A stretch of 64,000 nt of DNA from Neobacillus cucumis. GTDB taxonomy: Bacteria; Bacillota; Bacilli; Bacillales_B; DSM-18226. The notes under the pieces were generated by a model, which saw nothing but the letters and a program-made list of their open reading frames with translations, ran no database searches and was not told the DNA's origin. Positions 1-64,000 of this stretch are shown piece after piece; positions within the stretch are counted from its first letter, which is position 1; every line of letters starts with the position of its first letter. The translations under genes and the position numbers were made by a program. Location: positions 124,001-188,000 of the forward strand of contig NZ_JAMBOH010000002.1 of assembly GCF_023715505.1 (NCBI RefSeq), given 5' to 3'.

Positions 1-291
1 TATAGAAAATTTATAAACATCATTAAACTGACTCGTCAATTACAGTTTGGATATCAATATATGGGCTCATTAATTATGGATGAAGACCCAGGTAAATTCA
101 ATTCGACGTCACAAGATGATTATGTATTGTCTGTCTATTATCGGGAAATCGAAAATTTAAAAACAGATAAAAAATTCCTTGATTTAAAGCAGTTGCTAAA
201 AACGTATAAACAACTCAGCTATGCTAATATTAGCAAGTTGGCATTGGGGGAAAAACCAGAAGCATTAGTTGGTCCAACTTTAGTCCGTTAA
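1..291 (+). CDS. C-terminal part of an unrecognised protein, cut by the window edge
   Basis: The reading frame is open from base 1 and runs 96 codons to a TAA stop, so the Met codon at 61 need not be the start; the gene probably begins outside the window. The visible part is soluble and rich in Lys, Tyr and Leu, with predicted helical stretches around the middle (ENLKTDKKFLDLKQLLKTY). I see no membrane segment or known motif and do not recognise the family. It is followed about 90 bases later by a strong terminator hairpin shared with the convergent DoxX gene. Confidence 0.55.
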   Translation, partial: YRKFINIIKLTRQLQFGYQYMGSLIMDEDPGKFNSTSQDDYVLSVYYREIENLKTDKKFLDLKQLLKTYKQLSYANISKLALGEKPEALVGPTLVR

Positions 292-377
292 TAGCCGAAG
301 GGAACCTTTCAAACCTCACTTAGAACTTTTACGGTGAACCGTACCACAAATAGGTGCAGTTTTTATTAATGCATAAT

Positions 378-405
378 AAAAAAGCTGACAATAGTCAGCT
401 TTTTT
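378..405. terminator. Bidirectional intrinsic terminator
   Basis: A perfect 12-bp stem (AAAAAAGCTGAC with its complement) closes an AATA loop and has A/T runs on both sides, so it can terminate transcription from either direction. It lies between the left-edge gene and the convergent DoxX gene, whose stop codon overlaps the T run. Confidence 0.9.
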
Positions 406-827
406 TAGTTATTAAGATTAAAAAACAAAACATAGTCACCCGGGCCAATCAAAGCTACGCCGATGACAACAGCAATTAAAACGAGATTATACTCAAATCC
501 GCCGTTAGTCATCCAGTATCCATTTTTGCCATGCACGGTAAAAATAGCATCAATCATTACGATAACAATCATGATCGCACCAATCCATGTAAGAAAACCT
601 GCAGCGAAAAGTAATCCCCCTATCAATTCAAAAAGCCCTGCCAGCGTAGCCCAGACTTTGGCTCCTTTTTCAAGCCCAAGTGTTTCAAGCCAGTTTCCCA
701 TCCCGGCTATGCCAGGACCACCGAACCAGCCAAATAACTTTTGTGCCCCGTGTCCAAAAAAGGTTAGCCCAATAACCAGCCGAATAATTAATAGCCCGAT
801 ATTAACCAACACTATATTTTCAGTCAT
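405..827 (-). CDS. DoxX family membrane protein
   Basis: This 140-residue protein has four hydrophobic segments (about residues 7-25, 58-78, 80-98 and 113-133) and the DoxX signature near the N terminus (FFGHGAQKLFGWFGG). DoxX proteins are small inner-membrane proteins, some reported in thiosulfate:quinone oxidoreductase complexes or in redox-stress protection; the substrate here cannot be told from sequence. A ribosome site (GAAGAAGGT) precedes the ATG at normal spacing. It stands alone, convergent with the left-edge gene. Confidence 0.85.
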   Translation of the reverse strand: MTENIVLVNIGLLIIRLVIGLTFFGHGAQKLFGWFGGPGIAGMGNWLETLGLEKGAKVWATLAGLFELIGGLLFAAGFLTWIGAIMIVIVMIDAIFTVHGKNGYWMTNGGFEYNLVLIAVVIGVALIGPGDYVLFFNLNN

Positions 828-1001
828 ATCTTACCTTCTTCCGGTATAAGTAATTAAAATGGAAATCATTTGAAGGAATGAATAATTTATTTTGGGTAAA
901 TAATCCATTCCTTATTCTAGTCTATTTGTAAGATTACTATTTAAACCACGGAATGACTAGAGTAAAAAGACCTCATCTAATTGCGACTTAAATACCAGGA
1001 C

Positions 1002-1033
1002 AAAGAGGTCTGCCGAAACTGGCTGACCTCTTT
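1002..1033 (-). terminator. Terminator-like hairpin after the amylopullulanase gene
   Basis: The arms AAAGAGGTC-T-GCC and GGC-T-GACCTCTTT pair around a GAAACT loop just downstream of the stop codon of the large minus-strand gene. The stem is strong, but the T run that should follow on the minus strand is poor, so termination may be incomplete. Confidence 0.6.
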
Positions 1034-1038
1034 CGATG

Positions 1039-4000
1039 CTAATTATTAATTACGTTTAATGTTTTAGTTTCGACATCAATCGAGTAGTTCTTTATGTTTT
1101 TGTTAATAGAGCCCCCATCACTTTTAAAAATAGTTGATTTGGTTTCGGTAGAAGGCTCAATGTGAACAGGTACAGAAGTTATCCCTGATTGAAGCGTAAA
1201 TGAATGAGTGAAATTCATATTATTGCCTACAGCCACTTTTTCTCCATTAATGGTGAAGTCTGCGCCTTTAATGGCATTTCCCGTGACGGTCATAGTCGAA
1301 CCGCTCACACTGATTTGACTCACGACTAATGGAAGATCAATCCAGCGCAGGATGGTATCCTGGACAAGCATTTTGTTATTCCCTTGATTGGTGACGACAA
1401 TTTTCATATCTGTTCCCTGGGCACCATAGCCATAGTAGCTAATATCGTCGTCTGATGGATTATTAGGTGTATGGTCAGTTAAACCTTCCTGTTCCCAAGA
1501 ATTGTTTTTTACATATTTATAGGTAAGTTCGGTTCCTTCTTCTAGCTCTATTGTATATTCCCAATCAGCGGTTACTGCACCATTTCGGCTCATGGACCAA
1601 GCTCCGGTATTCCATCCATTCAAGCTTCCAGGTATATTCACTTGAGCAGATAGTGGAGTGTAATCAGGTGCATGTACTTTAAAGGTGACCTGAACCATGA
1701 CAATTTCCGGTGTTACGCTTACTGTATTTGAATCCACATAGTTACCTGCCTGATCAAAAATGCGGATTTGGTACTTATATGCTGTGCCATTTGCTACCTG
1801 ATAATCTCGGTAAGAGGTAACATCCCCGTTTAATGTTGTAAGAATCTGGCCGTCACGGTAGATGATTGTTTTATATGGCTGATCTGGCTCCGTTAAGTTC
1901 CAAGATAAGTTTACTTGGCCCGACTCTTTAATAGGTGTTTCCAATACAACTTCTTTAGCGGGAGGGGTAGTATCGGATGTACTATGTGCATAAGTTACTT
2001 CTCCAGTTGACGAGTAAACCCAGGTGGTCCCTAAATCAGGTGTAAAGGCCAACCGGTACTCATAAGTTCCAGCTTCATAGGCCGTAAAGCTTCCTTGAAA
2101 CTCATTTGCTTGGCCATCTTGTACCTGGCCATTATATAGGGCAGGGGAGGATTGCCAATCTGTTTGGCCTTTTAGCCTTACTTGAAGCTGAGCTGTAACT
2201 CCTTCTGCAGCACCTGCCTCTGTTGCACCAGACAAGTAAAACGTTGCATTTACATTCGAAGCTTTCGCCAGATTCAGTTCCCCGTTCTCTAATTTTGTCA
2301 GATCTTTAATGCTTGCCTTTGTCACATCGAAATGTGGAACTAAGCCGGATGTTGTGGCTGCAGGTACCGATTCATTACCATTTCCATCTACAGCTGTAAC
2401 GGTAAAATAATAGGTACGGCCATTATCTAAATCGGAAATGGTTACAGACGGATTCGTTGTTTCTTTAACTTTTGTCCATAATCCACCAGAAACAGTAGAT
2501 TGATAAACATTGTATTTGGCACCAGTTCCTGTCCAGTTTAAAGTAACCTGTTTAGAATCTACTTTGCCGGTTACATTTTTAACCGTCACTGGCTGCTTGA
2601 CCTCATTAGCCGAGACTAACATTCTACCAGATTCAGCTGGTACCGTTATGCTCAGCCTGCCATCCTTTGTGGTAGCTTGATAATTCTTATCTAACTGATC
2701 CACAAAACGAAGACCGTTCGCAAGCAGCTCTTTTGTATCGACATCAACTGTCTGTGCGTTTTTCCCTCTGTTAATTATTACAAGGGCGGATTTTGCCCCT
2801 TTTGTCCGGACATAAGCCAGTACATCACCTTTCGCATAGACGTGGTGCAAATCTCCATAGGCAAATAGGTCGGCATTTTCCTTACGGATTTGCCCAATTT
2901 TTTGATAATGGGCAATCAGGGATTTATCTTCTTTACCCCAAGGGTACGTTCGGCGGTCATCTGGGTCTTTGGATCCCGTTTGTCCTGCTTCATCCCCATA
3001 ATAGATGGTCGGTGCTCCTGGATAACCCATTTGAAGAATGGAAGCCAGCTTCAATCGCTTGACACCTTCATTGTAATTGTAGTTCGGATCTTGTTCTGCT
3101 CTATAATACGTATCTGTGCCATTGCCTAACAGGAAGATTGCACGAGCTGTATCGTGGGATCCCATTAGGTTCATAAGGGCATAAAATGCTTCCTTTGGAT
3201 AGTCCTCTTGTACAGCGAGGAGGGTGTTCTGTGCATTAGCGGCATTGCCGTTCTTTAAGTAATCTAAGATGGCGCCGCGGAAACGATAGTTCATGACAGA
3301 GTCATATTGATCTCCCAAGAAATACTTGGATGCATCATCCCATATCTCACCTAAAATAAGAGGCTCTTCCTCTTTTTGAAGTGTTTTTCCCGCACCTGTC
3401 ATCGTTTTCGATTTCATTTGCTTGCGGAATTCCTGCCAGAAGGAACTGTCCACTTCATTCGCTACATCAAGCCTCCAGCCAGATGAGCCTTCATCAATCC
3501 ATGACTTTGCAACAGAATCCTTATTATAAAAAATATAATTGGCCAATTGTGTGTTGTTAAGTTCACTTGGGTGGTCGACCTTGGTACCATCCACTGATTT
3601 AAACACTGGCAGACTATCATAGCCCCACCAATCGTCATACTTATAATGCTGACCTGTCGAAACACCGTTAACTTTTTCATTGTCTACTTTTTCATTTTTG
3701 ATATCGAACCAGTTTTCAAAACCGTAGGGGCTGAAGGTTTGGCCTTCGTCTATAAATTGCTTCTTCGCCTTTTCTTTGGCGGCTGTTTCCGTTAATTTTT
3801 CTTGGTTCATCAAGTCATAAATACTTGACCAATATTCATAAGCACCTACGGTTTTATATTTGTTATAACGATCAAAATAGATAGAGTCATCGGAAACATG
3901 GTTAAAGACTCCGTCTAAAATGAGGTGCATATGACGTTTTGATAATTCTTTTGTGAAATCCTCGAATTCCTTTTTCGAGCCAAACATAGGGTCGACCTGT

Positions 4001-5466
4001 TTATAATCAGTTGCATCATATTTATGGTTAGATGGCGCAAGGGCAATTGGGTTTAAATAAAGTGTATTAACGCCTAGAGATTGAAGATAATCTAGCTTTG
4101 CTTTGATACCGGCAAGATCACCGCCGAAAAAGTCGTTGGTAAATTCTCCATCCCCTTTATAGGAACCCGTGCCTTGTTCATATGGATTATCCGGGAGAGA
4201 CGACCAAGAGTCAGGATGTTCAATTGGCTGGCTGCCGCGTGCTCCAATCTGATCCTTCGCAGTGTCGTTTGCTTTGTTTCCGTTATAGAAACGATCCGGA
4301 AAGATTTGATAGACAACAGCTTCTTTCATCCAATCAGGTGTTTTGTAGGAAGGATCGTAAACTGTTAATTGGAATAAGCCTGCATTTTTATCCTCCGCTT
4401 TTCCTGTGTGTCCTTCCTGAGTGTCTTCACCGTACTCAACTGTTGCATCTTGATCCCCAGCGATGAATTTATACCCGTAGATTCCTTTGTCAGCAGGAGT
4501 GAACACAGCTTCCCAGAATTCAATAGGGCCTTTGTCCGTTGTATCTGCCCAACCAGCGTTTTTCATAGAGATGACATTTGAGGTTCCCGTATTATAGTTT
4601 TTTACATATAGTCTCGCTCGTGTTAAGTCCCCTTTCTTAGCGGACATCCGTAAGGTTACTGGTTTATTAGCAGGAATGGCTCCGAATGGTGTCCGGTAGA
4701 CTTTGTCCCATGAATCATGATAAAGCGCAGACTTATCAATTAAACCATCCGATCCGCTTGGCTTATAATCTGTATATACTTCATTCGTTTCTTGCTTATA
4801 GAAAAATGTGATTGTTGTATCAGCTAGTACATTTAGCTTTTCATTTGAAGAAGGGTAAGACTCTGTCCAGTCCTTGCCTAGAACAATCTTGAATTCATAG
4901 CTGCCTTTTGGCACCTTTGCAACGTAAGAGTAGACATTGTTAAAATGATCATCTGTTAGCAAGGCGGTTGATTCTGCAGGGCTCCATGCGGGACCTGCCT
5001 CAATTGCAGGCTGAAGGGTTCCAGCAATGCGGGGCTGTTTGTCCTCAGATAATGGAGTGTAATGGGTGCTGTCGGCAATGGAGTGTGTGTTATCATTGTA
5101 GTAGAAGGTGACATCTGTTTGTTCATTTAACGATAATTTTATGTTGTTCCCTCCGGGAGTACCACCTTCTCCGTAATTTTCATCCCAGCTTCCGCCGATG
5201 GCGATTTTGTACTCATATGTACCCGCCGGCAATGTCCCTGTAAAGGTGTATAGCCCATTTCCTTGGTTGGCCATTTTCGTTACGGTGGATGATGGATCCC
5301 AGTCCCCAGCGTTTCCTAACGCTTTTTGTAAATTCCCTACAAGAACAACCTGCTTAGTTCCAGTTTCTGCTGCATGTACCGATTCGCTAGAGAAACCTGC
5401 CAACAGTTGCAGCATTAATCCTGTAATGGTGACAAGCGACAATAGTGTTCGCTGCTTCTTTTTCAT
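1039..5466 (-). CDS. Secreted multidomain amylopullulanase-type GH13 glycoside hydrolase
   Basis: A 1475-residue extracellular enzyme for starch, glycogen or pullulan. A signal peptide (KKK then a hydrophobic core, ending near SVHA, residue 32) is followed by two X25-like beta modules (about 36-130 and 142-235) and an N-terminal CBM34-like domain (243-370). The GH13 barrel spans about 382-865, with DGVFNHV, nucleophile Asp667 in GWRLDVA, acid/base Glu707 in ILGEIWDD and Asp772 in GSHDTAR. Then come a C-terminal beta domain, a FN3 domain (about 958-1045), an unassigned beta module (1045-1160), a second FN3 (1170-1250), a CBM20-like starch-binding domain (1255-1378) and an Ig-like tail. The order resembles clostridial amylopullulanases, but there is no SLH or sortase anchor, so it is probably released. 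AAAAGGGG precedes the ATG. Whether it cuts alpha-1,4, alpha-1,6 or both bonds is not settled by sequence. Confidence 0.9.
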   Translation of the reverse strand: MKKKQRTLLSLVTITGLMLQLLAGFSSESVHAAETGTKQVVLVGNLQKALGNAGDWDPSSTVTKMANQGNGLYTFTGTLPAGTYEYKIAIGGSWDENYGEGGTPGGNNIKLSLNEQTDVTFYYNDNTHSIADSTHYTPLSEDKQPRIAGTLQPAIEAGPAWSPAESTALLTDDHFNNVYSYVAKVPKGSYEFKIVLGKDWTESYPSSNEKLNVLADTTITFFYKQETNEVYTDYKPSGSDGLIDKSALYHDSWDKVYRTPFGAIPANKPVTLRMSAKKGDLTRARLYVKNYNTGTSNVISMKNAGWADTTDKGPIEFWEAVFTPADKGIYGYKFIAGDQDATVEYGEDTQEGHTGKAEDKNAGLFQLTVYDPSYKTPDWMKEAVVYQIFPDRFYNGNKANDTAKDQIGARGSQPIEHPDSWSSLPDNPYEQGTGSYKGDGEFTNDFFGGDLAGIKAKLDYLQSLGVNTLYLNPIALAPSNHKYDATDYKQVDPMFGSKKEFEDFTKELSKRHMHLILDGVFNHVSDDSIYFDRYNKYKTVGAYEYWSSIYDLMNQEKLTETAAKEKAKKQFIDEGQTFSPYGFENWFDIKNEKVDNEKVNGVSTGQHYKYDDWWGYDSLPVFKSVDGTKVDHPSELNNTQLANYIFYNKDSVAKSWIDEGSSGWRLDVANEVDSSFWQEFRKQMKSKTMTGAGKTLQKEEEPLILGEIWDDASKYFLGDQYDSVMNYRFRGAILDYLKNGNAANAQNTLLAVQEDYPKEAFYALMNLMGSHDTARAIFLLGNGTDTYYRAEQDPNYNYNEGVKRLKLASILQMGYPGAPTIYYGDEAGQTGSKDPDDRRTYPWGKEDKSLIAHYQKIGQIRKENADLFAYGDLHHVYAKGDVLAYVRTKGAKSALVIINRGKNAQTVDVDTKELLANGLRFVDQLDKNYQATTKDGRLSITVPAESGRMLVSANEVKQPVTVKNVTGKVDSKQVTLNWTGTGAKYNVYQSTVSGGLWTKVKETTNPSVTISDLDNGRTYYFTVTAVDGNGNESVPAATTSGLVPHFDVTKASIKDLTKLENGELNLAKASNVNATFYLSGATEAGAAEGVTAQLQVRLKGQTDWQSSPALYNGQVQDGQANEFQGSFTAYEAGTYEYRLAFTPDLGTTWVYSSTGEVTYAHSTSDTTPPAKEVVLETPIKESGQVNLSWNLTEPDQPYKTIIYRDGQILTTLNGDVTSYRDYQVANGTAYKYQIRIFDQAGNYVDSNTVSVTPEIVMVQVTFKVHAPDYTPLSAQVNIPGSLNGWNTGAWSMSRNGAVTADWEYTIELEEGTELTYKYVKNNSWEQEGLTDHTPNNPSDDDISYYGYGAQGTDMKIVVTNQGNNKMLVQDTILRWIDLPLVVSQISVSGSTMTVTGNAIKGADFTINGEKVAVGNNMNFTHSFTLQSGITSVPVHIEPSTETKSTIFKSDGGSINKNIKNYSIDVETKTLNVINN

Positions 5467-5499
5467 AGAAAAACCCCTTTTCCCATGTAATATTTAATT

Positions 5500-5515
5500 G
5501 GGAAATCGTTTGCAC
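5500..5515 (-). promoter_or_regulatory. LacI/CcpA-type operator, amylase-proximal
   Basis: Read on the minus strand the site is GTGCAAACGATTTCCC. It fits the cre/LacI pattern TGNAANCGNWNNCA except at the last base. It lies about 35 bases upstream of the amylopullulanase start, where binding would block transcription. Either CcpA or the adjacent LacI-family regulator could bind. Confidence 0.55.
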
Positions 5516-5576
5516 AAAATGATATAACTATCCTTCTATGACGGATCTAGTAAGATAGCAAAAAACAAGAAACAGA

Positions 5577-5592
5577 GTGCAATCGTTTTCAC
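5577..5592. promoter_or_regulatory. LacI/CcpA-type operator, distal
   Basis: GTGCAATCGTTTTCAC is a near-perfect palindrome around a central CG and matches the cre consensus TGNAANCGNWNNCA fully. It is 77 bp (about seven helical turns) from the proximal operator in the divergent intergenic region, a geometry that would allow looping or joint repression. Confidence 0.65.
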
Positions 5593-5793
5593 AAACAAAT
5601 AATACTATTTTTTGCTGGTTTATTCAATAGAAAGTTAGTTTAAGAGTCAAATTTTTCTGAAAAATAGATTTTTGTTAGTTTACATTTATTGAGATAGTAA
5701 CAACCCATAATGTTGTACTTTGATGATGCGACCAAAGTACTATTTCTGATATGATAAGATGAGATGAAAATCCCTATGAGAAGGGTGAAGTAC

Positions 5794-6825
5794 GTGACTG
5801 TTACAATCAAAGAGGTGGCAAAGCTTGCAAATGTTGCGCCATCAACGGTTTCAAGAGTAATTGCAAATAATCCTAGGATTAGTGAGGCAACGAAACGAAA
5901 AGTAAAAAAAGTGATGGAGGAGCTCGGCTACCATCCTAACTTGAATGCTAGAAGTCTTTCGAGTAAAGCAACCCAAACCATTGGGCTTGTCATGCCAAGC
6001 TCTGGGGATGTTGTTTTTCAAAATCCTTTCTTTCCAACGGTCCTGCAGGGAATTAGTGAAGGAGTCCACGAAAAAAAATATGCCTTGCAGATGACAACAG
6101 GAAGATCCCATCAGGAAATTCTTGAGGCAGTTATTCAAATGGTGCAAGGAAAACGAGTGGATGGAATGATTCTATTAAATTCCAAAGTTGAAGATAAGGT
6201 CATCCAGTACTTAAGAGAAATGGATTTTCCTTTTGTGGTGATTGGGAAACCTTCTAAATATATCGAGGAAATCACTCACGTTGATAACGATAATGTTCGT
6301 GCAATGAAGGAAGCGACAGAATATTTGATCGACAAAGGGCATAGTCAAATTGCTTTTATTGGCGGAAGCCCAGAACTAATGGTTACTGTCGACCGGTTAA
6401 ATGGCTATAAGCAGGCTCTAGAAAATTCAAATATTCCTATTAAAGAGGAATATATCAAACATGAGGAATTCCTAAGGGAAGGGGGGCAAGAGGCAGTTAA
6501 TGAGTTAATGGCACTTCACCAGCGTCCAACTGCGCTGTTAGTTGTGGATGATTTCATGGCACTAGGAGTCCTTAATAAGCTAGATGAATCTGGAATAAAA
6601 GTTCCAGAAGATATCTCCGTTGTCAGCTTTAATAATATCTTACTTTCAGAAATGTCAAAGCCGCCTTTAACCTCTGTTGATATCAATATTTTAAAACTGG
6701 GACTTGAAGCATCAAGGAGCTTAATCGAGAAAATTGAAAATAGTTCAGAACCAACCAAACGAATTATCATTTCACATCAATTGGTTGAACGTTCTTCATG
6801 TAGTCGACTCCATAAAGAGAAATAA
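5794..6825 (+). CDS. LacI-family transcriptional regulator (MalR-like)
   Basis: An N-terminal helix-turn-helix (VTIKEVAKLANVAPSTVSRV) with the LacI hinge region (HPNLNARSLSSK) is followed by a periplasmic-binding-protein-like effector domain (about 60-330). I placed the start at GTG 5794 because AGAAGGGTG lies just upstream and the HTH then begins at residue 3, as in MalR-type proteins; an in-frame ATG at 5764 would add ten residues. It is divergent from the amylopullulanase gene and two LacI-type operators lie between them, so it probably controls that gene in response to a maltodextrin-type signal. The effector is inferred. Confidence 0.85.
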   Translation: MTVTIKEVAKLANVAPSTVSRVIANNPRISEATKRKVKKVMEELGYHPNLNARSLSSKATQTIGLVMPSSGDVVFQNPFFPTVLQGISEGVHEKKYALQMTTGRSHQEILEAVIQMVQGKRVDGMILLNSKVEDKVIQYLREMDFPFVVIGKPSKYIEEITHVDNDNVRAMKEATEYLIDKGHSQIAFIGGSPELMVTVDRLNGYKQALENSNIPIKEEYIKHEEFLREGGQEAVNELMALHQRPTALLVVDDFMALGVLNKLDESGIKVPEDISVVSFNNILLSEMSKPPLTSVDINILKLGLEASRSLIEKIENSSEPTKRIIISHQLVERSSCSRLHKEK

Positions 6826-6845
6826 GGGTAAATAACCTGAAAATA

Positions 6846-6908
6846 AAGAGGTGCCTTCCTGAAGGCTGTTTTTTAAACGGCAGATCTTGAAGGAACCTCT
6901 TATTCTTT
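6846..6908. terminator. Bidirectional terminator between lacI-type gene and thiF
   Basis: Long arms AAGAGGTGCCTTC and GAAGGAACCTCTT pair around a central region that includes a smaller AT-rich hairpin, followed by a T-rich tract. It separates two convergent genes. Confidence 0.75.
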
Positions 6909-6919
6909 TTCGTATTTTC

Positions 6920-7939
6920 CTATCCTAAATATCGATGGTACAACGCTTTTGCTTCAGATAAATCCTTCGTTCCGTGTACTAAAACCCTTCCGTCTTTAAA
7001 AACGACTAGTCTATAAGGATCTAGACTGAAAGATAAAAGGTAAGGATTTCGCTGTACGGTTCCCCCTTGATTCTCTAAAACTTTTTCTAATGCCACTAGA
7101 TCCCGGACAATTGGAAAAGAAGGGCGTATCTGAGCGGAATCTCTTCCACAAAGTACCGCAGTTTTTGTTTGATTTTCAAAAGACAAAAAGGGATAGGAGC
7201 GATTTTTCCCACAAGAGGGACAATCCTCTTTCTTCAACTTGTCTACTTTAATCGCACTAAATTGGTTTTTCCATAAATCAAAAGAAACTAATTTGTTTCG
7301 TAATGAATCCAAGTCACCAACCAAAATTTTTAAGGCTTCACTGATTTGATAGGATACCACCATGTTCACAGCTGGACTAATAATTCCAGCTGTATCACAG
7401 GTTAATCCTCCTAGGGGAACTGTTTCTAGTAAACAAGAGAAACAAGGCGTTTTTTCAGGAATAATGGTGTACGAGATTCCATAACTTCCAACGCAAGCAC
7501 CATAAATCCAAGGAACTTTATACTTTTGGGAAACATCATTAATCATCATTCTTGTTTCAAAATTATCTGTTGCGTCAATGATGAGGTCTACTTTTTGCGC
7601 CCATTCTTCTAGCTCTAAAACCGAGGCATCCGCAATCAATGCCTCTATGGATACAAAAGAGTTAATAGCTGTTAAGCGGTTTTTAGCTGCAATCACTTTA
7701 GGCAGCCTTTTTTCAGCATCTTCTTCTGTATACAGCTGCTGCCGTTGTAAATTTGACCACTCCACATAGTCACGATCCACAATGGTTAACTTACCAACCC
7801 CGGCACGGACAAGTGCTTCGGCATTTGCTGAGCCAAGTGCACCAGCTCCAATGATGAGAACATGTTTAGCTGAAATTTTTTCCTGCCCAGCTTTTCCGAT
7901 AGCTGGAAATAACTCCTGCCGTGAGTACCGATTATTCAC
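6920..7939 (-). CDS. thiF: ThiF, adenylyltransferase for the ThiS sulfur carrier
   Basis: This E1-like enzyme adenylates the C-terminal glycine of ThiS so that sulfur can be loaded for thiazole synthesis. The 339-residue protein has the nucleotide loop [11 protein letters not shown], an ATDNFETR motif, and two CxxC pairs (CFSC and CPSC) expected to hold zinc. The rhodanese domain of MoeB-type fusions is absent; a short extra C-terminal domain follows residue 250, as in Bacillus ThiF. The start is GTG, overlapping the thiG stop (GTGA), which implies coupled translation. It is the last gene of the riboswitch-controlled thi operon. Confidence 0.92.
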
Positions 7940-8703
7940 CCGATACTCATTCCTTCCTTTGGACTGCTGGCCGTCGCATACCTCTTTTTCTCGATTCGGC
8001 CAGCTTCATATCCTAAACGCCCAGCTTCAATCGCTAAACTCATCGCTTTGGCCATTTTAACCGGATCTTTTGCTGCAGAAACAGCTGTATTTAATAAAAC
8101 ACCATCCGCCCCTAATTCCATTGCTAAAGCCGCATCGGCAGGTGAGCCCACACCAGCATCAACAATCACGGGAACCACTGCTTGTTCAATAATAAAACTA
8201 AGGTTTACCGGATTAATAATACCCTGGCCAGATCCGATTGGTGAGGCTCCCGGCATAACAGCATGACACCCTGCTTCTTGGAGTTTTCTTGCTAAGACTA
8301 CATCATCAGAAGTATAAGGCAGGACAATAAATCCTTCCTTTACTAACTCCTCGGTTGCCTTAAGGGTTTCGATTGGATCAGGAAGTAATGTTTTATCACA
8401 GCCAATCACTTCGACCTTAATCATATCGCAAAGACCTGATGCTTTTGCTAGTTTGGCAATCCGCACTGCTTCTGCCGCGGTTTTTGCCCCTGCAGTATTA
8501 GGGAGCAACGTATATTTATTAGTGTCTAGCTGTTCCAAGAAGTTAGGCTGACTTGGTTCAAAAATATTCATTCTTCGTACAGCAAATGTTAAAATTTCCG
8601 CTTGTGAAACTTCTACAGCTTCCTTTTGGGTTTCATAGCTAGGGTACTTTCCAGTTCCAAGCAATAAACGTGAATTAAATGATAATGGACCTATTTTCAA
8701 CAT
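7936..8703 (-). CDS. thiG: ThiG, thiazole synthase
   Basis: ThiG joins deoxyxylulose 5-phosphate, dehydroglycine and ThiS-thiocarboxylate sulfur to make the thiazole phosphate. The 255-residue length is typical; Lys96 in DMIKVEVIG is the Schiff-base lysine, and the phosphate-binding [12 protein letters not shown] and GADGVLLN motifs are present. AGGAGGCGG sits at good distance from the ATG. It starts one base after the thiS stop and overlaps thiF by four bases. Confidence 0.95.
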
Positions 8704-8704
8704 G

Positions 8705-8908
8705 TCAACCGCCTCCTACAAAATGGACTATTTCAATTCTATCTTTATCTGATATTCTAGTACTTTGGTGTTCTAAACGGTTTAAAATCTCTCCATTGAC
8801 TTCGACCACAACGACTTTATCATGGATTTCATAATGTGCTAGTAAATCTGAAACAGATACAATCTGTTCAGATAATTGTATAGATTCGCCATTTAATAAG
8901 ACTGTCAT
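8705..8908 (-). CDS. thiS: ThiS, sulfur carrier protein
   Basis: A 67-residue ubiquitin-fold carrier that ends in Gly-Gly (VHFVGGG), the site adenylated by ThiF and converted to thiocarboxylate. I placed the start at ATG 8908 because AGGGGG lies upstream and MTVLLNGE is the normal ThiS N terminus; a longer frame to 8974 would overlap thiO and lacks support. It sits between thiO and thiG. Confidence 0.93.
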
Positions 8909-8918
8909 CAATATCCCC

Positions 8919-10061
8919 CTAATGCACCATTTCTTGAATTCTATCAACCCGGAAAGCAGAGAGAAGTTGTTCATCCGGTCTACCTTCCAATAAATCAGCT
9001 ACAAGCGTACCTGTAACAGGGCTTAATAAAATTCCGTTCCGGTAATGTCCGGCTGCAATGAACAAACCTTTCCAAAATGGATGTTCACCAATGTAGGGGA
9101 GGCCATCCCCTGTTTGCGGTCTAACACCTGCCCATACTCGCTCCCATGGGGCATCCATAATCTGAGGCACAAGTTGAACCGCTCTTTCTATCAGTCTTGC
9201 AATTCCGCCAGGTGTTACATTTTTATCAAATGAATGATCAACTTGGGTAGCCCCAATATAGATTTCACCATTGCGTTTTGGAACTAAATAGCAGCGTTTA
9301 TCTGAAAAAATGGTTCTGTTAATGATGGGAGAATCCGTCTTTACAGAAAAACATTCACCTTTGACCGGATAAACAGTCATATCAATTCCTGTTTCAGCCA
9401 TGAGCCTTGAAGCCCATGCGCCGGTTGCAAGGACTACCTGGTTACAATGGAAGTTTCCTAAGGTGGTTTTAACCCCGATGACTTTGTCTTGTTCATAGAT
9501 AAATGAAAGGACTTCGGTATTTTCAAGGATTGTCGCCCCGAATTGTTCAGCTCCCTTTGCAAATGCTAGCGATAATTTTTCCGGTTGGACATGCCCGTCA
9601 TTAGGAAGATACATCCCTCCGGCCACACTAGGGGAGAGGGAGGGTTCCAATTCTCGCAGACTATGAGAATCAAGCCATTCTATTTCTGGATCCCACTTTC
9701 GTTGGAAGGCTGCCTGTTGTTGAACTTCAGCTGCCATTTCTACTGTTTCGGCAATCTTAATCATCCCTTTTTGGATAAATTCAATATCAATCCCGGTTAG
9801 GTCTAATAACTCATGTGATAGGGCAGGAAACATGGCCTGACTTTTTAACGCAAGCTGAAAAAAGGGACCATCCTGTTCAATCTCTGCTTGTGCGGCCAGC
9901 ATTCCGGCAGCTGCACTGGAAGCTTCACAGGCCAAATGGTTCTTCTCAATGATAACCACTCTTTTCCCCATCTTTGATAGTTGATAGGCAATCGAACTTC
10001 CGTTTATCCCACCGCCAATAATCACAACATCATATGAATTTTCCACTTTTTCCATCTCCAT
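8919..10061 (-). CDS. thiO: ThiO, glycine oxidase
   Basis: FAD-dependent oxidase that turns glycine into dehydroglycine for the thiazole ring in aerobic Bacillus-type synthesis. The N terminus has the Rossmann loop VVIIGGGINGSS, and the C terminus the DAO-family GHYRNGILLSP motif. The length is 380 residues from ATG 10061. GTG 10046 (VENSYDVV) is an alternative start with a better-spaced GGAG, giving 375 residues. The 5' end overlaps the end of tenI by about 30 bases, so translation is probably coupled. Confidence 0.92.
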   Translation of the reverse strand: MEMEKVENSYDVVIIGGGINGSSIAYQLSKMGKRVVIIEKNHLACEASSAAAGMLAAQAEIEQDGPFFQLALKSQAMFPALSHELLDLTGIDIEFIQKGMIKIAETVEMAAEVQQQAAFQRKWDPEIEWLDSHSLRELEPSLSPSVAGGMYLPNDGHVQPEKLSLAFAKGAEQFGATILENTEVLSFIYEQDKVIGVKTTLGNFHCNQVVLATGAWASRLMAETGIDMTVYPVKGECFSVKTDSPIINRTIFSDKRCYLVPKRNGEIYIGATQVDHSFDKNVTPGGIARLIERAVQLVPQIMDAPWERVWAGVRPQTGDGLPYIGEHPFWKGLFIAAGHYRNGILLSPVTGTLVADLLEGRPDEQLLSAFRVDRIQEMVH

Positions 10062-10662
10062 CTATTAATGCGTTAACATACGATTTTACTGCTGATAAAG
10101 GATCATGAGAATCTAAGACTCCTGACATCACTGCAATGCCGCTTGTACCAGCTTGGATAACTGGTTTCGTATTTTCAGGTGTGATCCCGCCAATCGCAAT
10201 GACCGGAATATCCAGTTGGGTTATTCTTGTTAATTCCTCAATACCTTTTGGTGGCTTACCTGGTTTAGAGTGGGAAGGGTAGACGTGACCGAACAGCACG
10301 TAATCTGCACCATTTAGCTGGGCTTCTTCTCCTTCGTGATAAGAGTGAATGGAACTCCCTACCTTTAATTGCGGAAACGCTTTTTTTACTTTCCCTGATT
10401 CTAAACTGTGAAAGGCTAATTGGACCCCTAATACCTTTGTGATGAAAGCAACATCCACCCGGTCATTAATGATAATTTTTGAAAGGGGGATATCTTTAGA
10501 AAGCAGTTCAACCGCCTGAAAAAGTTCCCTTGCATTTTTTTGCTTTTCCCGTAAGTGAATCGACGTTATATAAGGATGAATATCGATTAATACCTCCCGT
10601 AACTGCTCGATTGGCATCTTACCGTTCGAAATAATATGTAACTCTTTTGCATTCGTTAAAAT
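10030..10662 (-). CDS. tenI: TenI, thiazole tautomerase, with a probable ATT start
   Basis: TenI aromatises the thiazole product of ThiG. The TIM-barrel sequence resembles thiamine-phosphate synthase (SIHLREK, VLFGHVYPSHSKPG, VIAIGGITPEN, GIAVMSG), but the HS...GHV pattern and the context favour TenI over ThiE. The first ATG (10617) has no ribosome site and would remove the conserved first strand. Reading upstream gives ILTNAKELHIISNGK, which restores the usual N terminus, and a strong AAGGGGTGA lies six bases before an ATT codon at 10662, the only plausible start before an in-frame TGA. That gives 210 residues, close to the Bacillus length. It is the first gene after the TPP riboswitch. Confidence 0.85.
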   Translation of the reverse strand: MLTNAKELHIISNGKMPIEQLREVLIDIHPYITSIHLREKQKNARELFQAVELLSKDIPLSKIIINDRVDVAFITKVLGVQLAFHSLESGKVKKAFPQLKVGSSIHSYHEGEEAQLNGADYVLFGHVYPSHSKPGKPPKGIEELTRITQLDIPVIAIGGITPENTKPVIQAGTSGIAVMSGVLDSHDPLSAVKSYVNALIDGDGKSGKFI

Positions 10663-10711
10663 TTGGCGTCACCCCTTAAGAAGACTCCGCTTATTGAAAC
10701 AAGTGAAAAAC

Positions 10712-10745
10712 AAAAAAACCACTTTCTAATGTAAGAAAGTGGTTT
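10712..10745 (-). terminator. Riboswitch-controlled intrinsic terminator
   Basis: On the minus strand AAACCACTTTCT and AGAAAGTGGTTT form a 12-bp stem followed by a run of T. The CCACTTTC arm can also pair with the GGGAAGTGG at the 3' end of the TPP aptamer, giving the antiterminator expected for a transcription-terminating riboswitch. Confidence 0.9.
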
Positions 10746-10789
10746 GATTATTTGAAATGATATGCGTGCGCACTCAAATAGCCCGTTTT

Positions 10790-10881
10790 CCACTTCCCTA
10801 CGCTGGTATTAACCAGATCAGGTTCATAGAGTCCCGAAGTAGCACTTCAATCTCAGCCCTTTAAAAAGGCACCTCTAGCGG
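10790..10881 (-). promoter_or_regulatory. TPP riboswitch (THI element)
   Basis: The minus strand carries the conserved thi-box blocks in order: an aGGTGCC-like 5' arm, the GGGCTGAGA pyrimidine-sensing bulge, then TGAACCTGATCTGGTTAATA and AGCGTAGGGAAGTGG. Binding of thiamine pyrophosphate should favour the terminator just downstream and shut off tenI-thiOSGF. Confidence 0.97.
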
Positions 10882-10922
10882 ATTAATTTCATATTAATTT
10901 GTAATAATTACCTTCATGTTTA

Positions 10923-10950
10923 ATATTAACACCAGTGTTTGAAATGTCAA
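10923..10950 (-). promoter_or_regulatory. Sigma-A promoter of the thi operon
   Basis: The minus strand has a perfect TTGACA (10950-10945), a 16-bp spacer and TAATAT (10928-10923). Transcription would begin near 10916, about 35 bases before the riboswitch. Confidence 0.7.
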
Positions 10951-10970
10951 ATAATTTTCTAAATTAAATC

Positions 10971-11669
10971 TTAATTAAATTCAATTTTTATGTTTTGCGA
11001 CTTACCTAATTCTTTATGGTTTTGATCAAGCACATCACTCGTTTGAATTTCTAGCCATTGGATTTCAGGGGTTGATTTTTCAATAATAAACCCAAGTGCT
11101 CCTTGCTTTGAACCCTCAGGCTCTATTTCTCCGCCTAAATAGTCTATATAAAAGTCATCCTCGAAAGTTCTTGTCTCACTATTACTTGTAGTTAGATGAG
11201 CAACTGGTCCAAAATGTACTGTTTGATCTGATTTATTGACTAGCTCCACTTCCACCTTAATAAAATCAAATTCTTCATAGTCATCTGTGTAATAATGAAA
11301 GTAATCCATTAACGAATAGGTCGGCATATTGTGAATCAGTTTGACATTCTTGATTCTCATTTCAATCGGTCCAATAGCATAACTTTTATTTTGTGCGGCA
11401 ATCTCTTTTAAGTTTATTGTCCCTTTACTATCTTTTATCGTTTGCCCTACTTGAAGGAGGTTGGTATCATCGGATACTTGTGGATTAGGGACATATATAT
11501 CAGATAAAGTTTTAGCTCTACTTTTTTCATTATTTGAATTATCTTTCTGGTTGTCAGATACATGTTCTTGTTTTTCAGTTGCTTTTGCAGTAGGTTCTAT
11601 ATTTTGAACGGCATTACAGCCAAACAAGAAAAGAGGTAAAACAAGTATGAATGGTGTCAATATTTTCAT
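10971..11669 (-). CDS. Secreted lipoprotein, DUF4352-like
   Basis: A 232-residue predicted lipoprotein with a type II signal peptide and lipobox LFGC (Cys18), then a Lys/Asn/Ser-rich linker (about 20-55) and a beta-rich domain that fits the immunoglobulin-like DUF4352/telokin-like group (IEMRIKNVKL, FIKVEVELVNKSDQ). Such proteins stay on the outer face of the membrane; the function is unknown. AAAGGTGA precedes the ATG. The thi promoter starts only 20 bases after its stop, and no clear terminator separates the two. Confidence 0.7.
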   Translation of the reverse strand: MKILTPFILVLPLFLFGCNAVQNIEPTAKATEKQEHVSDNQKDNSNNEKSRAKTLSDIYVPNPQVSDDTNLLQVGQTIKDSKGTINLKEIAAQNKSYAIGPIEMRIKNVKLIHNMPTYSLMDYFHYYTDDYEEFDFIKVEVELVNKSDQTVHFGPVAHLTTSNSETRTFEDDFYIDYLGGEIEPEGSKQGALGFIIEKSTPEIQWLEIQTSDVLDQNHKELGKSQNIKIEFN

Positions 11670-11703
11670 AGGATGGTCACCTTTCAGATAAGATAGTAGG
11701 TTT

Positions 11704-11741
11704 CAAAAAAGTTCCCGTTGAACACCAAAGCCCAACGGGAA
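11704..11741 (-). terminator. Terminator of the alkaline phosphatase gene
   Basis: TTCCCGTTG and CAACGGGAA form a 9-bp stem, followed on the minus strand by a T-rich run. It lies 24 bases past the phosphatase stop codon. Confidence 0.85.
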
Positions 11742-11764
11742 AAATAGGTATTTTTTTATCAATA

Positions 11765-13132
11765 TTACTTGCCATTTTTTAAAATATCAAAGATATGTTT
11801 CGCTTGGTCCGTATTATCAATATTTCCAGCAAACAGGTTGCTGCCAGGGCCATATGCGTATACGTTGACGTCTTCACCCGTATGTCCGCCAGTTGTCCAG
11901 CCTGTCACGGAACGATTGTCAAAAATAGTCTCAATCGCATTATCAATAGTGGTAACGTTCTTAGATGCTGCAGCCTTCTTTACAGAATCAATTTCTTGAG
12001 ATGTTAATTGTAAATTAACATAGTTTTTTAGTGTTTGTTCAACATCTGCCCCTTTGGAAATTTGTTCTGCCATAAAGTCAGGTGTACGTTCTGCTGCTGC
12101 AATCGGAGCTCCAAACCAGTTATAATCACCTCTGGCACCAATCGAGTATCCGCCGGTTGAATGGTCGGCTGTTGCGACAACTAGAGTATGCTTATCTTTT
12201 TTCGCAAATTCAATGGCCGCTTTAAAGGCCTTCTCAAAGTCTTCCATTTCACTCATCGCCGCCACAATGTCGTTATCATGTCCAGCCCAGTCAATTTGGC
12301 TTCCTTCTACCATTAAGAAGAACCCATTTTTATTTTGGCTTAATTTATTTAAGGCGGTTTCGGTCATGTCTTGTAATGAAGGCATGGAGGTTTCACGATC
12401 AAGCATTTTTGGCATTCCGCCTTGAGCAAATAATCCTAACATCCGAGAATTATTGTTTTTTAACATTTCTTCTTTATTAGTTACATAGGAGTAACCGTCT
12501 TTTTGGAATTCTTTTGTAAGGTCACGATCCTGACGAACAAAGTTGCTTAAGCCGCCGCCAAGCATGACGTCGATTTTATGGCCGCCATTAATCATTTCGT
12601 CGTAATAATCATCCGCAATGGCATTCATGTTTTTACGGCTGACATCATGGGCACCGTAAGAAGCAGGTGTGGCATGGGTAATTTCGGAAGTTGCAACCAA
12701 TCCAGTTGATTTACCTTTTTCTTTCGCTGCTTCAAGAACCGTTTTTACAGAAGAACCGTCATTATCTACACCAATGGCCGCATTATAGGTTTTAATACCT
12801 GCTGACATTGCAGTTGCTGCGGCAGCCGAATCTGTCACGTTTTGATGCGGGTCCTCCGGATAGGTCTTTTGTTGTCCAATTAGATATTTATCAAATTCTG
12901 TTTGCTCGACTTCTTTAGTCGAGGGATTGTCCTTTAAATATCGATAAGCAGAAGTATAAGACACTCCCATTCCATCACCGATTAAGAAAATCACATTCTT
13001 AATTTCTGCATTGTTCTGTTTAACTTCCTTTGCTTCTACGTCATTATGTAGGGCTCCAAGCAGAGTCCCAAATGCTACCGTGGATAGTACTGCAACCGGT
13101 AAAATCTTCTTCTTTAAGACTTTTTTAAACAA
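11765..13132 (-). CDS. phoA: Secreted alkaline phosphatase
   Basis: A 455-residue exported phosphomonoesterase that frees phosphate from organic esters outside the cell. A signal peptide with a KKVLKKK start and hydrophobic core ends near VEA (about 34). Metal and active-site motifs are intact: LIGDGMG, nucleophile Ser102 in TDSAAAATA, THATPASYGAHD, VEGSQIDWAGHD, TADHSTGG and TTGGHTGEDV. It is closest to Bacillus PhoA/PhoB; the two cannot be told apart here. The start is TTG at 13132, eight bases after GGAGGAGG. A Pho box upstream indicates induction by phosphate starvation through PhoPR. Confidence 0.93.
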   Translation of the reverse strand: MFKKVLKKKILPVAVLSTVAFGTLLGALHNDVEAKEVKQNNAEIKNVIFLIGDGMGVSYTSAYRYLKDNPSTKEVEQTEFDKYLIGQQKTYPEDPHQNVTDSAAAATAMSAGIKTYNAAIGVDNDGSSVKTVLEAAKEKGKSTGLVATSEITHATPASYGAHDVSRKNMNAIADDYYDEMINGGHKIDVMLGGGLSNFVRQDRDLTKEFQKDGYSYVTNKEEMLKNNNSRMLGLFAQGGMPKMLDRETSMPSLQDMTETALNKLSQNKNGFFLMVEGSQIDWAGHDNDIVAAMSEMEDFEKAFKAAIEFAKKDKHTLVVATADHSTGGYSIGARGDYNWFGAPIAAAERTPDFMAEQISKGADVEQTLKNYVNLQLTSQEIDSVKKAAASKNVTTIDNAIETIFDNRSVTGWTTGGHTGEDVNVYAYGPGSNLFAGNIDNTDQAKHIFDILKNGK

Positions 13133-13217
13133 AATGATAACCTCCTCCGATTTTTAATTAAAATTAATGAATTTTTCATCAAATTTTAATGGTTACTAGT
13201 AAACTATAAAGTGAAAT

Positions 13218-13245
13218 TATTAATCTATTATGAATATAATGTAAA
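13218..13245 (-). promoter_or_regulatory. Pho box (PhoP-binding direct repeats)
   Basis: Three TTHAYA-type hexamers in direct orientation on the minus strand, TTTACA (13245-13240), TTCATA (13234-13229) and TTAATA (13223-13218), are spaced exactly 11 bp apart. A TATAGT -10-like hexamer follows at 13208-13203. This is the known arrangement of PhoP-activated Bacillus promoters. Confidence 0.75.
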
Positions 13246-13313
13246 GATTGGTTTTAGTTTTATAGATGATGGTCTTAGTAAAAATGAAGAGGTTTTTGTT
13301 CGTTTGGTTCTTT

Positions 13314-13321
13314 AATAATAA
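13314..13321 (+). repeat. Left target-site duplication of the MITE
   Basis: AATAATAA directly abuts the left terminal inverted repeat and is repeated exactly at 13506-13513. Confidence 0.75.
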
Positions 13322-13505
13322 GGCTGTGTTAATCTTGAATGTTGATTTCCACTCCAGGCGGCTTCGCTTTCCGCGGGCGTGCCGGGGGAGCCTCCTCGGC
13401 GCTTTAGCACCTGTGGGGTCTCCCCTGCCCCGTACTCCCGCAGGAGTCTTCGCCGCCTTCCGCTCCAATCAACGCTGAAAATCAACAATAACCATTAACA
13501 CAGCC
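13322..13505. mobile_element. 184-bp MITE-like element with terminal inverted repeats
   Basis: The element begins GGCTGTGTTAAT and ends in its exact complement. Beyond these 12 perfect bases the imperfect inverted repeat runs on through TGTTGATTT (about 27 bp in all). The interior is much richer in GC than its surroundings and contains internal complementary blocks such as GGCGGCTTCGC and GGCGGCGAAG. An 8-bp AT-rich target duplication flanks it. It has no transposase, so it would be a non-autonomous element moved in trans. TIR sequence and 8-bp duplications suit IS1595 or ISL3-type transposases; the parent is not identified. The open frame across it on the minus strand is not a gene. Confidence 0.85.
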
Positions 13506-13513
13506 AATAATAA
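13506..13513 (+). repeat. Right target-site duplication of the MITE
   Basis: Second exact copy of AATAATAA, immediately after the right terminal inverted repeat. Confidence 0.75.
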
Positions 13514-13543
13514 AAAGGGCATGGAAATTTTCCATGCCCTTTT
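13513..13543. terminator. Strong bidirectional terminator next to the MITE
   Basis: AAAAGGGCATGGAAA and its complement form a 15-bp perfect stem with A/T ends. It follows the small minus-strand gene at 13581-13727 by about 40 bases and probably terminates it; the MITE is inserted immediately beyond it. Confidence 0.85.
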
Positions 13544-13580
13544 GGTTATTAATAATGAACTTCTTTTTTAGTTTAAATCG

Positions 13581-13727
13581 TTAATTTGTATTAAATGAAA
13601 GTTTGGAGTATTCAACTAGAAGGATTTGATATCGGTTTTTCGTATCTTGGATTTCGCAATAATCTGAGGAGTATCGGTAAAGTAGTACATAATTTTTCCC
13701 GTTATATTGAACTAATTGGTCTTGCAT
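13581..13727 (-). CDS. Small unrecognised protein, 48 residues
   Basis: An ATG preceded by AAAGGAGTGG at ideal spacing opens a 48-codon frame ending in TAA, followed by a strong terminator. The product is acidic-to-neutral and rich in Tyr and Gln (start MQDQLVQYNGKNYVLLY, end VEYSKLSFNTN), with no membrane segment. The alternating hydrophobic pattern suggests a small beta-sheet domain. A complete ribosome site and terminator make it a credible gene; I do not recognise a family. Confidence 0.6.
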   Translation of the reverse strand: MQDQLVQYNGKNYVLLYRYSSDYCEIQDTKNRYQILLVEYSKLSFNTN

Positions 13728-14059
13728 GATACCACTCCTTTAAATGAACTTTATCTTTATGTAAAATAATAACCAATAGGGCTCTATCTTTGCCAAATAC
13801 CCATGATAGACACTCTTGCCAGCCCCACTAATAATATATTAATTAAGAATTGTTAAGTAAATGCTAATTTAATGAAAAAGTTCTGTAAATTTTCATATAA
13901 TCACTGCAAGAGGAGTAAATGTCCAATGAGGAGAAACATATTTTTAGAAGCAGTTTAAATTTAAAAAAATATTTTATTTTTACAAAAAAATAACAAGGAT
14001 ATTTATCATAGCTGACAAATTCTATATATTAAGAAAAGCAGGGGAAGGAAGTGAAGAGA

Positions 14060-14269
14060 ATGAAACGCCAGAGAACTTTCTTTATTATGCATAACCTTAT
14101 TTTTGAAGTCCAAAAGCCAGAAATAACCGTTAAGAAAATAAAAGTAGCAATGGTTAAAATAGAAAATGAGGAATATAAAGTCTTGAGAAAACAATTTGAT
14201 GAAGAGGTTTTTAATATAGAAAGAAAATCTGGTGGATGGTTTATTACAGAGAAAGATAAGCCAATCTAA
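14060..14269 (+). CDS. Small basic protein of unknown function
   Basis: A 69-residue, Lys/Arg-rich frame (MKRQRTFFIMHN start, GGWFITEKDKPI end). AAGGAAG lies eight bases before ATG 14060; an in-frame GTG at 14051 is an alternative. It sits 42 bases before the DNA glycosylase gene in the same direction and may share its transcript. The alternating charge and hydrophobicity (EVQKPEITVKKIKVAMVKIENEEYK region) suggests a small beta-rich domain. No family recognised. Confidence 0.5.
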   Translation: MKRQRTFFIMHNLIFEVQKPEITVKKIKVAMVKIENEEYKVLRKQFDEEVFNIERKSGGWFITEKDKPI

Positions 14270-14311
14270 AATAGAAAGCAGTCATACAATAAAACAAATT
14301 ATGTCTATGGA

Positions 14312-14932
14312 GTGATACACATAGCAGATTTATTAAAGGATATCGAACCATTACCTCAGGAGTTTTATGAACAGCCCACTCTTGAATTGGCAAAAGCATT
14401 ACTCGGATGCCTTCTTATAAAAGAAACGAAGGAGGGTATAGCGGCGGGGTATATTGTGGAAACAGAGGCATACATGGGGCCGGCTGACAGGGCAGCACAC
14501 AGCTATCAAAACAGGCGTACGAAAAGAACAGAGGTTATGTTCCATCGTTCCGGTCTTGCCTATACTTATGTAATGCATACTCACTGCCTTTTCAATGTAG
14601 TTAGCGGCGGTGAAGAAAAACCAGAAGCCGTTTTGATCCGTGCTCTTGAACCTGCGTTCGGTATTGAGTTAATGAAAATTAGAAGAGGTATTGAAGAACT
14701 AACAAAATTAACGAACGGCCCAGGCAAACTAACAAAATCAATGGGCATTTCAATGGAAGACTATAGCCGTACCCTGACCAGTCCACCTTTATATATTGCC
14801 AAAGGTATCTGCCCAAAAAACATATCATCCGGAAAAAGGATTGGAATTAACAACTCCGGTGAAGCCCGAGACTATCCTTGGCGTTTCTGGGTTACTAATA
14901 ATAAATATGTTTCAAAACAACAAAAGACCTGA
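14312..14932 (+). CDS. aag: 3-methyladenine DNA glycosylase (Aag/MPG family)
   Basis: Removes alkylated purines such as 3-methyladenine to start base-excision repair. The 206-residue sequence contains family blocks AKALLGCLL, GYIVETEAYMGPADRAAHS (catalytic Glu in VETEAY), RTKRTEVMF, AYTYVMHTH, NGPGKLTKSMGI and RIGINNSGEARDYPWRFW, and closely matches the Bacillus YxlJ/Aag type. The start is uncertain: GTG 14312 overlaps the apparent GGAG, and homology begins only near residue 10 (IEPLPQEFY). A terminator overlaps its stop codon. Confidence 0.9.
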   Translation: MIHIADLLKDIEPLPQEFYEQPTLELAKALLGCLLIKETKEGIAAGYIVETEAYMGPADRAAHSYQNRRTKRTEVMFHRSGLAYTYVMHTHCLFNVVSGGEEKPEAVLIRALEPAFGIELMKIRRGIEELTKLTNGPGKLTKSMGISMEDYSRTLTSPPLYIAKGICPKNISSGKRIGINNSGEARDYPWRFWVTNNKYVSKQQKT

Positions 14933-14966
14933 TCCTACTGTTTCGACGAAGAGGATCAGGTTTTTT
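14927..14966 (+). terminator. Terminator of the DNA glycosylase gene
   Basis: ACCTGATCCT pairs with AGGATCAGGT around a 15-base loop, followed by six T. The left arm contains the TGA stop codon. Confidence 0.9.
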
Positions 14967-15194
14967 GTTCTAAAATGTATCCGTTTACATAAATTTCGAA
15001 GAAAGGAAACAGTTTGTTAATTAATGCCCAAAAGGAATATATGGGCTCTTTGGAACGTTAGAAACCTCGCATTATCCAAGGCTAAATATGAATGATATTC
15101 TTCACAACTCGATAACTCTTCGTAAATTTTATTTATGAATTACTAGAATGGGCCTTGAGAGAAACTGTGTATCAAGTATTAACGCTTTCCTAAA

Positions 15195-15223
15195 TTATTT
15201 GTCAGATAATCTTACCATATAAT
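15195..15223 (+). promoter_or_regulatory. Possible promoter of the pyrimidine degradation operon
   Basis: A perfect TATAAT (15218-15223) sits about 170 bases before the first operon gene, but its -35 (TTATTT at 17-bp spacing) is poor, as expected if an activator is needed. Apart from this and the terminator, the stretch 14967-15392 shows nothing that I can interpret. Confidence 0.3.
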
Positions 15224-15392
15224 GGAATGATGTGCATGTAAGGAAGATAATCAATCTAGGATTTTAAATTAAGACATATAATAGACATTTGGTTTTCCAG
15301 GGAAAAGCATTTTACAGGAAATCAACTGCATAAGAATTAACAAAAGTGTATTGCATACGCCAGAAAGAAATGAAAGGAGCAGACTATAGATT

Positions 15393-16616
15393 ATGGTACA
15401 TCAAAAAATTATAATCAGCGGCGAACGATTACAGGCCACACTTGAACGATTTGCAAATTTCGGACTCACAGAAAACAATGGTGTAACCCGTTTAGCTCTA
15501 TCAGAAGAGGATCGCTTAGCAAGAGATTATTTTTGCTCTTGCTGTAAAGCGTTGGGGATGTCGGTCGAAATTGATGATATGGGGAATATTTATGCGACAT
15601 TAGCAGGAATTGAAGAAAAGCCGCCGCTCGTAATTGGTTCCCATTTAGATTCCGTTAAAAAAGGTGGACGGTTTGATGGAGTATTAGGCGTAGTAGCTGG
15701 TTTAGAAGTTGCCCGTACTTTAGTTGAAAATAACATTAAGCCTCGTATTCCTCTCGTGATCGCCAATATCACAAATGAAGAAGGAGCTAGATTTGAACCA
15801 TCCATGATGGCGTCAGGAGTATTGTCCGGTAAATTCGATAAAGCTGCAATGGTAAAGAAAAGAGACGTGGCTGGTATTTCTTTTGAAGAAGCGTTACATT
15901 CAATCGGCTACGCTGGCAAAGAGGAATCCCGTTTAAAAGAAGCAGCAGCATTCTTGGAATTACATATTGAACAAGGGCCGATTCTAGAACGGGAGTCCCT
16001 TTCAATTGGTGTAGTGGAATGTGTGCTTGGGATGGTTTGTTATGAAATTCAGATTACAGGGGAATCCGACCATGCTGGTACCACTCCAATGGATATGCGA
16101 AAGGATGCTCTCTTTGCTGCCAATAACTTGATCGGCGAAGCCCGTCAGAAGCTTAGTGCTCTTGATAAAGATTTAGTTTTTACAATGGGCCGAATGAATG
16201 TCCTTCCTAACATTCATACCGTTATTCCGAATAAAGTAGTTTTTTCATTAGAGGCTAGACATAAAGATCCATTTGTTATAAAGCAAGTTGAAGAAATTAT
16301 CTTAGGTCTCAAACACTCTCAGGCTAATGAGGGCTGTGACATCCAAACTGAAAAATTGTGGGACCGCTCAACCGTAGTATTTGATGAAAAAATATGCGAT
16401 TTATTAGAGAAATCTACTAAGTCATTAAACTACTCGTATAAAAGAATGGTGAGCGGTGCGGGTCATGATGCCCAATTCCTAGCAAGCTATATACCAACTG
16501 CCATGATCTTTGTTCCAAGTATCAATGGAAAGAGTCATTGTGAAGAGGAGCTTACCACCTGGGAGGATTGCGCAAAAGGAGTAAATGTCCTGTTAGAAAC
16601 TGTACTCTCTTTTTAA
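15393..16616 (+). CDS. pydC: N-carbamoyl-beta-alanine amidohydrolase (M20 hydantoinase/carbamoylase family)
   Basis: Hydrolyses N-carbamoyl-beta-alanine (or its beta-aminoisobutyrate analogue) to the amino acid, CO2 and ammonia, the third step of reductive uracil/thymine breakdown. The 407-residue M20 enzyme shows the di-metal residues His84 and Asp95 (GSHLDSV, GRFDGVLG), Glu129/130 (TNEEGARF) and His191 (LHIEQGP), and the dimerisation-domain motif SDHAGTTPM. Family members also act on allantoate or L-carbamoyl amino acids; the PreTA and dihydropyrimidinase neighbours decide the call. AAAGGAG is 12 bases from the ATG, longer than usual. Confidence 0.85.
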   Translation: MVHQKIIISGERLQATLERFANFGLTENNGVTRLALSEEDRLARDYFCSCCKALGMSVEIDDMGNIYATLAGIEEKPPLVIGSHLDSVKKGGRFDGVLGVVAGLEVARTLVENNIKPRIPLVIANITNEEGARFEPSMMASGVLSGKFDKAAMVKKRDVAGISFEEALHSIGYAGKEESRLKEAAAFLELHIEQGPILERESLSIGVVECVLGMVCYEIQITGESDHAGTTPMDMRKDALFAANNLIGEARQKLSALDKDLVFTMGRMNVLPNIHTVIPNKVVFSLEARHKDPFVIKQVEEIILGLKHSQANEGCDIQTEKLWDRSTVVFDEKICDLLEKSTKSLNYSYKRMVSGAGHDAQFLASYIPTAMIFVPSINGKSHCEEELTTWEDCAKGVNVLLETVLSF

Positions 16617-16651
16617 TGGATAATTTATTGAAATGAAGGAGGTTTTGGCAA

Positions 16652-18028
16652 TTGAGTGCGGAAAATCATTCGAAAATATTGTTAGAAGATTTAAGTCTGA
16701 ATTTTCAAGAAATAACTCCTGCATTAACAAAGCAGAAAGCAATGGAAGAGTCAAATCGCTGTCTTTACTGCTATGATGCACCATGTGTTAAAGCATGCCC
16801 AACTGGGATTGATATTCCATCATTTATCAAGAAAATTGCTTCTGGCAATTTAAAAGGATCGGCCAAAACCATTTTAACGGCAAATCCAATTGGAGCTAGC
16901 TGTGCGCGCGTCTGTCCAACGGAGGAATTATGTGAGGGTTCCTGCGTTTTGAACCATTCTACCAAGCCAATCATGATCGGTAACCTTCAGCGATATGCGA
17001 CGGACTGGGCAATCCAAAATGAGCAATCCCTGTTTAGTCCTGGAAAGAAAAATGGGAAAAAGGTTGCAATTGTCGGCGGGGGACCAGCGGGCTTGTCGGC
17101 TGCAAGGGAACTAGCTTTGCTGGGTTATGAAGTTACTATTTTCGAAGCAGAGGAAAAGGCCGGAGGATTAAACACATATGGAATTGTGGCGTTTAGGCTC
17201 CCTCTCCACATCTCCTACTGGGAAGTGAAGCAAATCGAGAGCTTGAATGTAGAAATTCGAACAAACACGAGAGTAGGCAAAGATATTTCAGTACAAGAAA
17301 TCTTGAGAACATATGATGCTATTATTCTCGCGATTGGCATGTCCAAAGTTCCAGAATTGGGGATAAGCGGCGAGGATTTATCAGGCGTATTTGACGCAAT
17401 CGAATTTGTAAGAGAAACAAAAACAAAACCAATTTCAAGTCAACTTCTTGGAAAGAAGGTTGCCGTAATTGGTGCAGGAAACACCGCCATCGATGCAGCA
17501 ACGAGTTCCGTTCGTCTCGGGGCCGTCAATGTCAAAATCCTTTACAGAAGAACATCGGAGGAAATGACCGCTTACGAATTTGAATATGATTTTGCTAAAC
17601 AAGATGGGGTTGAATTTCGATGGCTTACGGCGCCAGTAAGGATTTTAGGCGATGAGCATGGGAATGTAAAGGGGATCGAATGTATCAAAATGGAGCTGGC
17701 AGAACCAGGGGGAGATGGACGCCGGAGTCCTGTTCCAATAAAAGGAACTGAATTTATCCTTGAAGTTGATGCCGTTATAAAGGCTAATGGTCAATCCAGA
17801 TTTTTGGAACTGATCGAACAGTTTCATTTAGAGCATAACGGTGGAGTGGTGAAGATTAATCCATCTAATTATCAAACATCCAATCAAAAGGTGTTTGCCT
17901 GTGGAGATGTCATATTTGGAAAAGGACAACAGGGAGATGCAATGGTTGTTTCTGCCGTACAACAAGGGAAGGAAAGTGCCTATTCTATTCATCAATTACT
18001 TAGTCCTTCGATTGTTGAAACAGCATAG
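16652..18028 (+). CDS. preT: PreT, FAD/NAD subunit of dihydropyrimidine dehydrogenase
   Basis: Electron-input subunit of the two-part NAD-dependent dihydropyrimidine dehydrogenase that reduces uracil and thymine. The N-terminal part carries cysteine clusters (RCLYCYDAPCVKACP and CARVCPTEELCEGSC) for Fe-S clusters. An FAD-binding GGGPAGLSAA motif (about 145-150) and an NAD-binding GAGNTAIDAA motif (about 275) follow, as in the glutamate synthase small-subunit fold. The 458-residue start is TTG 16652 behind GGAGG. It is cotranscribed with preA, 34 bases downstream. Confidence 0.92.
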   Translation: MSAENHSKILLEDLSLNFQEITPALTKQKAMEESNRCLYCYDAPCVKACPTGIDIPSFIKKIASGNLKGSAKTILTANPIGASCARVCPTEELCEGSCVLNHSTKPIMIGNLQRYATDWAIQNEQSLFSPGKKNGKKVAIVGGGPAGLSAARELALLGYEVTIFEAEEKAGGLNTYGIVAFRLPLHISYWEVKQIESLNVEIRTNTRVGKDISVQEILRTYDAIILAIGMSKVPELGISGEDLSGVFDAIEFVRETKTKPISSQLLGKKVAVIGAGNTAIDAATSSVRLGAVNVKILYRRTSEEMTAYEFEYDFAKQDGVEFRWLTAPVRILGDEHGNVKGIECIKMELAEPGGDGRRSPVPIKGTEFILEVDAVIKANGQSRFLELIEQFHLEHNGGVVKINPSNYQTSNQKVFACGDVIFGKGQQGDAMVVSAVQQGKESAYSIHQLLSPSIVETA

Positions 18029-18062
18029 ACTCACTAAATTAGAATAAAAAGGAGGTAGGATT

Positions 18063-19349
18063 ATGGCGGATTTATCGATTAATTTAGCTGGAATAAAATC
18101 ACCAAATCCATTCTGGTTAGCGTCAGCACCCCCGACAAACTCAGGATATCAAGTCCAACGCGCCTTTGAAGCAGGATGGGGCGGTGCCGTATGGAAGACA
18201 CTGGGTGAGCCGATCATCAATACTTCTTCACGATTTGCAGCCGTCAGCTTTAATGGACAAAAAGTAGCCGGCTTTAACAATATCGAACTGATTACCGATC
18301 GCCCACTAGAGGTGAACCTTAAAGAAATAGCCGAAACTAAGAAGCGTTTCCCAAATCACACCATCATTGCCTCGTTAATGGTCGAGCCAAAACAAGAAAA
18401 ATGGCATGAGATTGTAAAAAAAGTAGAAGCGGTGGGCGTAGATGGACTTGAATTAAACTTTGGGTGTCCTCATGGAATGGCAGAAAGAGGGATGGGATCT
18501 GCATCAGGGCAAGTACCGGCACTTGTTGAAAAACAAACATTTTGGGTAAAGGAAGTAGCTAAGACTCCAGTAATCGTAAAACTCACTCCGAATATAACCG
18601 ATATTACGACTACAGCTGAGGCGGCGGTACGTGGTGGTGCAGATGCCGTTAGTATGATTAATACGATTAATAGTTTAGCAGGGGTCGATCTTGATACTTG
18701 GAACACCATTCCACATGTTGGCGGGAAGGGGGCCCACGGAGGGTACTGCGGGCCAGCGGTGAAACCAATTGCCTTACATATGGTCGGGGAATGTGCAAGA
18801 AACCCAAGGATCAATATCCCCATTTCTGGTATTGGGGGAATCTCAAACTGGCAAAATGCAGTCGAATTCATGTTAATGGGTGCAACCGGTGTCCAGGTTT
18901 GTACAGCTGCCATGCACCATGGCTTTAGGATCGTCGAGGATATGATTGATGGGTTAAATAACTATCTAGATGAAAAAGGTATCGCTTCTGTCATGGATGT
19001 TATTGGTAAATCTGTACCGAAATACTCGGACTGGGGCAACCTTGACTTGAACTATAGTATTGTTGCAAGAATCAATAATGATGTTTGCATTAATTGCAAT
19101 AAATGCCATATTTCCTGCGAGGACACATCCCATCAATGTATCGATATGCTGAAAGATGAACAAGGAAACAGCATTCTTAAAGTAAGGGAAGAGGACTGCG
19201 TCGGCTGTAATTTATGTTCCATCGTCTGTCCGGTTGATGATGCAATTGACATGATTGAAGTACCAAGTGAACTTCCTCCAATGACATGGAATGAAAGACA
19301 AGCGGCACTCGGAGCACTTTCTTGTGAAACTGATATTGTAAAAAAATAA
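18063..19349 (+). CDS. preA: PreA, catalytic subunit of dihydropyrimidine dehydrogenase
   Basis: The FMN-containing TIM barrel (about 1-310) is of the dihydroorotate-dehydrogenase type (LELNFGCPHGMAERGMG, VIVKLTPN, GIGGISNW). A C-terminal ferredoxin domain has two cysteine clusters, CINCNKCHISC and CVGCNLCSIVCP, for two 4Fe-4S centres. With PreT it reduces uracil or thymine to the 5,6-dihydro form. The length of 428 matches PreA of other bacteria. AAAGGAGG precedes the ATG. Confidence 0.94.
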   Translation: MADLSINLAGIKSPNPFWLASAPPTNSGYQVQRAFEAGWGGAVWKTLGEPIINTSSRFAAVSFNGQKVAGFNNIELITDRPLEVNLKEIAETKKRFPNHTIIASLMVEPKQEKWHEIVKKVEAVGVDGLELNFGCPHGMAERGMGSASGQVPALVEKQTFWVKEVAKTPVIVKLTPNITDITTTAEAAVRGGADAVSMINTINSLAGVDLDTWNTIPHVGGKGAHGGYCGPAVKPIALHMVGECARNPRINIPISGIGGISNWQNAVEFMLMGATGVQVCTAAMHHGFRIVEDMIDGLNNYLDEKGIASVMDVIGKSVPKYSDWGNLDLNYSIVARINNDVCINCNKCHISCEDTSHQCIDMLKDEQGNSILKVREEDCVGCNLCSIVCPVDDAIDMIEVPSELPPMTWNERQAALGALSCETDIVKK

Positions 19350-19386
19350 AGAGACTGAATTCTCAAATGAGACATGGAGGGTTAGC

Positions 19387-20805
19387 ATGAAAAAAATCAT
19401 TAAGAACGGAACCATTGTAACGGCAGCCGATACCTTTCGGGCCGATGTTTGTATTGAAAATGGGGTTGTTACTCAAATTGGAGCGAATTTACCCGCCGTT
19501 GGAGCAGAAGTGATTGATGCAAAAGGCTGTTACCTGTTCCCTGGTGGTGTCGATCCACACACCCATCTCGATATGCCGTTTGGCGGAACGGTTACAAAGG
19601 ATGACTTTGAAACAGGTACGATTGCCGCTGCTTTTGGCGGAACCACAACGATCATTGATTTCTGCTTAACTACAAAAGGGAAAACACTAAAAAGTTCCGT
19701 CGATACTTGGCATGCCAAATCAAAAGATAAAGCGGTAATTGATTATGGTTTCCACCTTCAAATTGTAGAAATGAATAATGAAAAACTTGCCGAGCTGCCT
19801 AAAATGATTGAAGAAGAGGGTATCACCTCCCTTAAAGTATTTATGGCTTATAAAAATCAGTTCCAAGCCGATGACGAAACACTATTCAAAACATTGATTG
19901 CCGCAAGCGACCTTGGCGCCCTCGTCATGGTTCATGCGGAAAATGGTGATGTGATTGATTATTTAGTCAAAAAAGCCTTGGAAGAAGGAAATACTGATCC
20001 CATTTATCATGCCCTGACAAGGCCGCCAGAAGTGGAAGCGGAAGCAACTGGAAGAGCCGCCACATTAACAGGACTGGCAAAATCTCAACTTTATGTGGTC
20101 CATGTATCTTGTGCGGAAGCTGCCCGTAAAATTGCCGAAGCTAGGAGCAAAGGCGTCGATATCTGGGGAGAAACTTGTCCACAGTATTTGGTTTTGGATC
20201 AATCCTACTTAGAAAAGCCAAATTTTGAAGGAGCAAAATACGTATGGTCTCCGCCTTTACGTGAGAAATGGAATCAAGCCGAGTTATGGAATGGCTTAAA
20301 AACAGGACAATTGCAGACCTTAGGTTCTGATCAATGCTCCTTTGACTTTGTTGGTCAAAAGGACCTTGGGAAAGGTGATTTTTCAAAAATTCCGAATGGA
20401 GGACCCATCATCGAGGACCGTGTTAGTATACTTTTCTCCGAGGGGGTTAAGAAAGGACGAATTTCGATTAATCAGTTTGTCGATATTACTTCCACAAAAG
20501 CCGCTAAGTTATTTGGTTTGTATCCCAAAAAAGGAACCATTGCGATTGGTGCAGATGCTGACATTGTTATTTTTGATCCAACTGTGGAACGTGTCATCTC
20601 GGCTGAAACGCACCATATGGCTGTTGATTATAATGCATTCGAAGGAATGAAAGTAACTGGAGAACCAGTATCCGTCCTTTCACGTGGTGAATTTGTTATC
20701 CGTGAAAAACAGTTTGTTGGAAAACCAGGTGCAGGACAATTTTTAAAACGTGCGAAGTATAGATCCGATAAAAAGTCCGAACAAGAAAATACTCTAACAT
20801 TTTAA
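19387..20805 (+). CDS. hydA: Dihydropyrimidinase / D-hydantoinase
   Basis: Opens the ring of dihydrouracil or dihydrothymine to the N-carbamoyl beta-amino acid. A 472-residue cyclic amidohydrolase with the metal pair His58-X-His60 (VDPHTHLD), the carboxylated lysine Lys150 in SLKVFMAYK, and further histidines in VMVHAEN and VVHVSCAEA. ATGGAGGG precedes the ATG. It lies between preA and a small unrecognised gene and supplies the second step of the operon's pathway. Confidence 0.93.
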   Translation: MKKIIKNGTIVTAADTFRADVCIENGVVTQIGANLPAVGAEVIDAKGCYLFPGGVDPHTHLDMPFGGTVTKDDFETGTIAAAFGGTTTIIDFCLTTKGKTLKSSVDTWHAKSKDKAVIDYGFHLQIVEMNNEKLAELPKMIEEEGITSLKVFMAYKNQFQADDETLFKTLIAASDLGALVMVHAENGDVIDYLVKKALEEGNTDPIYHALTRPPEVEAEATGRAATLTGLAKSQLYVVHVSCAEAARKIAEARSKGVDIWGETCPQYLVLDQSYLEKPNFEGAKYVWSPPLREKWNQAELWNGLKTGQLQTLGSDQCSFDFVGQKDLGKGDFSKIPNGGPIIEDRVSILFSEGVKKGRISINQFVDITSTKAAKLFGLYPKKGTIAIGADADIVIFDPTVERVISAETHHMAVDYNAFEGMKVTGEPVSVLSRGEFVIREKQFVGKPGAGQFLKRAKYRSDKKSEQENTLTF

Positions 20806-20885
20806 GAGATTGCAAGAGAAGCCGGGTTATGGAAAGATGGATTTTACCCCTTCTCTAATAAACTAGAGGAAGGAGTAAAGGAATA

Positions 20886-21113
20886 ATGTCCGAATATCAA
20901 CAGTTTCTAAAAGAACGGGATTTAGTTGATTATTACATTCAGAAAGGTTTTCAAATTAAAACGATTACGGAAAATTTAAGCGGAGCATATGTTTATTTTG
21001 AAAAAAAGGACAGCAATGGCTCAAAGGAAACGGAAACAATTCACTTATTAACTCCTGCGGCCCGAAAGTATTTTTCCGTTAGATTGATTCAACAACAAAA
21101 TTGTCAACCTTGA
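20886..21113 (+). CDS. Small unrecognised protein inside the pyrimidine degradation operon
   Basis: A 75-residue soluble protein preceded by AAGGAG and AAAGGAATA, so it is clearly translated. The N-terminal half is likely helical (SEYQQFLKERDLVDYYIQKG); the second half has beta-like segments (GAYVYFEKK, ETIHLLTPAARKYF). There is no metal motif, signal or membrane segment. It lies between the dihydropyrimidinase and dehydrogenase genes, 80 and 45 bases from them, so a link to the pathway (an accessory or regulatory subunit) is possible but unproven. I do not recognise its family. Confidence 0.6.
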   Translation: MSEYQQFLKERDLVDYYIQKGFQIKTITENLSGAYVYFEKKDSNGSKETETIHLLTPAARKYFSVRLIQQQNCQP

Positions 21114-21158
21114 AAGTGACAGAAAGATTGGCATAATCTGATTAAAAATAAGGAGGGA

Positions 21159-22625
21159 ATGACAATTTTTACACAAGGAATCAAGCGTTTAAAGAACTAC
21201 ATTGGAGGAGAATGGGTCGACTCAAGATCTGATCAAACAGAATTTGTAGTCAATCCAGCAACTGGCCAGACAATAGCGGAGATCCCGCTTTCTACAAAGG
21301 AAGATGTCGATCAGGCAGTTGAGGTTGCGAAAGAGGCCTTTAAAACATGGTCCCAGACAGCAGTTCCAAAACGGGCACGAATTTTATTTAAGTATCAGCA
21401 GCTCCTTGTTGATCATTGGGATGAACTGGCCAAGCTTGTCACGATTGAAAATGGGAAGGCCCTGTCTGAAGCTATGGGCGAGGTGCAGCGTGGAATAGAG
21501 TGTGTAGAATTTGCTGCTGGTGCCCCATCATTAATGATGGGTAAACAGCTGCCTGATATCGCTACAAATATCGAATCAGGAATGTATCGCTATCCTCTGG
21601 GAGTGGTAGGCGGGATCACTCCATTCAATTTTCCCATGATGGTTCCATGTTGGATGTTCCCGATTGCGATTGCGTGTGGAAATACATTTGTATTAAAACC
21701 TTCAGAACGGACACCACTCCTAGCGGCTCGCTTAGTAGAATTAATGGCTGAAGCGGGCCTGCCAGACGGAGTCCTTAATCTTGTCAATGGTGCCCATGAT
21801 GTTGTCAATGGACTGCTCGAACATAAAGATGTCAAAGCGATTTCTTTTGTCGGTTCCCAGCCTGTTGCCGAATATGTTTATAAAAAAGCAACTGCAAATC
21901 TGAAGCGGGTCCAATCCCTGTCGGGTGCCAAAAATCATTCAATCGTATTAAAAGACGCAAACCTGGATCTTGCCGCAAAAGAAATTACTAATGCAGCCTT
22001 TGGATCAGCTGGAGAACGTTGTATGGCAGCCGCTGTTGTAGCGGTGGAAGAAAGTATTGCCGATGAATTGGTCAAGCGATTATCTATTTTAGCGAATGAA
22101 ATAATCATCGGGAATGGTCTTGCTGATGGTGTTTTCCTGGGACCAGTCATCCGTGAAGGGAATAAGACAAGGACTATAGACTATATCGAGTCCGGTATTG
22201 CTCAAGGTGCTACCCTGGTGCGAGACGGTCGTAAGGCTGAAGCCATTAATGGACCAGGCTACTTCGTTGGACCTACTATTTTTGATAATGTTAAGAAAGA
22301 TATGAAAATCTGGCAGGAGGAACTTTTTGCACCGGTTCTCTCGATTGTTAGAGTAAAAGGTTTAACGGAAGCCATTGATGTTGCCAATTCTTCTCGATTC
22401 GCGAACGGTGCCTGCCTGTACACCGACAGTGCCTCAGCCGTGCGTCAGTTCCGTGAAACAATTGATGCAGGGATGCTTGGGGTTAATGTTGGGGTGCCAG
22501 CCCCAATGGCCTTCTTCCCATTTTCTGGTTACAAAGATTCATTCTATGGTGATTTACATGCAAATGGTACAGACGGCGTCGAATTTTATACGAGGAAGAA
22601 AATGCTGACTGCTCGTTATGGATAG
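21159..22625 (+). CDS. mmsA: (Methyl)malonate-semialdehyde dehydrogenase, CoA-acylating
   Basis: Converts malonate semialdehyde (from beta-alanine) to acetyl-CoA, or methylmalonate semialdehyde (from thymine) to propionyl-CoA, with NAD and CoA. The 488-residue aldehyde dehydrogenase is close to Bacillus IolA/Mms[20 protein letters not shown] region, SFVGSQPV, and catalytic Cys288 in [18 protein letters not shown] ends one base before the ATG at 21159, which is too tight; the codon at 21165 (ATT) has ideal spacing, so the true start is open. It completes uracil/thymine carbon recovery. Confidence 0.92.
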
Positions 22626-22692
22626 GATGAGGGAAACCAATGTTAAGGTTACAAACAGAGTTAAAACTTTCGAAACAGAAAGGACGAGATGA

Positions 22693-24051
22693 ATGTCCAT
22701 AATTAAAAATGAAGCAGAAGAACTGCTTGAAAAAGACCGGCAATATTTATGGCATCATATGTCTCCATATAAAGAAAAAGCAGCCCCAACCGTCGCAGTA
22801 GAAGGAAAGGGTTCCTGGATTACGGACATGAATGGTAAAAAATACTTAGATGCCATGTCTGGATTATGGTGTGTAAATGTGGGATACGGAAGAGAAGAGT
22901 TAGCCCAGGCCGCGTACGAACAATTAAAAAGCCTTCCCTATTTCCCTCTTTCACAAAGTCATATCCCGGCCATCCAGCTAGCAGAGAAATTAAATGAGTG
23001 GCTAGAAGGGGATTATGTCATCTTTTTTTCCAACAGTGGCTCCGAAGCAAATGAGACCGCTTTTAAAATTGCCCGTCAATACCACCAGCAAAATGGGGAA
23101 CCAACTCGTTATAAATTTATTTCACGTTATCGAGCCTATCATGGGAATTCAATGGGGGCTTTGGCAGCCACTGGGCAGGCAGTTCGGAAATTTAATTACG
23201 AACCACTTGCTCCAGGTTTTATCCATGTTAGCCCGCCAGATAGTTATCGTCGTCCAGAAGGGCAGACGGTTGAACAATTTAATCTGCAATGCGCTTTAGA
23301 AATAGAAAAAACTATCATATGGGAAGGCAAGGAGTCCATTGCGGCGATCATTATGGAACCAGTCATCACTGGGGGAGGTGTGCTGGTACCAGATCCTATT
23401 TACATGGAAAAAGTAAAGGGAATCTGCCAAAAGTATGGAGTCCTCCTTATAATGGATGAGGTGATTTGCGGCTTTGGCCGAACGGGGAAAAAATTTGGTC
23501 ATATGCACTTTGACCTTAAACCTGATATTGTCACAATGGCGAAGGGGCTTACCAGCGGTTATCTTCCACTATCGGCCACTGCTGTTCGCCGTGATTTATA
23601 CGAAAGATTCAAGAGTGCAGATGAATTTGGTTATTTCCGGCATGTCAACACGTTTGGCGGAAACCCTGCCGCATGTGCGGTAGCACTAAAAAATATAGAA
23701 ATCTATGAAAAAGAAAATTTAGTAGAGCGTGCTCAAGCTTTAGGTGCACAGTTAAGGCAAGGACTAAATGAATTAAGTAATCATCCGCTTGTTGGTGATA
23801 TTCGCAGTTTTGGTCTGCTGCTAGGGATTGAACTAGTTGAAAACAAACAAACCAAGGAGCCAGTAGCTCCTGCTAAAATTGATCAGATTATCGCCGAATG
23901 TAAGAATAAGGGATTGATTATTGGTAAAAACGGGGCAACGGTTGCAGGATATAATAATATTCTTACGCTTTCACCACCATTATCCTCAACAGACGAAGAT
24001 TTAGAGTTTATTGTGAAAACGTTAAGAGAAGTTATTTATAAGGTAAATTAA
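22693..24051 (+). CDS. Class III aminotransferase, probable beta-alanine:pyruvate transaminase
   Basis: A 452-residue PLP enzyme of the omega-amino-acid:pyruvate group. The Schiff-base lysine is Lys284 in TMAKGLTSGY; FSNSGSEANETA and LIMDEVICGFGRTG are the cofactor motifs. In this operon it should deaminate beta-alanine or beta-aminoisobutyrate to the semialdehyde used by the next enzyme, MmsA. GAAAGGACGAGATGA precedes the ATG. The operon ends with a terminator about 115 bases downstream. Exact amine preference cannot be read from sequence. Confidence 0.88.
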   Translation: MSIIKNEAEELLEKDRQYLWHHMSPYKEKAAPTVAVEGKGSWITDMNGKKYLDAMSGLWCVNVGYGREELAQAAYEQLKSLPYFPLSQSHIPAIQLAEKLNEWLEGDYVIFFSNSGSEANETAFKIARQYHQQNGEPTRYKFISRYRAYHGNSMGALAATGQAVRKFNYEPLAPGFIHVSPPDSYRRPEGQTVEQFNLQCALEIEKTIIWEGKESIAAIIMEPVITGGGVLVPDPIYMEKVKGICQKYGVLLIMDEVICGFGRTGKKFGHMHFDLKPDIVTMAKGLTSGYLPLSATAVRRDLYERFKSADEFGYFRHVNTFGGNPAACAVALKNIEIYEKENLVERAQALGAQLRQGLNELSNHPLVGDIRSFGLLLGIELVENKQTKEPVAPAKIDQIIAECKNKGLIIGKNGATVAGYNNILTLSPPLSSTDEDLEFIVKTLREVIYKVN

Positions 24052-24165
24052 GTCATTGTAAGCTAGGGATATTTATGTATCTCTTTGAAAATAAATAGAA
24101 CTCAATCTCATCGGGATGCGTCTCCTAAAGGTAAGTTACTATAATTGTTTAACCAATAGAAATCT

Positions 24166-24199
24166 AAAGGGACTTAACTCCGCGGTTAAGTCCCTTTTA
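24166..24199 (+). terminator. Terminator of the pyrimidine degradation operon
   Basis: AAAGGGACTTAAC pairs perfectly with GTTAAGTCCCTTT around a TCCGCG loop, ending in a short T run. The rest of 24052-24357 shows nothing else. Confidence 0.9.
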
Positions 24200-24357
24200 T
24201 CAATTAATTAGCATATTTCTCTAAAAAATATGCTGAGAATCAATACTCACTTCCTTCAATATTTTAATGGGTTTTTATGTCGAGAAGGATTATCTACTAA
24301 TCCTTTTAGTTCGACTTTAAAAAAATATGAAGTTTTTGGATCCGTTATGGACAAACC

Positions 24358-25053
24358 TTATCCACACCCCCTCATGATTAAAGTAGGTTGGTTCCGATCA
24401 CCTGGACCGATAAAATCTAATGCGGCAGGAGAGAATACCTTAACTTTTCTTTTACCGGCCTCCGAAAGAATTCGGATTGGATTAATAACTACTATAGTCT
24501 GAAAGATACTGTCTCCTGAGAAGATCTCCTTTTTGGCAATCCTGTTAAAGATAGCCTTATATTTATTACCGAGAGTTTTCACAGCTACATGGTCATTCGT
24601 TTTCTCCTTATGTTGCCATGATTCTTGCTCTAACTGTAAAACAACTTCTTCAATCATAGCGACGATTCCGATTTCACGTTTATTTAACATCAAAATGAAG
24701 TTAAATCCTGTTTCCGATTTCTTTTGTACAATTTCCACTTCATCTGTAATAACCGTGACGAAATCCTCTTTTGTGTGTGAGTCCTGAGCGTTTTCTTTTT
24801 GTTTAATGACACGATAATAAGCCTTTGCACCAATTCCCTCGTCAGTGAAGTCAAATGGTTTTATACTTTGTGATCGGACAAAGTAAATTTGTTTAACCTT
24901 TTGCTTACTGTTTAATTGGACACATAAAGCCACATCCTCTTTGGCCACATTTCCCTCACCGTTTGAGAGCATCGGGACATTCATTTCCATTCCTGGAAAT
25001 TGAACGAATATGTAGCTGAAGTTTTTCTTTGGCTGTAAATCTGAAAGTCTCAT
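24358..25053 (-). CDS. Unrecognised 231-residue cytoplasmic protein
   Basis: Clear ribosome site (GGAAAGG) before ATG 25053. There is no signal peptide, no membrane segment and no catalytic motif that I recognise. The N-terminal half looks beta-rich (FSYIFVQFPGMEMNV, KVKQIYFVRS), the centre is Lys/Glu-rich, and a hydrophobic helix-like stretch follows (EIGIVAMIEEVVLQLEQ). The C terminus ends in IMRGCG with a lone Cys. It is an isolated minus-strand gene between two plus-strand operons, preceded by a 23-bp palindrome. Function unknown. Confidence 0.6.
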   Translation of the reverse strand: MRLSDLQPKKNFSYIFVQFPGMEMNVPMLSNGEGNVAKEDVALCVQLNSKQKVKQIYFVRSQSIKPFDFTDEGIGAKAYYRVIKQKENAQDSHTKEDFVTVITDEVEIVQKKSETGFNFILMLNKREIGIVAMIEEVVLQLEQESWQHKEKTNDHVAVKTLGNKYKAIFNRIAKKEIFSGDSIFQTIVVINPIRILSEAGKRKVKVFSPAALDFIGPGDRNQPTLIMRGCG

Positions 25054-25076
25054 TCACTCACAACCTTTCCGATTCA

Positions 25077-25099
25077 TTACAAGGGTATTTTCCTTGTAA
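25077..25099. promoter_or_regulatory. 23-bp palindrome upstream of the unrecognised gene
   Basis: TTACAAGG and CCTTGTAA are perfect 8-bp inverted arms around a 7-bp spacer, directly upstream of the ribosome site of the gene ending at 24358. No T run follows, so an operator is more likely than a terminator. Confidence 0.45.
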
Positions 25100-25347
25100 G
25101 AGTATAATTCCATATCTTTTTTCATCTTCCTCTATAAGTATGAGGAGTTTTCATCGTCACTTTCTTGTGAAATGCGGGGCTTCCTCCTATTTGTTGAGTT
25201 TTTATGAGTAAATCTTCTATCGAAAAACAAAGAAGGAATATTTTTTGTCGTTAGATTGAAAGGCCCTTTTTTATTGTTTGAGGATTTTTTTAATAAATTA
25301 ATAGAATTTGTTAATCAATAATAAAAATTATTCCATCAGCCAATCTA

Positions 25348-25377
25348 TTGCCAGTTAAAGATTTTAAATGATAGTAT
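25348..25377 (+). promoter_or_regulatory. Probable promoter of the SsuCBA-like operon
   Basis: TTGCCA (25348-25353), an 18-bp spacer and TAGTAT (25372-25377) lie about 50 bases before the permease gene. The hexamers are moderate, suggesting regulation. Confidence 0.4.
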
Positions 25378-25428
25378 GAATACCAATAAACCTATATGTT
25401 TACTAGGATTTTAGGAAGGAGAAGATAA

Positions 25429-26211
25429 ATGAAAAAAATTAGTTTGAATACCTATATGAAGTTTATAGCACCATGGATTTTACCTGTACTAATGATTTTG
25501 ATTTGGCAGGTTTTTACATCTGCAGGACTTATAGCCAAAGATACATTGCCTGCACCAACAGATATATTGGACAGTGCCTTTCGCATTTTCGGGACAGGTG
25601 AGTTGTTTACCCATATTCAAGTAAGCTTTAGCCGTGCATTTTCAGGATTTTTAATTGGAGGAGGGCTCGGCCTTATTCTTGGTGTTGTCAATGGGGTATT
25701 TCCAATAGCTGAACGGCATGTAGATACCACTATTCAAATGTTTCGGAATATTCCGCATTTAGCGCTAATCCCTCTAGTCATTCTATGGTTAGGAATTGGA
25801 GAGGAAGCAAAAATCTTTTTAGTATCAATCGGCGTGTTTTTTCCGATATACGTTAATACCTATTATGGGATTATCTCAGTTGACAAAGGGCTCATTGAAA
25901 TGGGAAAAGTCTATGGCTTACCGAGGAGCAAGCTGTTGATCAGAGTGATTTTTAAAGGAGCTCTTCCATCTGTACTGGTGGGTGTACGTTATGCCCTAGG
26001 TATTATGTGGTTAACATTAATTGTGGCGGAAACAGTTGCTGCTGATTCTGGGATTGGATATATGGCCATGCACGCCCGTGAATTTATGCAAATAGATGTG
26101 GTTATTGTGGCCATTCTACTCTACGCAATTCTTGGAAAGCTTGCAGACTCTGCAGCAAGATTATTGGAATCTAAATTATTGAAGTGGAATCCGAGTTATA
26201 ACAAGTCGTAA
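25429..26211 (+). CDS. ssuC: ABC importer permease, aliphatic sulfonate/taurine type
   Basis: A 260-residue inner-membrane protein with about six hydrophobic segments and the SsuC/TauC-type cytoplasmic coupling loop (MGKVYGLPRSKLLIRVIFKGALPS), followed by GVRYALGIMWLTLIVAET. It forms the channel with the ATPase and binding protein that follow. The family transports sulfonates, nitrate, taurine or thiamine precursors; no SsuD monooxygenase is present, so the substrate is not fixed. AGGAAGGAG precedes the ATG. Confidence 0.85.
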   Translation: MKKISLNTYMKFIAPWILPVLMILIWQVFTSAGLIAKDTLPAPTDILDSAFRIFGTGELFTHIQVSFSRAFSGFLIGGGLGLILGVVNGVFPIAERHVDTTIQMFRNIPHLALIPLVILWLGIGEEAKIFLVSIGVFFPIYVNTYYGIISVDKGLIEMGKVYGLPRSKLLIRVIFKGALPSVLVGVRYALGIMWLTLIVAETVAADSGIGYMAMHAREFMQIDVVIVAILLYAILGKLADSAARLLESKLLKWNPSYNKS

Positions 26212-26230
26212 ATAAAGGGGAGAAAGCGTA

Positions 26231-26995
26231 ATGGATATAAAACAGGGAGGCATAAAGTTAGAAATAATAAATTTAACAAAAACTTTTGGAACAGTTGACG
26301 TACTAAAAGGGATTAATTTAGAGATAGCTCCTGGTGAGTTTGTGGCCATTGTAGGACAAAGTGGATGTGGAAAAAGTACATTATTGAGGCATATTGCTGG
26401 GTTAGAGCAAGCCAGTAGTGGTGAAATCCTTCAAAATAATGAAAGTCTATCTTCCTTAAATAAAATGGCACGTTTTATGTTCCAAGATGCACGTCTTCTT
26501 CCATGGGAAAAAATAGTGGCAAATGTGGGAGTGAGCTTAGGTCTAACAGGTAATTGGAAGGAAGAGTCTTTACTTGCATTACAGCAAGTGGGCCTAAAAA
26601 GTCGAGCAAATGATTGGCCAACCGTTTTATCAGGAGGGCAGCGTCAAAGAGTTGCGCTTGCACGAGCATTAGCAACAAAACCAAAATTGCTTTTATTAGA
26701 CGAGCCGCTTGGGGCACTAGATGCATTGACAAGAATTGAAATGCAGGAATTAATAGAAGGAATTTGGAAAACACATCAGTTTACTGCCGTTTTAGTTACT
26801 CATGATGTAGCGGAGGCCATTACTCTTGCTGATCGTGTTGTATTAATCGAAGATGGAAAAATTGCAATGGATTTACAAATTCCATTATCAAGACCTCGTG
26901 AAAGGGGAAGCAGTGCCTTTTGGAGATTAGAAGGAAAAGTCTTATCTCGTGTCATGAGAAGAGAGTACCAATCACTAAAACAAGTTCAATCTTAG
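26231..26995 (+). CDS. ssuB: ABC importer ATPase, SsuB-like
   Basis: A 254-residue ATPase with Walker [11 protein letters not shown] loop [11 protein letters not shown], signature [15 protein letters not shown], Walker [13 protein letters not shown] and switch histidine in [18 protein letters not shown] is typical of the SsuB/TauB/NrtD group. It starts 19 bases after the permease gene and energises this importer. Confidence 0.9.
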
Positions 26996-27036
26996 GTTTA
27001 TGAGAAAAATTTAGAAAGAAAAAGGGGAAATTGATT

Positions 27037-28050
27037 ATGGATTTTTTTTACAAAAGTCACAGAATTCACAAAAGGAAATGGTACTTGCCTATTCTGTTTG
27101 CAGTCATTATTTCCATCATTTCGGGCTGTGGTAATGACAAAGCAAAAGAGGCAGATGCAAATGGTAAAGTAGACCTTTCAGATGTGACTCTAGTGCTCGG
27201 TGATCAAGCGGGATTAACGAAATCAAAAGTGGAAGCATCCAAAGTTTTAGAAGGAACGCCATATAAAGTGAAATGGGCGAGCTTTCAAGGGGCTGCTCCA
27301 TTATTTGAGGCAGTTAAATCAGGATCAGTAGATACGGCTCCTGCTGGAGATACTCCTATCCTAACAGCAGCTGCCTCCGGAGTTCCAATAAAAATTATAG
27401 CAACGAGTGTTTCTTCCACTGAGTCACTTGGTATTCTTGTTCAAAACGGTTCTGCAATTAAGACAGTTAAAGATCTAAAAGGGAAGACCATTGTAATTTC
27501 TTCTGCTCAAGGAAGTATTGCACAGCATTTAGTGATTGAGGCTTTAAAAGAAGAAGGGCTTACCACAAAGGACGTTACGATTAAATTTGTTTTGCCAACA
27601 GATGCAGCTGCTGCATTTAAGGCTGGTGAAATTGAAGTATGGGGTACATTTGACCCATATATGACCATTGCCGTAAACACTGGAGCACGTGTGTTAAGAA
27701 CTGGGAAAGGTATTAGCAGCGGGGTAGGTTTCCTTACTGTTTCAGAAGAAGCTCTTAAAGATCCAGGAAAAAAAGAGGCATTAAAAGATGTGGTAAAACG
27801 GTTCGAAAAGGCTTGGGAATGGGAGCATGATAATAAGGATGAATACGTAAAACTTTACTCGAAAATAACAGGCTTATCGGAAGATGTTTCTAGAGAGATT
27901 AACAGGAAAGTAAATTCTAAATTCCGCCCAGTTTCAGAAAGTGATATCCAAGCTGTTCAAAAGGTGGCAGATTCATTTGAAGAGGCGGGCGTCCTTCAAA
28001 AATCTGTTAATGTTTCTGATCTGGTTGATAATGAGATTTTTGCAAAATAA
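27037..28050 (+). CDS. ssuA: ABC importer substrate-binding lipoprotein, SsuA-like
   Basis: A 337-residue lipoprotein with signal segment LPILFAVIISIISGC and lipobox ISGC, then a two-lobe periplasmic-binding fold (WASFQGAAPLFEAVKSGSVD, GDTPILTAAASG, WGTFDPYM) typical of aliphatic sulfonate binding proteins. ATG 27037 has AAAAGGGG at 9 bases; the upstream in-frame TTG 27031 is too close. The ligand may be a sulfonate or another small organosulfur compound. Confidence 0.87.
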   Translation: MDFFYKSHRIHKRKWYLPILFAVIISIISGCGNDKAKEADANGKVDLSDVTLVLGDQAGLTKSKVEASKVLEGTPYKVKWASFQGAAPLFEAVKSGSVDTAPAGDTPILTAAASGVPIKIIATSVSSTESLGILVQNGSAIKTVKDLKGKTIVISSAQGSIAQHLVIEALKEEGLTTKDVTIKFVLPTDAAAAFKAGEIEVWGTFDPYMTIAVNTGARVLRTGKGISSGVGFLTVSEEALKDPGKKEALKDVVKRFEKAWEWEHDNKDEYVKLYSKITGLSEDVSREINRKVNSKFRPVSESDIQAVQKVADSFEEAGVLQKSVNVSDLVDNEIFAK

Positions 28051-28099
28051 AAAAATGTAAAAAGTATTTAGCTACTATTACATAAAGGAGAACTGATAC

Positions 28100-29293
28100 A
28101 TGGTTAAACAACTACAAAACTATCAATATGCGAAGTATCTCCCTTCCTCTCCTTCAATCGGAGGGACAACAGTTACGGATCCATTCCATGTGCATTTATC
28201 ATTTGGATATCCTAGTACTCATTTGTTTCCTATAGCTGAACTAAATCATGCTGCATCAAATGCAATACTGAATCATGGGACACAGGCCCTCCACTATTCT
28301 GGTGGGGATGGTCCAAGAAAGATAATTGAATGGATTAGGAATCGATCGAAGATAAGGTCTATTTATGTAAAGAATAAGCAAATTATAACCACTGCAGGTG
28401 CGATGCAGGCCATTGATTTGGCGGCCAAAGTGCTTGTAAATCCTGATGATGAAGTTTGGGTAGAGGGCCCGACATATTTCAATGCCCTTCAATCATTTAG
28501 AATGGCTGGTGCTAAGATAAAATCGTTTCCGATTGATAAACAAGGAGTTCAGGTCGATTTAATAGAGGAGACACTTGTAAAGGCTAGGCAGTTAAATAAG
28601 AAGATACCCAAGTTATTCTATTGTATGCCAAATTTCCACAATCCAAGCGGGGTAAGTCTTTCACTGGAAAGAAGACAAAGGCTGGCACAATTAGCGAATG
28701 AGTACAACTTTTATATTCTGGAGGACGATGCCTATTCTGAATTGAGTTTTAAGAACAGTTATCCCCCTGCCATTTATTCTTTTGCGGAAGAAAGGGTCAT
28801 TTATGTAGGAACCTTTTCAAAAATTATTGCCCCAGGTATAAGGTTAGGATGGATTATTGCGAATGATGAGGTTTTGCAAAATATTCACTTACTAATGCTA
28901 GGAAGTCAAACGAGCCCTTTCACCCAACAAATAATTGCAAGTTTATTAGAAGGAATTTCTTTTGAGGATCATTTAGAACAATTGATTTCAACGTATCGCC
29001 AAAAAAGGGATATTATGATCGAAAGTATCGAAACGTTTTTCGGTGATGATGTAACTTTCGATATTCCAGAGGGTGGATTTTTCCTTTGGCTTAGTTTCCG
29101 TCCAGAAGTGGTTACAACAAATTTTGCAGATGAGGCATTTCGAAGAGGAGTAAGTATAGTCGAAGGAAAGTCCTTTTTTGAAACGAATCAAGGTTCAAAT
29201 CAACTAAGACTTTGCTTTTCCTATTGTAATGAAGAGCAAATAAGACGTGGGATAAAAATACTGGCAGAGTCTTATTATGCTCATTATCGATAA
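28100..29293 (+). CDS. PLP-dependent class I/II aminotransferase, YbdL/MocR-catalytic type
   Basis: A 397-residue fold-type I aminotransferase without the HTH domain of MocR regulators. PLP-binding motifs: CMPNFHNPSGVS, EDDAYSEL, and Lys in GTFSKIIAPGIRLGW. Related enzymes act on methionine, aromatic amino acids or 2-aminoadipate. It lies 49 bases behind the binding-protein gene, preceded by AAAGGAG, and is followed by a YbdH/HcxA-like dehydrogenase. In E. coli a methionine aminotransferase (YbdL) and YbdH are also neighbours. The substrate is inferred, not shown. Confidence 0.82.
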   Translation: MVKQLQNYQYAKYLPSSPSIGGTTVTDPFHVHLSFGYPSTHLFPIAELNHAASNAILNHGTQALHYSGGDGPRKIIEWIRNRSKIRSIYVKNKQIITTAGAMQAIDLAAKVLVNPDDEVWVEGPTYFNALQSFRMAGAKIKSFPIDKQGVQVDLIEETLVKARQLNKKIPKLFYCMPNFHNPSGVSLSLERRQRLAQLANEYNFYILEDDAYSELSFKNSYPPAIYSFAEERVIYVGTFSKIIAPGIRLGWIIANDEVLQNIHLLMLGSQTSPFTQQIIASLLEGISFEDHLEQLISTYRQKRDIMIESIETFFGDDVTFDIPEGGFFLWLSFRPEVVTTNFADEAFRRGVSIVEGKSFFETNQGSNQLRLCFSYCNEEQIRRGIKILAESYYAHYR

Positions 29294-29366
29294 AAACAAT
29301 CACTTGAAGCATCACTTTGTTATTAAATTGACAAATACGACTTGTAATAAAGAGGAGGCAAAAAGG

Positions 29367-30470
29367 ATGTTTACTATTAATACACCTGAAAAATATATTA
29401 ATGAAGAAAATAGTATTTTATTGGTAGGAAAATATATTTCCGAAATTAGTAAAATAGCGATTGTAATAGGAGGTAAAAAGGCATTAGAACAAGCAGGCCC
29501 AAATTTATTTACAAGTTTAGATGAAGCTGGCATTTCCTATCAAACCGAATTGTTTTCTGGGTATTGTACAAAACAAGCTATTGAAAAATATACTTTACTT
29601 ACAAAACAGGCAAAGGCAGGTATTGTGATTGGAGTAGGAGGTGGAAGGGTACTCGACACAGTTAAGGCAGTTGCAGAAAACGTTGATCTACCAGTTGTGA
29701 CCATTCCAACTATTGCAGCAACATGCGCAGCTTGGTCAGCCCTGTCCGTTGTCTATAACGAAAATGGGGCGGTTACAGAATTTATTTCATTAAATAAATC
29801 TCCGAAATTGATTTTAGTAGATCCGAAAATCATTGTGGAAGCACCGGTAAGATATTTACAGGCAGGTATTGCAGATACCATTGTGAAGTGGTATGAGTTT
29901 GTACCATATGTCAGAAATGAGGAATATGATTTCGCTTTGCAAATTTCTTTAAACTCAGCCAAACTAGCATTAACCATTCTTGATGAAAACTCTCTGCAAG
30001 CAATTGACGCCAATAAAGAAGGACGCGTTACCCGGTCTTTTAAGGAAGTGATAAATGCGATCATCGCCTTGGCTGGTTTAGTTGGAAGTTTAGTGGGAGA
30101 AAGACATAAAACGGCGATAGCACATTCCATTCATAATAGTATGACCTACCTTTCAGATACACATGGAAGTCTTCATGGAGAGAAAGTGATATTTGGATTG
30201 ATTGCTCAATTTATTTTAGAGGGTAAACCACAGTCAGAAATAAATGATTTAATTACAAAGCTTAATAAATATAATCTGCCTGTCTCTCTAAAACAGCTGG
30301 GTTTAGAAGACAATTTAGGAAAAAAAATAAACGAAATAGCAACCCGTGTAAAAGTAAACTCAGATGATGTAGACAGTTTATCATTTGATGTAAACAATCA
30401 ATTGATTGAAAATGCGATAAAAAAGGCGAATGAGATAGGGGAAAAGAGTTTGAATGTAACAGCTATATAA
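29367..30470 (+). CDS. Fe-containing alcohol dehydrogenase family oxidoreductase, HcxA (YbdH)-like
   Basis: The 367-residue protein is of the GldA superfamily: NAD-binding GVGGGRVLDTVKA, TIPTIAATCAAWSALSV (nearly identical in E. coli YbdH) and histidines in AIAHSIHN and LHGEKV. YbdH/HcxA reduces 2-oxo acids to 2-hydroxy acids, so with the adjacent aminotransferase it could interconvert amino, keto and hydroxy acids. I placed the start at ATG 29367 (GAGGAGG upstream); an upstream frame overlapping the aminotransferase gene lacks support. Confidence 0.82.
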   Translation: MFTINTPEKYINEENSILLVGKYISEISKIAIVIGGKKALEQAGPNLFTSLDEAGISYQTELFSGYCTKQAIEKYTLLTKQAKAGIVIGVGGGRVLDTVKAVAENVDLPVVTIPTIAATCAAWSALSVVYNENGAVTEFISLNKSPKLILVDPKIIVEAPVRYLQAGIADTIVKWYEFVPYVRNEEYDFALQISLNSAKLALTILDENSLQAIDANKEGRVTRSFKEVINAIIALAGLVGSLVGERHKTAIAHSIHNSMTYLSDTHGSLHGEKVIFGLIAQFILEGKPQSEINDLITKLNKYNLPVSLKQLGLEDNLGKKINEIATRVKVNSDDVDSLSFDVNNQLIENAIKKANEIGEKSLNVTAI

Positions 30471-30545
30471 GTTGACTTCCGGTTACCCCATGTAAGTGGG
30501 TGTAAAGCGGTTTTTAATACAAAGAATGGAGAGGAGGAAAAGCGA

Positions 30546-31088
30546 ATGAAAAGTGATCTTATTAGTAATATTATTGTAGAAGAATTAGCGGAAGAAGAAA
30601 AAGGAAACGTGCAAGAATTATTGATTGCTAGCTATCAACAGTATGAACATTCCTTTTCAGATCCTGAGTTTTGGAAAGGATATCTGGAGGATATAAAGAC
30701 GTCTCTTGATAATCCGCATGTAGATCGGATTTTAGTTGCAAAGCAAGGTTCAGATATATTAGGCACAGTTCAGCTCTTTAAAACAGCAGAAAAAGCATAT
30801 AAGAGAATGGAGGTTCCTATCTATGATCCTTTTATCCGATTGCTCGCTGTTCATCCAAAAGCAAGGGGACGCGGGATAGCAATAGAACTATTAAAAGCAT
30901 GTGTAAATTATGCAAAAGAAATAGAAGCTAAATCTATTTATTTATTCACAGGCAATGAAATGGCCAAAGCCATTCGCCTCTATGAATGGTTTGGGTTTAA
31001 GAGAGATTTTACAAGAGAATTTGTGAATGATGATAACTCTCCCAAATGCTATCGATTTGATATAAGATTTGGAGAAAAATTAGATTAA
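30546..31088 (+). CDS. GNAT family N-acetyltransferase
   Basis: A 180-residue GCN5-related acetyltransferase with the acetyl-CoA loop in LAVHPKARGRGIAIELLKAC and the C-terminal LYEWFGFKR motif. GAGAGGAGG precedes the ATG. It is the last gene of the SsuCBA-aminotransferase-HcxA unit; it may acetylate an amine or amino acid from that pathway, or detoxify an analogue. The substrate is unknown. Confidence 0.82.
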   Translation: MKSDLISNIIVEELAEEEKGNVQELLIASYQQYEHSFSDPEFWKGYLEDIKTSLDNPHVDRILVAKQGSDILGTVQLFKTAEKAYKRMEVPIYDPFIRLLAVHPKARGRGIAIELLKACVNYAKEIEAKSIYLFTGNEMAKAIRLYEWFGFKRDFTREFVNDDNSPKCYRFDIRFGEKLD

Positions 31089-31102
31089 AATATTTTCCCT
31101 TT

Positions 31103-31175
31103 CCCTTTAAGTAGACCGTGTAACAGTCCATGATATCACATTGGATTTTTTACACCTGCTAAAGGGGATTTTTTT
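31103..31175 (+). terminator. Terminator after the GNAT gene
   Basis: CCCTTTAAGTAG pairs imperfectly with CTGCTAAAGGGG across a long loop, followed by seven T. The remaining AT-rich stretch to the threonine synthase gene (31176-31485) shows no gene or clear site. Confidence 0.7.
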
Positions 31176-31485
31176 GTTTGAAAGGGGATTCGATAGATAT
31201 ACCGATATTTGTAAATGATAAAAATGAATATTCTAACAACATTTTATAGACTTGCTGTTCATTTATATATTAAAATGTAATTTATAATTATTATTTTAGA
31301 AATATCGGATGGAATTATGATTTTGGTATTGTTAATAAGTATTCAGTTAAGTTAGATTAATTTAAGAGTAATATTCAGAAAATTACAAACCAGTAAGAAA
31401 ACACATTATATTAAGTTGAATAACCTCTTTACCTAAATATTTCGTCTAGATGGTCATACTATTAATTTTTACTTGGAGGAAGATT

Positions 31486-32889
31486 ATGAACTTTGTTAGT
31501 ACACGCGGAAATGTAAGTAAAATTGGATTTATTGATACTGTTTTAATGGGTCTGGCAAATGATGGGGGACTTCTAGTGCCAGAGAAAATCCCACATATCC
31601 CAGCGGAGAAGTTAGAGGCAATGTCTAATCTCACTTATCAGGAATTAGCTTATGAAATTTTTTCCTATTATGTTGATGGTGAAATTCCAGACAACGAGCT
31701 GAAGGCTTTAATCGAGAAAAGCTATGCAACCTTCCGCCATCCAGAGGTAACACCTGTTCATAAGGTTAAGGATAATATGTATGTGCTCGAACTGTTTCAT
31801 GGTCCAACCTTTGCTTTTAAAGATATTGCTCTGCAATTCTTAGGAAATTTATATTCCTACGTGTCAAAGAAGACAGGTGAAACCATTCATATTCTTGGAG
31901 CTACATCAGGTGATACGGGTGCCTCCGCCATCGAGGGTGTTAGAGGAAAAGAAGGTATTCGCATTTGTATTTTGCACCCACATGGTAAAGTGAGTAAGGT
32001 GCAAGAATTACAAATGACGACTGTTGATGATAAAAGTGTCTTAAATTTAGCCATTAAAGGAACATTTGACGATGGTCAGCGAATCATCAAGGAATTGTTT
32101 GCAGATGTAGAATTTAAAAACAAATATCATCTTCGCGCGATTAATTCTATTAACTTTGTTCGTATCTTGGCACAGACTGTTTATTATTTCTATGCGTATT
32201 TCCAAGTTCAAAAGGAGAAAGGCATAAACAGTGTTAACTTTAGCGTGCCGACTGGAAACTTTGGTGATATCTTTGCCGGTTATCTTGCCAAGAAGATGGG
32301 TCTTCCTGTTGGAAAACTAATCGTTGCAACAAATGAAAATAATATTTTAGAAGGTTTTATCCAAAATGGGGTTTACAAGCCTGGTAAGTTCCGCAGCACT
32401 TATAGCCCTTCAATGGATATTCAGGTAGCCAGCAACTTTGAGCGCTACCTATATTATCTGCTTGATGAAAATCCTAATGCCGTTTCTGAATTGATGGAAA
32501 CATTCAAGACTGAAGGGGAAATCGTTGTGAACGAGGAGCTTCTAAAGCAGGTTCAAAAGGATTTTGCTGCACATGGGGTTGAAGGGGAAGAATGCTTGCA
32601 AACGATCAGCAAATACTATGCTGAAACAAGCTATTTATTAGACCCACATACTGCTTGTGGTGTGGCTGCATACGAAACGTTTAATGATCCGAGAGAAGTT
32701 TGCGTCGCTCTGGCCACAGCTCACCCGGCAAAATTTAATGAATCGATTGAGCGTTGTGACATTGATCAAACATTCCCTGAGGAAATCAATCAATTGTTTG
32801 AAAAATCACAGTACCTAGAAGTTGTTGAAGCTGACAAAGACGAAATCACTCGGAAGTTAGAAAAGCTGTTTAGTTATTCAGTTCAATAA
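31486..32889 (+). CDS. thrC: Threonine synthase
   Basis: Converts O-phosphohomoserine to threonine with PLP. At 467 residues it is the longer E. coli/yeast type, not the roughly 350-residue type of the usual Bacillus hom-thrC-thrB operon. The PLP lysine is Lys112 in FAFKDIALQ; ATSGDTGASAIEG and PTGNFGDIFAGYLAKKMG are cofactor motifs. The start is ATG 31486 behind TTGGAGGAAG; a frame from 31450 is rejected. It stands alone with its own terminator, so it may be a second threonine synthase in this genome. Confidence 0.92.
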   Translation: MNFVSTRGNVSKIGFIDTVLMGLANDGGLLVPEKIPHIPAEKLEAMSNLTYQELAYEIFSYYVDGEIPDNELKALIEKSYATFRHPEVTPVHKVKDNMYVLELFHGPTFAFKDIALQFLGNLYSYVSKKTGETIHILGATSGDTGASAIEGVRGKEGIRICILHPHGKVSKVQELQMTTVDDKSVLNLAIKGTFDDGQRIIKELFADVEFKNKYHLRAINSINFVRILAQTVYYFYAYFQVQKEKGINSVNFSVPTGNFGDIFAGYLAKKMGLPVGKLIVATNENNILEGFIQNGVYKPGKFRSTYSPSMDIQVASNFERYLYYLLDENPNAVSELMETFKTEGEIVVNEELLKQVQKDFAAHGVEGEECLQTISKYYAETSYLLDPHTACGVAAYETFNDPREVCVALATAHPAKFNESIERCDIDQTFPEEINQLFEKSQYLEVVEADKDEITRKLEKLFSYSVQ

Positions 32890-32923
32890 ACCTAGAATTA
32901 GATTAATATATTTCCTTAAAGTT

Positions 32924-32957
32924 ATCCTCTTACGTTTTTTAGCGTAAGGGGATTTTT
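32924..32957 (+). terminator. Terminator of the threonine synthase gene
   Basis: ATCCTCTTACG pairs with CGTAAGGGGAT (one G-T pair) around a short T-rich loop and is followed by TTTT. Confidence 0.85.
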
Positions 32958-33143
32958 ATTGTACTAAATCATTGTAAACAACTTGCATAAAAACTTTATA
33001 TTTCTTTTGTGCATTTTGCCCATTTATTGAAAGATTAAAATAACTTAAACTTTAACAGATGAAAAGCGCTTTCATGTGCTATGTGAATTCTTATTTACAT
33101 AAACTAATCGTTTTTTAACTATTAAGAAGACCGGCGGGATGAT

Positions 33144-34505
33144 ATGAAATTAGTTAAGGAAATTCTTCGTTTGGCCATTCCATCAATTGCAACTTTCTCA
33201 TCGATGACCGTTACAGGTTTGCTAATCCTGATGATTGTTGGAAAGTTGGGGGCTACAGCAATTGCAGTCGTAGGGATCACCAATGTTTTAATGTACAATT
33301 TATGGGCATTGTTTTCTGGTAATCAAGGAGCCATCAATTATTTGGTTGCTCAAAACTATGGTTCAAGAAATATGAAGCTGGGCAATCAGCGAATGCAAAT
33401 AGCCTTGATCTTAGCGGCTTTACAAGCCATTCTCTTATTTGTTGCTAGTTATGTTATCCCACATTTTATTCTAGAAGTCATGGGTTCAAACGCAGCAATT
33501 ATAAAGCTTGGGGTTCCATATGTTCAAGTGCGTATGTTTGCGATGATGTTCACTGTTTTTAATATTATTTTTTATGCGTATATGAGGGCAACGGGTGATA
33601 CTCGTACACCAATGAATATCTCTTTAATTAACAGCGCGTTAGTGGTGTTCTTAACCTATGTATTAGCATATGGAAAGATTGGTTTTCCAAACTTAGGATT
33701 ACAAGGGGCAGGCTGGAGTATGGTCGTAGCTGAAGGAATTACGTTTCTCCTCAATCTGCTTGTTTATTTCCGATTCCTAAACGAAAAATATTTTACTCGT
33801 TCCTGGATTCCGATTGAGAGGCATCAGGTTCAATTGCTTCTGATTGAGAGTTCGAAACTAGGAATTACAGAGTTGTCCAATAGTATGGGTATGCTAGTGT
33901 TTACCGCTTGTATCACTCGGCTTGGTACAGTGGCGATTGCAGCCAATGAAATTGCCCTAAACATTCTGTCCTTTGGGTTTATGCCAGCAAATGGATTTGG
34001 TGCTGCGTCTACCGTTGGTATTGGGCAGGAGATCGGCAAAGGGCGACCGATGGAAGCGAAACGGTTTGGCTTGGTAACCGTTTACCTTGGTTTAGGGTTT
34101 ATGTTTTTGATTTCAATCATATTGTTTGTTTTTGCCTTACCAGTTGCCAAATTGTACACCGCAGATTCTGCCGTGTATTTAACATCTGTTTCCCTGATCC
34201 ATTTAGCTTCGTTCATTTTATTGTTTAGCGGATCAGGTATTATTCTTGCAGGCGGGCTTAGGGGAGTAGGAGATACAACCTTCTTGTCTCGAACTTCTTT
34301 ATTGTTAAACTGGATTTTCTTTGTTCCGTGCACTATTTTGTTAACTCAAGTTTATCATCTTGGACAGACGGGTGCTTGGACCGCTTTTTGCAGTTTAATC
34401 ATTTTTCAATGTATTACAAATGCTTGGCGATTTAAGTCTTACAATTGGACATTGGCAAAGAGCAAATCATCTACTATTGCTCAAAGCAAGTCGGTTAACG
34501 TTTAA
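33144..34505 (+). CDS. MATE family multidrug/metabolite exporter
   Basis: A 453-residue membrane protein with about 12 hydrophobic segments and MATE features: AIPSIATFSSMTVTGLL, NQGAINYLVAQNYGS, YMRATGDTRTPM and the repeat GLRGVGDTTF. MATE proteins expel drugs or metabolites in exchange for Na+ or H+. GGCGGG precedes the ATG. It is monocistronic, with its own terminator, and the substrate cannot be inferred. Confidence 0.9.
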   Translation: MKLVKEILRLAIPSIATFSSMTVTGLLILMIVGKLGATAIAVVGITNVLMYNLWALFSGNQGAINYLVAQNYGSRNMKLGNQRMQIALILAALQAILLFVASYVIPHFILEVMGSNAAIIKLGVPYVQVRMFAMMFTVFNIIFYAYMRATGDTRTPMNISLINSALVVFLTYVLAYGKIGFPNLGLQGAGWSMVVAEGITFLLNLLVYFRFLNEKYFTRSWIPIERHQVQLLLIESSKLGITELSNSMGMLVFTACITRLGTVAIAANEIALNILSFGFMPANGFGAASTVGIGQEIGKGRPMEAKRFGLVTVYLGLGFMFLISIILFVFALPVAKLYTADSAVYLTSVSLIHLASFILLFSGSGIILAGGLRGVGDTTFLSRTSLLLNWIFFVPCTILLTQVYHLGQTGAWTAFCSLIIFQCITNAWRFKSYNWTLAKSKSSTIAQSKSVNV

Positions 34506-34548
34506 AATTTGCGGCGATGAATGTCATATTTCGATTACCATAAATGAT

Positions 34549-34590
34549 ATCCCCTCATGCTATTTAGTAATAGCGTAAGGGGATTTTTTT
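34549..34590 (+). terminator. Terminator of the MATE gene
   Basis: A 16-bp, nearly perfect stem (ATCCCCTCATGCTATT with AATAGCGTAAGGGGAT), TAGT loop and a seven-T run. Confidence 0.95.
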
Positions 34591-34671
34591 ATTTCCCCAT
34601 AATTACTTTTGACAATTCTATAATTGAAAGATAAGTTAATTAAAAGAATATAAGTGAAAAGGAAAAACACT

Positions 34672-36480
34672 ATGTTGAATATTAGGAGACTCCCGAATCG
34701 TGTTCGGAATTATTTACAGCAAAAAATTCTTCGTAAAATAGCAGCAAATATTCGATATAAATTAATGTTCCTGTTGTTATCTGTCATGATTGTCCCGTTA
34801 CTAATCCTAATAATTTTCTCCATCAATGTATCTCAACGAAATTATGAAAAAGAAGTGATCAGTTCAAATGAGTCGAGAATCGTTTTAGCTGGCAAATATG
34901 TGGATGAAAAATTAAAAGAAAGTGACAAAATCTTATTTGCTAGTTTAATTGACGAGAAATTAATACCTAGTATAAGTCAAACCAATGATGAAAATGTACC
35001 ATTGAATTTTAGTACATTAAACTATATAAAAGACAAATTATATTCGATTTACTATAGGAATGAGCATCTTGATCGTTTCTCAATTTATGCTAAAGAAAAA
35101 GGTACAGTCTACTCTATAACAGAAGAAGATTTTAAAGTATCGAAAATAGCTAATCTTGAGGGGACAAACTGGGCAAAGTTAGGGGTCAATCCACACTATA
35201 TTTTTGATACTAGAGGTTCTAAACAAAATTTTTCACTAACCAGAAGTATTATTCGATTTGAGGATCGAAAAATGGTAGGCGGAGTATCTATAGATGTTAA
35301 TTGGAATATAGTCGATAGTGTTATTGAGATGTTGAAATCAGAAAAAGACAGCTCTGTTTATTTATTAAATAACCAAGGACAAATCGTTTATAACCCTAAC
35401 ACTAATAAAGCACCAGCTGTTGATTTACATAAAATAACGAAGCAAATCAATAACAGTAAAAAGGATGCTTATTATCTAAAATCTAAAAATGGTTATATTT
35501 TCTTTCAAAAGGCATTTAACAATAAAGTGGCCATTGTAAAGGTTATCCCTAAAACTATCATAATGAATGGTGTAACTAAGACATTGGTTTATGCCATTAT
35601 CATAGGTGTTTTTTCTATTATACTAACAGTATTTTTATCTATTTTTATATCATTAAGAACGACTAGGCCTATTATTCAATTAGTGGATGCAATGCATGAG
35701 GTCGAGGAAAATAACTTTAACGTAAGAATTGAAACCGATCGTAATGACGAGATTGGCCTGCTTGAAAAAAGATTTACATCAATGGTTTTTCGAATTAATG
35801 AATTAATAGAAAAAGAGTACAAAAGTGAAATTGCCACTAAAGAGGCTCAGTTTAAGGCGCTGCAGGCACAAATTAATCCCCATTTTCTCTATAATACCCT
35901 TCAGTTAGTTGGAGGAATGGCAGTGGCCCATAATGCGGAAAGTATTTACAGGGTCATCAGTGCACTAAGTGATATGTTCCGCTATATAACTGGAAAGCAA
36001 GGCGATATGGTTCTAATAGAAAATGAAATCGAACATATAAAAAATTATCTATATATTCAAAATCAACGGTTTGATGGCAAAATCGAAACGGATATTTTTG
36101 TAGAGGAAGGTACCGAAGGATATAAAATTCCAATGCTGACGATACAGCCGTTGGTGGAAAATGCATTTATTCATGGATTCGAACAAAAAGTTGGAAATTG
36201 GAAACTATCGGTTGAGGTGCAAAAAGTATTCGATGAAATAGAAATAACCATTACAGATAACGGAGTAGGAATACCAGAGGAGAAATTGAAATATCTCCTT
36301 GACCAAATCAATAAATTTTCCCAGCAATTGAATACAAGAGGAAGCATAGGAATTAAAAATGTTGCCGCCAGGATTGGATTGTATTTCGGCAATGAATACG
36401 GTCTTGATATTTCAAGCGAATTAGGTATTGGAACACAAATAGTTATAAGAATTCCCGCGCGGACGCTACTGGAGGTATAA
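34672..36480 (+). CDS. YesM-type sensor histidine kinase
   Basis: A 602-residue membrane kinase of the sugar-sensing YesM class. One membrane segment lies near residues 25-48, an extracellular dCACHE-like domain follows (about 50-295), a second membrane segment (about 300-322), HAMP, then the His_kinase domain with phospho-acceptor His404 in INPHFLYNTLQ and a HATPase domain (NAFIHGF, ITDNGVGIPEE, GIGLKN-like GSIGIKNVAARIGLYFG). ATG 34672 has AAAAGGA eight bases upstream. It is coupled to the next gene, its response regulator, and probably senses the sugar imported by the adjacent transporter. Confidence 0.92.
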   Translation: MLNIRRLPNRVRNYLQQKILRKIAANIRYKLMFLLLSVMIVPLLILIIFSINVSQRNYEKEVISSNESRIVLAGKYVDEKLKESDKILFASLIDEKLIPSISQTNDENVPLNFSTLNYIKDKLYSIYYRNEHLDRFSIYAKEKGTVYSITEEDFKVSKIANLEGTNWAKLGVNPHYIFDTRGSKQNFSLTRSIIRFEDRKMVGGVSIDVNWNIVDSVIEMLKSEKDSSVYLLNNQGQIVYNPNTNKAPAVDLHKITKQINNSKKDAYYLKSKNGYIFFQKAFNNKVAIVKVIPKTIIMNGVTKTLVYAIIIGVFSIILTVFLSIFISLRTTRPIIQLVDAMHEVEENNFNVRIETDRNDEIGLLEKRFTSMVFRINELIEKEYKSEIATKEAQFKALQAQINPHFLYNTLQLVGGMAVAHNAESIYRVISALSDMFRYITGKQGDMVLIENEIEHIKNYLYIQNQRFDGKIETDIFVEEGTEGYKIPMLTIQPLVENAFIHGFEQKVGNWKLSVEVQKVFDEIEITITDNGVGIPEEKLKYLLDQINKFSQQLNTRGSIGIKNVAARIGLYFGNEYGLDISSELGIGTQIVIRIPARTLLEV

Positions 36481-36481
36481 A

Positions 36482-37549
36482 ATGATAAAAACATTAATTG
36501 TTGATGATGAAAAATGGACAAGAGAAACGATCAAAATGTTTGGAAAATGGGAGTTCTATGGAATCACAGCTATAAAGGAGGCACCTGATGGACAGGAAGG
36601 ATTGAAGTTAATTGAACAATGGACCCCGGACATTGTCATCACGGATATGAAAATGCCAGGTGTAGATGGTATGGAATTACTTCGAGTTGTAGCAGAACGT
36701 TACCCTCAGATTAAACTGATTGTGGCAAGCGGCTATGATGATTTTAACTATATGCGCCAGGCGATTCGCTCGAAAGTAAATGAGTATCTATTAAAACCGA
36801 TCAATGCAGACGAATTAAATCTTACCTTAGAAAAATGTACGAAGGAGATTGAAAGTCAACTAAGGTCCTATTTGAAACCTTTTTCCTTTTTAAATAAAGA
36901 TATATCTACGTTAATTATAGATTATAAAAAAACGATTGTATCTTTTTTGGATGAATTAAATATAGAGGGCTTTGAAAATAGTATGCAGCGTTTTTTCAAA
37001 GAATTAAAGAAAATCGGTCGGATTGACAACAATGCCCTTGCAAAGATTGAACACGAGTTTATTCTAATTTTAGAAGAGCTAATGATTAAGAATAATTGTA
37101 ATGTCTTAGATGTGTATAACAATGAAGAATTAATCTATGATAGCGGCCTTTCACTGGATTTAATCATGAAGAAACAACAGGAATTAGGAAAACGTTATAT
37201 TGAATATATACTCCAGTTTAAGAAACGAAAAGGTAGAGTCGATTTGAAGGAAATTAAAGAGTATATAGAACGAAATTTTGCAGAATCTCATATCTCATTG
37301 GATGTGTTGGCCAACAAGTTTTTTGTTAGTAAAGAATACTTAAGCAAAGCGTTCAAAGCTATGTATGAATGCAATATCACAGAGTATATTGTGAGCAGAC
37401 GAATGGAATATGCGAGAAAATTGATAGAAGCAAATGAACTTCAAATTAAAAGCATTGCCCAAATGGTGGGGTATGAGGATCTTTCTTATTTTTATCGTGT
37501 GTTTAAAAAGTACTTCAAAATTTCACCCGGAGAAATGAGGCAAGGTTAA
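36482..37549 (+). CDS. YesN-type response regulator with AraC DNA-binding domain
   Basis: The 355-residue protein has a receiver domain (phospho-acceptor Asp55 in ITDMKMPG, Lys in EYLLKPI) and a C-terminal AraC double helix-turn-helix (about 255-350; LDVLANKFFVSKEYLSKAFK and SIAQMVGYEDLSYFYRVFKKYF). Its ribosome site overlaps the kinase stop codon, showing tight coupling. It should activate the downstream ABC-GH42 operon when phosphorylated. Confidence 0.92.
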   Translation: MIKTLIVDDEKWTRETIKMFGKWEFYGITAIKEAPDGQEGLKLIEQWTPDIVITDMKMPGVDGMELLRVVAERYPQIKLIVASGYDDFNYMRQAIRSKVNEYLLKPINADELNLTLEKCTKEIESQLRSYLKPFSFLNKDISTLIIDYKKTIVSFLDELNIEGFENSMQRFFKELKKIGRIDNNALAKIEHEFILILEELMIKNNCNVLDVYNNEELIYDSGLSLDLIMKKQQELGKRYIEYILQFKKRKGRVDLKEIKEYIERNFAESHISLDVLANKFFVSKEYLSKAFKAMYECNITEYIVSRRMEYARKLIEANELQIKSIAQMVGYEDLSYFYRVFKKYFKISPGEMRQG

Positions 37550-37560
37550 AAAAGTCCAAA

Positions 37561-37574
37561 TGTAAGCGCTAATA
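37561..37574 (+). promoter_or_regulatory. cre-like catabolite-repression site
   Basis: TGTAAGCGCTAATA matches the CcpA cre consensus TGNAANCGNWNNCA except one of the two final bases. It sits upstream of the first sugar-binding protein gene, where glucose repression would be expected. Confidence 0.45.
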
Positions 37575-37648
37575 TTTTCAATATTCTTAACTGAGAGAAG
37601 TGACTATGATTAAAGTGTAAGTTAAAACTTTAACAGGGGGCCACAAAA

Positions 37649-38929
37649 ATGAAGAAAGCGATTTCGTCTGTGCTTAGCGTAATGCTGGGTATTGGTTTGT
37701 TAGCGGGTTGTAGTTCAAATGATACTGCTTCAAGCCAAAATGACACAAAGGCGTCAAAACAAGTTGAACTTAAGGTTTTCATTGGACAACCACGATTCAA
37801 AAAGCAATATGAAACATATTTTGATCAGTTTGTTAAAAAAGAAAAACAAGATAAAAACATTGATGTCAAAATCAAATTGGAATTACCAAATGTAAACCAA
37901 GCGTCACAGCTTTTAAAAACCAGATTAGCTTCAGGTGATAGCCCTGACATCTTTAGTCTGCATGCAATAAATGATATCCCGCTTTTTAATAAGGCAGGTT
38001 ATCTAGAAGATTTATCAAAGGAACCGTTTGCTGATAAGTTGTATGACACAGTTAAACCAGCTGTAACCACAACCGACGGAAAAGTAGTAGCAGTTCCACT
38101 AGAGACTCTTCAATGGGGATACTTATACAATAAGAAAATCTTTAGTGACTTGAACTTAAAAATCCCACAAACAATGTCCGAAATGAAGGAAACTGTTAAA
38201 GTACTAAAACAACATAATATTACACCGTTTTTGTTAACTTATAAAGATGCTTACATCCCGCAATTATTTTTACCTCTTACTGTAGGTGGGGACATCAGTA
38301 CAACTACACCTGACTTTATTAAGGATATGAATGAAGGAAAAGGATCTTTCAAAGATGTAAAAGACTTGTTTAATGTCATGGATTTAGTCAATGCAAACGG
38401 AACAAAGCGTGCATTTGAGAACGGACAAGATCAAGGTGCTTCTGATTTTGCAAATGGCAAGGCTGCGATGTGGGTACAAGGTCCATGGATGGCTGATTCT
38501 ATTGTAAGTGCAAATAAAGACTTTGAATTTGGAGTTGCACCACTGCCTATTAATGATAATCCTAAAGCAACTTTATTGAATTTGAGTACATCAACATCAC
38601 TTGCTGTTTCCAAAATGAGTAAAAACAAAGCTGTGGCAAAAGATCTAATCAATTATATTCTTGATGATAAAGATTCCAGTGATTTCTATAAGAGTCTTGG
38701 ATTTAATGCCGTCTCAAAAGTTCATACATTTGAACCATTCCCGTGGTTAAAAGAATCATCTGATTATGTTTCACAAGGAAGGGCTTACCAGGACCCTGCA
38801 ATACCATCTGCTGTTAAAGACGAGTCGCAAAAATTATTCCAAAGTTATCTTGCAGGAGATGTATCCAAAGCGGATGTCATCAAAGGGTTGGATCGTGCCT
38901 GGGATCAATTCAATAAAAACAATAAGTAA
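37649..38929 (+). CDS. Sugar ABC importer solute-binding lipoprotein (family 1)
   Basis: A 426-residue lipoprotein with signal and lipobox LLAGC (Cys21), followed by an extracellular binding fold of the MsmE/CUT1 type (LKTRLASGDSPDIFSLHA, VPLETLQWGYLYNKKIF, MWVQGPWM). CUT1 proteins bind oligosaccharides. It is the first gene of the operon behind the YesM/YesN pair, with AGGGGG before the ATG. The GH42 gene downstream suggests a galactose-containing oligosaccharide. Confidence 0.9.
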   Translation: MKKAISSVLSVMLGIGLLAGCSSNDTASSQNDTKASKQVELKVFIGQPRFKKQYETYFDQFVKKEKQDKNIDVKIKLELPNVNQASQLLKTRLASGDSPDIFSLHAINDIPLFNKAGYLEDLSKEPFADKLYDTVKPAVTTTDGKVVAVPLETLQWGYLYNKKIFSDLNLKIPQTMSEMKETVKVLKQHNITPFLLTYKDAYIPQLFLPLTVGGDISTTTPDFIKDMNEGKGSFKDVKDLFNVMDLVNANGTKRAFENGQDQGASDFANGKAAMWVQGPWMADSIVSANKDFEFGVAPLPINDNPKATLLNLSTSTSLAVSKMSKNKAVAKDLINYILDDKDSSDFYKSLGFNAVSKVHTFEPFPWLKESSDYVSQGRAYQDPAIPSAVKDESQKLFQSYLAGDVSKADVIKGLDRAWDQFNKNNK

Positions 38930-38950
38930 ATTGATCATGATCAGCCAAGG

Positions 38951-38978
38951 ATAAAGGCAGCTCTACAGCTGTCTTTAT
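38951..38978 (+). other. Intercistronic hairpin between binding-protein and permease genes
   Basis: ATAAAGGCAGCT and AGCTGTCTTTAT form a 12-bp stem with one mismatch and a CTAC loop, without a T run. Such hairpins often stabilise the upstream binding-protein mRNA or reduce downstream transcription. Confidence 0.6.
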
Positions 38979-39014
38979 CATTATCAAAAATTAACTGTCA
39001 GTGAGGTGGGTGCA

Positions 39015-39974
39015 ATGCCACAGTTAGGGAAACAAAGCAATCAAATCGCTATAAACCAGGTTCAACCGAAAATAAACTCTAAAAGCACCTTAAGTTTAAA
39101 AAAACAAAAAGGTACTCTTAGTCTACTATTATTTGTTCTTCCGGCTTTTATCTTTTATTTTGTGTTTTTGTTGATTCCAACGGTTGGGGCAGGTTTTTAT
39201 AGCTTTACCGATTGGAATGCATTATCGCAAACCTTTCATTTTGTTGGTCTTAGTAACTATATTGAAGCGTTTAAAGATGACCCAGATTTTCGTCATTCCT
39301 TTTTCTTTACTTTAAAATATACGGCGTTCATGTTTGTTTTCCAAAATGTAATCGCGTTACTTCTAGCACTTTTTATTGAAACCCGGGTTAGGACGAAAGG
39401 ATTTTTTCGAACGATATTCTTTATGCCAAATATGTTAAGTTTGATTATTAGTGCGTTAATGTTTTCCTTTATTTTTTCAAATGTTCTTCCGGAACTATCG
39501 AAAAAAGCCATTTTTCATCTTCTTGATCAACCATGGATCGGTGACGCAAAAGTGTCCTTCTATTCTATCCTAATCGTCTCATTGTGGCATGGGATTGGCT
39601 ATATGATGGTCATTTATATGGCAGCACTGCAGGGTGTACCGTCACACCTAAAAGAGGCGGCCATGATTGATGGAGCAAATCCATTCCAAAGACTTATTCA
39701 TGTAACGATTCCAATGATTATGCACGCGATTACCATTTGTGCTTTCTTAACATTGAATGGTGCCTTCAAAGTGTTTGATGTTGTTTATGCACTCACTGCA
39801 GGCGGACCGGGAAGATCGACACAGGTAATGGCCCTTAATATTTATGAAGAGGCATTCTCCAATAATTTTAGATATGGTTATGCCAATGCAAAAGCAATGA
39901 TACTCTTTCTGATTGTTTTAGTGATTACATTGATCCAAGTCAAAGTGTTGAAAAAGAAAGAGGTGGAAGCATAA
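39015..39974 (+). CDS. Sugar ABC importer permease (MalF type)
   Basis: A 319-residue protein with six main membrane segments and the EAA loop EAAMIDGANPFQRLIHVTIP. A Lys-rich cytoplasmic N terminus precedes the first segment near residue 33. ATG 39015 has GAGGTG at normal spacing; an in-frame GTG at 39006 overlaps that site. Its partner permease overlaps by one base (TAATG). No ATPase gene is in the operon; a shared MsmX-like ATPase is expected. Confidence 0.9.
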   Translation: MPQLGKQSNQIAINQVQPKINSKSTLSLKKQKGTLSLLLFVLPAFIFYFVFLLIPTVGAGFYSFTDWNALSQTFHFVGLSNYIEAFKDDPDFRHSFFFTLKYTAFMFVFQNVIALLLALFIETRVRTKGFFRTIFFMPNMLSLIISALMFSFIFSNVLPELSKKAIFHLLDQPWIGDAKVSFYSILIVSLWHGIGYMMVIYMAALQGVPSHLKEAAMIDGANPFQRLIHVTIPMIMHAITICAFLTLNGAFKVFDVVYALTAGGPGRSTQVMALNIYEEAFSNNFRYGYANAKAMILFLIVLVITLIQVKVLKKKEVEA

Positions 39975-40792
39975 TGAAAAGACTATACGGAGTAGCGGCT
40001 ACTCTTATTCTAGCAATTTTTGCGGCCATATCGTTTTTCCCTATCTACATGGCTTTTATTAATTCCTTTAAAACACAAGGAGAAATTTTTAAATCCGTTT
40101 TAAAGCTGCCAACTAAATTGCATTTTGAAAATTATACAGGTGTATTTGAGCAGCTAGATTTATTTCATAGCGCCTGGAATACAATCCTTGTCACGGTAAT
40201 AGGATTAGCAGGCATTGTTATATGCGGTTCCCTGGCAGGTTATAAATTAGCTAGGACTCCAGGGAAATTAAGTAATTTTATCTTTACTTTATTCCTAGCA
40301 TCAATGCTTGTCCCTTTTCATTCTATTATGATTACCTTAACCAAAATTGCAAAAGGGTTACATGTACAGGGGTCTATTTATGGATTAGGGCTTATCTATA
40401 TTGGGCTTGGGGTTAACATGGCCATCTTTTTATATCACGGTTTCGTTAAAACCATCCCAAAAGAGCTAGAGGAAGCGGCAAGAATTGATGGATGTAATGA
40501 CTTTCAGATCTTTACGAAAATCATTTTTCCTCTTCTAAAGCCAATCACAGCGACCATCCTTATTTTAGATATCTTGTGGCTATGGAATGATTTCTTATTG
40601 CCATTGATTATGTTGACAGATGTGAATAATTATACCTTGATGTTATCCGTTAACATGTTATTTGGCGAATACAACAGTGATTGGCCTAAAATTCTTTCAG
40701 GGCTTATTATTACGGCACTGCCTGTTGTCGTGTTCTATGCGATTTTCCAAAAATATATTCTTAAGGGAATTGCAGATGGTGCGATTAAATAA
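39974..40792 (+). CDS. Sugar ABC importer permease (MalG type)
   Basis: A 272-residue CUT1 permease with six membrane segments and the EAA loop EEAARIDGCNDFQIFTKIIFP. The start codon overlaps the stop of the preceding permease, so the pair is made in equal amounts. The product completes the membrane channel of the first sugar importer. Confidence 0.9.
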   Translation: MKRLYGVAATLILAIFAAISFFPIYMAFINSFKTQGEIFKSVLKLPTKLHFENYTGVFEQLDLFHSAWNTILVTVIGLAGIVICGSLAGYKLARTPGKLSNFIFTLFLASMLVPFHSIMITLTKIAKGLHVQGSIYGLGLIYIGLGVNMAIFLYHGFVKTIPKELEEAARIDGCNDFQIFTKIIFPLLKPITATILILDILWLWNDFLLPLIMLTDVNNYTLMLSVNMLFGEYNSDWPKILSGLIITALPVVVFYAIFQKYILKGIADGAIK

Positions 40793-40831
40793 AGCAATTG
40801 GTTAGCACAAAGTAGGAAGGTGAAAAATGTT

Positions 40832-42838
40832 ATGAAACAATTGTTATACGGAGTTGCGTATTATGATGAATACATGCCTTATGAACGATTAGAAAAAGAT
40901 ATTGAGATGATGAAAGAGGCAGGGATTAATGTTGTCCGTATCGCTGAATCGACGTGGAGCACCCATGAACCGCAGAATGGGGTGTTTGACTTTTCTTCAG
41001 TGGACCGGGTACTGAATGCCATGCACAGTGCGGGAATCAAAGTCATTGTTGGGACACCAACCTATGCGATCCCAACTTGGATGGTGAAAGAACATCCAGA
41101 TGTCTTGGCAATTACCCCAAAGGGACCGGGAAAGTATGGGGCTCGTCAGATAATGGATATCACCAATCCAACTTATCTTTTTTATGCCGAACGGATTATC
41201 CGAAAATTGATTGGACATGTAAAGGATCACCCAGCCGTAATAGGCTACCAGACGGATAATGAGACAAAGCACTATGACACTGCGGGTCCGAATGTTCAGG
41301 TATTATTCGTTAAATACATGAAAGAACAGTTTAAAACACTAGATAATATTAACAACCTTTTTGGTCTTGATTACTGGAGCAATCGTATTAATAGTTGGGA
41401 GGATTTCCCTTCAGTTGTTGGAACAATAAATGGCAGTTTAGGATCAGAGTTTGCAAGATTTCAAAGACAGCTAGTAACGGAGTTTCTTTCCTGGCAGGTT
41501 TCAATAGTTAATGAGTATAAACGTCAGGACCAGTTTGTTATGCAAAACTTTGATTTTGAATGGCGCGGTTATTCCTACGGGATTCAACCAAGAGTAGACC
41601 ATTTTGAAGCGGCTAAGGCATTTGATATTACTGGAGTAGACATTTATCATCCATCACAGGACGATTTAACCGGAATTGAAATTTCTTTTGGCGGAGACGT
41701 AGCTCGCTCTACAAAGGGAACCAATTATCTTGTTGTTGAAACCGAAGCACAAGCATTTACCCATTGGGTGCCATATCCGGGGCAGCTAAGGCTTCAGGCA
41801 TTTTCTCATTTAGCTTCAGGAGCTAACATGGTCGCCTACTGGCATTGGCATTCTATTCACAACTCGTTTGAAACCTATTGGAAAGGGCTGCTCAGCCATG
41901 ATTTTGAACCCAATCCTGTCTACAATGAAGCAAAAACAATCGGCAGAGATTTTGAAAGACTCTCTCCACATCTAGTAAATCTGAAGAAAAATAATAAAGT
42001 TGCTATATTAGTTAGCAATGAATCATTGACGGCTCTCGATTGGTTTAAATTTAATTTTTCTAGTTCCAAAAATTACAATGATATTGTTCGAATGATGTAT
42101 GATGAGCTTTACAAAATGAATATTGGCTGTGATTTTGTTCATCCATCTAGTGATCATTTTGAAGACTATGAGATGATCATTGTTCCAGCCTTGTATACTG
42201 CTCCTGACCGCTTGCTAGAGCGATTAAACGAGTTTGTTAAAAACGGTGGTCACGTAATATATACGTTCAAGAGTGGATTTACGGACGAACATGTAAAGGT
42301 AAGAACGACTCCGCAGCCTGGTATTATTAATGAGGCATGCGGAATATATTACAATATGTTCGTTGAACCGAAGAATGTTTCCTTAACAGATGATCCTTTC
42401 CAGGTTGGCCAAGAAAATAATACGGTGGAAACTTGGATGGAACTACTAACACCAACCACGGCAAAAGTATTAGCATATTATGATCACCCGCATTGGGGAA
42501 AGTATGCAGCTGTCACAGAAAATCAGTATGGTAAAGGACTAGCAACCTATATTGGTTGTATGCCTAGTTCAGCGATCATGCAAAAGATATTGGAGCATGC
42601 CATAAAAAAGGCGAATCTGTGGGGAGTAGACCAAGAGCTCGCCTTTCCGTTAATCGTTAAGTCGGGGATAAACCAAGAAGGAAAGCATGTTCATTATTAC
42701 TTTAATTACTCAGAGGTTCCAAATTCTCTAAGGTATCCCCATAAAGACGGTGTCGAATTGTTAACTCATAGTACTGTGACTAAGGCGCAAACATTGGACG
42801 TAGAGCCTTGGGGAGTCCTTATTATAGAAGAGCTGTAA
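40832..42838 (+). CDS. GH42 beta-galactosidase
   Basis: An intracellular 668-residue GH42 enzyme. The catalytic barrel has acid/base Glu144 in GYQTDNET and nucleophile Glu303 in NYLVVETEAQ; the GH42-typical GVAYYDEYMP start and trimerisation and C-terminal domains are present, and there is no signal peptide. ATG 40832 is chosen because GGAAGGTG precedes it; GTG 40820 overlaps that site. Coupled to a CUT1 importer, it would cut beta-galactosides, or arabinosides (a known side activity), after uptake. Confidence 0.9.
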   Translation: MKQLLYGVAYYDEYMPYERLEKDIEMMKEAGINVVRIAESTWSTHEPQNGVFDFSSVDRVLNAMHSAGIKVIVGTPTYAIPTWMVKEHPDVLAITPKGPGKYGARQIMDITNPTYLFYAERIIRKLIGHVKDHPAVIGYQTDNETKHYDTAGPNVQVLFVKYMKEQFKTLDNINNLFGLDYWSNRINSWEDFPSVVGTINGSLGSEFARFQRQLVTEFLSWQVSIVNEYKRQDQFVMQNFDFEWRGYSYGIQPRVDHFEAAKAFDITGVDIYHPSQDDLTGIEISFGGDVARSTKGTNYLVVETEAQAFTHWVPYPGQLRLQAFSHLASGANMVAYWHWHSIHNSFETYWKGLLSHDFEPNPVYNEAKTIGRDFERLSPHLVNLKKNNKVAILVSNESLTALDWFKFNFSSSKNYNDIVRMMYDELYKMNIGCDFVHPSSDHFEDYEMIIVPALYTAPDRLLERLNEFVKNGGHVIYTFKSGFTDEHVKVRTTPQPGIINEACGIYYNMFVEPKNVSLTDDPFQVGQENNTVETWMELLTPTTAKVLAYYDHPHWGKYAAVTENQYGKGLATYIGCMPSSAIMQKILEHAIKKANLWGVDQELAFPLIVKSGINQEGKHVHYYFNYSEVPNSLRYPHKDGVELLTHSTVTKAQTLDVEPWGVLIIEEL

Positions 42839-42890
42839 AATCTATGCATGGTTCTGTTGTTAGTGATTGATGTTTAATGAATTAACATGT

Positions 42891-42930
42891 AAAGGCAACT
42901 AACCTATTATTTTGGGTAGTTGCCTTTTTT
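42891..42930. terminator. Terminator between the GH42 operon and cysteine dioxygenase
   Basis: AAAGGCAACTAACC pairs with GGGTAGTTGCCTTT (one bulge) and ends in a T run. The A-rich left flank is too weak to make it a clear terminator for the converging cdoA gene. Confidence 0.8.
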
Positions 42931-42936
42931 GATATG

Positions 42937-43509
42937 TCAGTCCTTATTTTTAATATTGTTCTTAAGTTGAATCTCTTTTACCTTTTGGTGTTGCTCATCA
43001 GGCCACCATGCCCCGCAATCGTCAGATACAACACAAGCCGCACATTTTTCCAGATTATAGACTTTCATTCCGGTAATAGGAGGGGAATACAGATGGAGTG
43101 TGACCAAGTCAGTCTGATTAGAGGCTTGCATTTTATGGATGGCATTTTTCGGGGCATAAAAATATTTCCCTTGATGGTGATACTCACGAAACAATTCAGC
43201 AGGTAAGCCAGTCCCGCTCATCTCATAAACTGAATTAAGGGAAGTACCAGAAAGGACTTGTATCCAGCCATGGGAATTACCATGATCATGAGGGGTACAT
43301 TCCAGATGAGACCAATTCATTACGAGCATTTCTACTTCCTCATTTTTGAAAAGAAGTTTACGATTATATGGTTTACCCAGGGAAGGTTCTGGCAAGTCAT
43401 CAAAATCCTTAAGTTTTATATCTAGTTTTAATAGAGCATCCTTTAACTGTGCTTTAGAGGGCTTTTTTAAGGTATCTAACACATTCTTTATTCTACTTGT
43501 CAAAGTCAT
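42937..43509 (-). CDS. cdoA: Cysteine dioxygenase
   Basis: An iron cupin that oxidises cysteine to cysteine sulfinate with O2. The 190-residue protein has metal ligands His74 and His76 in TPHDHGNSHGW and His125 in KNAIHKMQ, the arrangement of bacterial cysteine dioxygenases such as Bacillus YubC. AGGAGG-type sequence precedes the ATG. The gene lies 11 bases after an EamA transporter gene on the same strand, so the transporter may export or import a sulfur amino acid or the sulfinate product. Confidence 0.9.
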   Translation of the reverse strand: MTLTSRIKNVLDTLKKPSKAQLKDALLKLDIKLKDFDDLPEPSLGKPYNRKLLFKNEEVEMLVMNWSHLECTPHDHGNSHGWIQVLSGTSLNSVYEMSGTGLPAELFREYHHQGKYFYAPKNAIHKMQASNQTDLVTLHLYSPPITGMKVYNLEKCAACVVSDDCGAWWPDEQHQKVKEIQLKNNIKNKD

Positions 43510-43520
43510 ATGCGCTCCTC

Positions 43521-44456
43521 CTATGGACGATTATTCTTGAAGAAGCTGAACAACAGAGGCACTAGCTGACCATTAACAATAATGACTCCAATTATAATTA
43601 TGATTCCTCCGGCAGCACTTATGAATAAAACTTTTTCCTGTAAAAGCAGAACGGCAGCAACCAATGTTGAGACAGGCTCCAAATACAGAAACATCGAAAC
43701 CTTGGATGCCTCTAAAACTTCCAGCGCCTTCCCCCAGTACCAATAAGCAATTCCGGAAACAAAAACACCCAGAAACAACATATGTGACCATTCTGTATGA
43801 TTCAAAAGTGAAAGGGATACCCATCCCTTGCTGCGTATGATAAATGGTGTAGTCAGGATCAAGCCTATTAAACTCATATAAAATGTCACCAAAAGAGGCG
43901 GATAAGGAATTCGCAAGCTTTTTAATAGTACCGAATAAACAGCCCAATTCAACGTGCTCATTATCATTAGGAAAAATCCTATATTTATGGAGAATTGAAA
44001 GGAATGTCCACTTCTTGTCGATGTAACTAGAAGGACTCCTGTAATTGCCAGCACCATTCCTACAGCCCTTGTTATGGTCATCTTTTCGTGCAAAAAAAGA
44101 ATGGATATGATGACTGTAAAGATAGGGGATAACGAAATTAGCCATCCTGCAGAAGAAGCATTGATGGTTAATAATGCTGTCGCCTGGAGTACTTGATGGA
44201 CGAATACTCCAAGAATGCCAAGTACTATTAAATGGGGGAGATATTTAATAGAAACGAGTAGCCGGATACGCTTTAATACTAATAATAAAAGTAAAAACAA
44301 GGCTCCTATGCCAAAACGAAGAACAATGATTGAAAAGGGGTCAAGTTTTTCTAGCACCGCCTTCGTGGATACAAATGAAACTCCCCAAAAACTAATTGAT
44401 ATCAATGCATAAAGTGACGCAGATAATCTTGATCTATTAAAAGGCAATAGTTGCAC
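43521..44456 (-). CDS. EamA/DMT family transporter
   Basis: A 311-residue protein with ten hydrophobic segments in two EamA repeats (first ISFWGVSFVSTKAVL, second LNWAVYSVLLKSL). The family exports amino acids or metabolites; some members import. It precedes cdoA in one transcription unit and is divergent from the Gfo/Idh operon. The substrate is inferred only from the cysteine dioxygenase neighbour. Confidence 0.88.
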   Translation of the reverse strand: MQLLPFNRSRLSASLYALISISFWGVSFVSTKAVLEKLDPFSIIVLRFGIGALFLLLLLVLKRIRLLVSIKYLPHLIVLGILGVFVHQVLQATALLTINASSAGWLISLSPIFTVIISILFLHEKMTITRAVGMVLAITGVLLVTSTRSGHSFQFSINIGFFLMIMSTLNWAVYSVLLKSLRIPYPPLLVTFYMSLIGLILTTPFIIRSKGWVSLSLLNHTEWSHMLFLGVFVSGIAYWYWGKALEVLEASKVSMFLYLEPVSTLVAAVLLLQEKVLFISAAGGIIIIIGVIIVNGQLVPLLFSFFKNNRP

Positions 44457-44729
44457 ATTCCTTTCAAAAATAATAGATATTTAAATCTTATGCTTATCTA
44501 AAAAAATAATGTGTAATCTGTAAGTGGGATTATTGAACAGTATTTAAACGAAATGAAATATTTAAGTTTTCAAGAATACGGCGTAATTGCCCATCTATTT
44601 GGCTGAATGGACAATGATGTTTTTTTCAATTTCAAATACTATTAAATTAAATCAAGAATTTACCACAGAAAAGTTCATCGTAAAGCGGTTACATACCGGT
44701 TTTACTTTATAAACATTTTGGAGGTGATT

Positions 44730-44756
44730 TTGATTATTTTAAATAAACCTGGATGA
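44730..44756 (+). other. Possible 8-codon leader ORF before the Gfo/Idh operon
   Basis: A near-perfect ribosome site (TTTTGGAGGTGA) is followed after three to four bases by TTG and eight codons (MIILNKPG) to TGA, about 110 bases ahead of the first structural gene. It may be a leader peptide or a remnant. The rest of 44457-44865 holds an imperfect GCGGT/ACCGG inverted repeat near 44687-44701 and no other gene. Confidence 0.3.
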
Positions 44757-44865
44757 TGACAGATTGATAACTGCAGCTTATAAGCACAGTAATATACCAT
44801 TTTGAAAAGTCTACCAAACTTCAAAGGAGCTTTTAATAGAATTTCTATAAATGGAGGAAATGAAG

Positions 44866-45888
44866 ATGAAATTAAAAGTAGGGATAGTCGGTGTCGGTAA
44901 TATCGGCAGCATTCATGCATCTGTTTATAAAGAAAATCCAAACACTGAAATTATAGCAGTCTGCGATATTGTGAAAGCTAAAGCAGATCAAGCTGCGGAA
45001 AAGTTTGGCGGGCAGGCTTTCTACAGTGTCAACGAAATGCTAGAAAGTGGAATTCAACTTGATCTTGTAAGCGTATGCACAAAAGGAGAAGAAAATGGCG
45101 GTGAACATTTTACCCCAACAATTCAATTGTTGGAAGCAGGCATACCTGTGCTTGGTGAAAAGCCAATTTCAAATGATATAAAAGAAGGAATCCAAATGGT
45201 TGAACTTGCGAAGAGAAACCGTATTCCTTATGCCATTAACCTTAATCATCGATTTACACCAGCTGCTGAAAGAGCCAAAGAATGGATTGAAAATGACCGG
45301 CTTGGCAAAGTTCATATGATTAATATGAGAATGTGGATTAACAATCCTGTTGAAAGCTCACCATGGTTCCATTTGCGTGCATTGCACCCGCATTCTTTCG
45401 ATGTTATCCGATATTTCTGCGGTGATGTCAAAAGAGTAGCTGCGTTTATGATGAAAGGAGAAGGCCGCTCCATTTGGTCCAATACGCAAATTCTCCTTGA
45501 ATTTGAAAATGGCGCCATTGGTAATTTAGTAGGAAGTTATGATGCCGGAGCTAGCTATGGTCTAGAACTTTGTGAGGTAGTCGGTTCAAGAGGCCGGTTT
45601 GTCTTGGAGGACGCCTGTGAACAACTATCTTTTTATCCTCGTCATAGTATTGAGACAGAAAATTACAGCTATCTAGGTGGAATGCGTAATTTTAACGAAA
45701 CGTTTAAAAGTCGGATCAACTCTTTCGTCGACCAGCTCCTTTCTGGTGTTACCTATGATCAAGTAAATGGATCAGGTGAAGATGCCCTTAAAGCACAGTT
45801 GATTATCGAAGCTGCTATTGAATCTTGGAATACTGGAACCATTGTCGAAGTGAAAAATTTGGAGCCAATAACAGGAGGGCTAAAATGA
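44866..45888 (+). CDS. Gfo/Idh/MocA family sugar dehydrogenase, first copy
   Basis: A 340-residue NAD(P)-dependent oxidoreductase: Rossmann loop VGIVGVGNIGS, GEKPIS with the catalytic lysine, and a C-terminal substrate domain with NLNHRF and RALHPHSFDVIRYF. Members oxidise or reduce sugars, inositols or sugar acids. ATG 44866 is behind GGAGG; the ATG at 44851 overlaps that site. It opens the operon with a sugar isomerase-like protein and sulfatase-fold hydrolases. It is paralogous to the gene at 48206, which shares the RALHPHS block. Confidence 0.88.
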   Translation: MKLKVGIVGVGNIGSIHASVYKENPNTEIIAVCDIVKAKADQAAEKFGGQAFYSVNEMLESGIQLDLVSVCTKGEENGGEHFTPTIQLLEAGIPVLGEKPISNDIKEGIQMVELAKRNRIPYAINLNHRFTPAAERAKEWIENDRLGKVHMINMRMWINNPVESSPWFHLRALHPHSFDVIRYFCGDVKRVAAFMMKGEGRSIWSNTQILLEFENGAIGNLVGSYDAGASYGLELCEVVGSRGRFVLEDACEQLSFYPRHSIETENYSYLGGMRNFNETFKSRINSFVDQLLSGVTYDQVNGSGEDALKAQLIIEAAIESWNTGTIVEVKNLEPITGGLK

Positions 45889-46709
45889 TTAAACTAGGTG
45901 TAAATTCAGTATTATTTAAGGATTTTGATTTTGCGACCGCGGCAAAGCACATAGCGTTAGCAGGTTATGATGGAGTGGAAATTGCGGCTATTAAAGGTAT
46001 GTGTGAACATCTTGAGCTTGACCGATGGAAAGAACAAGCTGTTGAAATACGTTCCATAGCCGACCAATATGGCCTTGAGTTATTGTCAATGGAAGTTGCC
46101 TCGCTTGATGAAGACCGTCTAACAAAGGCATTTGAGGCTGGAGCAGAGATCGGAATTCCAATTATTAATGTAGGTCCTGGAGGGAAGGCAGGAGTTGAAG
46201 AGGACCTTCTACAATCAATCGAAAAACTTAATCTCATGTCTATGAAGGCAGAAACGTATGGCTTAACACTTTGCGTGAAAGCACATGTTGGAAATGCCAT
46301 TTACAATACGCCAACTACATTGCGAGCAATGAATGAAATTTCTTCACAGGCCTTTGGAATCGATATGGATCCTAGCCATATTTATCGGGGCAATGAAAAT
46401 CCTGAGGAGGAGCTTCCTAAAATATTAAATCATGTGAGACATATTCACATTCGAGATTGTCGAGGACGTGCAAAAGGGCCAGGAGAGATTCAAAATCAGG
46501 CTTGCGGCCGCGGGGACATTGATTTATACGGTTATTGCCAAGCGTTGGTTGATGGGAATTACTCTGGTCCAGTTTGTTTGGAAGTAATTGGAGCAAATCA
46601 ACACTCATTAGCAGAGGTGTCTATAATAGCAGCAGAAAGCTATGGCTATTTAAATGCTTGCCTAAAAACCCTAGGTGCCAGGTCAAAAAATCTTGTAAAG
46701 AAAGGATAG
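45885..46709 (+). CDS. Sugar phosphate isomerase/epimerase (xylose-isomerase-like TIM barrel)
   Basis: A 274-residue AP endonuclease 2/xylose-isomerase-like barrel with likely metal residues in LCVKAHVGN, GIDMDPSHIYRG, HIHIRDCRG and CLEVIG. The start ATG overlaps the stop of the Gfo/Idh gene (ATGA), and AGGAGGG lies just upstream, so translation is coupled. Such a pair commonly oxidises a sugar and then isomerises or epimerises the keto product. Confidence 0.85.
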   Translation: MIKLGVNSVLFKDFDFATAAKHIALAGYDGVEIAAIKGMCEHLELDRWKEQAVEIRSIADQYGLELLSMEVASLDEDRLTKAFEAGAEIGIPIINVGPGGKAGVEEDLLQSIEKLNLMSMKAETYGLTLCVKAHVGNAIYNTPTTLRAMNEISSQAFGIDMDPSHIYRGNENPEEELPKILNHVRHIHIRDCRGRAKGPGEIQNQACGRGDIDLYGYCQALVDGNYSGPVCLEVIGANQHSLAEVSIIAAESYGYLNACLKTLGARSKNLVKKG

Positions 46710-46720
46710 GTAAGCAAAGC

Positions 46721-48145
46721 ATGAAAAAAGCAAATGTGATACTTTTTGGCATTGACAGTTTAAGAAGGGATCGAATGAGCTCTTATGGATATCATCGCTT
46801 AACAACTCCTCATATTGATCAAATAGCCAAAAGTGGAGTGTTATTTGAAAATCATTTTAGTCCAAGCATTCCCACCACCCCAGGTTATGCTTCGATGTTG
46901 ACAGGCATGGATTGCTTTGGGACAGATGTTGTTGCGTTAAGGCATAATGGACCCCTGGGAGATCATGTGAAAACACTTGCTGAAATTCTTGGGGAGAGCG
47001 GGTACAACACCACTTGTGTGGGATTTACAGGGAATCCATCGGCACGAGGATTTCAAAAGTATCTTGACTATGAAGCTTGGCAGCCTGATGAAACTAATAG
47101 ATGCCCTAAGGCGGGAAATTTAAATGATGTGACAATTCCTGAATTGAAAAGACTTGCAGAAGAGGATCAGCCATTTTTCTTATTTTTAAGACATATGGAT
47201 CCCCATTCTCCTTATTTACCGCCAAAACCATATGAAAAAATGTTCTATGGTGGTAATGAGAAGGACCCTGACAATGACTCCTTGAATGAAATGTATAATT
47301 TTAAGCCATTTGCTGATTTTTTAAGCTCATGGATCCCGGAAGGCTGTACAGATTCTGAATATGTAGATGCCCAATATGATGGAGCATTAGCCTATATGGA
47401 TGCATGTATTCAAAATATTCTGGCGACTGTTGAATCATTGGGTATCGAGGAAGAAACCTTAATTATTATGACTTCGGACCATGGTGAAACGCTAAACGAG
47501 CATCAATGCTGGTACGATCACCACAGCCTATATGAACACAATTTAATTGTACCTTTAATATTAAAATATCCAGGGAAATTACCTGAAGGAAAGCGTTTTT
47601 TAAATATATCACTAATTAAGGATATCACTCCGACAATTCTTGCCTTGCTTGGTATCGATTCTTCCATTCCGTTTGATGGGCAAAATCTTCTTCCATTGAT
47701 CAATGGAAGGAAGGAAGAAATGGAGCATGTGTCTGAATTTTACATTACTGAGTGTACATGGATGCGAAAACATGGCTGGCGGACACCAGAGTGGAAACTT
47801 ATAAGAGCACTTGAACCTGATTTTCATTTTAAACCTGAAATTGAACTATATAATTTGATTAAGGATCCAAATGAACTTGAAAATGTGGCTGAAAAAGAAC
47901 CACAGATGGTTAATCTTCTTTTGGGAAGAATGGATGCCTACATTGCGAAACGAGAAAGGGAAACAGGCCGTACGAATCCAATGTATACAAATTTGAGCTG
48001 GCACGGACTTGAACGGGGACCATTTAAAACGTCTGAAGAAGCCTACGAATCCTTGTACATTGGTTCCCTTAACACTGCACAGAAACTCCAGGAAAAACAG
48101 AAAGAAGAACCAATCGTTCAGATAGAAGAAAGTATACGCAAGTAA
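46721..48145 (+). CDS. Sulfatase-fold hydrolase with Thr at the formylglycine position
   Basis: A 474-residue cytoplasmic member of the alkaline phosphatase superfamily. Metal residue Asp12 (FGIDSLRRDR) and TSDHGETLNEH are in place. The signature that should read C/S-X-P-X-R is T52-T-P-G-Y56 followed by ASMLTG, so it cannot form formylglycine. It may therefore be a phosphodiesterase or phosphonate-type hydrolase with a Thr nucleophile, or have changed activity. There is no signal peptide. It is similar to the third hydrolase (LFLRHMDPHSPYLPPK versus LFLHYWDAHTPYLPPK). ATG 46721 is behind AAAGGATAGG; a longer frame to 46574 overlaps the previous gene. Confidence 0.85.
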   Translation: MKKANVILFGIDSLRRDRMSSYGYHRLTTPHIDQIAKSGVLFENHFSPSIPTTPGYASMLTGMDCFGTDVVALRHNGPLGDHVKTLAEILGESGYNTTCVGFTGNPSARGFQKYLDYEAWQPDETNRCPKAGNLNDVTIPELKRLAEEDQPFFLFLRHMDPHSPYLPPKPYEKMFYGGNEKDPDNDSLNEMYNFKPFADFLSSWIPEGCTDSEYVDAQYDGALAYMDACIQNILATVESLGIEEETLIIMTSDHGETLNEHQCWYDHHSLYEHNLIVPLILKYPGKLPEGKRFLNISLIKDITPTILALLGIDSSIPFDGQNLLPLINGRKEEMEHVSEFYITECTWMRKHGWRTPEWKLIRALEPDFHFKPEIELYNLIKDPNELENVAEKEPQMVNLLLGRMDAYIAKRERETGRTNPMYTNLSWHGLERGPFKTSEEAYESLYIGSLNTAQKLQEKQKEEPIVQIEESIRK

Positions 48146-48148
48146 AAA

Positions 48149-48181
48149 AAATGCTTCGAGGGGATTTCCCTCGAAGCATTT
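48149..48181 (+). terminator. Hairpin between the first sulfatase-fold gene and second Gfo/Idh gene
   Basis: AAATGCTTCGAGGG pairs perfectly with CCCTCGAAGCATTT around GATTT. The following T run is short (TTTAT), so it may be a partial terminator that grades expression within the operon. Confidence 0.6.
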
Positions 48182-48205
48182 ATAACTTGAAAAGGGTGAT
48201 AAAAC

Positions 48206-49225
48206 ATGCTTAAAGCAGCGGTTGTTGGAGTTAATAATATTGGTAAGAATCATTGCCGTGCCTATCAACAAAATAAGGACGTCCAATTAGTGGCTGTCTG
48301 TGATTTAAATAGAGACTTAGCAGTTACAGTGGGACAAGAATTTGGTGTTAAAGCATTTACGGATATAAAAACGATGTTCGAAAAAGAGGAAATTGATGTG
48401 GTTAGTATTGCCACAGGTGGTCAGGAAAAGGGGTCACACCATTACGAACCGGCGATGATTGCAATGGAAGCGGGGAAGGATGTATTAGTAGAAAAACCTC
48501 TTTCTAATAAAATTGAGGAAGCGGGGGAATTAGTTGAATATGCGCGTAAAAAAGGGGTACGTTTGGCTTGCAACCTTAACCATCGTTTTGTGCCGGTCGC
48601 TTATCGAGCAAAAGAGTTAATCAATGATGGCAGTCTTGGGACTTTGCTTTTCGTTAATATGAAATTAACGATTGGCAATCCGATTGAATCAAGCCCTTGG
48701 ATTCATATGAGAGCGCTTCACCCGCATTCTATTGATGTCATGCGTTACTTTGCCGGTAACATTAAACGAGTTCAGTCGTTTATGACAAAGGCACCTGATC
48801 GGACTGTATGGTCAACAGCTTCTATTAATCTTGAATTTGAATCTGGTGCTGTCGGGCACTTAACCGGTAGTTATGACATGGATAACATTCACCCTATCGA
48901 ATCTTGTGAAGTAGCGGGTAACAAAGGACGATTTATTATTGATAATGTCTTTGAAAGTTTATCTTATTATCCGCATAGAAAAAATGAAATAACAGTAGTT
49001 CGAAACTCGATATTGACTGGAATGAATGGTTTTAACGAGACCTTTAAAGAGCGGATTAACAAGTTTGTCAGTGAGATAAAAAATAATATCCATCCAAGTG
49101 AAATTATGGGTTCCGGTTTAGATGCTTTAGCTGCTCAGGAGGTCATCGAAGCGGCCATTCGTTCCCAAATGGAGAACGGTGCCGTCATCGATGTTCCCAA
49201 AATAAAGGAACAATTCATTTATTAA
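48206..49225 (+). CDS. Gfo/Idh/MocA family sugar dehydrogenase, second copy
   Basis: A 339-residue paralogue of the protein at 44866, with EKPLSNK, NLNHRFVP and RALHPHSIDVMRYF blocks. Its nucleotide loop is degenerate: AVVGVNNIGKNH has Asn in place of the middle Gly. AAAGGGTGATAAAAC precedes the ATG. Two such enzymes in one operon suggest consecutive oxidation and reduction, as in redox-neutral sugar epimerisation or nucleophile exchange; that is inference. Confidence 0.87.
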   Translation: MLKAAVVGVNNIGKNHCRAYQQNKDVQLVAVCDLNRDLAVTVGQEFGVKAFTDIKTMFEKEEIDVVSIATGGQEKGSHHYEPAMIAMEAGKDVLVEKPLSNKIEEAGELVEYARKKGVRLACNLNHRFVPVAYRAKELINDGSLGTLLFVNMKLTIGNPIESSPWIHMRALHPHSIDVMRYFAGNIKRVQSFMTKAPDRTVWSTASINLEFESGAVGHLTGSYDMDNIHPIESCEVAGNKGRFIIDNVFESLSYYPHRKNEITVVRNSILTGMNGFNETFKERINKFVSEIKNNIHPSEIMGSGLDALAAQEVIEAAIRSQMENGAVIDVPKIKEQFIY

Positions 49226-49234
49226 AAGGTGATG

Positions 49235-50629
49235 AATATGGAACAACGGCCCAATATCTTGATGATAACCGTGGATCAGCAGCGTTATGATTGTATTGGC
49301 TTCAGTAAGGCTTATCCGGTTAAGACCCCTAATCTCGACCAGTTTGCCTCAGAAGGTATCTGGTTTTCAAATGCCTATGCGCACTTGCCTGCCTGTGGAC
49401 CTGCAAGGCAGTCATTTATGAATGGCAGACGTCCGGAAGCAATTGGATGCCTATGGAATTTTAATAATGGGTTAAAAATTCCCGCGTTGGAGCCATCGGA
49501 ATATGCCTGGTCTAGGGAATTGATTAAACTAAATTATCAAACTGCTTATATAGGAAAATGGGGAGTACACCCTGTTAACGCTCCAACCCAGTATGGATAT
49601 GAGCATTATGTTGATGAGAGAGAATATGAACTATTTCAGAAAGAGCGCTACCCTAATGTTCGATTTGTGAACACTTATTTCGGCGAATCTAACCCTATCC
49701 CTGTTGAAGATTCAAAGACCCATTGGACAGCGAAAAAAGCAACGGATATGATTGAAAAATTATCAAAGTCAGGAAAACCGTGGCATATTCGTGTGAATTT
49801 TTCAGAGCCGCATTTACCCTGTCGGCCATCAAAGCCGTTTTCGGAAATGTACTCTTTAGATGATATTCCGATGTGGAACAATTTTTATGATTCATTCGAG
49901 AACAAACCATATATTCAAAAACAACAATTATATAGTTGGGGAGTTGAAAATTATACTTGGGATAATTGGGCTCCCATTGTTGCAAGATACTATGGGATTA
50001 TTAGTCAATTAGATGACGCTATTGGAAAAATACTGTCGACCTTAGATCAATTAGCTGCTTCAGAAAATACCATTGTCATTTATACAAGTGATCATGGGGA
50101 TTTATGCGGGGCGCATCGAATGATGGACAAACATTATGTGCTATATGAAGAAGTAATTAAAGTCCCACTTATTATCAAGTGGAAAAAAGGAATACCAAAA
50201 AATCGTATTTGCGATGAGTTTGTCTACAATTTCCTGGATTTACCTCCAACCATCCTTGAGTGGCTGAAAGTGGATATCCCTAATTTTTTTCAAGGAAGGT
50301 CACTTGTTAAATTATTACATGGGAAGCGAGTTAAGGATTGGCGAAACCATTTGGTTTCAACCTATAACGGACAGCAATTTGGTCTATACACACAAAGAAT
50401 GATCCGAAATCACCATTGGAAGTATATTTGGAATACAACCGATATTGATGAGTTATATGACCTAAAAGAAGATCCCTCGGAACTTAACAATCGAATCTAT
50501 GATCAATCAAATTCTAATATAGTAAAACAATTGAGAGAAACACTTTACTGGCAGTTACACCATGACCAAGACGGATTAGTCGACAATCAATGGATGAAAT
50601 TACAACTTTTAGGCGGTCGTAAACTGTAG
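49235..50629 (+). CDS. Cys-type sulfatase, cytoplasmic
   Basis: A 464-residue arylsulfatase-type enzyme with the full formylglycine signature C53-G-P-A-R57 (ACGPARQSFMNGR), metal residues in MITVDQQR (Asp13) and TSDHGDLCGAH. A Cys-type site must be matured by a formylglycine-generating enzyme or an anaerobic sulfatase-maturing enzyme; neither gene is in the window. It has no signal peptide, so sulfate esters would be cut inside the cell. ATG 49235 is used; ATG 49229 sits too close to AAAAGGTG. Confidence 0.9.
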   Translation, partial: NMEQRPNILMITVDQQRYDCIGFSKAYPVKTPNLDQFASEGIWFSNAYAHLPACGPARQSFMNGRRPEAIGCLWNFNNGLKIPALEPSEYAWSRELIKLNYQTAYIGKWGVHPVNAPTQYGYEHYVDEREYELFQKERYPNVRFVNTYFGESNPIPVEDSKTHWTAKKATDMIEKLSKSGKPWHIRVNFSEPHLPCRPSKPFSEMYSLDDIPMWNNFYDSFENKPYIQKQQLYSWGVENYTWDNWAPIVARYYGIISQLDDAIGKILSTLDQLAASENTIVIYTSDHGDLCGAHRMMDKHYVLYEEVIKVPLIIKWKKGIPKNRICDEFVYNFLDLPPTILEWLKVDIPNFFQGRSLVKLLHGKRVKDWRNHLVSTYNGQQFGLYTQRMIRNHHWKYIWNTTDIDELYDLKEDPSELNNRIYDQSNSNIVKQLRETLYWQLHHDQDGLVDNQWMKLQLLGGRKL

Positions 50630-50773
50630 AATTTTTTAAATACCTATAGTAACTTTGTCAAATTTATTATCTAATATATAATATTTTCAGAATATTCGAC
50701 TGATTTTGAGTGAGAAAAATATTAGAATGGTATTGTTGTTAGAAAATGATTGATTAGGAGGGAAAATGTCTGA

Positions 50774-51694
50774 ATGAAATTACGATGCAGTGAATTTATG
50801 GAGGTTAAAGAATTCCCTTTTTGTATAAGAAGATACATCCATGACCATTTTAATACTCCACCGGTTCATTCACATGAATTTATTGAACTAATCTATGTTG
50901 TTCAAGGTGAGGCCGAGCATATTTTTGAAGGACAATCATATAAAATTTATTCAAATGATGTATTTATAATTAATCCTGGTGAAGTTCATACTTTTAGTGT
51001 TGAGGAAGGAAAAACAATTGAAATCATTAATTGCTTATTTTTACCTAACCTAATTCAGGGGTCATGGTTAAAAGAATTGGGTGTATCGCAATCTATGGAC
51101 TATTTTTATATTCATCCATTTTTAAATAAAAATGAGAGGTTTCATCATGGCCTAAATTTAAAAGGGAATTACTCCATCCGGTTTCTTGCACAGCTTGAAA
51201 AAATGATTCAAGAATTTGAAAAAGGCAGTAGTATATCTTCCGTCTTAATCCGTTTACAGTTAGTAGAGCTTTTAATACTATTGTCCCAAATTTATAACGA
51301 AAAAAGGACGATCCCCGGCATTGCTTACAATGTAGACCATGAAAGAAAGATCCTTATTCAGCGGATTTGCGGTTATCTAGAAAGACACTATGATCAGAAA
51401 ATTTCTATTCCTGACCTTTGCCAGTTATTTAATATTAGTGCTCGACATCTTAACCGCTTATTTAAGCAAGAGACGAATGAAACGGTAGTTGAGATGATTC
51501 AAAGGATTAGGATCGAAAAAGCGAAGTATTTACTTCTAGCTTCAGATGAAAAAGTGATTAATATTGCGATGCGTGTCGGATATGATGACCCTGCCTTTTT
51601 TAGTAAGTTATTTCGCCGGGTTGTTGGGTGTTCGCCTGGAAAATATAAAGCTCAATCGGCAGATGAATCTTTTCAGCGGCGAGTTGTATTATAG
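50774..51694 (+). CDS. AraC-family activator with cupin sensor domain, first copy
   Basis: A 306-residue regulator: an N-terminal cupin (PPVHSHEFIELIYVVQGEAE, about 25-110) binds a sugar-like effector, and a C-terminal double HTH (about 200-300; SIPDLCQLFNISARHLNRLFK, INIAMRVGYDDPAFFSKLFRR) binds DNA. AGGAGGG is 13 bases from the ATG, but a three-codon ORF (MSE, 50766-50777) with ideal spacing ends in TGA overlapping this ATG, which suggests reinitiation. It lies between the two groups of hydrolase genes and probably activates them through direct repeats upstream of the next gene. Confidence 0.88.
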   Translation: MKLRCSEFMEVKEFPFCIRRYIHDHFNTPPVHSHEFIELIYVVQGEAEHIFEGQSYKIYSNDVFIINPGEVHTFSVEEGKTIEIINCLFLPNLIQGSWLKELGVSQSMDYFYIHPFLNKNERFHHGLNLKGNYSIRFLAQLEKMIQEFEKGSSISSVLIRLQLVELLILLSQIYNEKRTIPGIAYNVDHERKILIQRICGYLERHYDQKISIPDLCQLFNISARHLNRLFKQETNETVVEMIQRIRIEKAKYLLLASDEKVINIAMRVGYDDPAFFSKLFRRVVGCSPGKYKAQSADESFQRRVVL

Positions 51695-51750
51695 TGTATC
51701 GGAACAAAGCCATTGCTAGAGACAACTGTTTTTTACTTACAACAATATAG

Positions 51751-51786
51751 ATGTCCTAATAGACCAGTAAAATGTCCAAATAGACT
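51751..51786 (+). promoter_or_regulatory. Tandem AraC-type operator over the -35 region
   Basis: The 15-bp sequence ATGTCCTAATAGACC (51751-51765) recurs as ATGTCCAAATAGACT (51772-51786), a 21-bp period equal to two helical turns. The second copy covers the -35 position of a promoter whose -10 is a perfect TATAAT at 51798-51803. This is the classic class II activator layout. Confidence 0.7.
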
Positions 51787-51870
51787 ATGATTTTTACTAT
51801 AATAAACAGTAAAATGAGGGAAAGTAGACCATTTTAACTAGAGGAATTCCTTTATAAGGAGAGGTGAAAA

Positions 51871-53295
51871 TTGAAAATCATATTTATTTCCTTAGATACA
51901 CTTCGTGCAAATAGGCTAGGCTGTTATGGCTACCATCTTCCTACTAGCCCCTATATGGATGAAATTGCGAGAGATGGGGTATTATTTGAAAACGCTTACG
52001 CGTCCGATATTCCTACTGAGGTTGCCCACACTAGTATTTTCACTGGTAAGGTTGGTTTAACGACCGGGGTCGTTTCCCATGGTTCTCCTTCCTCCTTCCT
52101 ACCAAAAGATTATGAATGGCTGCCCAATATGCTCAGAAAAGCTGGCTTTACAACTGGTGCAGTGGACAACTTATATCATTTAAAAGAATGGTTTGCAAGA
52201 GGGTATCAATATTATATCAACACAATCGGAAAAACTAGGTGGATCGATGGACATACCGTTAATCGTTTAGCAAAACCATGGATTAAAGAGCATAAAGATG
52301 AGAACTTTTTCTTATTCCTCCATTATTGGGATGCACACACACCATATTTACCACCAAAGAAATACATCCCACCCTTCTATGATTCATCAAAAGATCCTTA
52401 CGACCCAACGAGTAGGAGTATGGAGCGAGCTTATAATCATCTCGCTTATCCTTTCTTTAAATTTCATCATTTTGATTTACTTGGGAACGTTACAGATACC
52501 AAATATGTAGATGCATTATATGATGCAGAGATTCGATACCTAGATGATATCCTCAAAGATTTAGATCACTATTTGTTTGAACTAGGTATTAAGGATGATA
52601 CGATGTTAATCCTGTTTGGAGATCATGGTGAAAGCTTAACAGAGCATGATATCTATTGGGATCATTGCGGTTTGTATGAATCAACTGTTCATGTCCCTCT
52701 CATTATAAGGTGGCCCGGGCAAATTCATAACGGGGTGCGGGTAAAAGGTTTAGTTCAACATGCTGATTTAATGCCGACCATATTAGAAGCAATAGGGACA
52801 GATTTGCCCAATGACCTAGACGGCAAAAGCTTATGGGGATTAATAAATGGAACAGAGGAGCACCTTCACTCGGAAATCTACCTAAGTGAATGTGCTTGGC
52901 AGGCAAGTAGAGGAGTTCGTACAAATAAATATAAATTTATAAAAACATACGACTCAGGTCTATTTACCCGCCCGCCATACGAGCTCTATGATTTGTATAA
53001 GGATCCAAATGAGGAGATCAACTTAGCCGACAAGCTGCCTGAAATAACAGAGAAATATGAAATAATGTTAAATAACTGGATAAAATCCAAATTAAATAAT
53101 CGTGCTGATCCTATGGAGGTTGTTCTAAGAGAAGAAGGCCTGCCATTCAAAAGACGGATTATTAAAATTTTATCTGAGTATGGATTAACCTGGGAAGAGT
53201 GGTTAGCCAATCCAAGACGCGAACGAATTGACTTTCCTGTTACTCATGGTAGTAATAAATTTGAGATACAGGGGGGGAACTTCAAGGTTAATTAA
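51871..53295 (+). CDS. Second sulfatase-fold hydrolase with Thr at the formylglycine position
   Basis: A 474-residue alkaline-phosphatase-superfamily hydrolase with Asp9 in ISLDTLRANR and GDHGESLTEHD, but its signature is T49-E-V-A-H53 followed by TSIFTG, lacking Cys/Ser, Pro and Arg of the sulfatase motif. It groups with the hydrolase at 46721 and is cytoplasmic. The start is TTG behind AAGGAGAGGTGAAAA. It is transcribed from its own AraC-type promoter ahead of the second sugar importer. Confidence 0.85.
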   Translation: MKIIFISLDTLRANRLGCYGYHLPTSPYMDEIARDGVLFENAYASDIPTEVAHTSIFTGKVGLTTGVVSHGSPSSFLPKDYEWLPNMLRKAGFTTGAVDNLYHLKEWFARGYQYYINTIGKTRWIDGHTVNRLAKPWIKEHKDENFFLFLHYWDAHTPYLPPKKYIPPFYDSSKDPYDPTSRSMERAYNHLAYPFFKFHHFDLLGNVTDTKYVDALYDAEIRYLDDILKDLDHYLFELGIKDDTMLILFGDHGESLTEHDIYWDHCGLYESTVHVPLIIRWPGQIHNGVRVKGLVQHADLMPTILEAIGTDLPNDLDGKSLWGLINGTEEHLHSEIYLSECAWQASRGVRTNKYKFIKTYDSGLFTRPPYELYDLYKDPNEEINLADKLPEITEKYEIMLNNWIKSKLNNRADPMEVVLREEGLPFKRRIIKILSEYGLTWEEWLANPRRERIDFPVTHGSNKFEIQGGNFKVN

Positions 53296-53362
53296 CAGAA
53301 ATTTCTGATTAAATTAGGATTCAGTTCAAACCTTTTAGAACCTTTCATGATCCTCAAAACAA

Positions 53363-53377
53363 AAGTCTATTTTACAT
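53363..53377 (-). promoter_or_regulatory. Single copy of the AraC-type operator before the second importer
   Basis: The minus strand reads ATGTAAAATAGACTT, 12 of 15 identical to the repeat at 51772. It lies about 90 bases upstream of the second binding-protein gene in the opposite orientation, with no tandem partner seen. Confidence 0.4.
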
Positions 53378-53464
53378 ACACCAAAGATCGGTTTAAGTAA
53401 GAAATCTATAAATTTGGTTTAGATAATTTTTTAAATAGATTAATAGGATGAAGGGGGAAAAGAA

Positions 53465-54772
53465 ATGTTAAAAAGAAAAAAGATTTTGGCCGTATTATCA
53501 AGTGCTGCACTCGTTGCAGGAATTTTAGCTGGCTGCAGCAGTAAAACAGATGGAAACGGCGATTCAAGTTCAAAAGAAGTAACATTAAAACTTTCCATTG
53601 GAAATACAGCCGTCTTGGATGGAATTAAAGCCGTTTCTGCAGATATTGAAAAAAAATACCATATCAAAACCGAGATTGAAACTACCCCGACAGGTGGGGA
53701 AGGGGACAATCTTGTCAAAACACGTTTGGCTACTGGTGATATGAGTGATTTGCTTGTTTATAATTCAGGCTCTCTTTTGCAAGCGATTAATCCTGAGAAA
53801 AACTTTGTTGACTTGACCAATGAACCATTTATGGATAATGTTATGGATCTGTTTAAGAAAACGGTTACAGTCAATGGTAAAGTGTTCGGTGTTCCATCAG
53901 GGAATACCTCGGCTGGCGGCTGGTTGTATAACAAAAAGGTATATGCTGAACTAGGTCTTTCAGTTCCAAAAACCTGGGACGAATTAATGGCTAATAATGA
54001 GAAAATAAAAGCTGCGGGTAAAACGGCCGTTATTGGTACGTATAAAACAGACTGGACAACTCAGCTTATCTACCTTGCTGATAACTATAATGTCCTAGCG
54101 CAAGAACCGGATTTTGCTGAAAAATATACAGCTAACAAGGCTAAAATTGCCGATACCCCAGCTGCGTTTAGAAGTTTTGAAAAATTGGCGGAAGTGTACA
54201 AGAGGGGCTTTTTGAACAAAGATTTTAAAGCTACTACCTATGAGCAAGGGGTGAAAATGCTTGCGGAGGGTACTGGTGCACACTATCCTATGCTCTCATC
54301 AGCTCTCATTGCCATTGCAAAAAATTATCCTGATAAACTGAATGACATCGGCTTTTTCCCGCAGCCTAGTGATAATACAGAACAAAATGGAATTACAGTT
54401 TGGATGCCAGGAGCCGTGTATATTTACAAAGAAGGTAAAAATGTAGAGGCCGCAAAAAAATGGGTATCCTATTTTGTCTCCCCAGAGGGCGTGAAGACGT
54501 ACCTTGAAAACATGAACCCAGAAGGTCCACTTGTTATTAAAGATGCAAAGATGCCAGACAATATTATGCCTGCTGTTAAGGATATGCTGCCGTTCTTTGA
54601 ATCTGGAAAAACAAATCTTGCACTAGAATTTCTTAGCCCCATAAAAGGACCAAGCTTACCACAAATCACAACGGAAGTAGGCAGTGGAATTTCCTCGGCG
54701 AAAAAAGGTGCGGAACAATATGATAAAGATGTAGAAAAGCAAGCCAAACAGCTAGGTCTTAAAGGCTGGTAA
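53465..54772 (+). CDS. Second sugar ABC importer solute-binding lipoprotein
   Basis: A 435-residue lipoprotein with lipobox LAGC (Cys23) and a CUT1-type binding fold (LVKTRLATGDMSDLLVYNSG, VPSGNTSAGGWLYNKKVY, YFVSPEGVKTYLENM). AGGGGGAAAAG precedes the ATG. It is the first gene of a three-gene importer placed after the third hydrolase gene, so the cargo is probably the esterified sugar handled by those enzymes. Confidence 0.9.
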   Translation: MLKRKKILAVLSSAALVAGILAGCSSKTDGNGDSSSKEVTLKLSIGNTAVLDGIKAVSADIEKKYHIKTEIETTPTGGEGDNLVKTRLATGDMSDLLVYNSGSLLQAINPEKNFVDLTNEPFMDNVMDLFKKTVTVNGKVFGVPSGNTSAGGWLYNKKVYAELGLSVPKTWDELMANNEKIKAAGKTAVIGTYKTDWTTQLIYLADNYNVLAQEPDFAEKYTANKAKIADTPAAFRSFEKLAEVYKRGFLNKDFKATTYEQGVKMLAEGTGAHYPMLSSALIAIAKNYPDKLNDIGFFPQPSDNTEQNGITVWMPGAVYIYKEGKNVEAAKKWVSYFVSPEGVKTYLENMNPEGPLVIKDAKMPDNIMPAVKDMLPFFESGKTNLALEFLSPIKGPSLPQITTEVGSGISSAKKGAEQYDKDVEKQAKQLGLKGW

Positions 54773-54788
54773 ATAAAAAGTGAGGAAA

Positions 54789-54819
54789 ATTGGCTCTGTT
54801 ATATTTTTGCAGGGCCAAT
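54789..54819 (+). other. Intercistronic hairpin in the second importer operon
   Basis: ATTGGCTCTG pairs with CAGGGCCAAT (one mismatch-type pair) around a T-rich loop, followed by a short T stretch. It sits between binding-protein and permease genes, as in the first importer operon. Confidence 0.55.
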
Positions 54820-54849
54820 CTTTCTAATAATATGGGAGGAGATAGAGAA

Positions 54850-55716
54850 ATGAATAGGAGCTTAAGTCAAACTTATACCTACTTATTTTTAGTGCCTGCA
54901 GGTATTATCTATTTTGTCTTTTTCTTGCTGCCAACGATTATGTCATTATTTTTCAGTATGACATGGTGGTCATTAACAGATTGGAAATTTATAGGTTTAG
55001 AAAACTTTAAAACTTTTTTCACAGAATCTTCCTTAAATATAGGATTTAAAAACACGATTATTTACGCAGTGGTAACTTGTAGCTTGAAGGTTGTTATTGG
55101 GCTATTGCTTGGGGTATTTTTATGTACTAAAATCCGGACTGTAGGTTTCATTCGATCGATGGTGTTTTTTCCGACGCTTTTAAGTACTATTGCTGTAGGG
55201 ATGGCCTTTACCGTGTTAATGCATCCTTCTCAAGGTTTCATTAACTTGGCACTAAAAACTATTGGAATTGCTGGGCCAGATTGGTTAGGTGACACGAATA
55301 TTGCTCTTTTATCGGTGGCGCTTGTCGATGTTTGGAAGGGAGTAGGAATAGCAACGGTCATATTTATTGCCGGTATAATGTCTATTCCGGAAGAATATTA
55401 TGAGGCTTTAATGATTGATGGTGGGAATGGTTTTCATAAATTTTGGAACATTATTTTACCGTTAAGCCGGCCGGCTATGAATTCAGTCATTATTTTAGCT
55501 TTTATTGGCGGATTGCGTTCATTTGATTTGATTTGGGCAATGACAAAAGGTGGTCCAGGTTTCAGCACGGATTTGATAGCTTCTATTATATATAAGCAAT
55601 ACCAAGGCGGCTTTTATGGTTTATCCACAGCCGGAAATGTTATTTTATTTGTAGTTGTTTCTGCTTTAGCGTTCCCTCTATATGCCTTCTTAAATAAAAA
55701 AGAGGTGGATTTATAA
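54850..55716 (+). CDS. Second sugar ABC importer permease (MalF type)
   Basis: A 288-residue permease with six membrane segments and the EAA loop YEALMIDGGNGFHKFWNIILP. ATG 54850 is chosen because GGGAGGAG lies upstream; a frame from 54790 runs through the hairpin and lacks a ribosome site. It abuts the MalG-type partner with no gap. Confidence 0.9.
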   Translation: MNRSLSQTYTYLFLVPAGIIYFVFFLLPTIMSLFFSMTWWSLTDWKFIGLENFKTFFTESSLNIGFKNTIIYAVVTCSLKVVIGLLLGVFLCTKIRTVGFIRSMVFFPTLLSTIAVGMAFTVLMHPSQGFINLALKTIGIAGPDWLGDTNIALLSVALVDVWKGVGIATVIFIAGIMSIPEEYYEALMIDGGNGFHKFWNIILPLSRPAMNSVIILAFIGGLRSFDLIWAMTKGGPGFSTDLIASIIYKQYQGGFYGLSTAGNVILFVVVSALAFPLYAFLNKKEVDL

Positions 55717-56607
55717 ATGAGTAAAATAGCCGAACAAACTGCTGCGTCACCAGTTGCCTTTATTGAAAATAGAAAGTTTAGTAGTAAAAGCATAAAAAAA
55801 ATTATTACTGAAACTATTGCAGTCCTTCTAACACTAATCATTTTTGGAATACCTTTCTACTTCGTTATGATCAATGCAGTAAAAAATACACAGGAATCCT
55901 CCCTGTTAAATATGAGTTGGCCTTCTTCTTTCCACTTAGTAGAAAATATGAAAGAGGTCCTGGCAGCTCAGAATAACATGATGCAGCACGCATTTGTAAA
56001 CAGTATTTTGATCACTGGATTTTCCATCGTAATTTTGATTTTGGCAGGTTCGATGGCGGGATATGTATTACATCGGAAAGTAACAAAGTTAACACCATTC
56101 TTCGATTTTTTAATCTTAACAGGATTAATCATTCCTCCAGCCATTGTACCCACGATTTGGGTGTTGAATGGAATTGGATTGTTTAAAACAATGCCAGGGA
56201 TTGTCTTGGTCGAAGTTGCTCTACACCTTCCGTTTACTATTTTACTTTATAAAGGCTTTATGGCAACCATTCCAAAACAGCTTGATGAAGCAGCATTAAT
56301 CGATGGATGTGGGAAGTTTAAGTTGTTTTTTAAGATTATCTTTCCACTATTAAAGCCTGTATCAGCAACTGTCATCGTGTTGACCGCCGTTGGAATATAC
56401 AATGATTTTGTTAATCCGCTTTATTTTTACCCAGGTTCTGAAAATGCAACTTTACAGCTTACACTTTATAATTTTTCTAGTATGTTTAACACTCAGTGGA
56501 ACTTATTATTTACCAATATATTGTTGATTTCGATTCCACCATTAATCTTGTTTATCATTTTCAACAAAAAGATTGTAGCAGGTATGACAGCCGGTTCAAT
56601 AAAGTAA
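55717..56607 (+). CDS. Second sugar ABC importer permease (MalG type)
   Basis: A 296-residue CUT1 permease with a longer cytoplasmic N terminus, six membrane segments and the EAA loop DEAALIDGCGKFKLFFKIIFP. It starts directly at the end of its partner gene. No ATPase gene follows; the operon ends with a terminator. Confidence 0.9.
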   Translation: MSKIAEQTAASPVAFIENRKFSSKSIKKIITETIAVLLTLIIFGIPFYFVMINAVKNTQESSLLNMSWPSSFHLVENMKEVLAAQNNMMQHAFVNSILITGFSIVILILAGSMAGYVLHRKVTKLTPFFDFLILTGLIIPPAIVPTIWVLNGIGLFKTMPGIVLVEVALHLPFTILLYKGFMATIPKQLDEAALIDGCGKFKLFFKIIFPLLKPVSATVIVLTAVGIYNDFVNPLYFYPGSENATLQLTLYNFSSMFNTQWNLLFTNILLISIPPLILFIIFNKKIVAGMTAGSIK

Positions 56608-56661
56608 CATATCAATTGTTTTAGAAGCTTTTTATCCGTAACCATATTAATAGAAATGAAA

Positions 56662-56705
56662 AGAAATAAGAAAACAGATATTATCCGTTTTCTTATTTCT
56701 TTATT
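56662..56705. terminator. Terminator of the second importer operon
   Basis: AGAAATAAGAAAAC pairs perfectly with GTTTTCTTATTTCT around a short loop and ends in T-rich sequence. It lies between the importer operon and the convergent PhyH gene. Confidence 0.85.
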
Positions 56706-56754
56706 CTATTTGAAATTATAAGTTTTTTTATGTTTATTAAAAAGTAATATTGAA

Positions 56755-57547
56755 TTAGCCCTCTTTGGATAATAGTGGAAATATGCCGCCCTTGAGCGGT
56801 GCATCTTTATCTAATCCCAAGTCAGAAGTTATGGGATGGGGTTTATTGTTATAGGTCGTACCATCGGGCATAAAAATCATAACAAATGCTCTACGTGGTT
56901 TATTTGTATTATTTGCAAAAGCATAGTGGAATGTTAAACCATTATGAAAAGTACAGCTTCCAGCCTTCATTTTAACAATAACAGGTTTTTTATTCTCTAA
57001 ACCAGTGTCTTTTGCATATTCGAGAAGATCCTCGGGGTCGGCTAAATTAATTGGTTTAAGCTGTCCAGCTTTTTGAGATTTAGGCAGGAACATCATACAA
57101 CCATTGTGTTCGTCCACATCATAGTGCAATCCAAATAGAGATTGTTTTTTCTGCCACATCTTTATTCATTGGCCAATAAGGGAAATCCTGATGCCATGGA
57201 GTTGGTTTCGAATCTCCTGGCATTTTTAATAATGCTTGATCATGAAATAATCTTATCCCATTTGACCCAGTTAATTGGAGGGCTAAATTTGAGAATCGTG
57301 GGTTGAAAACAAATTTTGCCATTCCTCCATGGTCTCGCCACGTATTGACTCGTTGGTTAAGTACCCGATAGTAAGCTCCTCCTTTCGTATCGGTTTGAAT
57401 AGATAAACCATTGCTAGCGGCCATTACTTCTTCTAAATGAGTTCTAAGTTCAAGAAGCTCTTCTTGGGTTATGACATCGTCAACTTGTACAAAGCCATTC
57501 TCACGATAAAACTCAATTTTTTCTTTTGTAAGAAGATTTTCTTCCAT
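56755..57547 (-). pseudogene. Frameshifted phytanoyl-CoA dioxygenase (PhyH) family gene
   Basis: Two overlapping frames, 57547-57119 and 57159-56755, together make one full-length Fe(II)/2-oxoglutarate dioxygenase. The first holds the HxD metal motif (TPWHQDFPYWP) and stops after TISIWIAL; the second resumes at DVDEHNGCMMFLP and carries the distal His and Arg (GLTFHYAFANN, KPRRAF). The frame is lost at 57119-57122, where GCACTA-TGATGTG would read ALDDVDEHNG if one GAT-repeat unit had not lost two bases. All catalytic residues are otherwise intact, so the lesion is recent or a sequencing error. AGGAGGG precedes the ATG. It is divergent from the second AraC gene. Confidence 0.8.
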
Positions 57548-57673
57548 TCACAATCCCTCCTAAAATTAAGTTCCTACGAGTAAGTTTAATGGATTAATGG
57601 GATGATCGTCTTGGAAAATCTGCCATAATAATTGGCTGATATACTATAAAAAAGAAAAGGGAAGGAGTTTTAA

Positions 57674-58558
57674 ATGAAACGTTTAAAGGCCGAGTATTTT
57701 TTTGAAAATGAAAAATTTCATTTTTTTATATCAACTTATACAATAAAGCGTAATGAGAATATTGAACCTCATACCCATGAATTCTTTGAGTTAGTCTATG
57801 TTTTTGAGGGAGAGGGTGAACATTGGTATGAGGGATTTGTGTATCCCATAAAAGAGGGCGATGCATTTATTATTGAACCTGGAAAAATACACGGATTTCA
57901 AGTGGGAAAAGATACTAATCTAAAAGTGTTTAATGTACTATTCCAACTGGAATTATTGAAAAAGGAATTGCAATCACTAGTGGGTGAGGATTCCTTCTTA
58001 TCTATTTTTTACGTTGAACCATTTCTAAGGGAATTTGCTCAGTTTAATAATCACTTAGTATTGGAACCATCCGAGCAAACTGAAATGAAATTGCAGCTTC
58101 AAAGTATCGCTCATGAATATAACAACAAGGAATTTGGTTACCAATTATTAGTCAAAACCCGTATGATAGAATTATTTATCTTTTTAAGCCGTTGGAATCA
58201 AAAGCGTTTAAATCCTCTTTTTTTTCGCCAAAATGACCACACAAAGGCTGTAAACCTGATTTGTAAATTTATTAATACTCACTACAATGTACCTTTATCC
58301 CTTGAGCAAGTATGCAAATTGTCCGGTATGAGTAAATCGAATTTTACTGCAAAATTTAAACAGATCGTCGGTAAAACATTTGTTGAATACCGAAATGATA
58401 TCCGTATAAAAGCAGCCATGGAGTTTTTACTTCATTCAAACGACACAATTCTCTCCATTGCTAATAAAGTTGGGTTTGATGATGTGAGTTATTTCAATCG
58501 TACATTTAAGGAATTTACAAAGATGTCACCATCATTGTACCGAAAAAAAATAAGATAA
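57674..58558 (+). CDS. AraC-family regulator with cupin sensor domain, second copy
   Basis: A 294-residue paralogue of the regulator at 50774: N-terminal cupin (EPHTHEFFELVYVFEGEGEH) and C-terminal AraC HTH pair (LSLEQVCKLSGMSKSNFTAKF, ILSIANKVGFDDVSYFNRTFK). GAAGGAG lies at normal distance from the ATG. It is divergent from the PhyH-type gene and probably controls it. Confidence 0.88.
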   Translation: MKRLKAEYFFENEKFHFFISTYTIKRNENIEPHTHEFFELVYVFEGEGEHWYEGFVYPIKEGDAFIIEPGKIHGFQVGKDTNLKVFNVLFQLELLKKELQSLVGEDSFLSIFYVEPFLREFAQFNNHLVLEPSEQTEMKLQLQSIAHEYNNKEFGYQLLVKTRMIELFIFLSRWNQKRLNPLFFRQNDHTKAVNLICKFINTHYNVPLSLEQVCKLSGMSKSNFTAKFKQIVGKTFVEYRNDIRIKAAMEFLLHSNDTILSIANKVGFDDVSYFNRTFKEFTKMSPSLYRKKIR

Positions 58559-58580
58559 TGCTCCGTTAGAAAACAAAAAT

Positions 58581-58625
58581 AAAAGGCGACATCCGTTCAA
58601 ATTGAACAAGAGTTGCCTTTTAGCG
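58581..58625 (+). terminator. Terminator after the second AraC gene
   Basis: AAAAGGCGAC pairs with GTTGCCTTTT (with a G-T pair) and encloses a second perfect hairpin (GTTCAA/TTGAAC). The T run is short. Confidence 0.65.
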
Positions 58626-58813
58626 TTATTTTGTTGTCTGAAAATGGGGGGTAAAACCAGGGAAGCTTTCTTTTAATTTAGAATTGTAAACTGTCCGTAA
58701 GTATTTTTTGCATTTTATCACTAAAAACTATAATATCAACAATTCCAATTTGAGTTTCTTTTGTTGGAGTAAATTGGTAGATTGATTATTGTTCTAGTAC
58801 ATGTTACTATAAG

Positions 58814-58832
58814 GTCACATGAAACATGTGAC
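58814..58832. promoter_or_regulatory. Palindromic operator of the ArsR-type gene
   Basis: GTCACATG-AAA-CATGTGAC is a perfect inverted repeat directly after a TATAAG -10-like hexamer (58808-58813), so a repressor here would block transcription. A related half-site GTTCACAT follows at 58838-58845. The remaining bases of 58626-58880 show no gene. Confidence 0.6.
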
Positions 58833-58880
58833 TATATGTTCACATAAGATTCAGGTATATCTATAGAAGGGATATTTTGT

Positions 58881-59675
58881 ATGGAAGACGAACTTTCCAC
58901 ACTTTTTAAAGCATTAGGACATCCCATTCGCAGGCGAATTCTTGATATTCTGAAGGATTCGCCTAAAACAACAGGCGAGCTTGACGATTATTTTCCGGAA
59001 GTTACAAGGTATGCAATCATGAAGCATTTATCATTACTTGAGGAAGGGAACTTAGTCATAGTGAGGCGTGAAGGAAAATACCGACGCAATTTTCTCAACG
59101 CAGTTCCACTCCAAAAGATGCATAACCGATGGATCGGAAAATATATGGAATCAGCTGCCAATTCACTGCTAAATTTGCAAGCAGTCGTTGAAAACAAAGG
59201 AGGAGATTTTAGAATGAAAGCAACAGAACAAAACACAAGCCGAGTTTTTAAAATTGAACAAGAGGTATTAATTAATGCTCCGCGTGAACAAGTATTCAAA
59301 GCATTAACAGAACAGGCTGGTGATTGGTGGGAGTTCCGTTTAGCACCAAAAGGGGAATCGTCGCAATTCACATTTAGCCCAGTACCAGGGGGACAATTCA
59401 TCGAAAAATGGGGTGAAAATCAGGGAGCTGTATGGGGCAATGTTTACTATGTGAACGTACCAGAAGAAATCCGCCTCCATGGTCATTTAGGAATGCAAGG
59501 AGCCGTAAACAGTTCCTATACTTATCGTCTTATTGAGAAGGAAGGATCGACATTGCTGCAACTTTCCCATCATGCATCTGGCATCATTCGCGAAAACTGG
59601 GAACAAGAACACTCAGAAGGGTGGAAATATCTTTTAGGCACCTTGTTGAAAAATTATGTAGAACAAAATCAATAA
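58881..59675 (+). CDS. ArsR-family HTH fused to an SRPBCC (AHSA1-like) domain
   Basis: Residues 1-100 form a winged helix of the ArsR type ([27 protein letters not shown], then [16 protein letters not shown]) without metal-binding cysteines; residues 115-264 form an SRPBCC hydrophobic-pocket domain ([36 protein letters not shown]). Between them an in-frame ATG at 59214 is preceded by AAAGGAGGAG at nine bases, so the SRPBCC part ([10 protein letters not shown]...) can also be made alone. The gene probably regulates itself through the palindrome upstream and responds to a small hydrophobic ligand. Confidence 0.85.
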
Positions 59676-59712
59676 AAAACATCTTAGTTGGTATTGGGAA
59701 GTGAATGAAGTT

Positions 59713-60153
59713 ATGGTAGATGTATTAACAGAAATAAATATCCGCTCTCCTCTTAAACAAGTTACGGAGTATGCAGCTAATCCTGACAATGCCCCAAAAT
59801 GGTATGAAAACATCAAATCAGTAGAATGGCAATCACCAAAACCGTTAGCAATCGGTTCGCAAATTGCTTTCAAAGCCCATTTTTTAGGAAAAGAGCTAGC
59901 CTATATTTACGAAGTTGTTGAATTTGTTCCAAACCATAAGCTCGTGATGAGAACAGCTGACGGACCGTTTCCGATGGAGACCACCTACATTTGGGAATCG
60001 ATTGATAACAATGGAACTAGAATGACACTGAGAAACAGTGGGAATCCAACTGGATTTTCAAAACTGTTTACTCCATTCATAGGCTCGATGATGAAAAAGG
60101 CTAACAAAAAAGACTTAGAAAAAATTAAATATATCCTTGAAAAAAATATGTAG
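59713..60153 (+). CDS. SRPBCC family protein
   Basis: A 146-residue START/polyketide-cyclase-like domain ([40 protein letters not shown]) with a hydrophobic ligand pocket; the ligand is unknown. ATG 59713 has GGGAAGTGA upstream; GTG 59701 is possible. It lies 37 bases after the ArsR-SRPBCC fusion gene and is probably in the same operon, so both may deal with the same hydrophobic compound. Confidence 0.8.
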
Positions 60154-60173
60154 GGAAAAGGGAGGAACAACGT

Positions 60174-60663
60174 TTGAAAGCTAATGTCCCAGGTTTAGGT
60201 AGGTAAACATGAAGGGTTTGAGGAAGTATTCAGTATTTTTATAGAAGTAGATAAACCGATTGTAGTGGGGCAAGATGACGTGGTTGGCAGGCGGCAGCTC
60301 ATACCTATTTTATCGGGTGAAGTAATTGGAAACGGCTTTAAAGGAAAAGTAATGCCTGGAGGAATTGATAGTCAAATTATTCGTCCGGATGGAAAATGTG
60401 AACTTTCCGCAAGATATGCCATTCAATTAGAGGACGGTGCTTCCATTTATATTGAAAATAATGGAATACGTACTGTTCCGGCAGAATATGCATAGGCGGT
60501 AAAAGCAGGCAATTTCATAGACCCTGAATGATATTACTTTCGAACAGTCCCCATTTTTGAAGTATATGATGAAAGATATAAATGGTTGATTAATCACCCT
60601 TTTATATGTTACGCCACTAGATTACCAGATAAAGTTTTATTAAAGTTCTATAAGGTTTTATAA
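60174..60663 (+). pseudogene. Decayed DUF3237 gene
   Basis: Joined frames give a typical DUF3237 protein: an N-terminal part (FSIFIEVDKPIVVG), then VVGRRQLIPILSGEV, VMPGGIDSQIIRPDGKCEL, SARYAIQLEDGASIYIEN, a final YYFRTVPIFE and W-L-I block. Three lesions are visible: a 4-bp tandem duplication (AGGTAGGT, 60197-60204) shifts the frame after the TTG start at 60174, and in-frame TAG at 60493 and TGA around 60526 interrupt the C-terminal half. GGGAGGAACAACG still precedes the start. It follows the SRPBCC gene by 20 bases and was probably the third gene of that operon. Confidence 0.85.
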
Positions 60664-60676
60664 AGTTTTTATTCTC

Positions 60677-60706
60677 AAAAAAAGAACTGTCCTAAAAAGG
60701 AACAGT
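60677..60706 (-). terminator. Terminator of the gene at 60716
   Basis: On the minus strand ACTGTTCCT and AGGACAGT pair with one bulge around a T-rich loop, followed by TTTTTTT. Confidence 0.8.
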
Positions 60707-60715
60707 ACCAGTCTC

Positions 60716-61189
60716 TTAACCCATCATAAAATCAGAAGCATTTAAACCTGCAACCAATGATTCTCTTGCAAGTTCTAACTCAAGTCTAATGAATAGAAGC
60801 TGTCCATTAAGTTTATCATTCTTACTACTTAACAATATCGCTTGGTTAATATTATTAATCGATTCGTTATTCTTATTTAAGGCCAGTGAAATTCGATTAT
60901 CAGAAAGATTAATCAGTAATTCATTATCTTGGATTTCAGGAGCTACAGGTATATTTGGAAAAAGGGGGTCACTTGGGAGATAAGTATCAAAGGGTAGAGA
61001 TTTAATGGCCAGATAAGACTCTGTAAGACTATCGATCGCATCTTGGTAGAATTGTTCTTTAATCGGATTCGGAGGAAAAGGAAAAGCAGTCAGTTCCCGA
61101 AAAAAGATTAACGCACTTTCTGTATATCGAATGGCTTGTACTGTATAAGCCAAGGCAAATCTGACATTTGTCAACATGTTAGAAGACAT
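60716..61189 (-). CDS. Unrecognised helical protein, 157 residues
   Basis: ATG 61189 has TTAGGAGTG upstream; an in-frame GTG at 61198 overlaps that site. The sequence is soluble and predicted mostly helical, with two helical regions (NVRFALAYTVQAIRYTESAL and QLLFIRLELELARESLV) separated by a Pro-rich loop (AFPFPPNP, LPSDPLFPNIPVAPE). It has no Cys, no signal peptide and no motif known to me. The gene is monocistronic with a terminator and is divergent from the ABC exporter genes. Confidence 0.6.
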   Translation of the reverse strand: MSSNMLTNVRFALAYTVQAIRYTESALIFFRELTAFPFPPNPIKEQFYQDAIDSLTESYLAIKSLPFDTYLPSDPLFPNIPVAPEIQDNELLINLSDNRISLALNKNNESINNINQAILLSSKNDKLNGQLLFIRLELELARESLVAGLNASDFMMG

Positions 61190-61301
61190 ATTCTTCACTC
61201 CTAATTGATGAATTCTATTTAGTGTATGTAATTAAGGCGAGCCCGTAATGGACAAGTAGGTAATTTATAGATCTGTAGTTTCAGTACTCTGTATATATGT
61301 T

Positions 61302-61339
61302 CAACCTCTTTCGCAAATTTAAAGAAAGAGGTTATTTTT
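61302..61339 (+). terminator. Attenuator-like terminator in the exporter leader
   Basis: AACCTCTTTC pairs perfectly with GAAAGAGGTT around an 11-base loop and ends in six T. No plus-strand gene lies just upstream (the neighbouring gene points away), so the hairpin most likely sits in the 5' leader of the ABC exporter mRNA and controls read-through. Confidence 0.65.
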
Positions 61340-61401
61340 TATGTATAAAGCATAATAATCCATGAAAGATGATGGGGAAATCCATTGTGATTGTATGTAA
61401 G

Positions 61402-61415
61402 TTAGGATATCCTAA
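61402..61415. promoter_or_regulatory. 14-bp perfect palindrome before the exporter ribosome site
   Basis: TTAGGATATCCTAA is a perfect dyad, and GGATAT also pairs with ATATCC at 61418-61423 ahead of TTTTT, giving a second weak hairpin just before the ribosome site. It may be an operator or part of RNA-level control. Confidence 0.4.
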
Positions 61416-61443
61416 GCATATCCTTTTTGAAGGAGCGGTGACG

Positions 61444-63243
61444 ATGAGAAATGCTTCCATCTTTAGAGAACATTTTTTATTACATAAGTGGAATTATTTA
61501 CTTGGATCCATCCTTTTATCAATTTCACTCATACTACAGTTATGGGTTCCCATGTTACTAAAGGAGTTTACAGATGGACTGCAAAATGAATCCATTAAAG
61601 TTTCGGAACTGTGGGAATTAGCCTTATGGTTTACAATTCTAGGAATCGGCACTTTTTTGTTTCGGTCAAGTGGACGAATCTATATATTCCGAATGTCAAG
61701 AATCTTGGAGCGGGACCTGCGGACTCAATTGTTTTCCCATTGGGAGAAAATGCAAGCTGAATACTACCAGAACCAGCGAATTGGGAATTTGATGGCTCAT
61801 GCCGTAAACGATGTAAATATCCTAAGGCAAGTTGGGATGCAAGGGTTTTTTCAGATGGTAGAAGCGGCTGTATTAATTACGATTGCTTTAATTATGATGG
61901 CTGGAACAATTAATCTTTATTTAACTCTTCTTGTCTTATTACCTTTACCTGGATTAACGTATATTGCCTATCGGTTTCGGACTAAGATTCAAATACATTC
62001 CCTAAAAGTACAAGAAGCGATAGGCACATTAACAAGCCGTGTCCAAGAATTTTGTTCCGGAATCAGTGTAATTAAAACATATGTTCAAGAAGAAGAAGAA
62101 ACATTGAAGTTTGCAAAAGAAAATAAATCAAACGTTGAGGTAAATAAGCACTTAATTCGCGCGAACTCCCTCTTTACCTCACTAAGTCAAGGGATTATTG
62201 GACTTAGTTATTTACTATCTATCGTAGTGGGGTCCATTCTGGTCATGAAAAGCACCATCACACTTGGGGATTTTGTCGCTTTTAATACGTATTTATCCAT
62301 GTTGATAGGCCCAATTGAAAACATTGGTAAGGTCATTAATCTCCTCCAACAAGGAAAAGCCGCGGATTACCGAATTCGTCAAGTATTATCCACTGAAACT
62401 GAAATTAAAGATGAAGAACAGGTGCTCCCTTTAACTTTTATAAAAGGGAATATAAAAATAAAAAATTTATCTTTTAAGTATCAACTAAACACGGAGTATG
62501 CTTTGCGCAATATCAACGTTTCAATCCCTAAAGGAACCAGTTTAGCCATTGTTGGGAAAGTAGGCAGTGGAAAATCAACCTTAGTCAACTTACTTCTACG
62601 TTTATACAATCCTCCTAAAAACACAATCTATATCGATCAACATGATATTCGCGATGTCCCATTAAAAACACTTCGTTCTTCCATTGCATATGTCCCGCAA
62701 GACAATTTTTTATTTTCCGAGACCATAAAAGATAATATTGCTTTTGACCCAAAATCTTATCATGATGAGCAAATTTTTCATGCAGCAAGGCAAGCTCACA
62801 TTTATAACGACATAATGGATTGTCCAGAACAGTTTAGTACAGAATTAGGTGAAAGAGGACTGTCATTATCCGGCGGCCAACGGCAGCGTGTTAGTATTGC
62901 AAGAGCATTAATTAAACCATCACCTATAATGATTTTTGATCACAGTCTGTCAGCTGTAGATTCTAAAACAGAAGCTAATATTTTAAGGACTCTTCGGACC
63001 GAAATGAAGGGTCGAACTTCCATCATTATTAGCCACCGAATTTCTACCATTCAAGATGCTGACCAAATTATTGTTATGGATAATGGTGAAATTGTGGAAA
63101 GGGGGACACACCTGACACTTTTAAGAGAAAATGGAATCTATAAAAAAATGTATGACCAGCAGACAACAGAACTGACACTTGTTCAGTCCAAGTTCCCTTC
63201 CATTCATGAGAGAAAAATTCTTATTAAGAGAAGGAGGGGCTAA
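61444..63243 (+). CDS. ABC exporter half-transporter, YheI/BmrC-like, with degenerate catalytic site
   Basis: A 599-residue fusion of a six-helix export domain (about 15-310) and an ATPase domain (335-580). Walker A GKVGSGKST (371-379), Q419, signature LSGGQRQR and Walker B PIMIFD are intact, but the catalytic Glu after Walker B is His500 (FDHSLSAVD); heterodimeric BmrC-type exporters usually have Asp here. The ATP site it contributes is therefore degenerate and the next gene must supply the active one. ATG 61444 is behind AAGGAG; a frame from 61369 crosses the palindrome and is rejected. Likely drug or peptide export. Confidence 0.88.
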   Translation: MRNASIFREHFLLHKWNYLLGSILLSISLILQLWVPMLLKEFTDGLQNESIKVSELWELALWFTILGIGTFLFRSSGRIYIFRMSRILERDLRTQLFSHWEKMQAEYYQNQRIGNLMAHAVNDVNILRQVGMQGFFQMVEAAVLITIALIMMAGTINLYLTLLVLLPLPGLTYIAYRFRTKIQIHSLKVQEAIGTLTSRVQEFCSGISVIKTYVQEEEETLKFAKENKSNVEVNKHLIRANSLFTSLSQGIIGLSYLLSIVVGSILVMKSTITLGDFVAFNTYLSMLIGPIENIGKVINLLQQGKAADYRIRQVLSTETEIKDEEQVLPLTFIKGNIKIKNLSFKYQLNTEYALRNINVSIPKGTSLAIVGKVGSGKSTLVNLLLRLYNPPKNTIYIDQHDIRDVPLKTLRSSIAYVPQDNFLFSETIKDNIAFDPKSYHDEQIFHAARQAHIYNDIMDCPEQFSTELGERGLSLSGGQRQRVSIARALIKPSPIMIFDHSLSAVDSKTEANILRTLRTEMKGRTSIIISHRISTIQDADQIIVMDNGEIVERGTHLTLLRENGIYKKMYDQQTTELTLVQSKFPSIHERKILIKRRRG

Positions 63244-64000
63244 TGATTCGAAATAAAAAAGATAGAAACCATATAAAAATGGCTGACCGTCAACTTGCAA
63301 AGGGAATGCTATCGTTCGCCAAACCATATTGGAAACTGATTTTATTTTCGATTCTGTTAACTGGCTGTATTGTTATAGCCAGCTTAGCGCAGCCCTTTAT
63401 ACTGAAAATCGCGATTGACTCCCACATAAATGGATTATATGACCCGATGATTTCTACGCAGCAGTCAAAAGCCCACATAGTGAAAGAACTATTGAAAAAA
63501 GATGACATCTCATATAAGGAAATAGCTATCTTGGACCATAACGTTTATTTTCGATTGAATCCCTCTGATTCACCAGTTCAACCGATTTCAGGAACTCAGA
63601 AAGTAGCTATCGTACCAATAAAAAATTCCTATTATCTTGTTCATGGTTGGAATAAAGGATTCAATCAGATTAAGGATTATCAAGTCAATTCAAGAAACAA
63701 TGAAATTAAGATCAGCGGTCATTCATATCCAATTACGCTCTTACATTCTAAAGAGGTAAATGTATTTAGAACAAATGATTATCAAGGCTTAATCTATTTA
63801 GGAATCCTGTATTTATTATTGATTATTGGTTCTTCTTTATGTACCTATTTTCAGAATAACTCCCTTCAATTTACTGGGCAATATGTCATTTACGATTTTC
63901 GAAAAGCATTGTTCCGGCATTTTTCCCGATTGGAGATGTCATTTTATAGACAAAATCCGATTGGAAGGTTAGTAACAAGGGTTACCCATGATGTCGAATC
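63243..64000 (+). CDS. ABC exporter half-transporter, YheH/BmrD-like, cut by the window edge
   Basis: The start overlaps the stop of the preceding gene (TAATG). The visible 252 codons show a first membrane segment (LILFSILLTGCIVIASLA), then a long insert of about 130 residues (about 62-190) before the second membrane segment (LIYLGILYLLLIIGSSL), and then the exporter motif FYRQNPIGRLVTRVTHDVE. A large extracellular insert between the first two helices is characteristic of Bacillus YheH/BmrD, the partner of YheI/BmrC. The ATPase part lies beyond the window. Confidence 0.88.
   Translation, partial: MIRNKKDRNHIKMADRQLAKGMLSFAKPYWKLILFSILLTGCIVIASLAQPFILKIAIDSHINGLYDPMISTQQSKAHIVKELLKKDDISYKEIAILDHNVYFRLNPSDSPVQPISGTQKVAIVPIKNSYYLVHGWNKGFNQIKDYQVNSRNNEIKISGHSYPITLLHSKEVNVFRTNDYQGLIYLGILYLLLIIGSSLCTYFQNNSLQFTGQYVIYDFRKALFRHFSRLEMSFYRQNPIGRLVTRVTHDVE

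Follow-up and report, generated by a model that had tools for sequence, protein, structure and literature searches.

Formylglycine is the defining feature of type I sulfatases, and a Ser/Thr sulfo-enzyme devoid of this residue is expected to turn over poorly. In the same superfamily, Thr nucleophiles are known from phosphoryl enzymes, and Thr-bearing members are often transferases. Lipoteichoic acid synthases (LtaS) and phosphoethanolamine transferases combine a Thr nucleophile and a DHGE-type metal motif in membrane-anchored, extracytoplasmic proteins. Phosphonate monoester hydrolases (SulfAtlas S1_0) are cytoplasmic enzymes with an Asp/His metal site.

PMC5066984 notes that 30 of the 59 Pfam PF00884 seed sequences bear Thr, that formation of formylglycine from Thr has never been demonstrated, and that TXNXE-type proteins are uncharacterised and not countable as sulfatases. 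According to PMC6189696, choline sulfatase of Ensifer meliloti turns over a sulfate ester repeatedly in its unmodified form, a precedent for catalysis in which formylglycine is not an absolute requirement; however, this protein is an unmodified Cys form of a formylglycine enzyme, whereas in the two proteins described here, S1 and S3, the Thr is native.

The window, i.e. the whole 64 kb stretch of DNA that was analysed, contains three genes coding for sulfatase-fold proteins (S1, S2 and S3) together with the following features:

44851..45888, + strand: Gfo1, Gfo/Idh/MocA dehydrogenase (Pfam PF01408, PF22725, PF02894), the orthologue of which adjoins S1 in many loci
45885..46709, + strand: TIM, xylose-isomerase-like TIM barrel (AP_endonuc_2, Pfam PF01261), overlapping the end of Gfo1, with AGGAGG ahead of ATG 45885
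46721..48145, + strand: S1, sulfatase-fold hydrolase with Thr52 at the formylglycine position (TTPGY)
46874..46876, + strand: codon ACC of S1 Thr52, the presumed nucleophile
48206..49225, + strand: Gfo2, second Gfo/Idh/MocA dehydrogenase (Pfam), mostly directly 3' of S1 in the loci of relatives
49229..50629, + strand: S2, ordinary CxPxR-type sulfatase (CGPAR), likely start at ATG 49238
50774..51694, + strand: AraC1, AraC-family regulator (Pfam)
51871..53295, + strand: S3, sulfatase-fold hydrolase with Thr49 at the formylglycine position (TEVAH)
52015..52017, + strand: codon ACT of S3 Thr49, the presumed nucleophile
53465..54772, + strand: SBPb, sugar ABC transporter solute-binding protein (Pfam PF01547), which accompanies CysC-S3 in locus L121
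54790..55716, + strand: PermB1, ABC transporter permease, named by reading and gene order; orthologues ordered alike
55717..56607, + strand: PermB2, ABC transporter permease, named by reading and gene order; orthologues ordered alike

An earlier note on this DNA had described two Gfo/Idh dehydrogenases, a sugar isomerase and an importer, and the ORFs and Pfam matches bear out the importer and both Gfo/Idh genes, besides a single TIM-barrel gene. S1, S2 and S3 all matched PF00884 and PF16347 (Pfam). The signature residues that the earlier note had read, T52 in S1, C53 in S2 and T49 in S3, were confirmed from the ORFs and motifs, the Cys of S2 being C56 when counted from GTG 49229; the C53 of the note corresponds to a start at the in-frame ATG 49238.

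For either protein, the five listed profile alignments against solved structures matched T52 or T49 with the leading residue (C, S or A in those structures) of x-x-P-x-R, and when S1 was aligned with S3, Thr stood on Thr. Thr occupies this position in every one of the 121 rows aligned per family (the S1 set includes the window protein twice), as well as in 80/80 S1 and 64/64 S3 orthologues from the best 80 of at least 570 confirmed loci, a set biased toward close relatives. The Thr is therefore not a chance occurrence. Of 102 further sulfatase-family ORFs encoded in these loci and genomes (best 80 of at least 570), 100 bear Cys instead. The C/S-x-P-x-R signature that can be converted to formylglycine is absent from both proteins, and since Thr occupies that position, S1 and S3 should be unable to form it. 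Judging from these alignments, Thr is the replacement for the formylglycine precursor in S1 and S3, two paralogous branches of the SulfAtlas S1 sulfatase fold. The phylogeny called for in the earlier note, computed from random subsets of S1 (14/80) and S3 (14/64), 45 other sequences and the three window proteins, with L070 left out, grouped S1 and S3 in a single Thr clade, in a tree whose root is not established and several of whose terminal branches are long.

The metal Asp and DHGE motif that the earlier note had described as retained are indeed present as Asp and DHG(E) in the alignments of S1 and S3, and the metal residues D12, D253 and H254 (S1) and D9, D251 and H252 (S3) are invariant in 80 and 64 rows, respectively (best 80 of at least 570 loci). 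By contrast with SulfAtlas S1 sulfatases, the CxPxR Arg is replaced by Tyr in S1 (80/80) and His in S3 (64/64), and Lys is absent from the columns of the GKWH Lys and the K302-type Lys in the 80 S1 and 64 S3 rows (same best 80 of at least 570 loci). An Asp-His pair takes the place of the K302-type Lys in both proteins; the column itself is ambiguous, being Asp by MAFFT and the adjacent His by HMM alignments to 4uph and 5g2v. Because these Arg and Lys residues are lost, the usual sulfate pocket is not retained, and this loss of Lys and Arg counts against a reading in which S1 and S3 act on sulfate. S2 is complete for the CxPxR signature, the GKW Lys and the K302-type Lys (C56, R60, K110 and K301 in GTG numbering). 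A substituted formylglycine precursor, along with changes at several sulfate-binding positions, would also fit S1 and S3 being catalytically dead binding or scaffold proteins. We consider this highly improbable, as the Thr, the metal Asp, the Asp-His pair and the PH-motif His show no variation across 80/80 S1 and 64/64 S3 sequences (best 80 of at least 570 loci), which is atypical of a dead site.

Whole-chain structural alignment of models (Foldseek, VIA-align), carried out as the superposition that had been proposed, recovered the sulfatase fold for S1 and S3, with carbohydrate sulfatases as nearest matches. S1 and S3 share this fold, including the C-terminal SGSH_C domain, the metal Asp and DHG, and the PH-motif His, with formylglycine-dependent sulfatases of SulfAtlas family S1 (6hr5 of S1_25, 7stt, and 7oz8 of S1_46), from which they differ by Thr in place of Cys/Ser, by the replaced Arg and Lys residues, and by lack of a signal peptide. 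No signal peptide was apparent in S1, S2 or S3 by inspection and Kyte-Doolittle hydropathy, consistent with the earlier assignment to the cytoplasm. The most hydrophobic 19-mer of the first 60 residues scored 0.18 (S1), 0.38 (S2) and 0.58 (S3), and the highest anywhere 1.48 in S1 and 0.89 in S3, leaving the N-terminal 60 residues of S1 and S3 free of hydrophobic segments. The metal Asp comes as early as residue 12 in S1 and residue 9 in S3, and 117 of 121 S3 rows had nothing upstream of the first Met of the query. S1 and S3 thus probably work inside the cell.

Alternatively, S1 and S3 could be alkaline-phosphatase-superfamily phosphodiesterases or phosphonate monoesterases that cut a phosphodiester of an imported compound via Thr, after the model of nucleotide pyrophosphatases and phosphoethanolamine/phosphoglycerol transferases, leaving sulfate to S2 alone. 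We regard this explanation as rather unlikely, although Thr nucleophiles have been described for phosphoryl enzymes of this superfamily, the Lys and Arg of the sulfate pocket are lost, and the DHGESLxEH..DH motif resembles that of phosphoethanolamine transferases, the NCBIfam EptA matches (E 6e-11 for S1, 2e-9 for S3) being far below cut-off. Phosphonate monoester hydrolases (4uph, 2vqr, 2w8s), among the PDB matches listed, have the fold in common with S1 and S3, and their Asp/His metal site and cytoplasmic location are further likenesses, as are the DHGE-type motif and, if the aligned Thr of S1 and S3 acts as nucleophile, the Thr nucleophile of LtaS and phosphoethanolamine transferases. However, S1_0 enzymes use formylglycine, as described in PMC5066984, which S1 and S3 cannot form. 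LtaS and phosphoethanolamine transferases are reached through weak NCBIfam matches and differ from S1 and S3, which carry a sulfatase C-terminal domain; none stood among the 50 structural matches listed per model for S1 and S3, a listing that may not include every structural relative. Moreover, the three LtaS-type proteins of one genome (G007) each have five hydrophobic segments, whereas S1 and S3 have none. The nearest fold, that of carbohydrate sulfatases with SGSH_C, also argues against phosphodiesterases.

Gene context bears on the same question. In a 104-genome sample of one family, which is a check less biased than the 80-locus set, S1 was present in all 39 genomes with S3, and an APS kinase gene (cysC) adjoined S3 in 38 of the 39. 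This kinase was the sole match at E <= 1e-20 in 13 of the 38 genomes. In Lederbergia citrea, S3 is followed by ATP sulfurylase and APS kinase. The S3-linked CysC scored 204.7 bits (L023) and 198.8 bits (L031), above the TIGR00455 apsK cut-off of 138.7, and its APS-site motifs are retained relative to 5cb6 and in a 44-row consensus (loci L023 upwards). Genome G044 possesses S2 and lacks both a close S3 orthologue and a cluster CysC, which indicates that APS kinase tracks S3 and not S2 and argues against sulfate being left to S2. Furthermore, the conserved neighbours named (part of the ORFs scanned) included no recognisable recurring gene for phosphate or phosphonate, and those that bear on the ester group, APS kinase and ATP sulfurylase, serve sulfate activation and point to sulfate over phosphate. 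An initial reading of phosphate chemistry, prompted by the DHGESL motif and by His in place of Lys, was downgraded upon finding the APS-kinase linkage. CysC is missing from the retrieved flanks of 17 of 63 S3-bearing loci (best 80 of at least 570), an observation counting against the sulfate reading; 16 of these 17 lie outside Paenibacillus-type genomes, and the remaining one (L045), on a short contig, has ATP sulfurylase in place of CysC. Neither CysC nor ATP sulfurylase (Sat) was matched within the 64 kb window.

The fold and the neighbours lead us to favour, tentatively and at somewhat less than even confidence, formylglycine-independent sulfate-ester chemistry of S1 and S3 on an imported sugar. 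The ABC importer would take up a small sulfated sugar-like compound, possibly containing rhamnose, the Gfo/Idh and TIM-barrel enzymes would rework the sugar, and S1 and S3, plus S2 where present, would strip sulfate groups intracellularly. Metal-bound Thr would attack the sulfur and water would split the sulfo-threonine, as for phospho-Ser/Thr in the alkaline phosphatase superfamily, so that no formylglycine maturase would be needed. In Bacillales, the cluster outlines what seems to be a previously undescribed pathway for handling a sulfated sugar inside the cell; no Thr sulfatase, formylglycine-independent S1 enzyme or S1/S3 cluster was found in the open-licence literature by title and abstract opening. 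Of the interpretation in the earlier note, the Thr at the nucleophile site, the lack of an export signal and the dedicated import route hold, the import-and-oxidation cluster being conserved in many Bacillales genomes; phosphate or phosphonate esters, which it had preferred to sulfate, are not supported by gene context, as the recurrent telling neighbours are APS kinase and ATP sulfurylase, although the lost sulfate-binding Arg and Lys would be compatible with them.

Maturase searches in 49 relatives drawn from the best 80 of at least 570 S1 loci gave no FGE match in 6 genomes and anSME below cut-off in all 49, absences that are weak as these genomes come without completeness figures. The genome of Lederbergia citrea gave no FGE or anSME match, and its other strong sulfatase-family matches were three lipoteichoic-acid-synthase types only. 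In the 64 kb window, the search revealed no FGE, its one match being of 24 bits (E 0.33). As a conserved pair linked to sulfate-activation genes, with one genome without a detectable maturase, S1 and S3 offer a concrete test case for whether an unmodified Thr suffices for sulfate-ester processing by the sulfatase fold.

APS kinase was dropped as proof of sulfate release in view of CysH and of other CysC contexts. In 8/8 checked Paenibacillus genomes whose sole strong APS-kinase match is the S3-linked one, CysH carries cysteines of the Fe-S type and is encoded close to ATP sulfurylase; assimilation there should hence not need APS kinase, and scavenging of sulfate alone does not account for the coupling. 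Among 20 CysC loci away from S3, chosen from the same family, no ORF matched the S1/S3 HMM (E <= 1e-6), and two (L160, L164) adjoin sulfotransferase-domain genes. These contexts and the Fe-S CysH suggest that the presence of the kinase could signal use of PAPS in addition to sulfate handling. It is conceivable, albeit improbable, that S3 and perhaps S1 are PAPS-dependent sulfo-transferases of sulfatase fold in which APS kinase gives PAPS and Thr relays the sulfo group to a sugar hydroxyl. PAPS seemingly dedicated to the cluster, as indicated by the sole kinases and Fe-S CysH, the sulfotransferase-domain neighbours and the frequency of transferases among Thr members would fit such a role. Conversely, the importer, AraC control and a canonical sulfatase suggest breakdown rather than synthesis, no sulfotransferase or PAP phosphatase was recognised by eye among the named neighbours, and some Fe-S type CysH enzymes accept PAPS too, which weakens the assimilation argument. 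To our knowledge, no PAPS enzyme of sulfatase fold has been described.

The narrower proposal that S3 is a PAPS-using sulfo-transfer enzyme of sulfatase fold with a Thr nucleophile, which receives PAPS from an APS kinase of its own that is tightly linked to it, appears slightly more doubtful still. If true, STM4013, a Thr-bearing sulfatase-fold family beside a like kinase, would be a parallel case. Profile comparison of S3 with STM4013 gave a probability of 52% with the Thr residues unaligned, hence their T-x-x-A-H likeness is at motif level only. An STM4011-4014-like gene order was found in 11 of the 20 CysC loci away from S3 (9 aligned; family models on L177 only).

Thr occupies the formylglycine position of S1 and S3 while S2 is of the Cys type, as the earlier note had it. 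The two Gfo/Idh genes, the isomerase-like gene and the importer that it placed alongside the sulfatase-fold genes are likewise present:

44851-56607, + strand, whole cluster, all genes on the same strand
start 44851, + strand, Gfo/Idh gene (Gfo1)
start 45885, + strand, TIM-barrel isomerase-like gene (TIM)
start 46721, + strand, S1, PF00884 and PF16347, T52-T-P-G-Y
start 48206, + strand, second Gfo/Idh gene (Gfo2)
start 49229, + strand, S2, PF00884 and PF16347, C-G-P-A-R
start 50774, + strand, AraC gene
start 51871, + strand, S3, PF00884 and PF16347, T49-E-V-A-H
53465-56607, + strand, sugar-binding protein and two permeases

The S3 protein shares 96% identity with one from Neobacillus bataviensis, which makes a Neobacillus origin of the window probable. 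The gap between S1 and Gfo2 holds a 14-pair stem-loop (48149-48181) that the scan rated terminator-like on the minus strand; 10 terminator-like sites were observed, no more than in shuffles (mean 9.0). Downstream, a PhyH-family (phytanoyl-CoA dioxygenase) gene (56755-57547, - strand) is broken into two parts in different frames (57119-57547 and 56755-57159), and relatives with 56-67% identity adjoin the same cluster in loci L002, L015, L022 and L024. Upstream, 34654-42838 holds a second sugar importer together with a GH42 beta-galactosidase (Pfam) and what look like a sensor kinase and a response regulator belonging to that importer.

The absence of a signal peptide also held: the metal Asp already stands at residue 12 in S1 and 9 in S3, their N-termini lack a hydrophobic stretch as judged by inspection and hydropathy, and 117 of 121 aligned S3 rows have no residues ahead of the query's first Met. 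Thr members of PF00884 are already noted, then set aside, in a published study (PMC5066984), which counts Thr in 30 of 59 Pfam seed sequences, states that formylglycine was never shown to arise from Thr, and describes TXNXE-type proteins as uncharacterised. The literature searched yielded no paper on the S1/S3 pair or its cluster.

In a 76-row tree, S1 and S3 formed one group (support 98/95; each alone, 100/100) neighbouring four Cys sulfatases (100/99). Among 104 genomes of the family of Paenibacillus chondroitinus, 43 carry S1 and 39 carry S3, the latter always together with S1; G022, G044, G053 and G116 have S1 without S3. The S3 profile matched in 48 of the 49 genomes picked for holding S1, the match being S1 itself in G044 and partial in G046. 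Of 570 confirmed GTDB loci the best 80 were compared: most keep the order Gfo1 (or another Gfo), TIM, S1, Gfo2, importer genes and AraC accompany the cluster, and S3 and S2 occur in 63 and 47 loci, respectively. An ASRT-family (Anabaena sensory rhodopsin transducer) small-protein gene lies inside the cluster in 19 of these 80 loci (for example L018, 8570-8938). In G043 (L121, 9289-12552), S3 is followed by another, Cys-type sulfatase paralogue, 29% identical to it.

We observed that APS kinase goes with S3. Among the same best 80 loci, 54 contain an APS kinase ORF and 9 an ATP sulfurylase, and the kinase shares the strand of S3 in 46. Apart from L013, where the kinase comes after S3, and L070, whose frames are broken, this leaves 44 loci; their kinase ORF stops anywhere from 241 bases within the S3 ORF, counted from its first possible start, to 59 bases ahead of it, and in 17 the overlap amounts to exactly one base. 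Furthermore, 38 of the 39 S3-bearing genomes in the family sample have an APS kinase match within about 360 bases of S3, by match coordinates compared by eye; the exception is G050 (2.4 Mb, kinase on another contig). This match is the genome's only one at E <= 1e-20 in 13 of the 38. The kinase tracks S3 since G043 keeps the two together, apart from S1, and G022 and G044 have neither a close S3 orthologue nor an APS kinase in the cluster. In two Paenibacillus loci the S3-linked kinase scored 204.7 and 198.8 bits against an apsK cut-off of 138.7, and it retains the 5cb6 motifs. Against the link, no APS kinase was in reach in 17 of the 63 S3-bearing loci among the best 80, and neither it nor ATP sulfurylase was found within the 64-kb window. 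The Lederbergia-type genomes G003, G006, G007 and G008 carry a cluster ATP sulfurylase and APS kinase pair plus a second pair elsewhere; the ATP sulfurylase gene of Lederbergia citrea (L013) begins 7 bases downstream of S3.

FGE was found in 43 of the 49 S1-holding genomes, and anSME exceeded its cut-off in none; 15 gave weaker radical-SAM matches, of which one in G015 (221 bits, partial) may be real. Neither maturase was found in G007, G013, G017, G030 and G031. In L. citrea (G007), PF00884 gave five matches at E <= 1e-10: besides S1 and S3, these are three proteins resembling lipoteichoic acid synthase, each of which has five hydrophobic segments. This genome, in which the formylglycine machinery is undetectable, therefore retains S1 and S3 next to genes of sulfate activation. 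Such absences need careful reading because the genomes are of unstated completeness and Paenibacillus abyssi (G030; L040, L126) keeps a Cys-type S2 without FGE or anSME being found.

Our preferred but tentative reading is that S1 and S3 use a metal-bound Thr to cleave a sulfate ester or sulfamate intracellularly; the resulting sulfo-Thr would then be resolved by water. Turnover without formylglycine is thinkable given two published precedents: repeated turnover by unmodified choline sulfatase (PMC6189696), and 20-35% residual activity of a C61S arylsulfatase, attributed by its authors to Ser oxidation (PMC12421950). Against this reading, the sulfate-binding residues are lost in S1 and S3. Moreover, a Fe-S type CysH is encoded near ATP sulfurylase in all eight genomes checked, by which sulfate assimilation appears to proceed; this would need no PAPS and counts against the same reading. 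Some Fe-S type CysH enzymes also accept PAPS. Since an APS kinase is puzzling where assimilation apparently needs no PAPS, we retain a PAPS-using transfer reaction, improbable as we consider it. Phosphodiester hydrolysis by S1 and S3, the best-known chemistry of Thr in this superfamily, is somewhat unlikely: the neighbour genes identified lend no support to it or to the phosphate-ester chemistry that the earlier note had suggested.

A hint to the sugar comes from L. citrea, where L-rhamnose utilisation genes (rhamnulose-phosphate aldolase/dehydrogenase, rhamnulokinase and rhamnose isomerase; L013, 12579-17408) directly follow S1-Gfo2; their relatives occur in this locus alone among the best 80.

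Similar APS kinases were also seen elsewhere in the family of P. chondroitinus, within an STM4011-4014-like gene order (L166-L169, L172-L178). In L177 the order is two radical SAM proteins, the sulfatase-fold hydrolase STM4013 and STM4014. This STM4013 reads T52-Y-A-A-H56, resembling the T-x-x-A-H of S3, an equivalence that profile alignment did not confirm. Stand-alone APS kinases adjoin sulfotransferase-domain genes in L160 (7901-9176) and L164 (7980-10552), as if they were dedicated PAPS suppliers.
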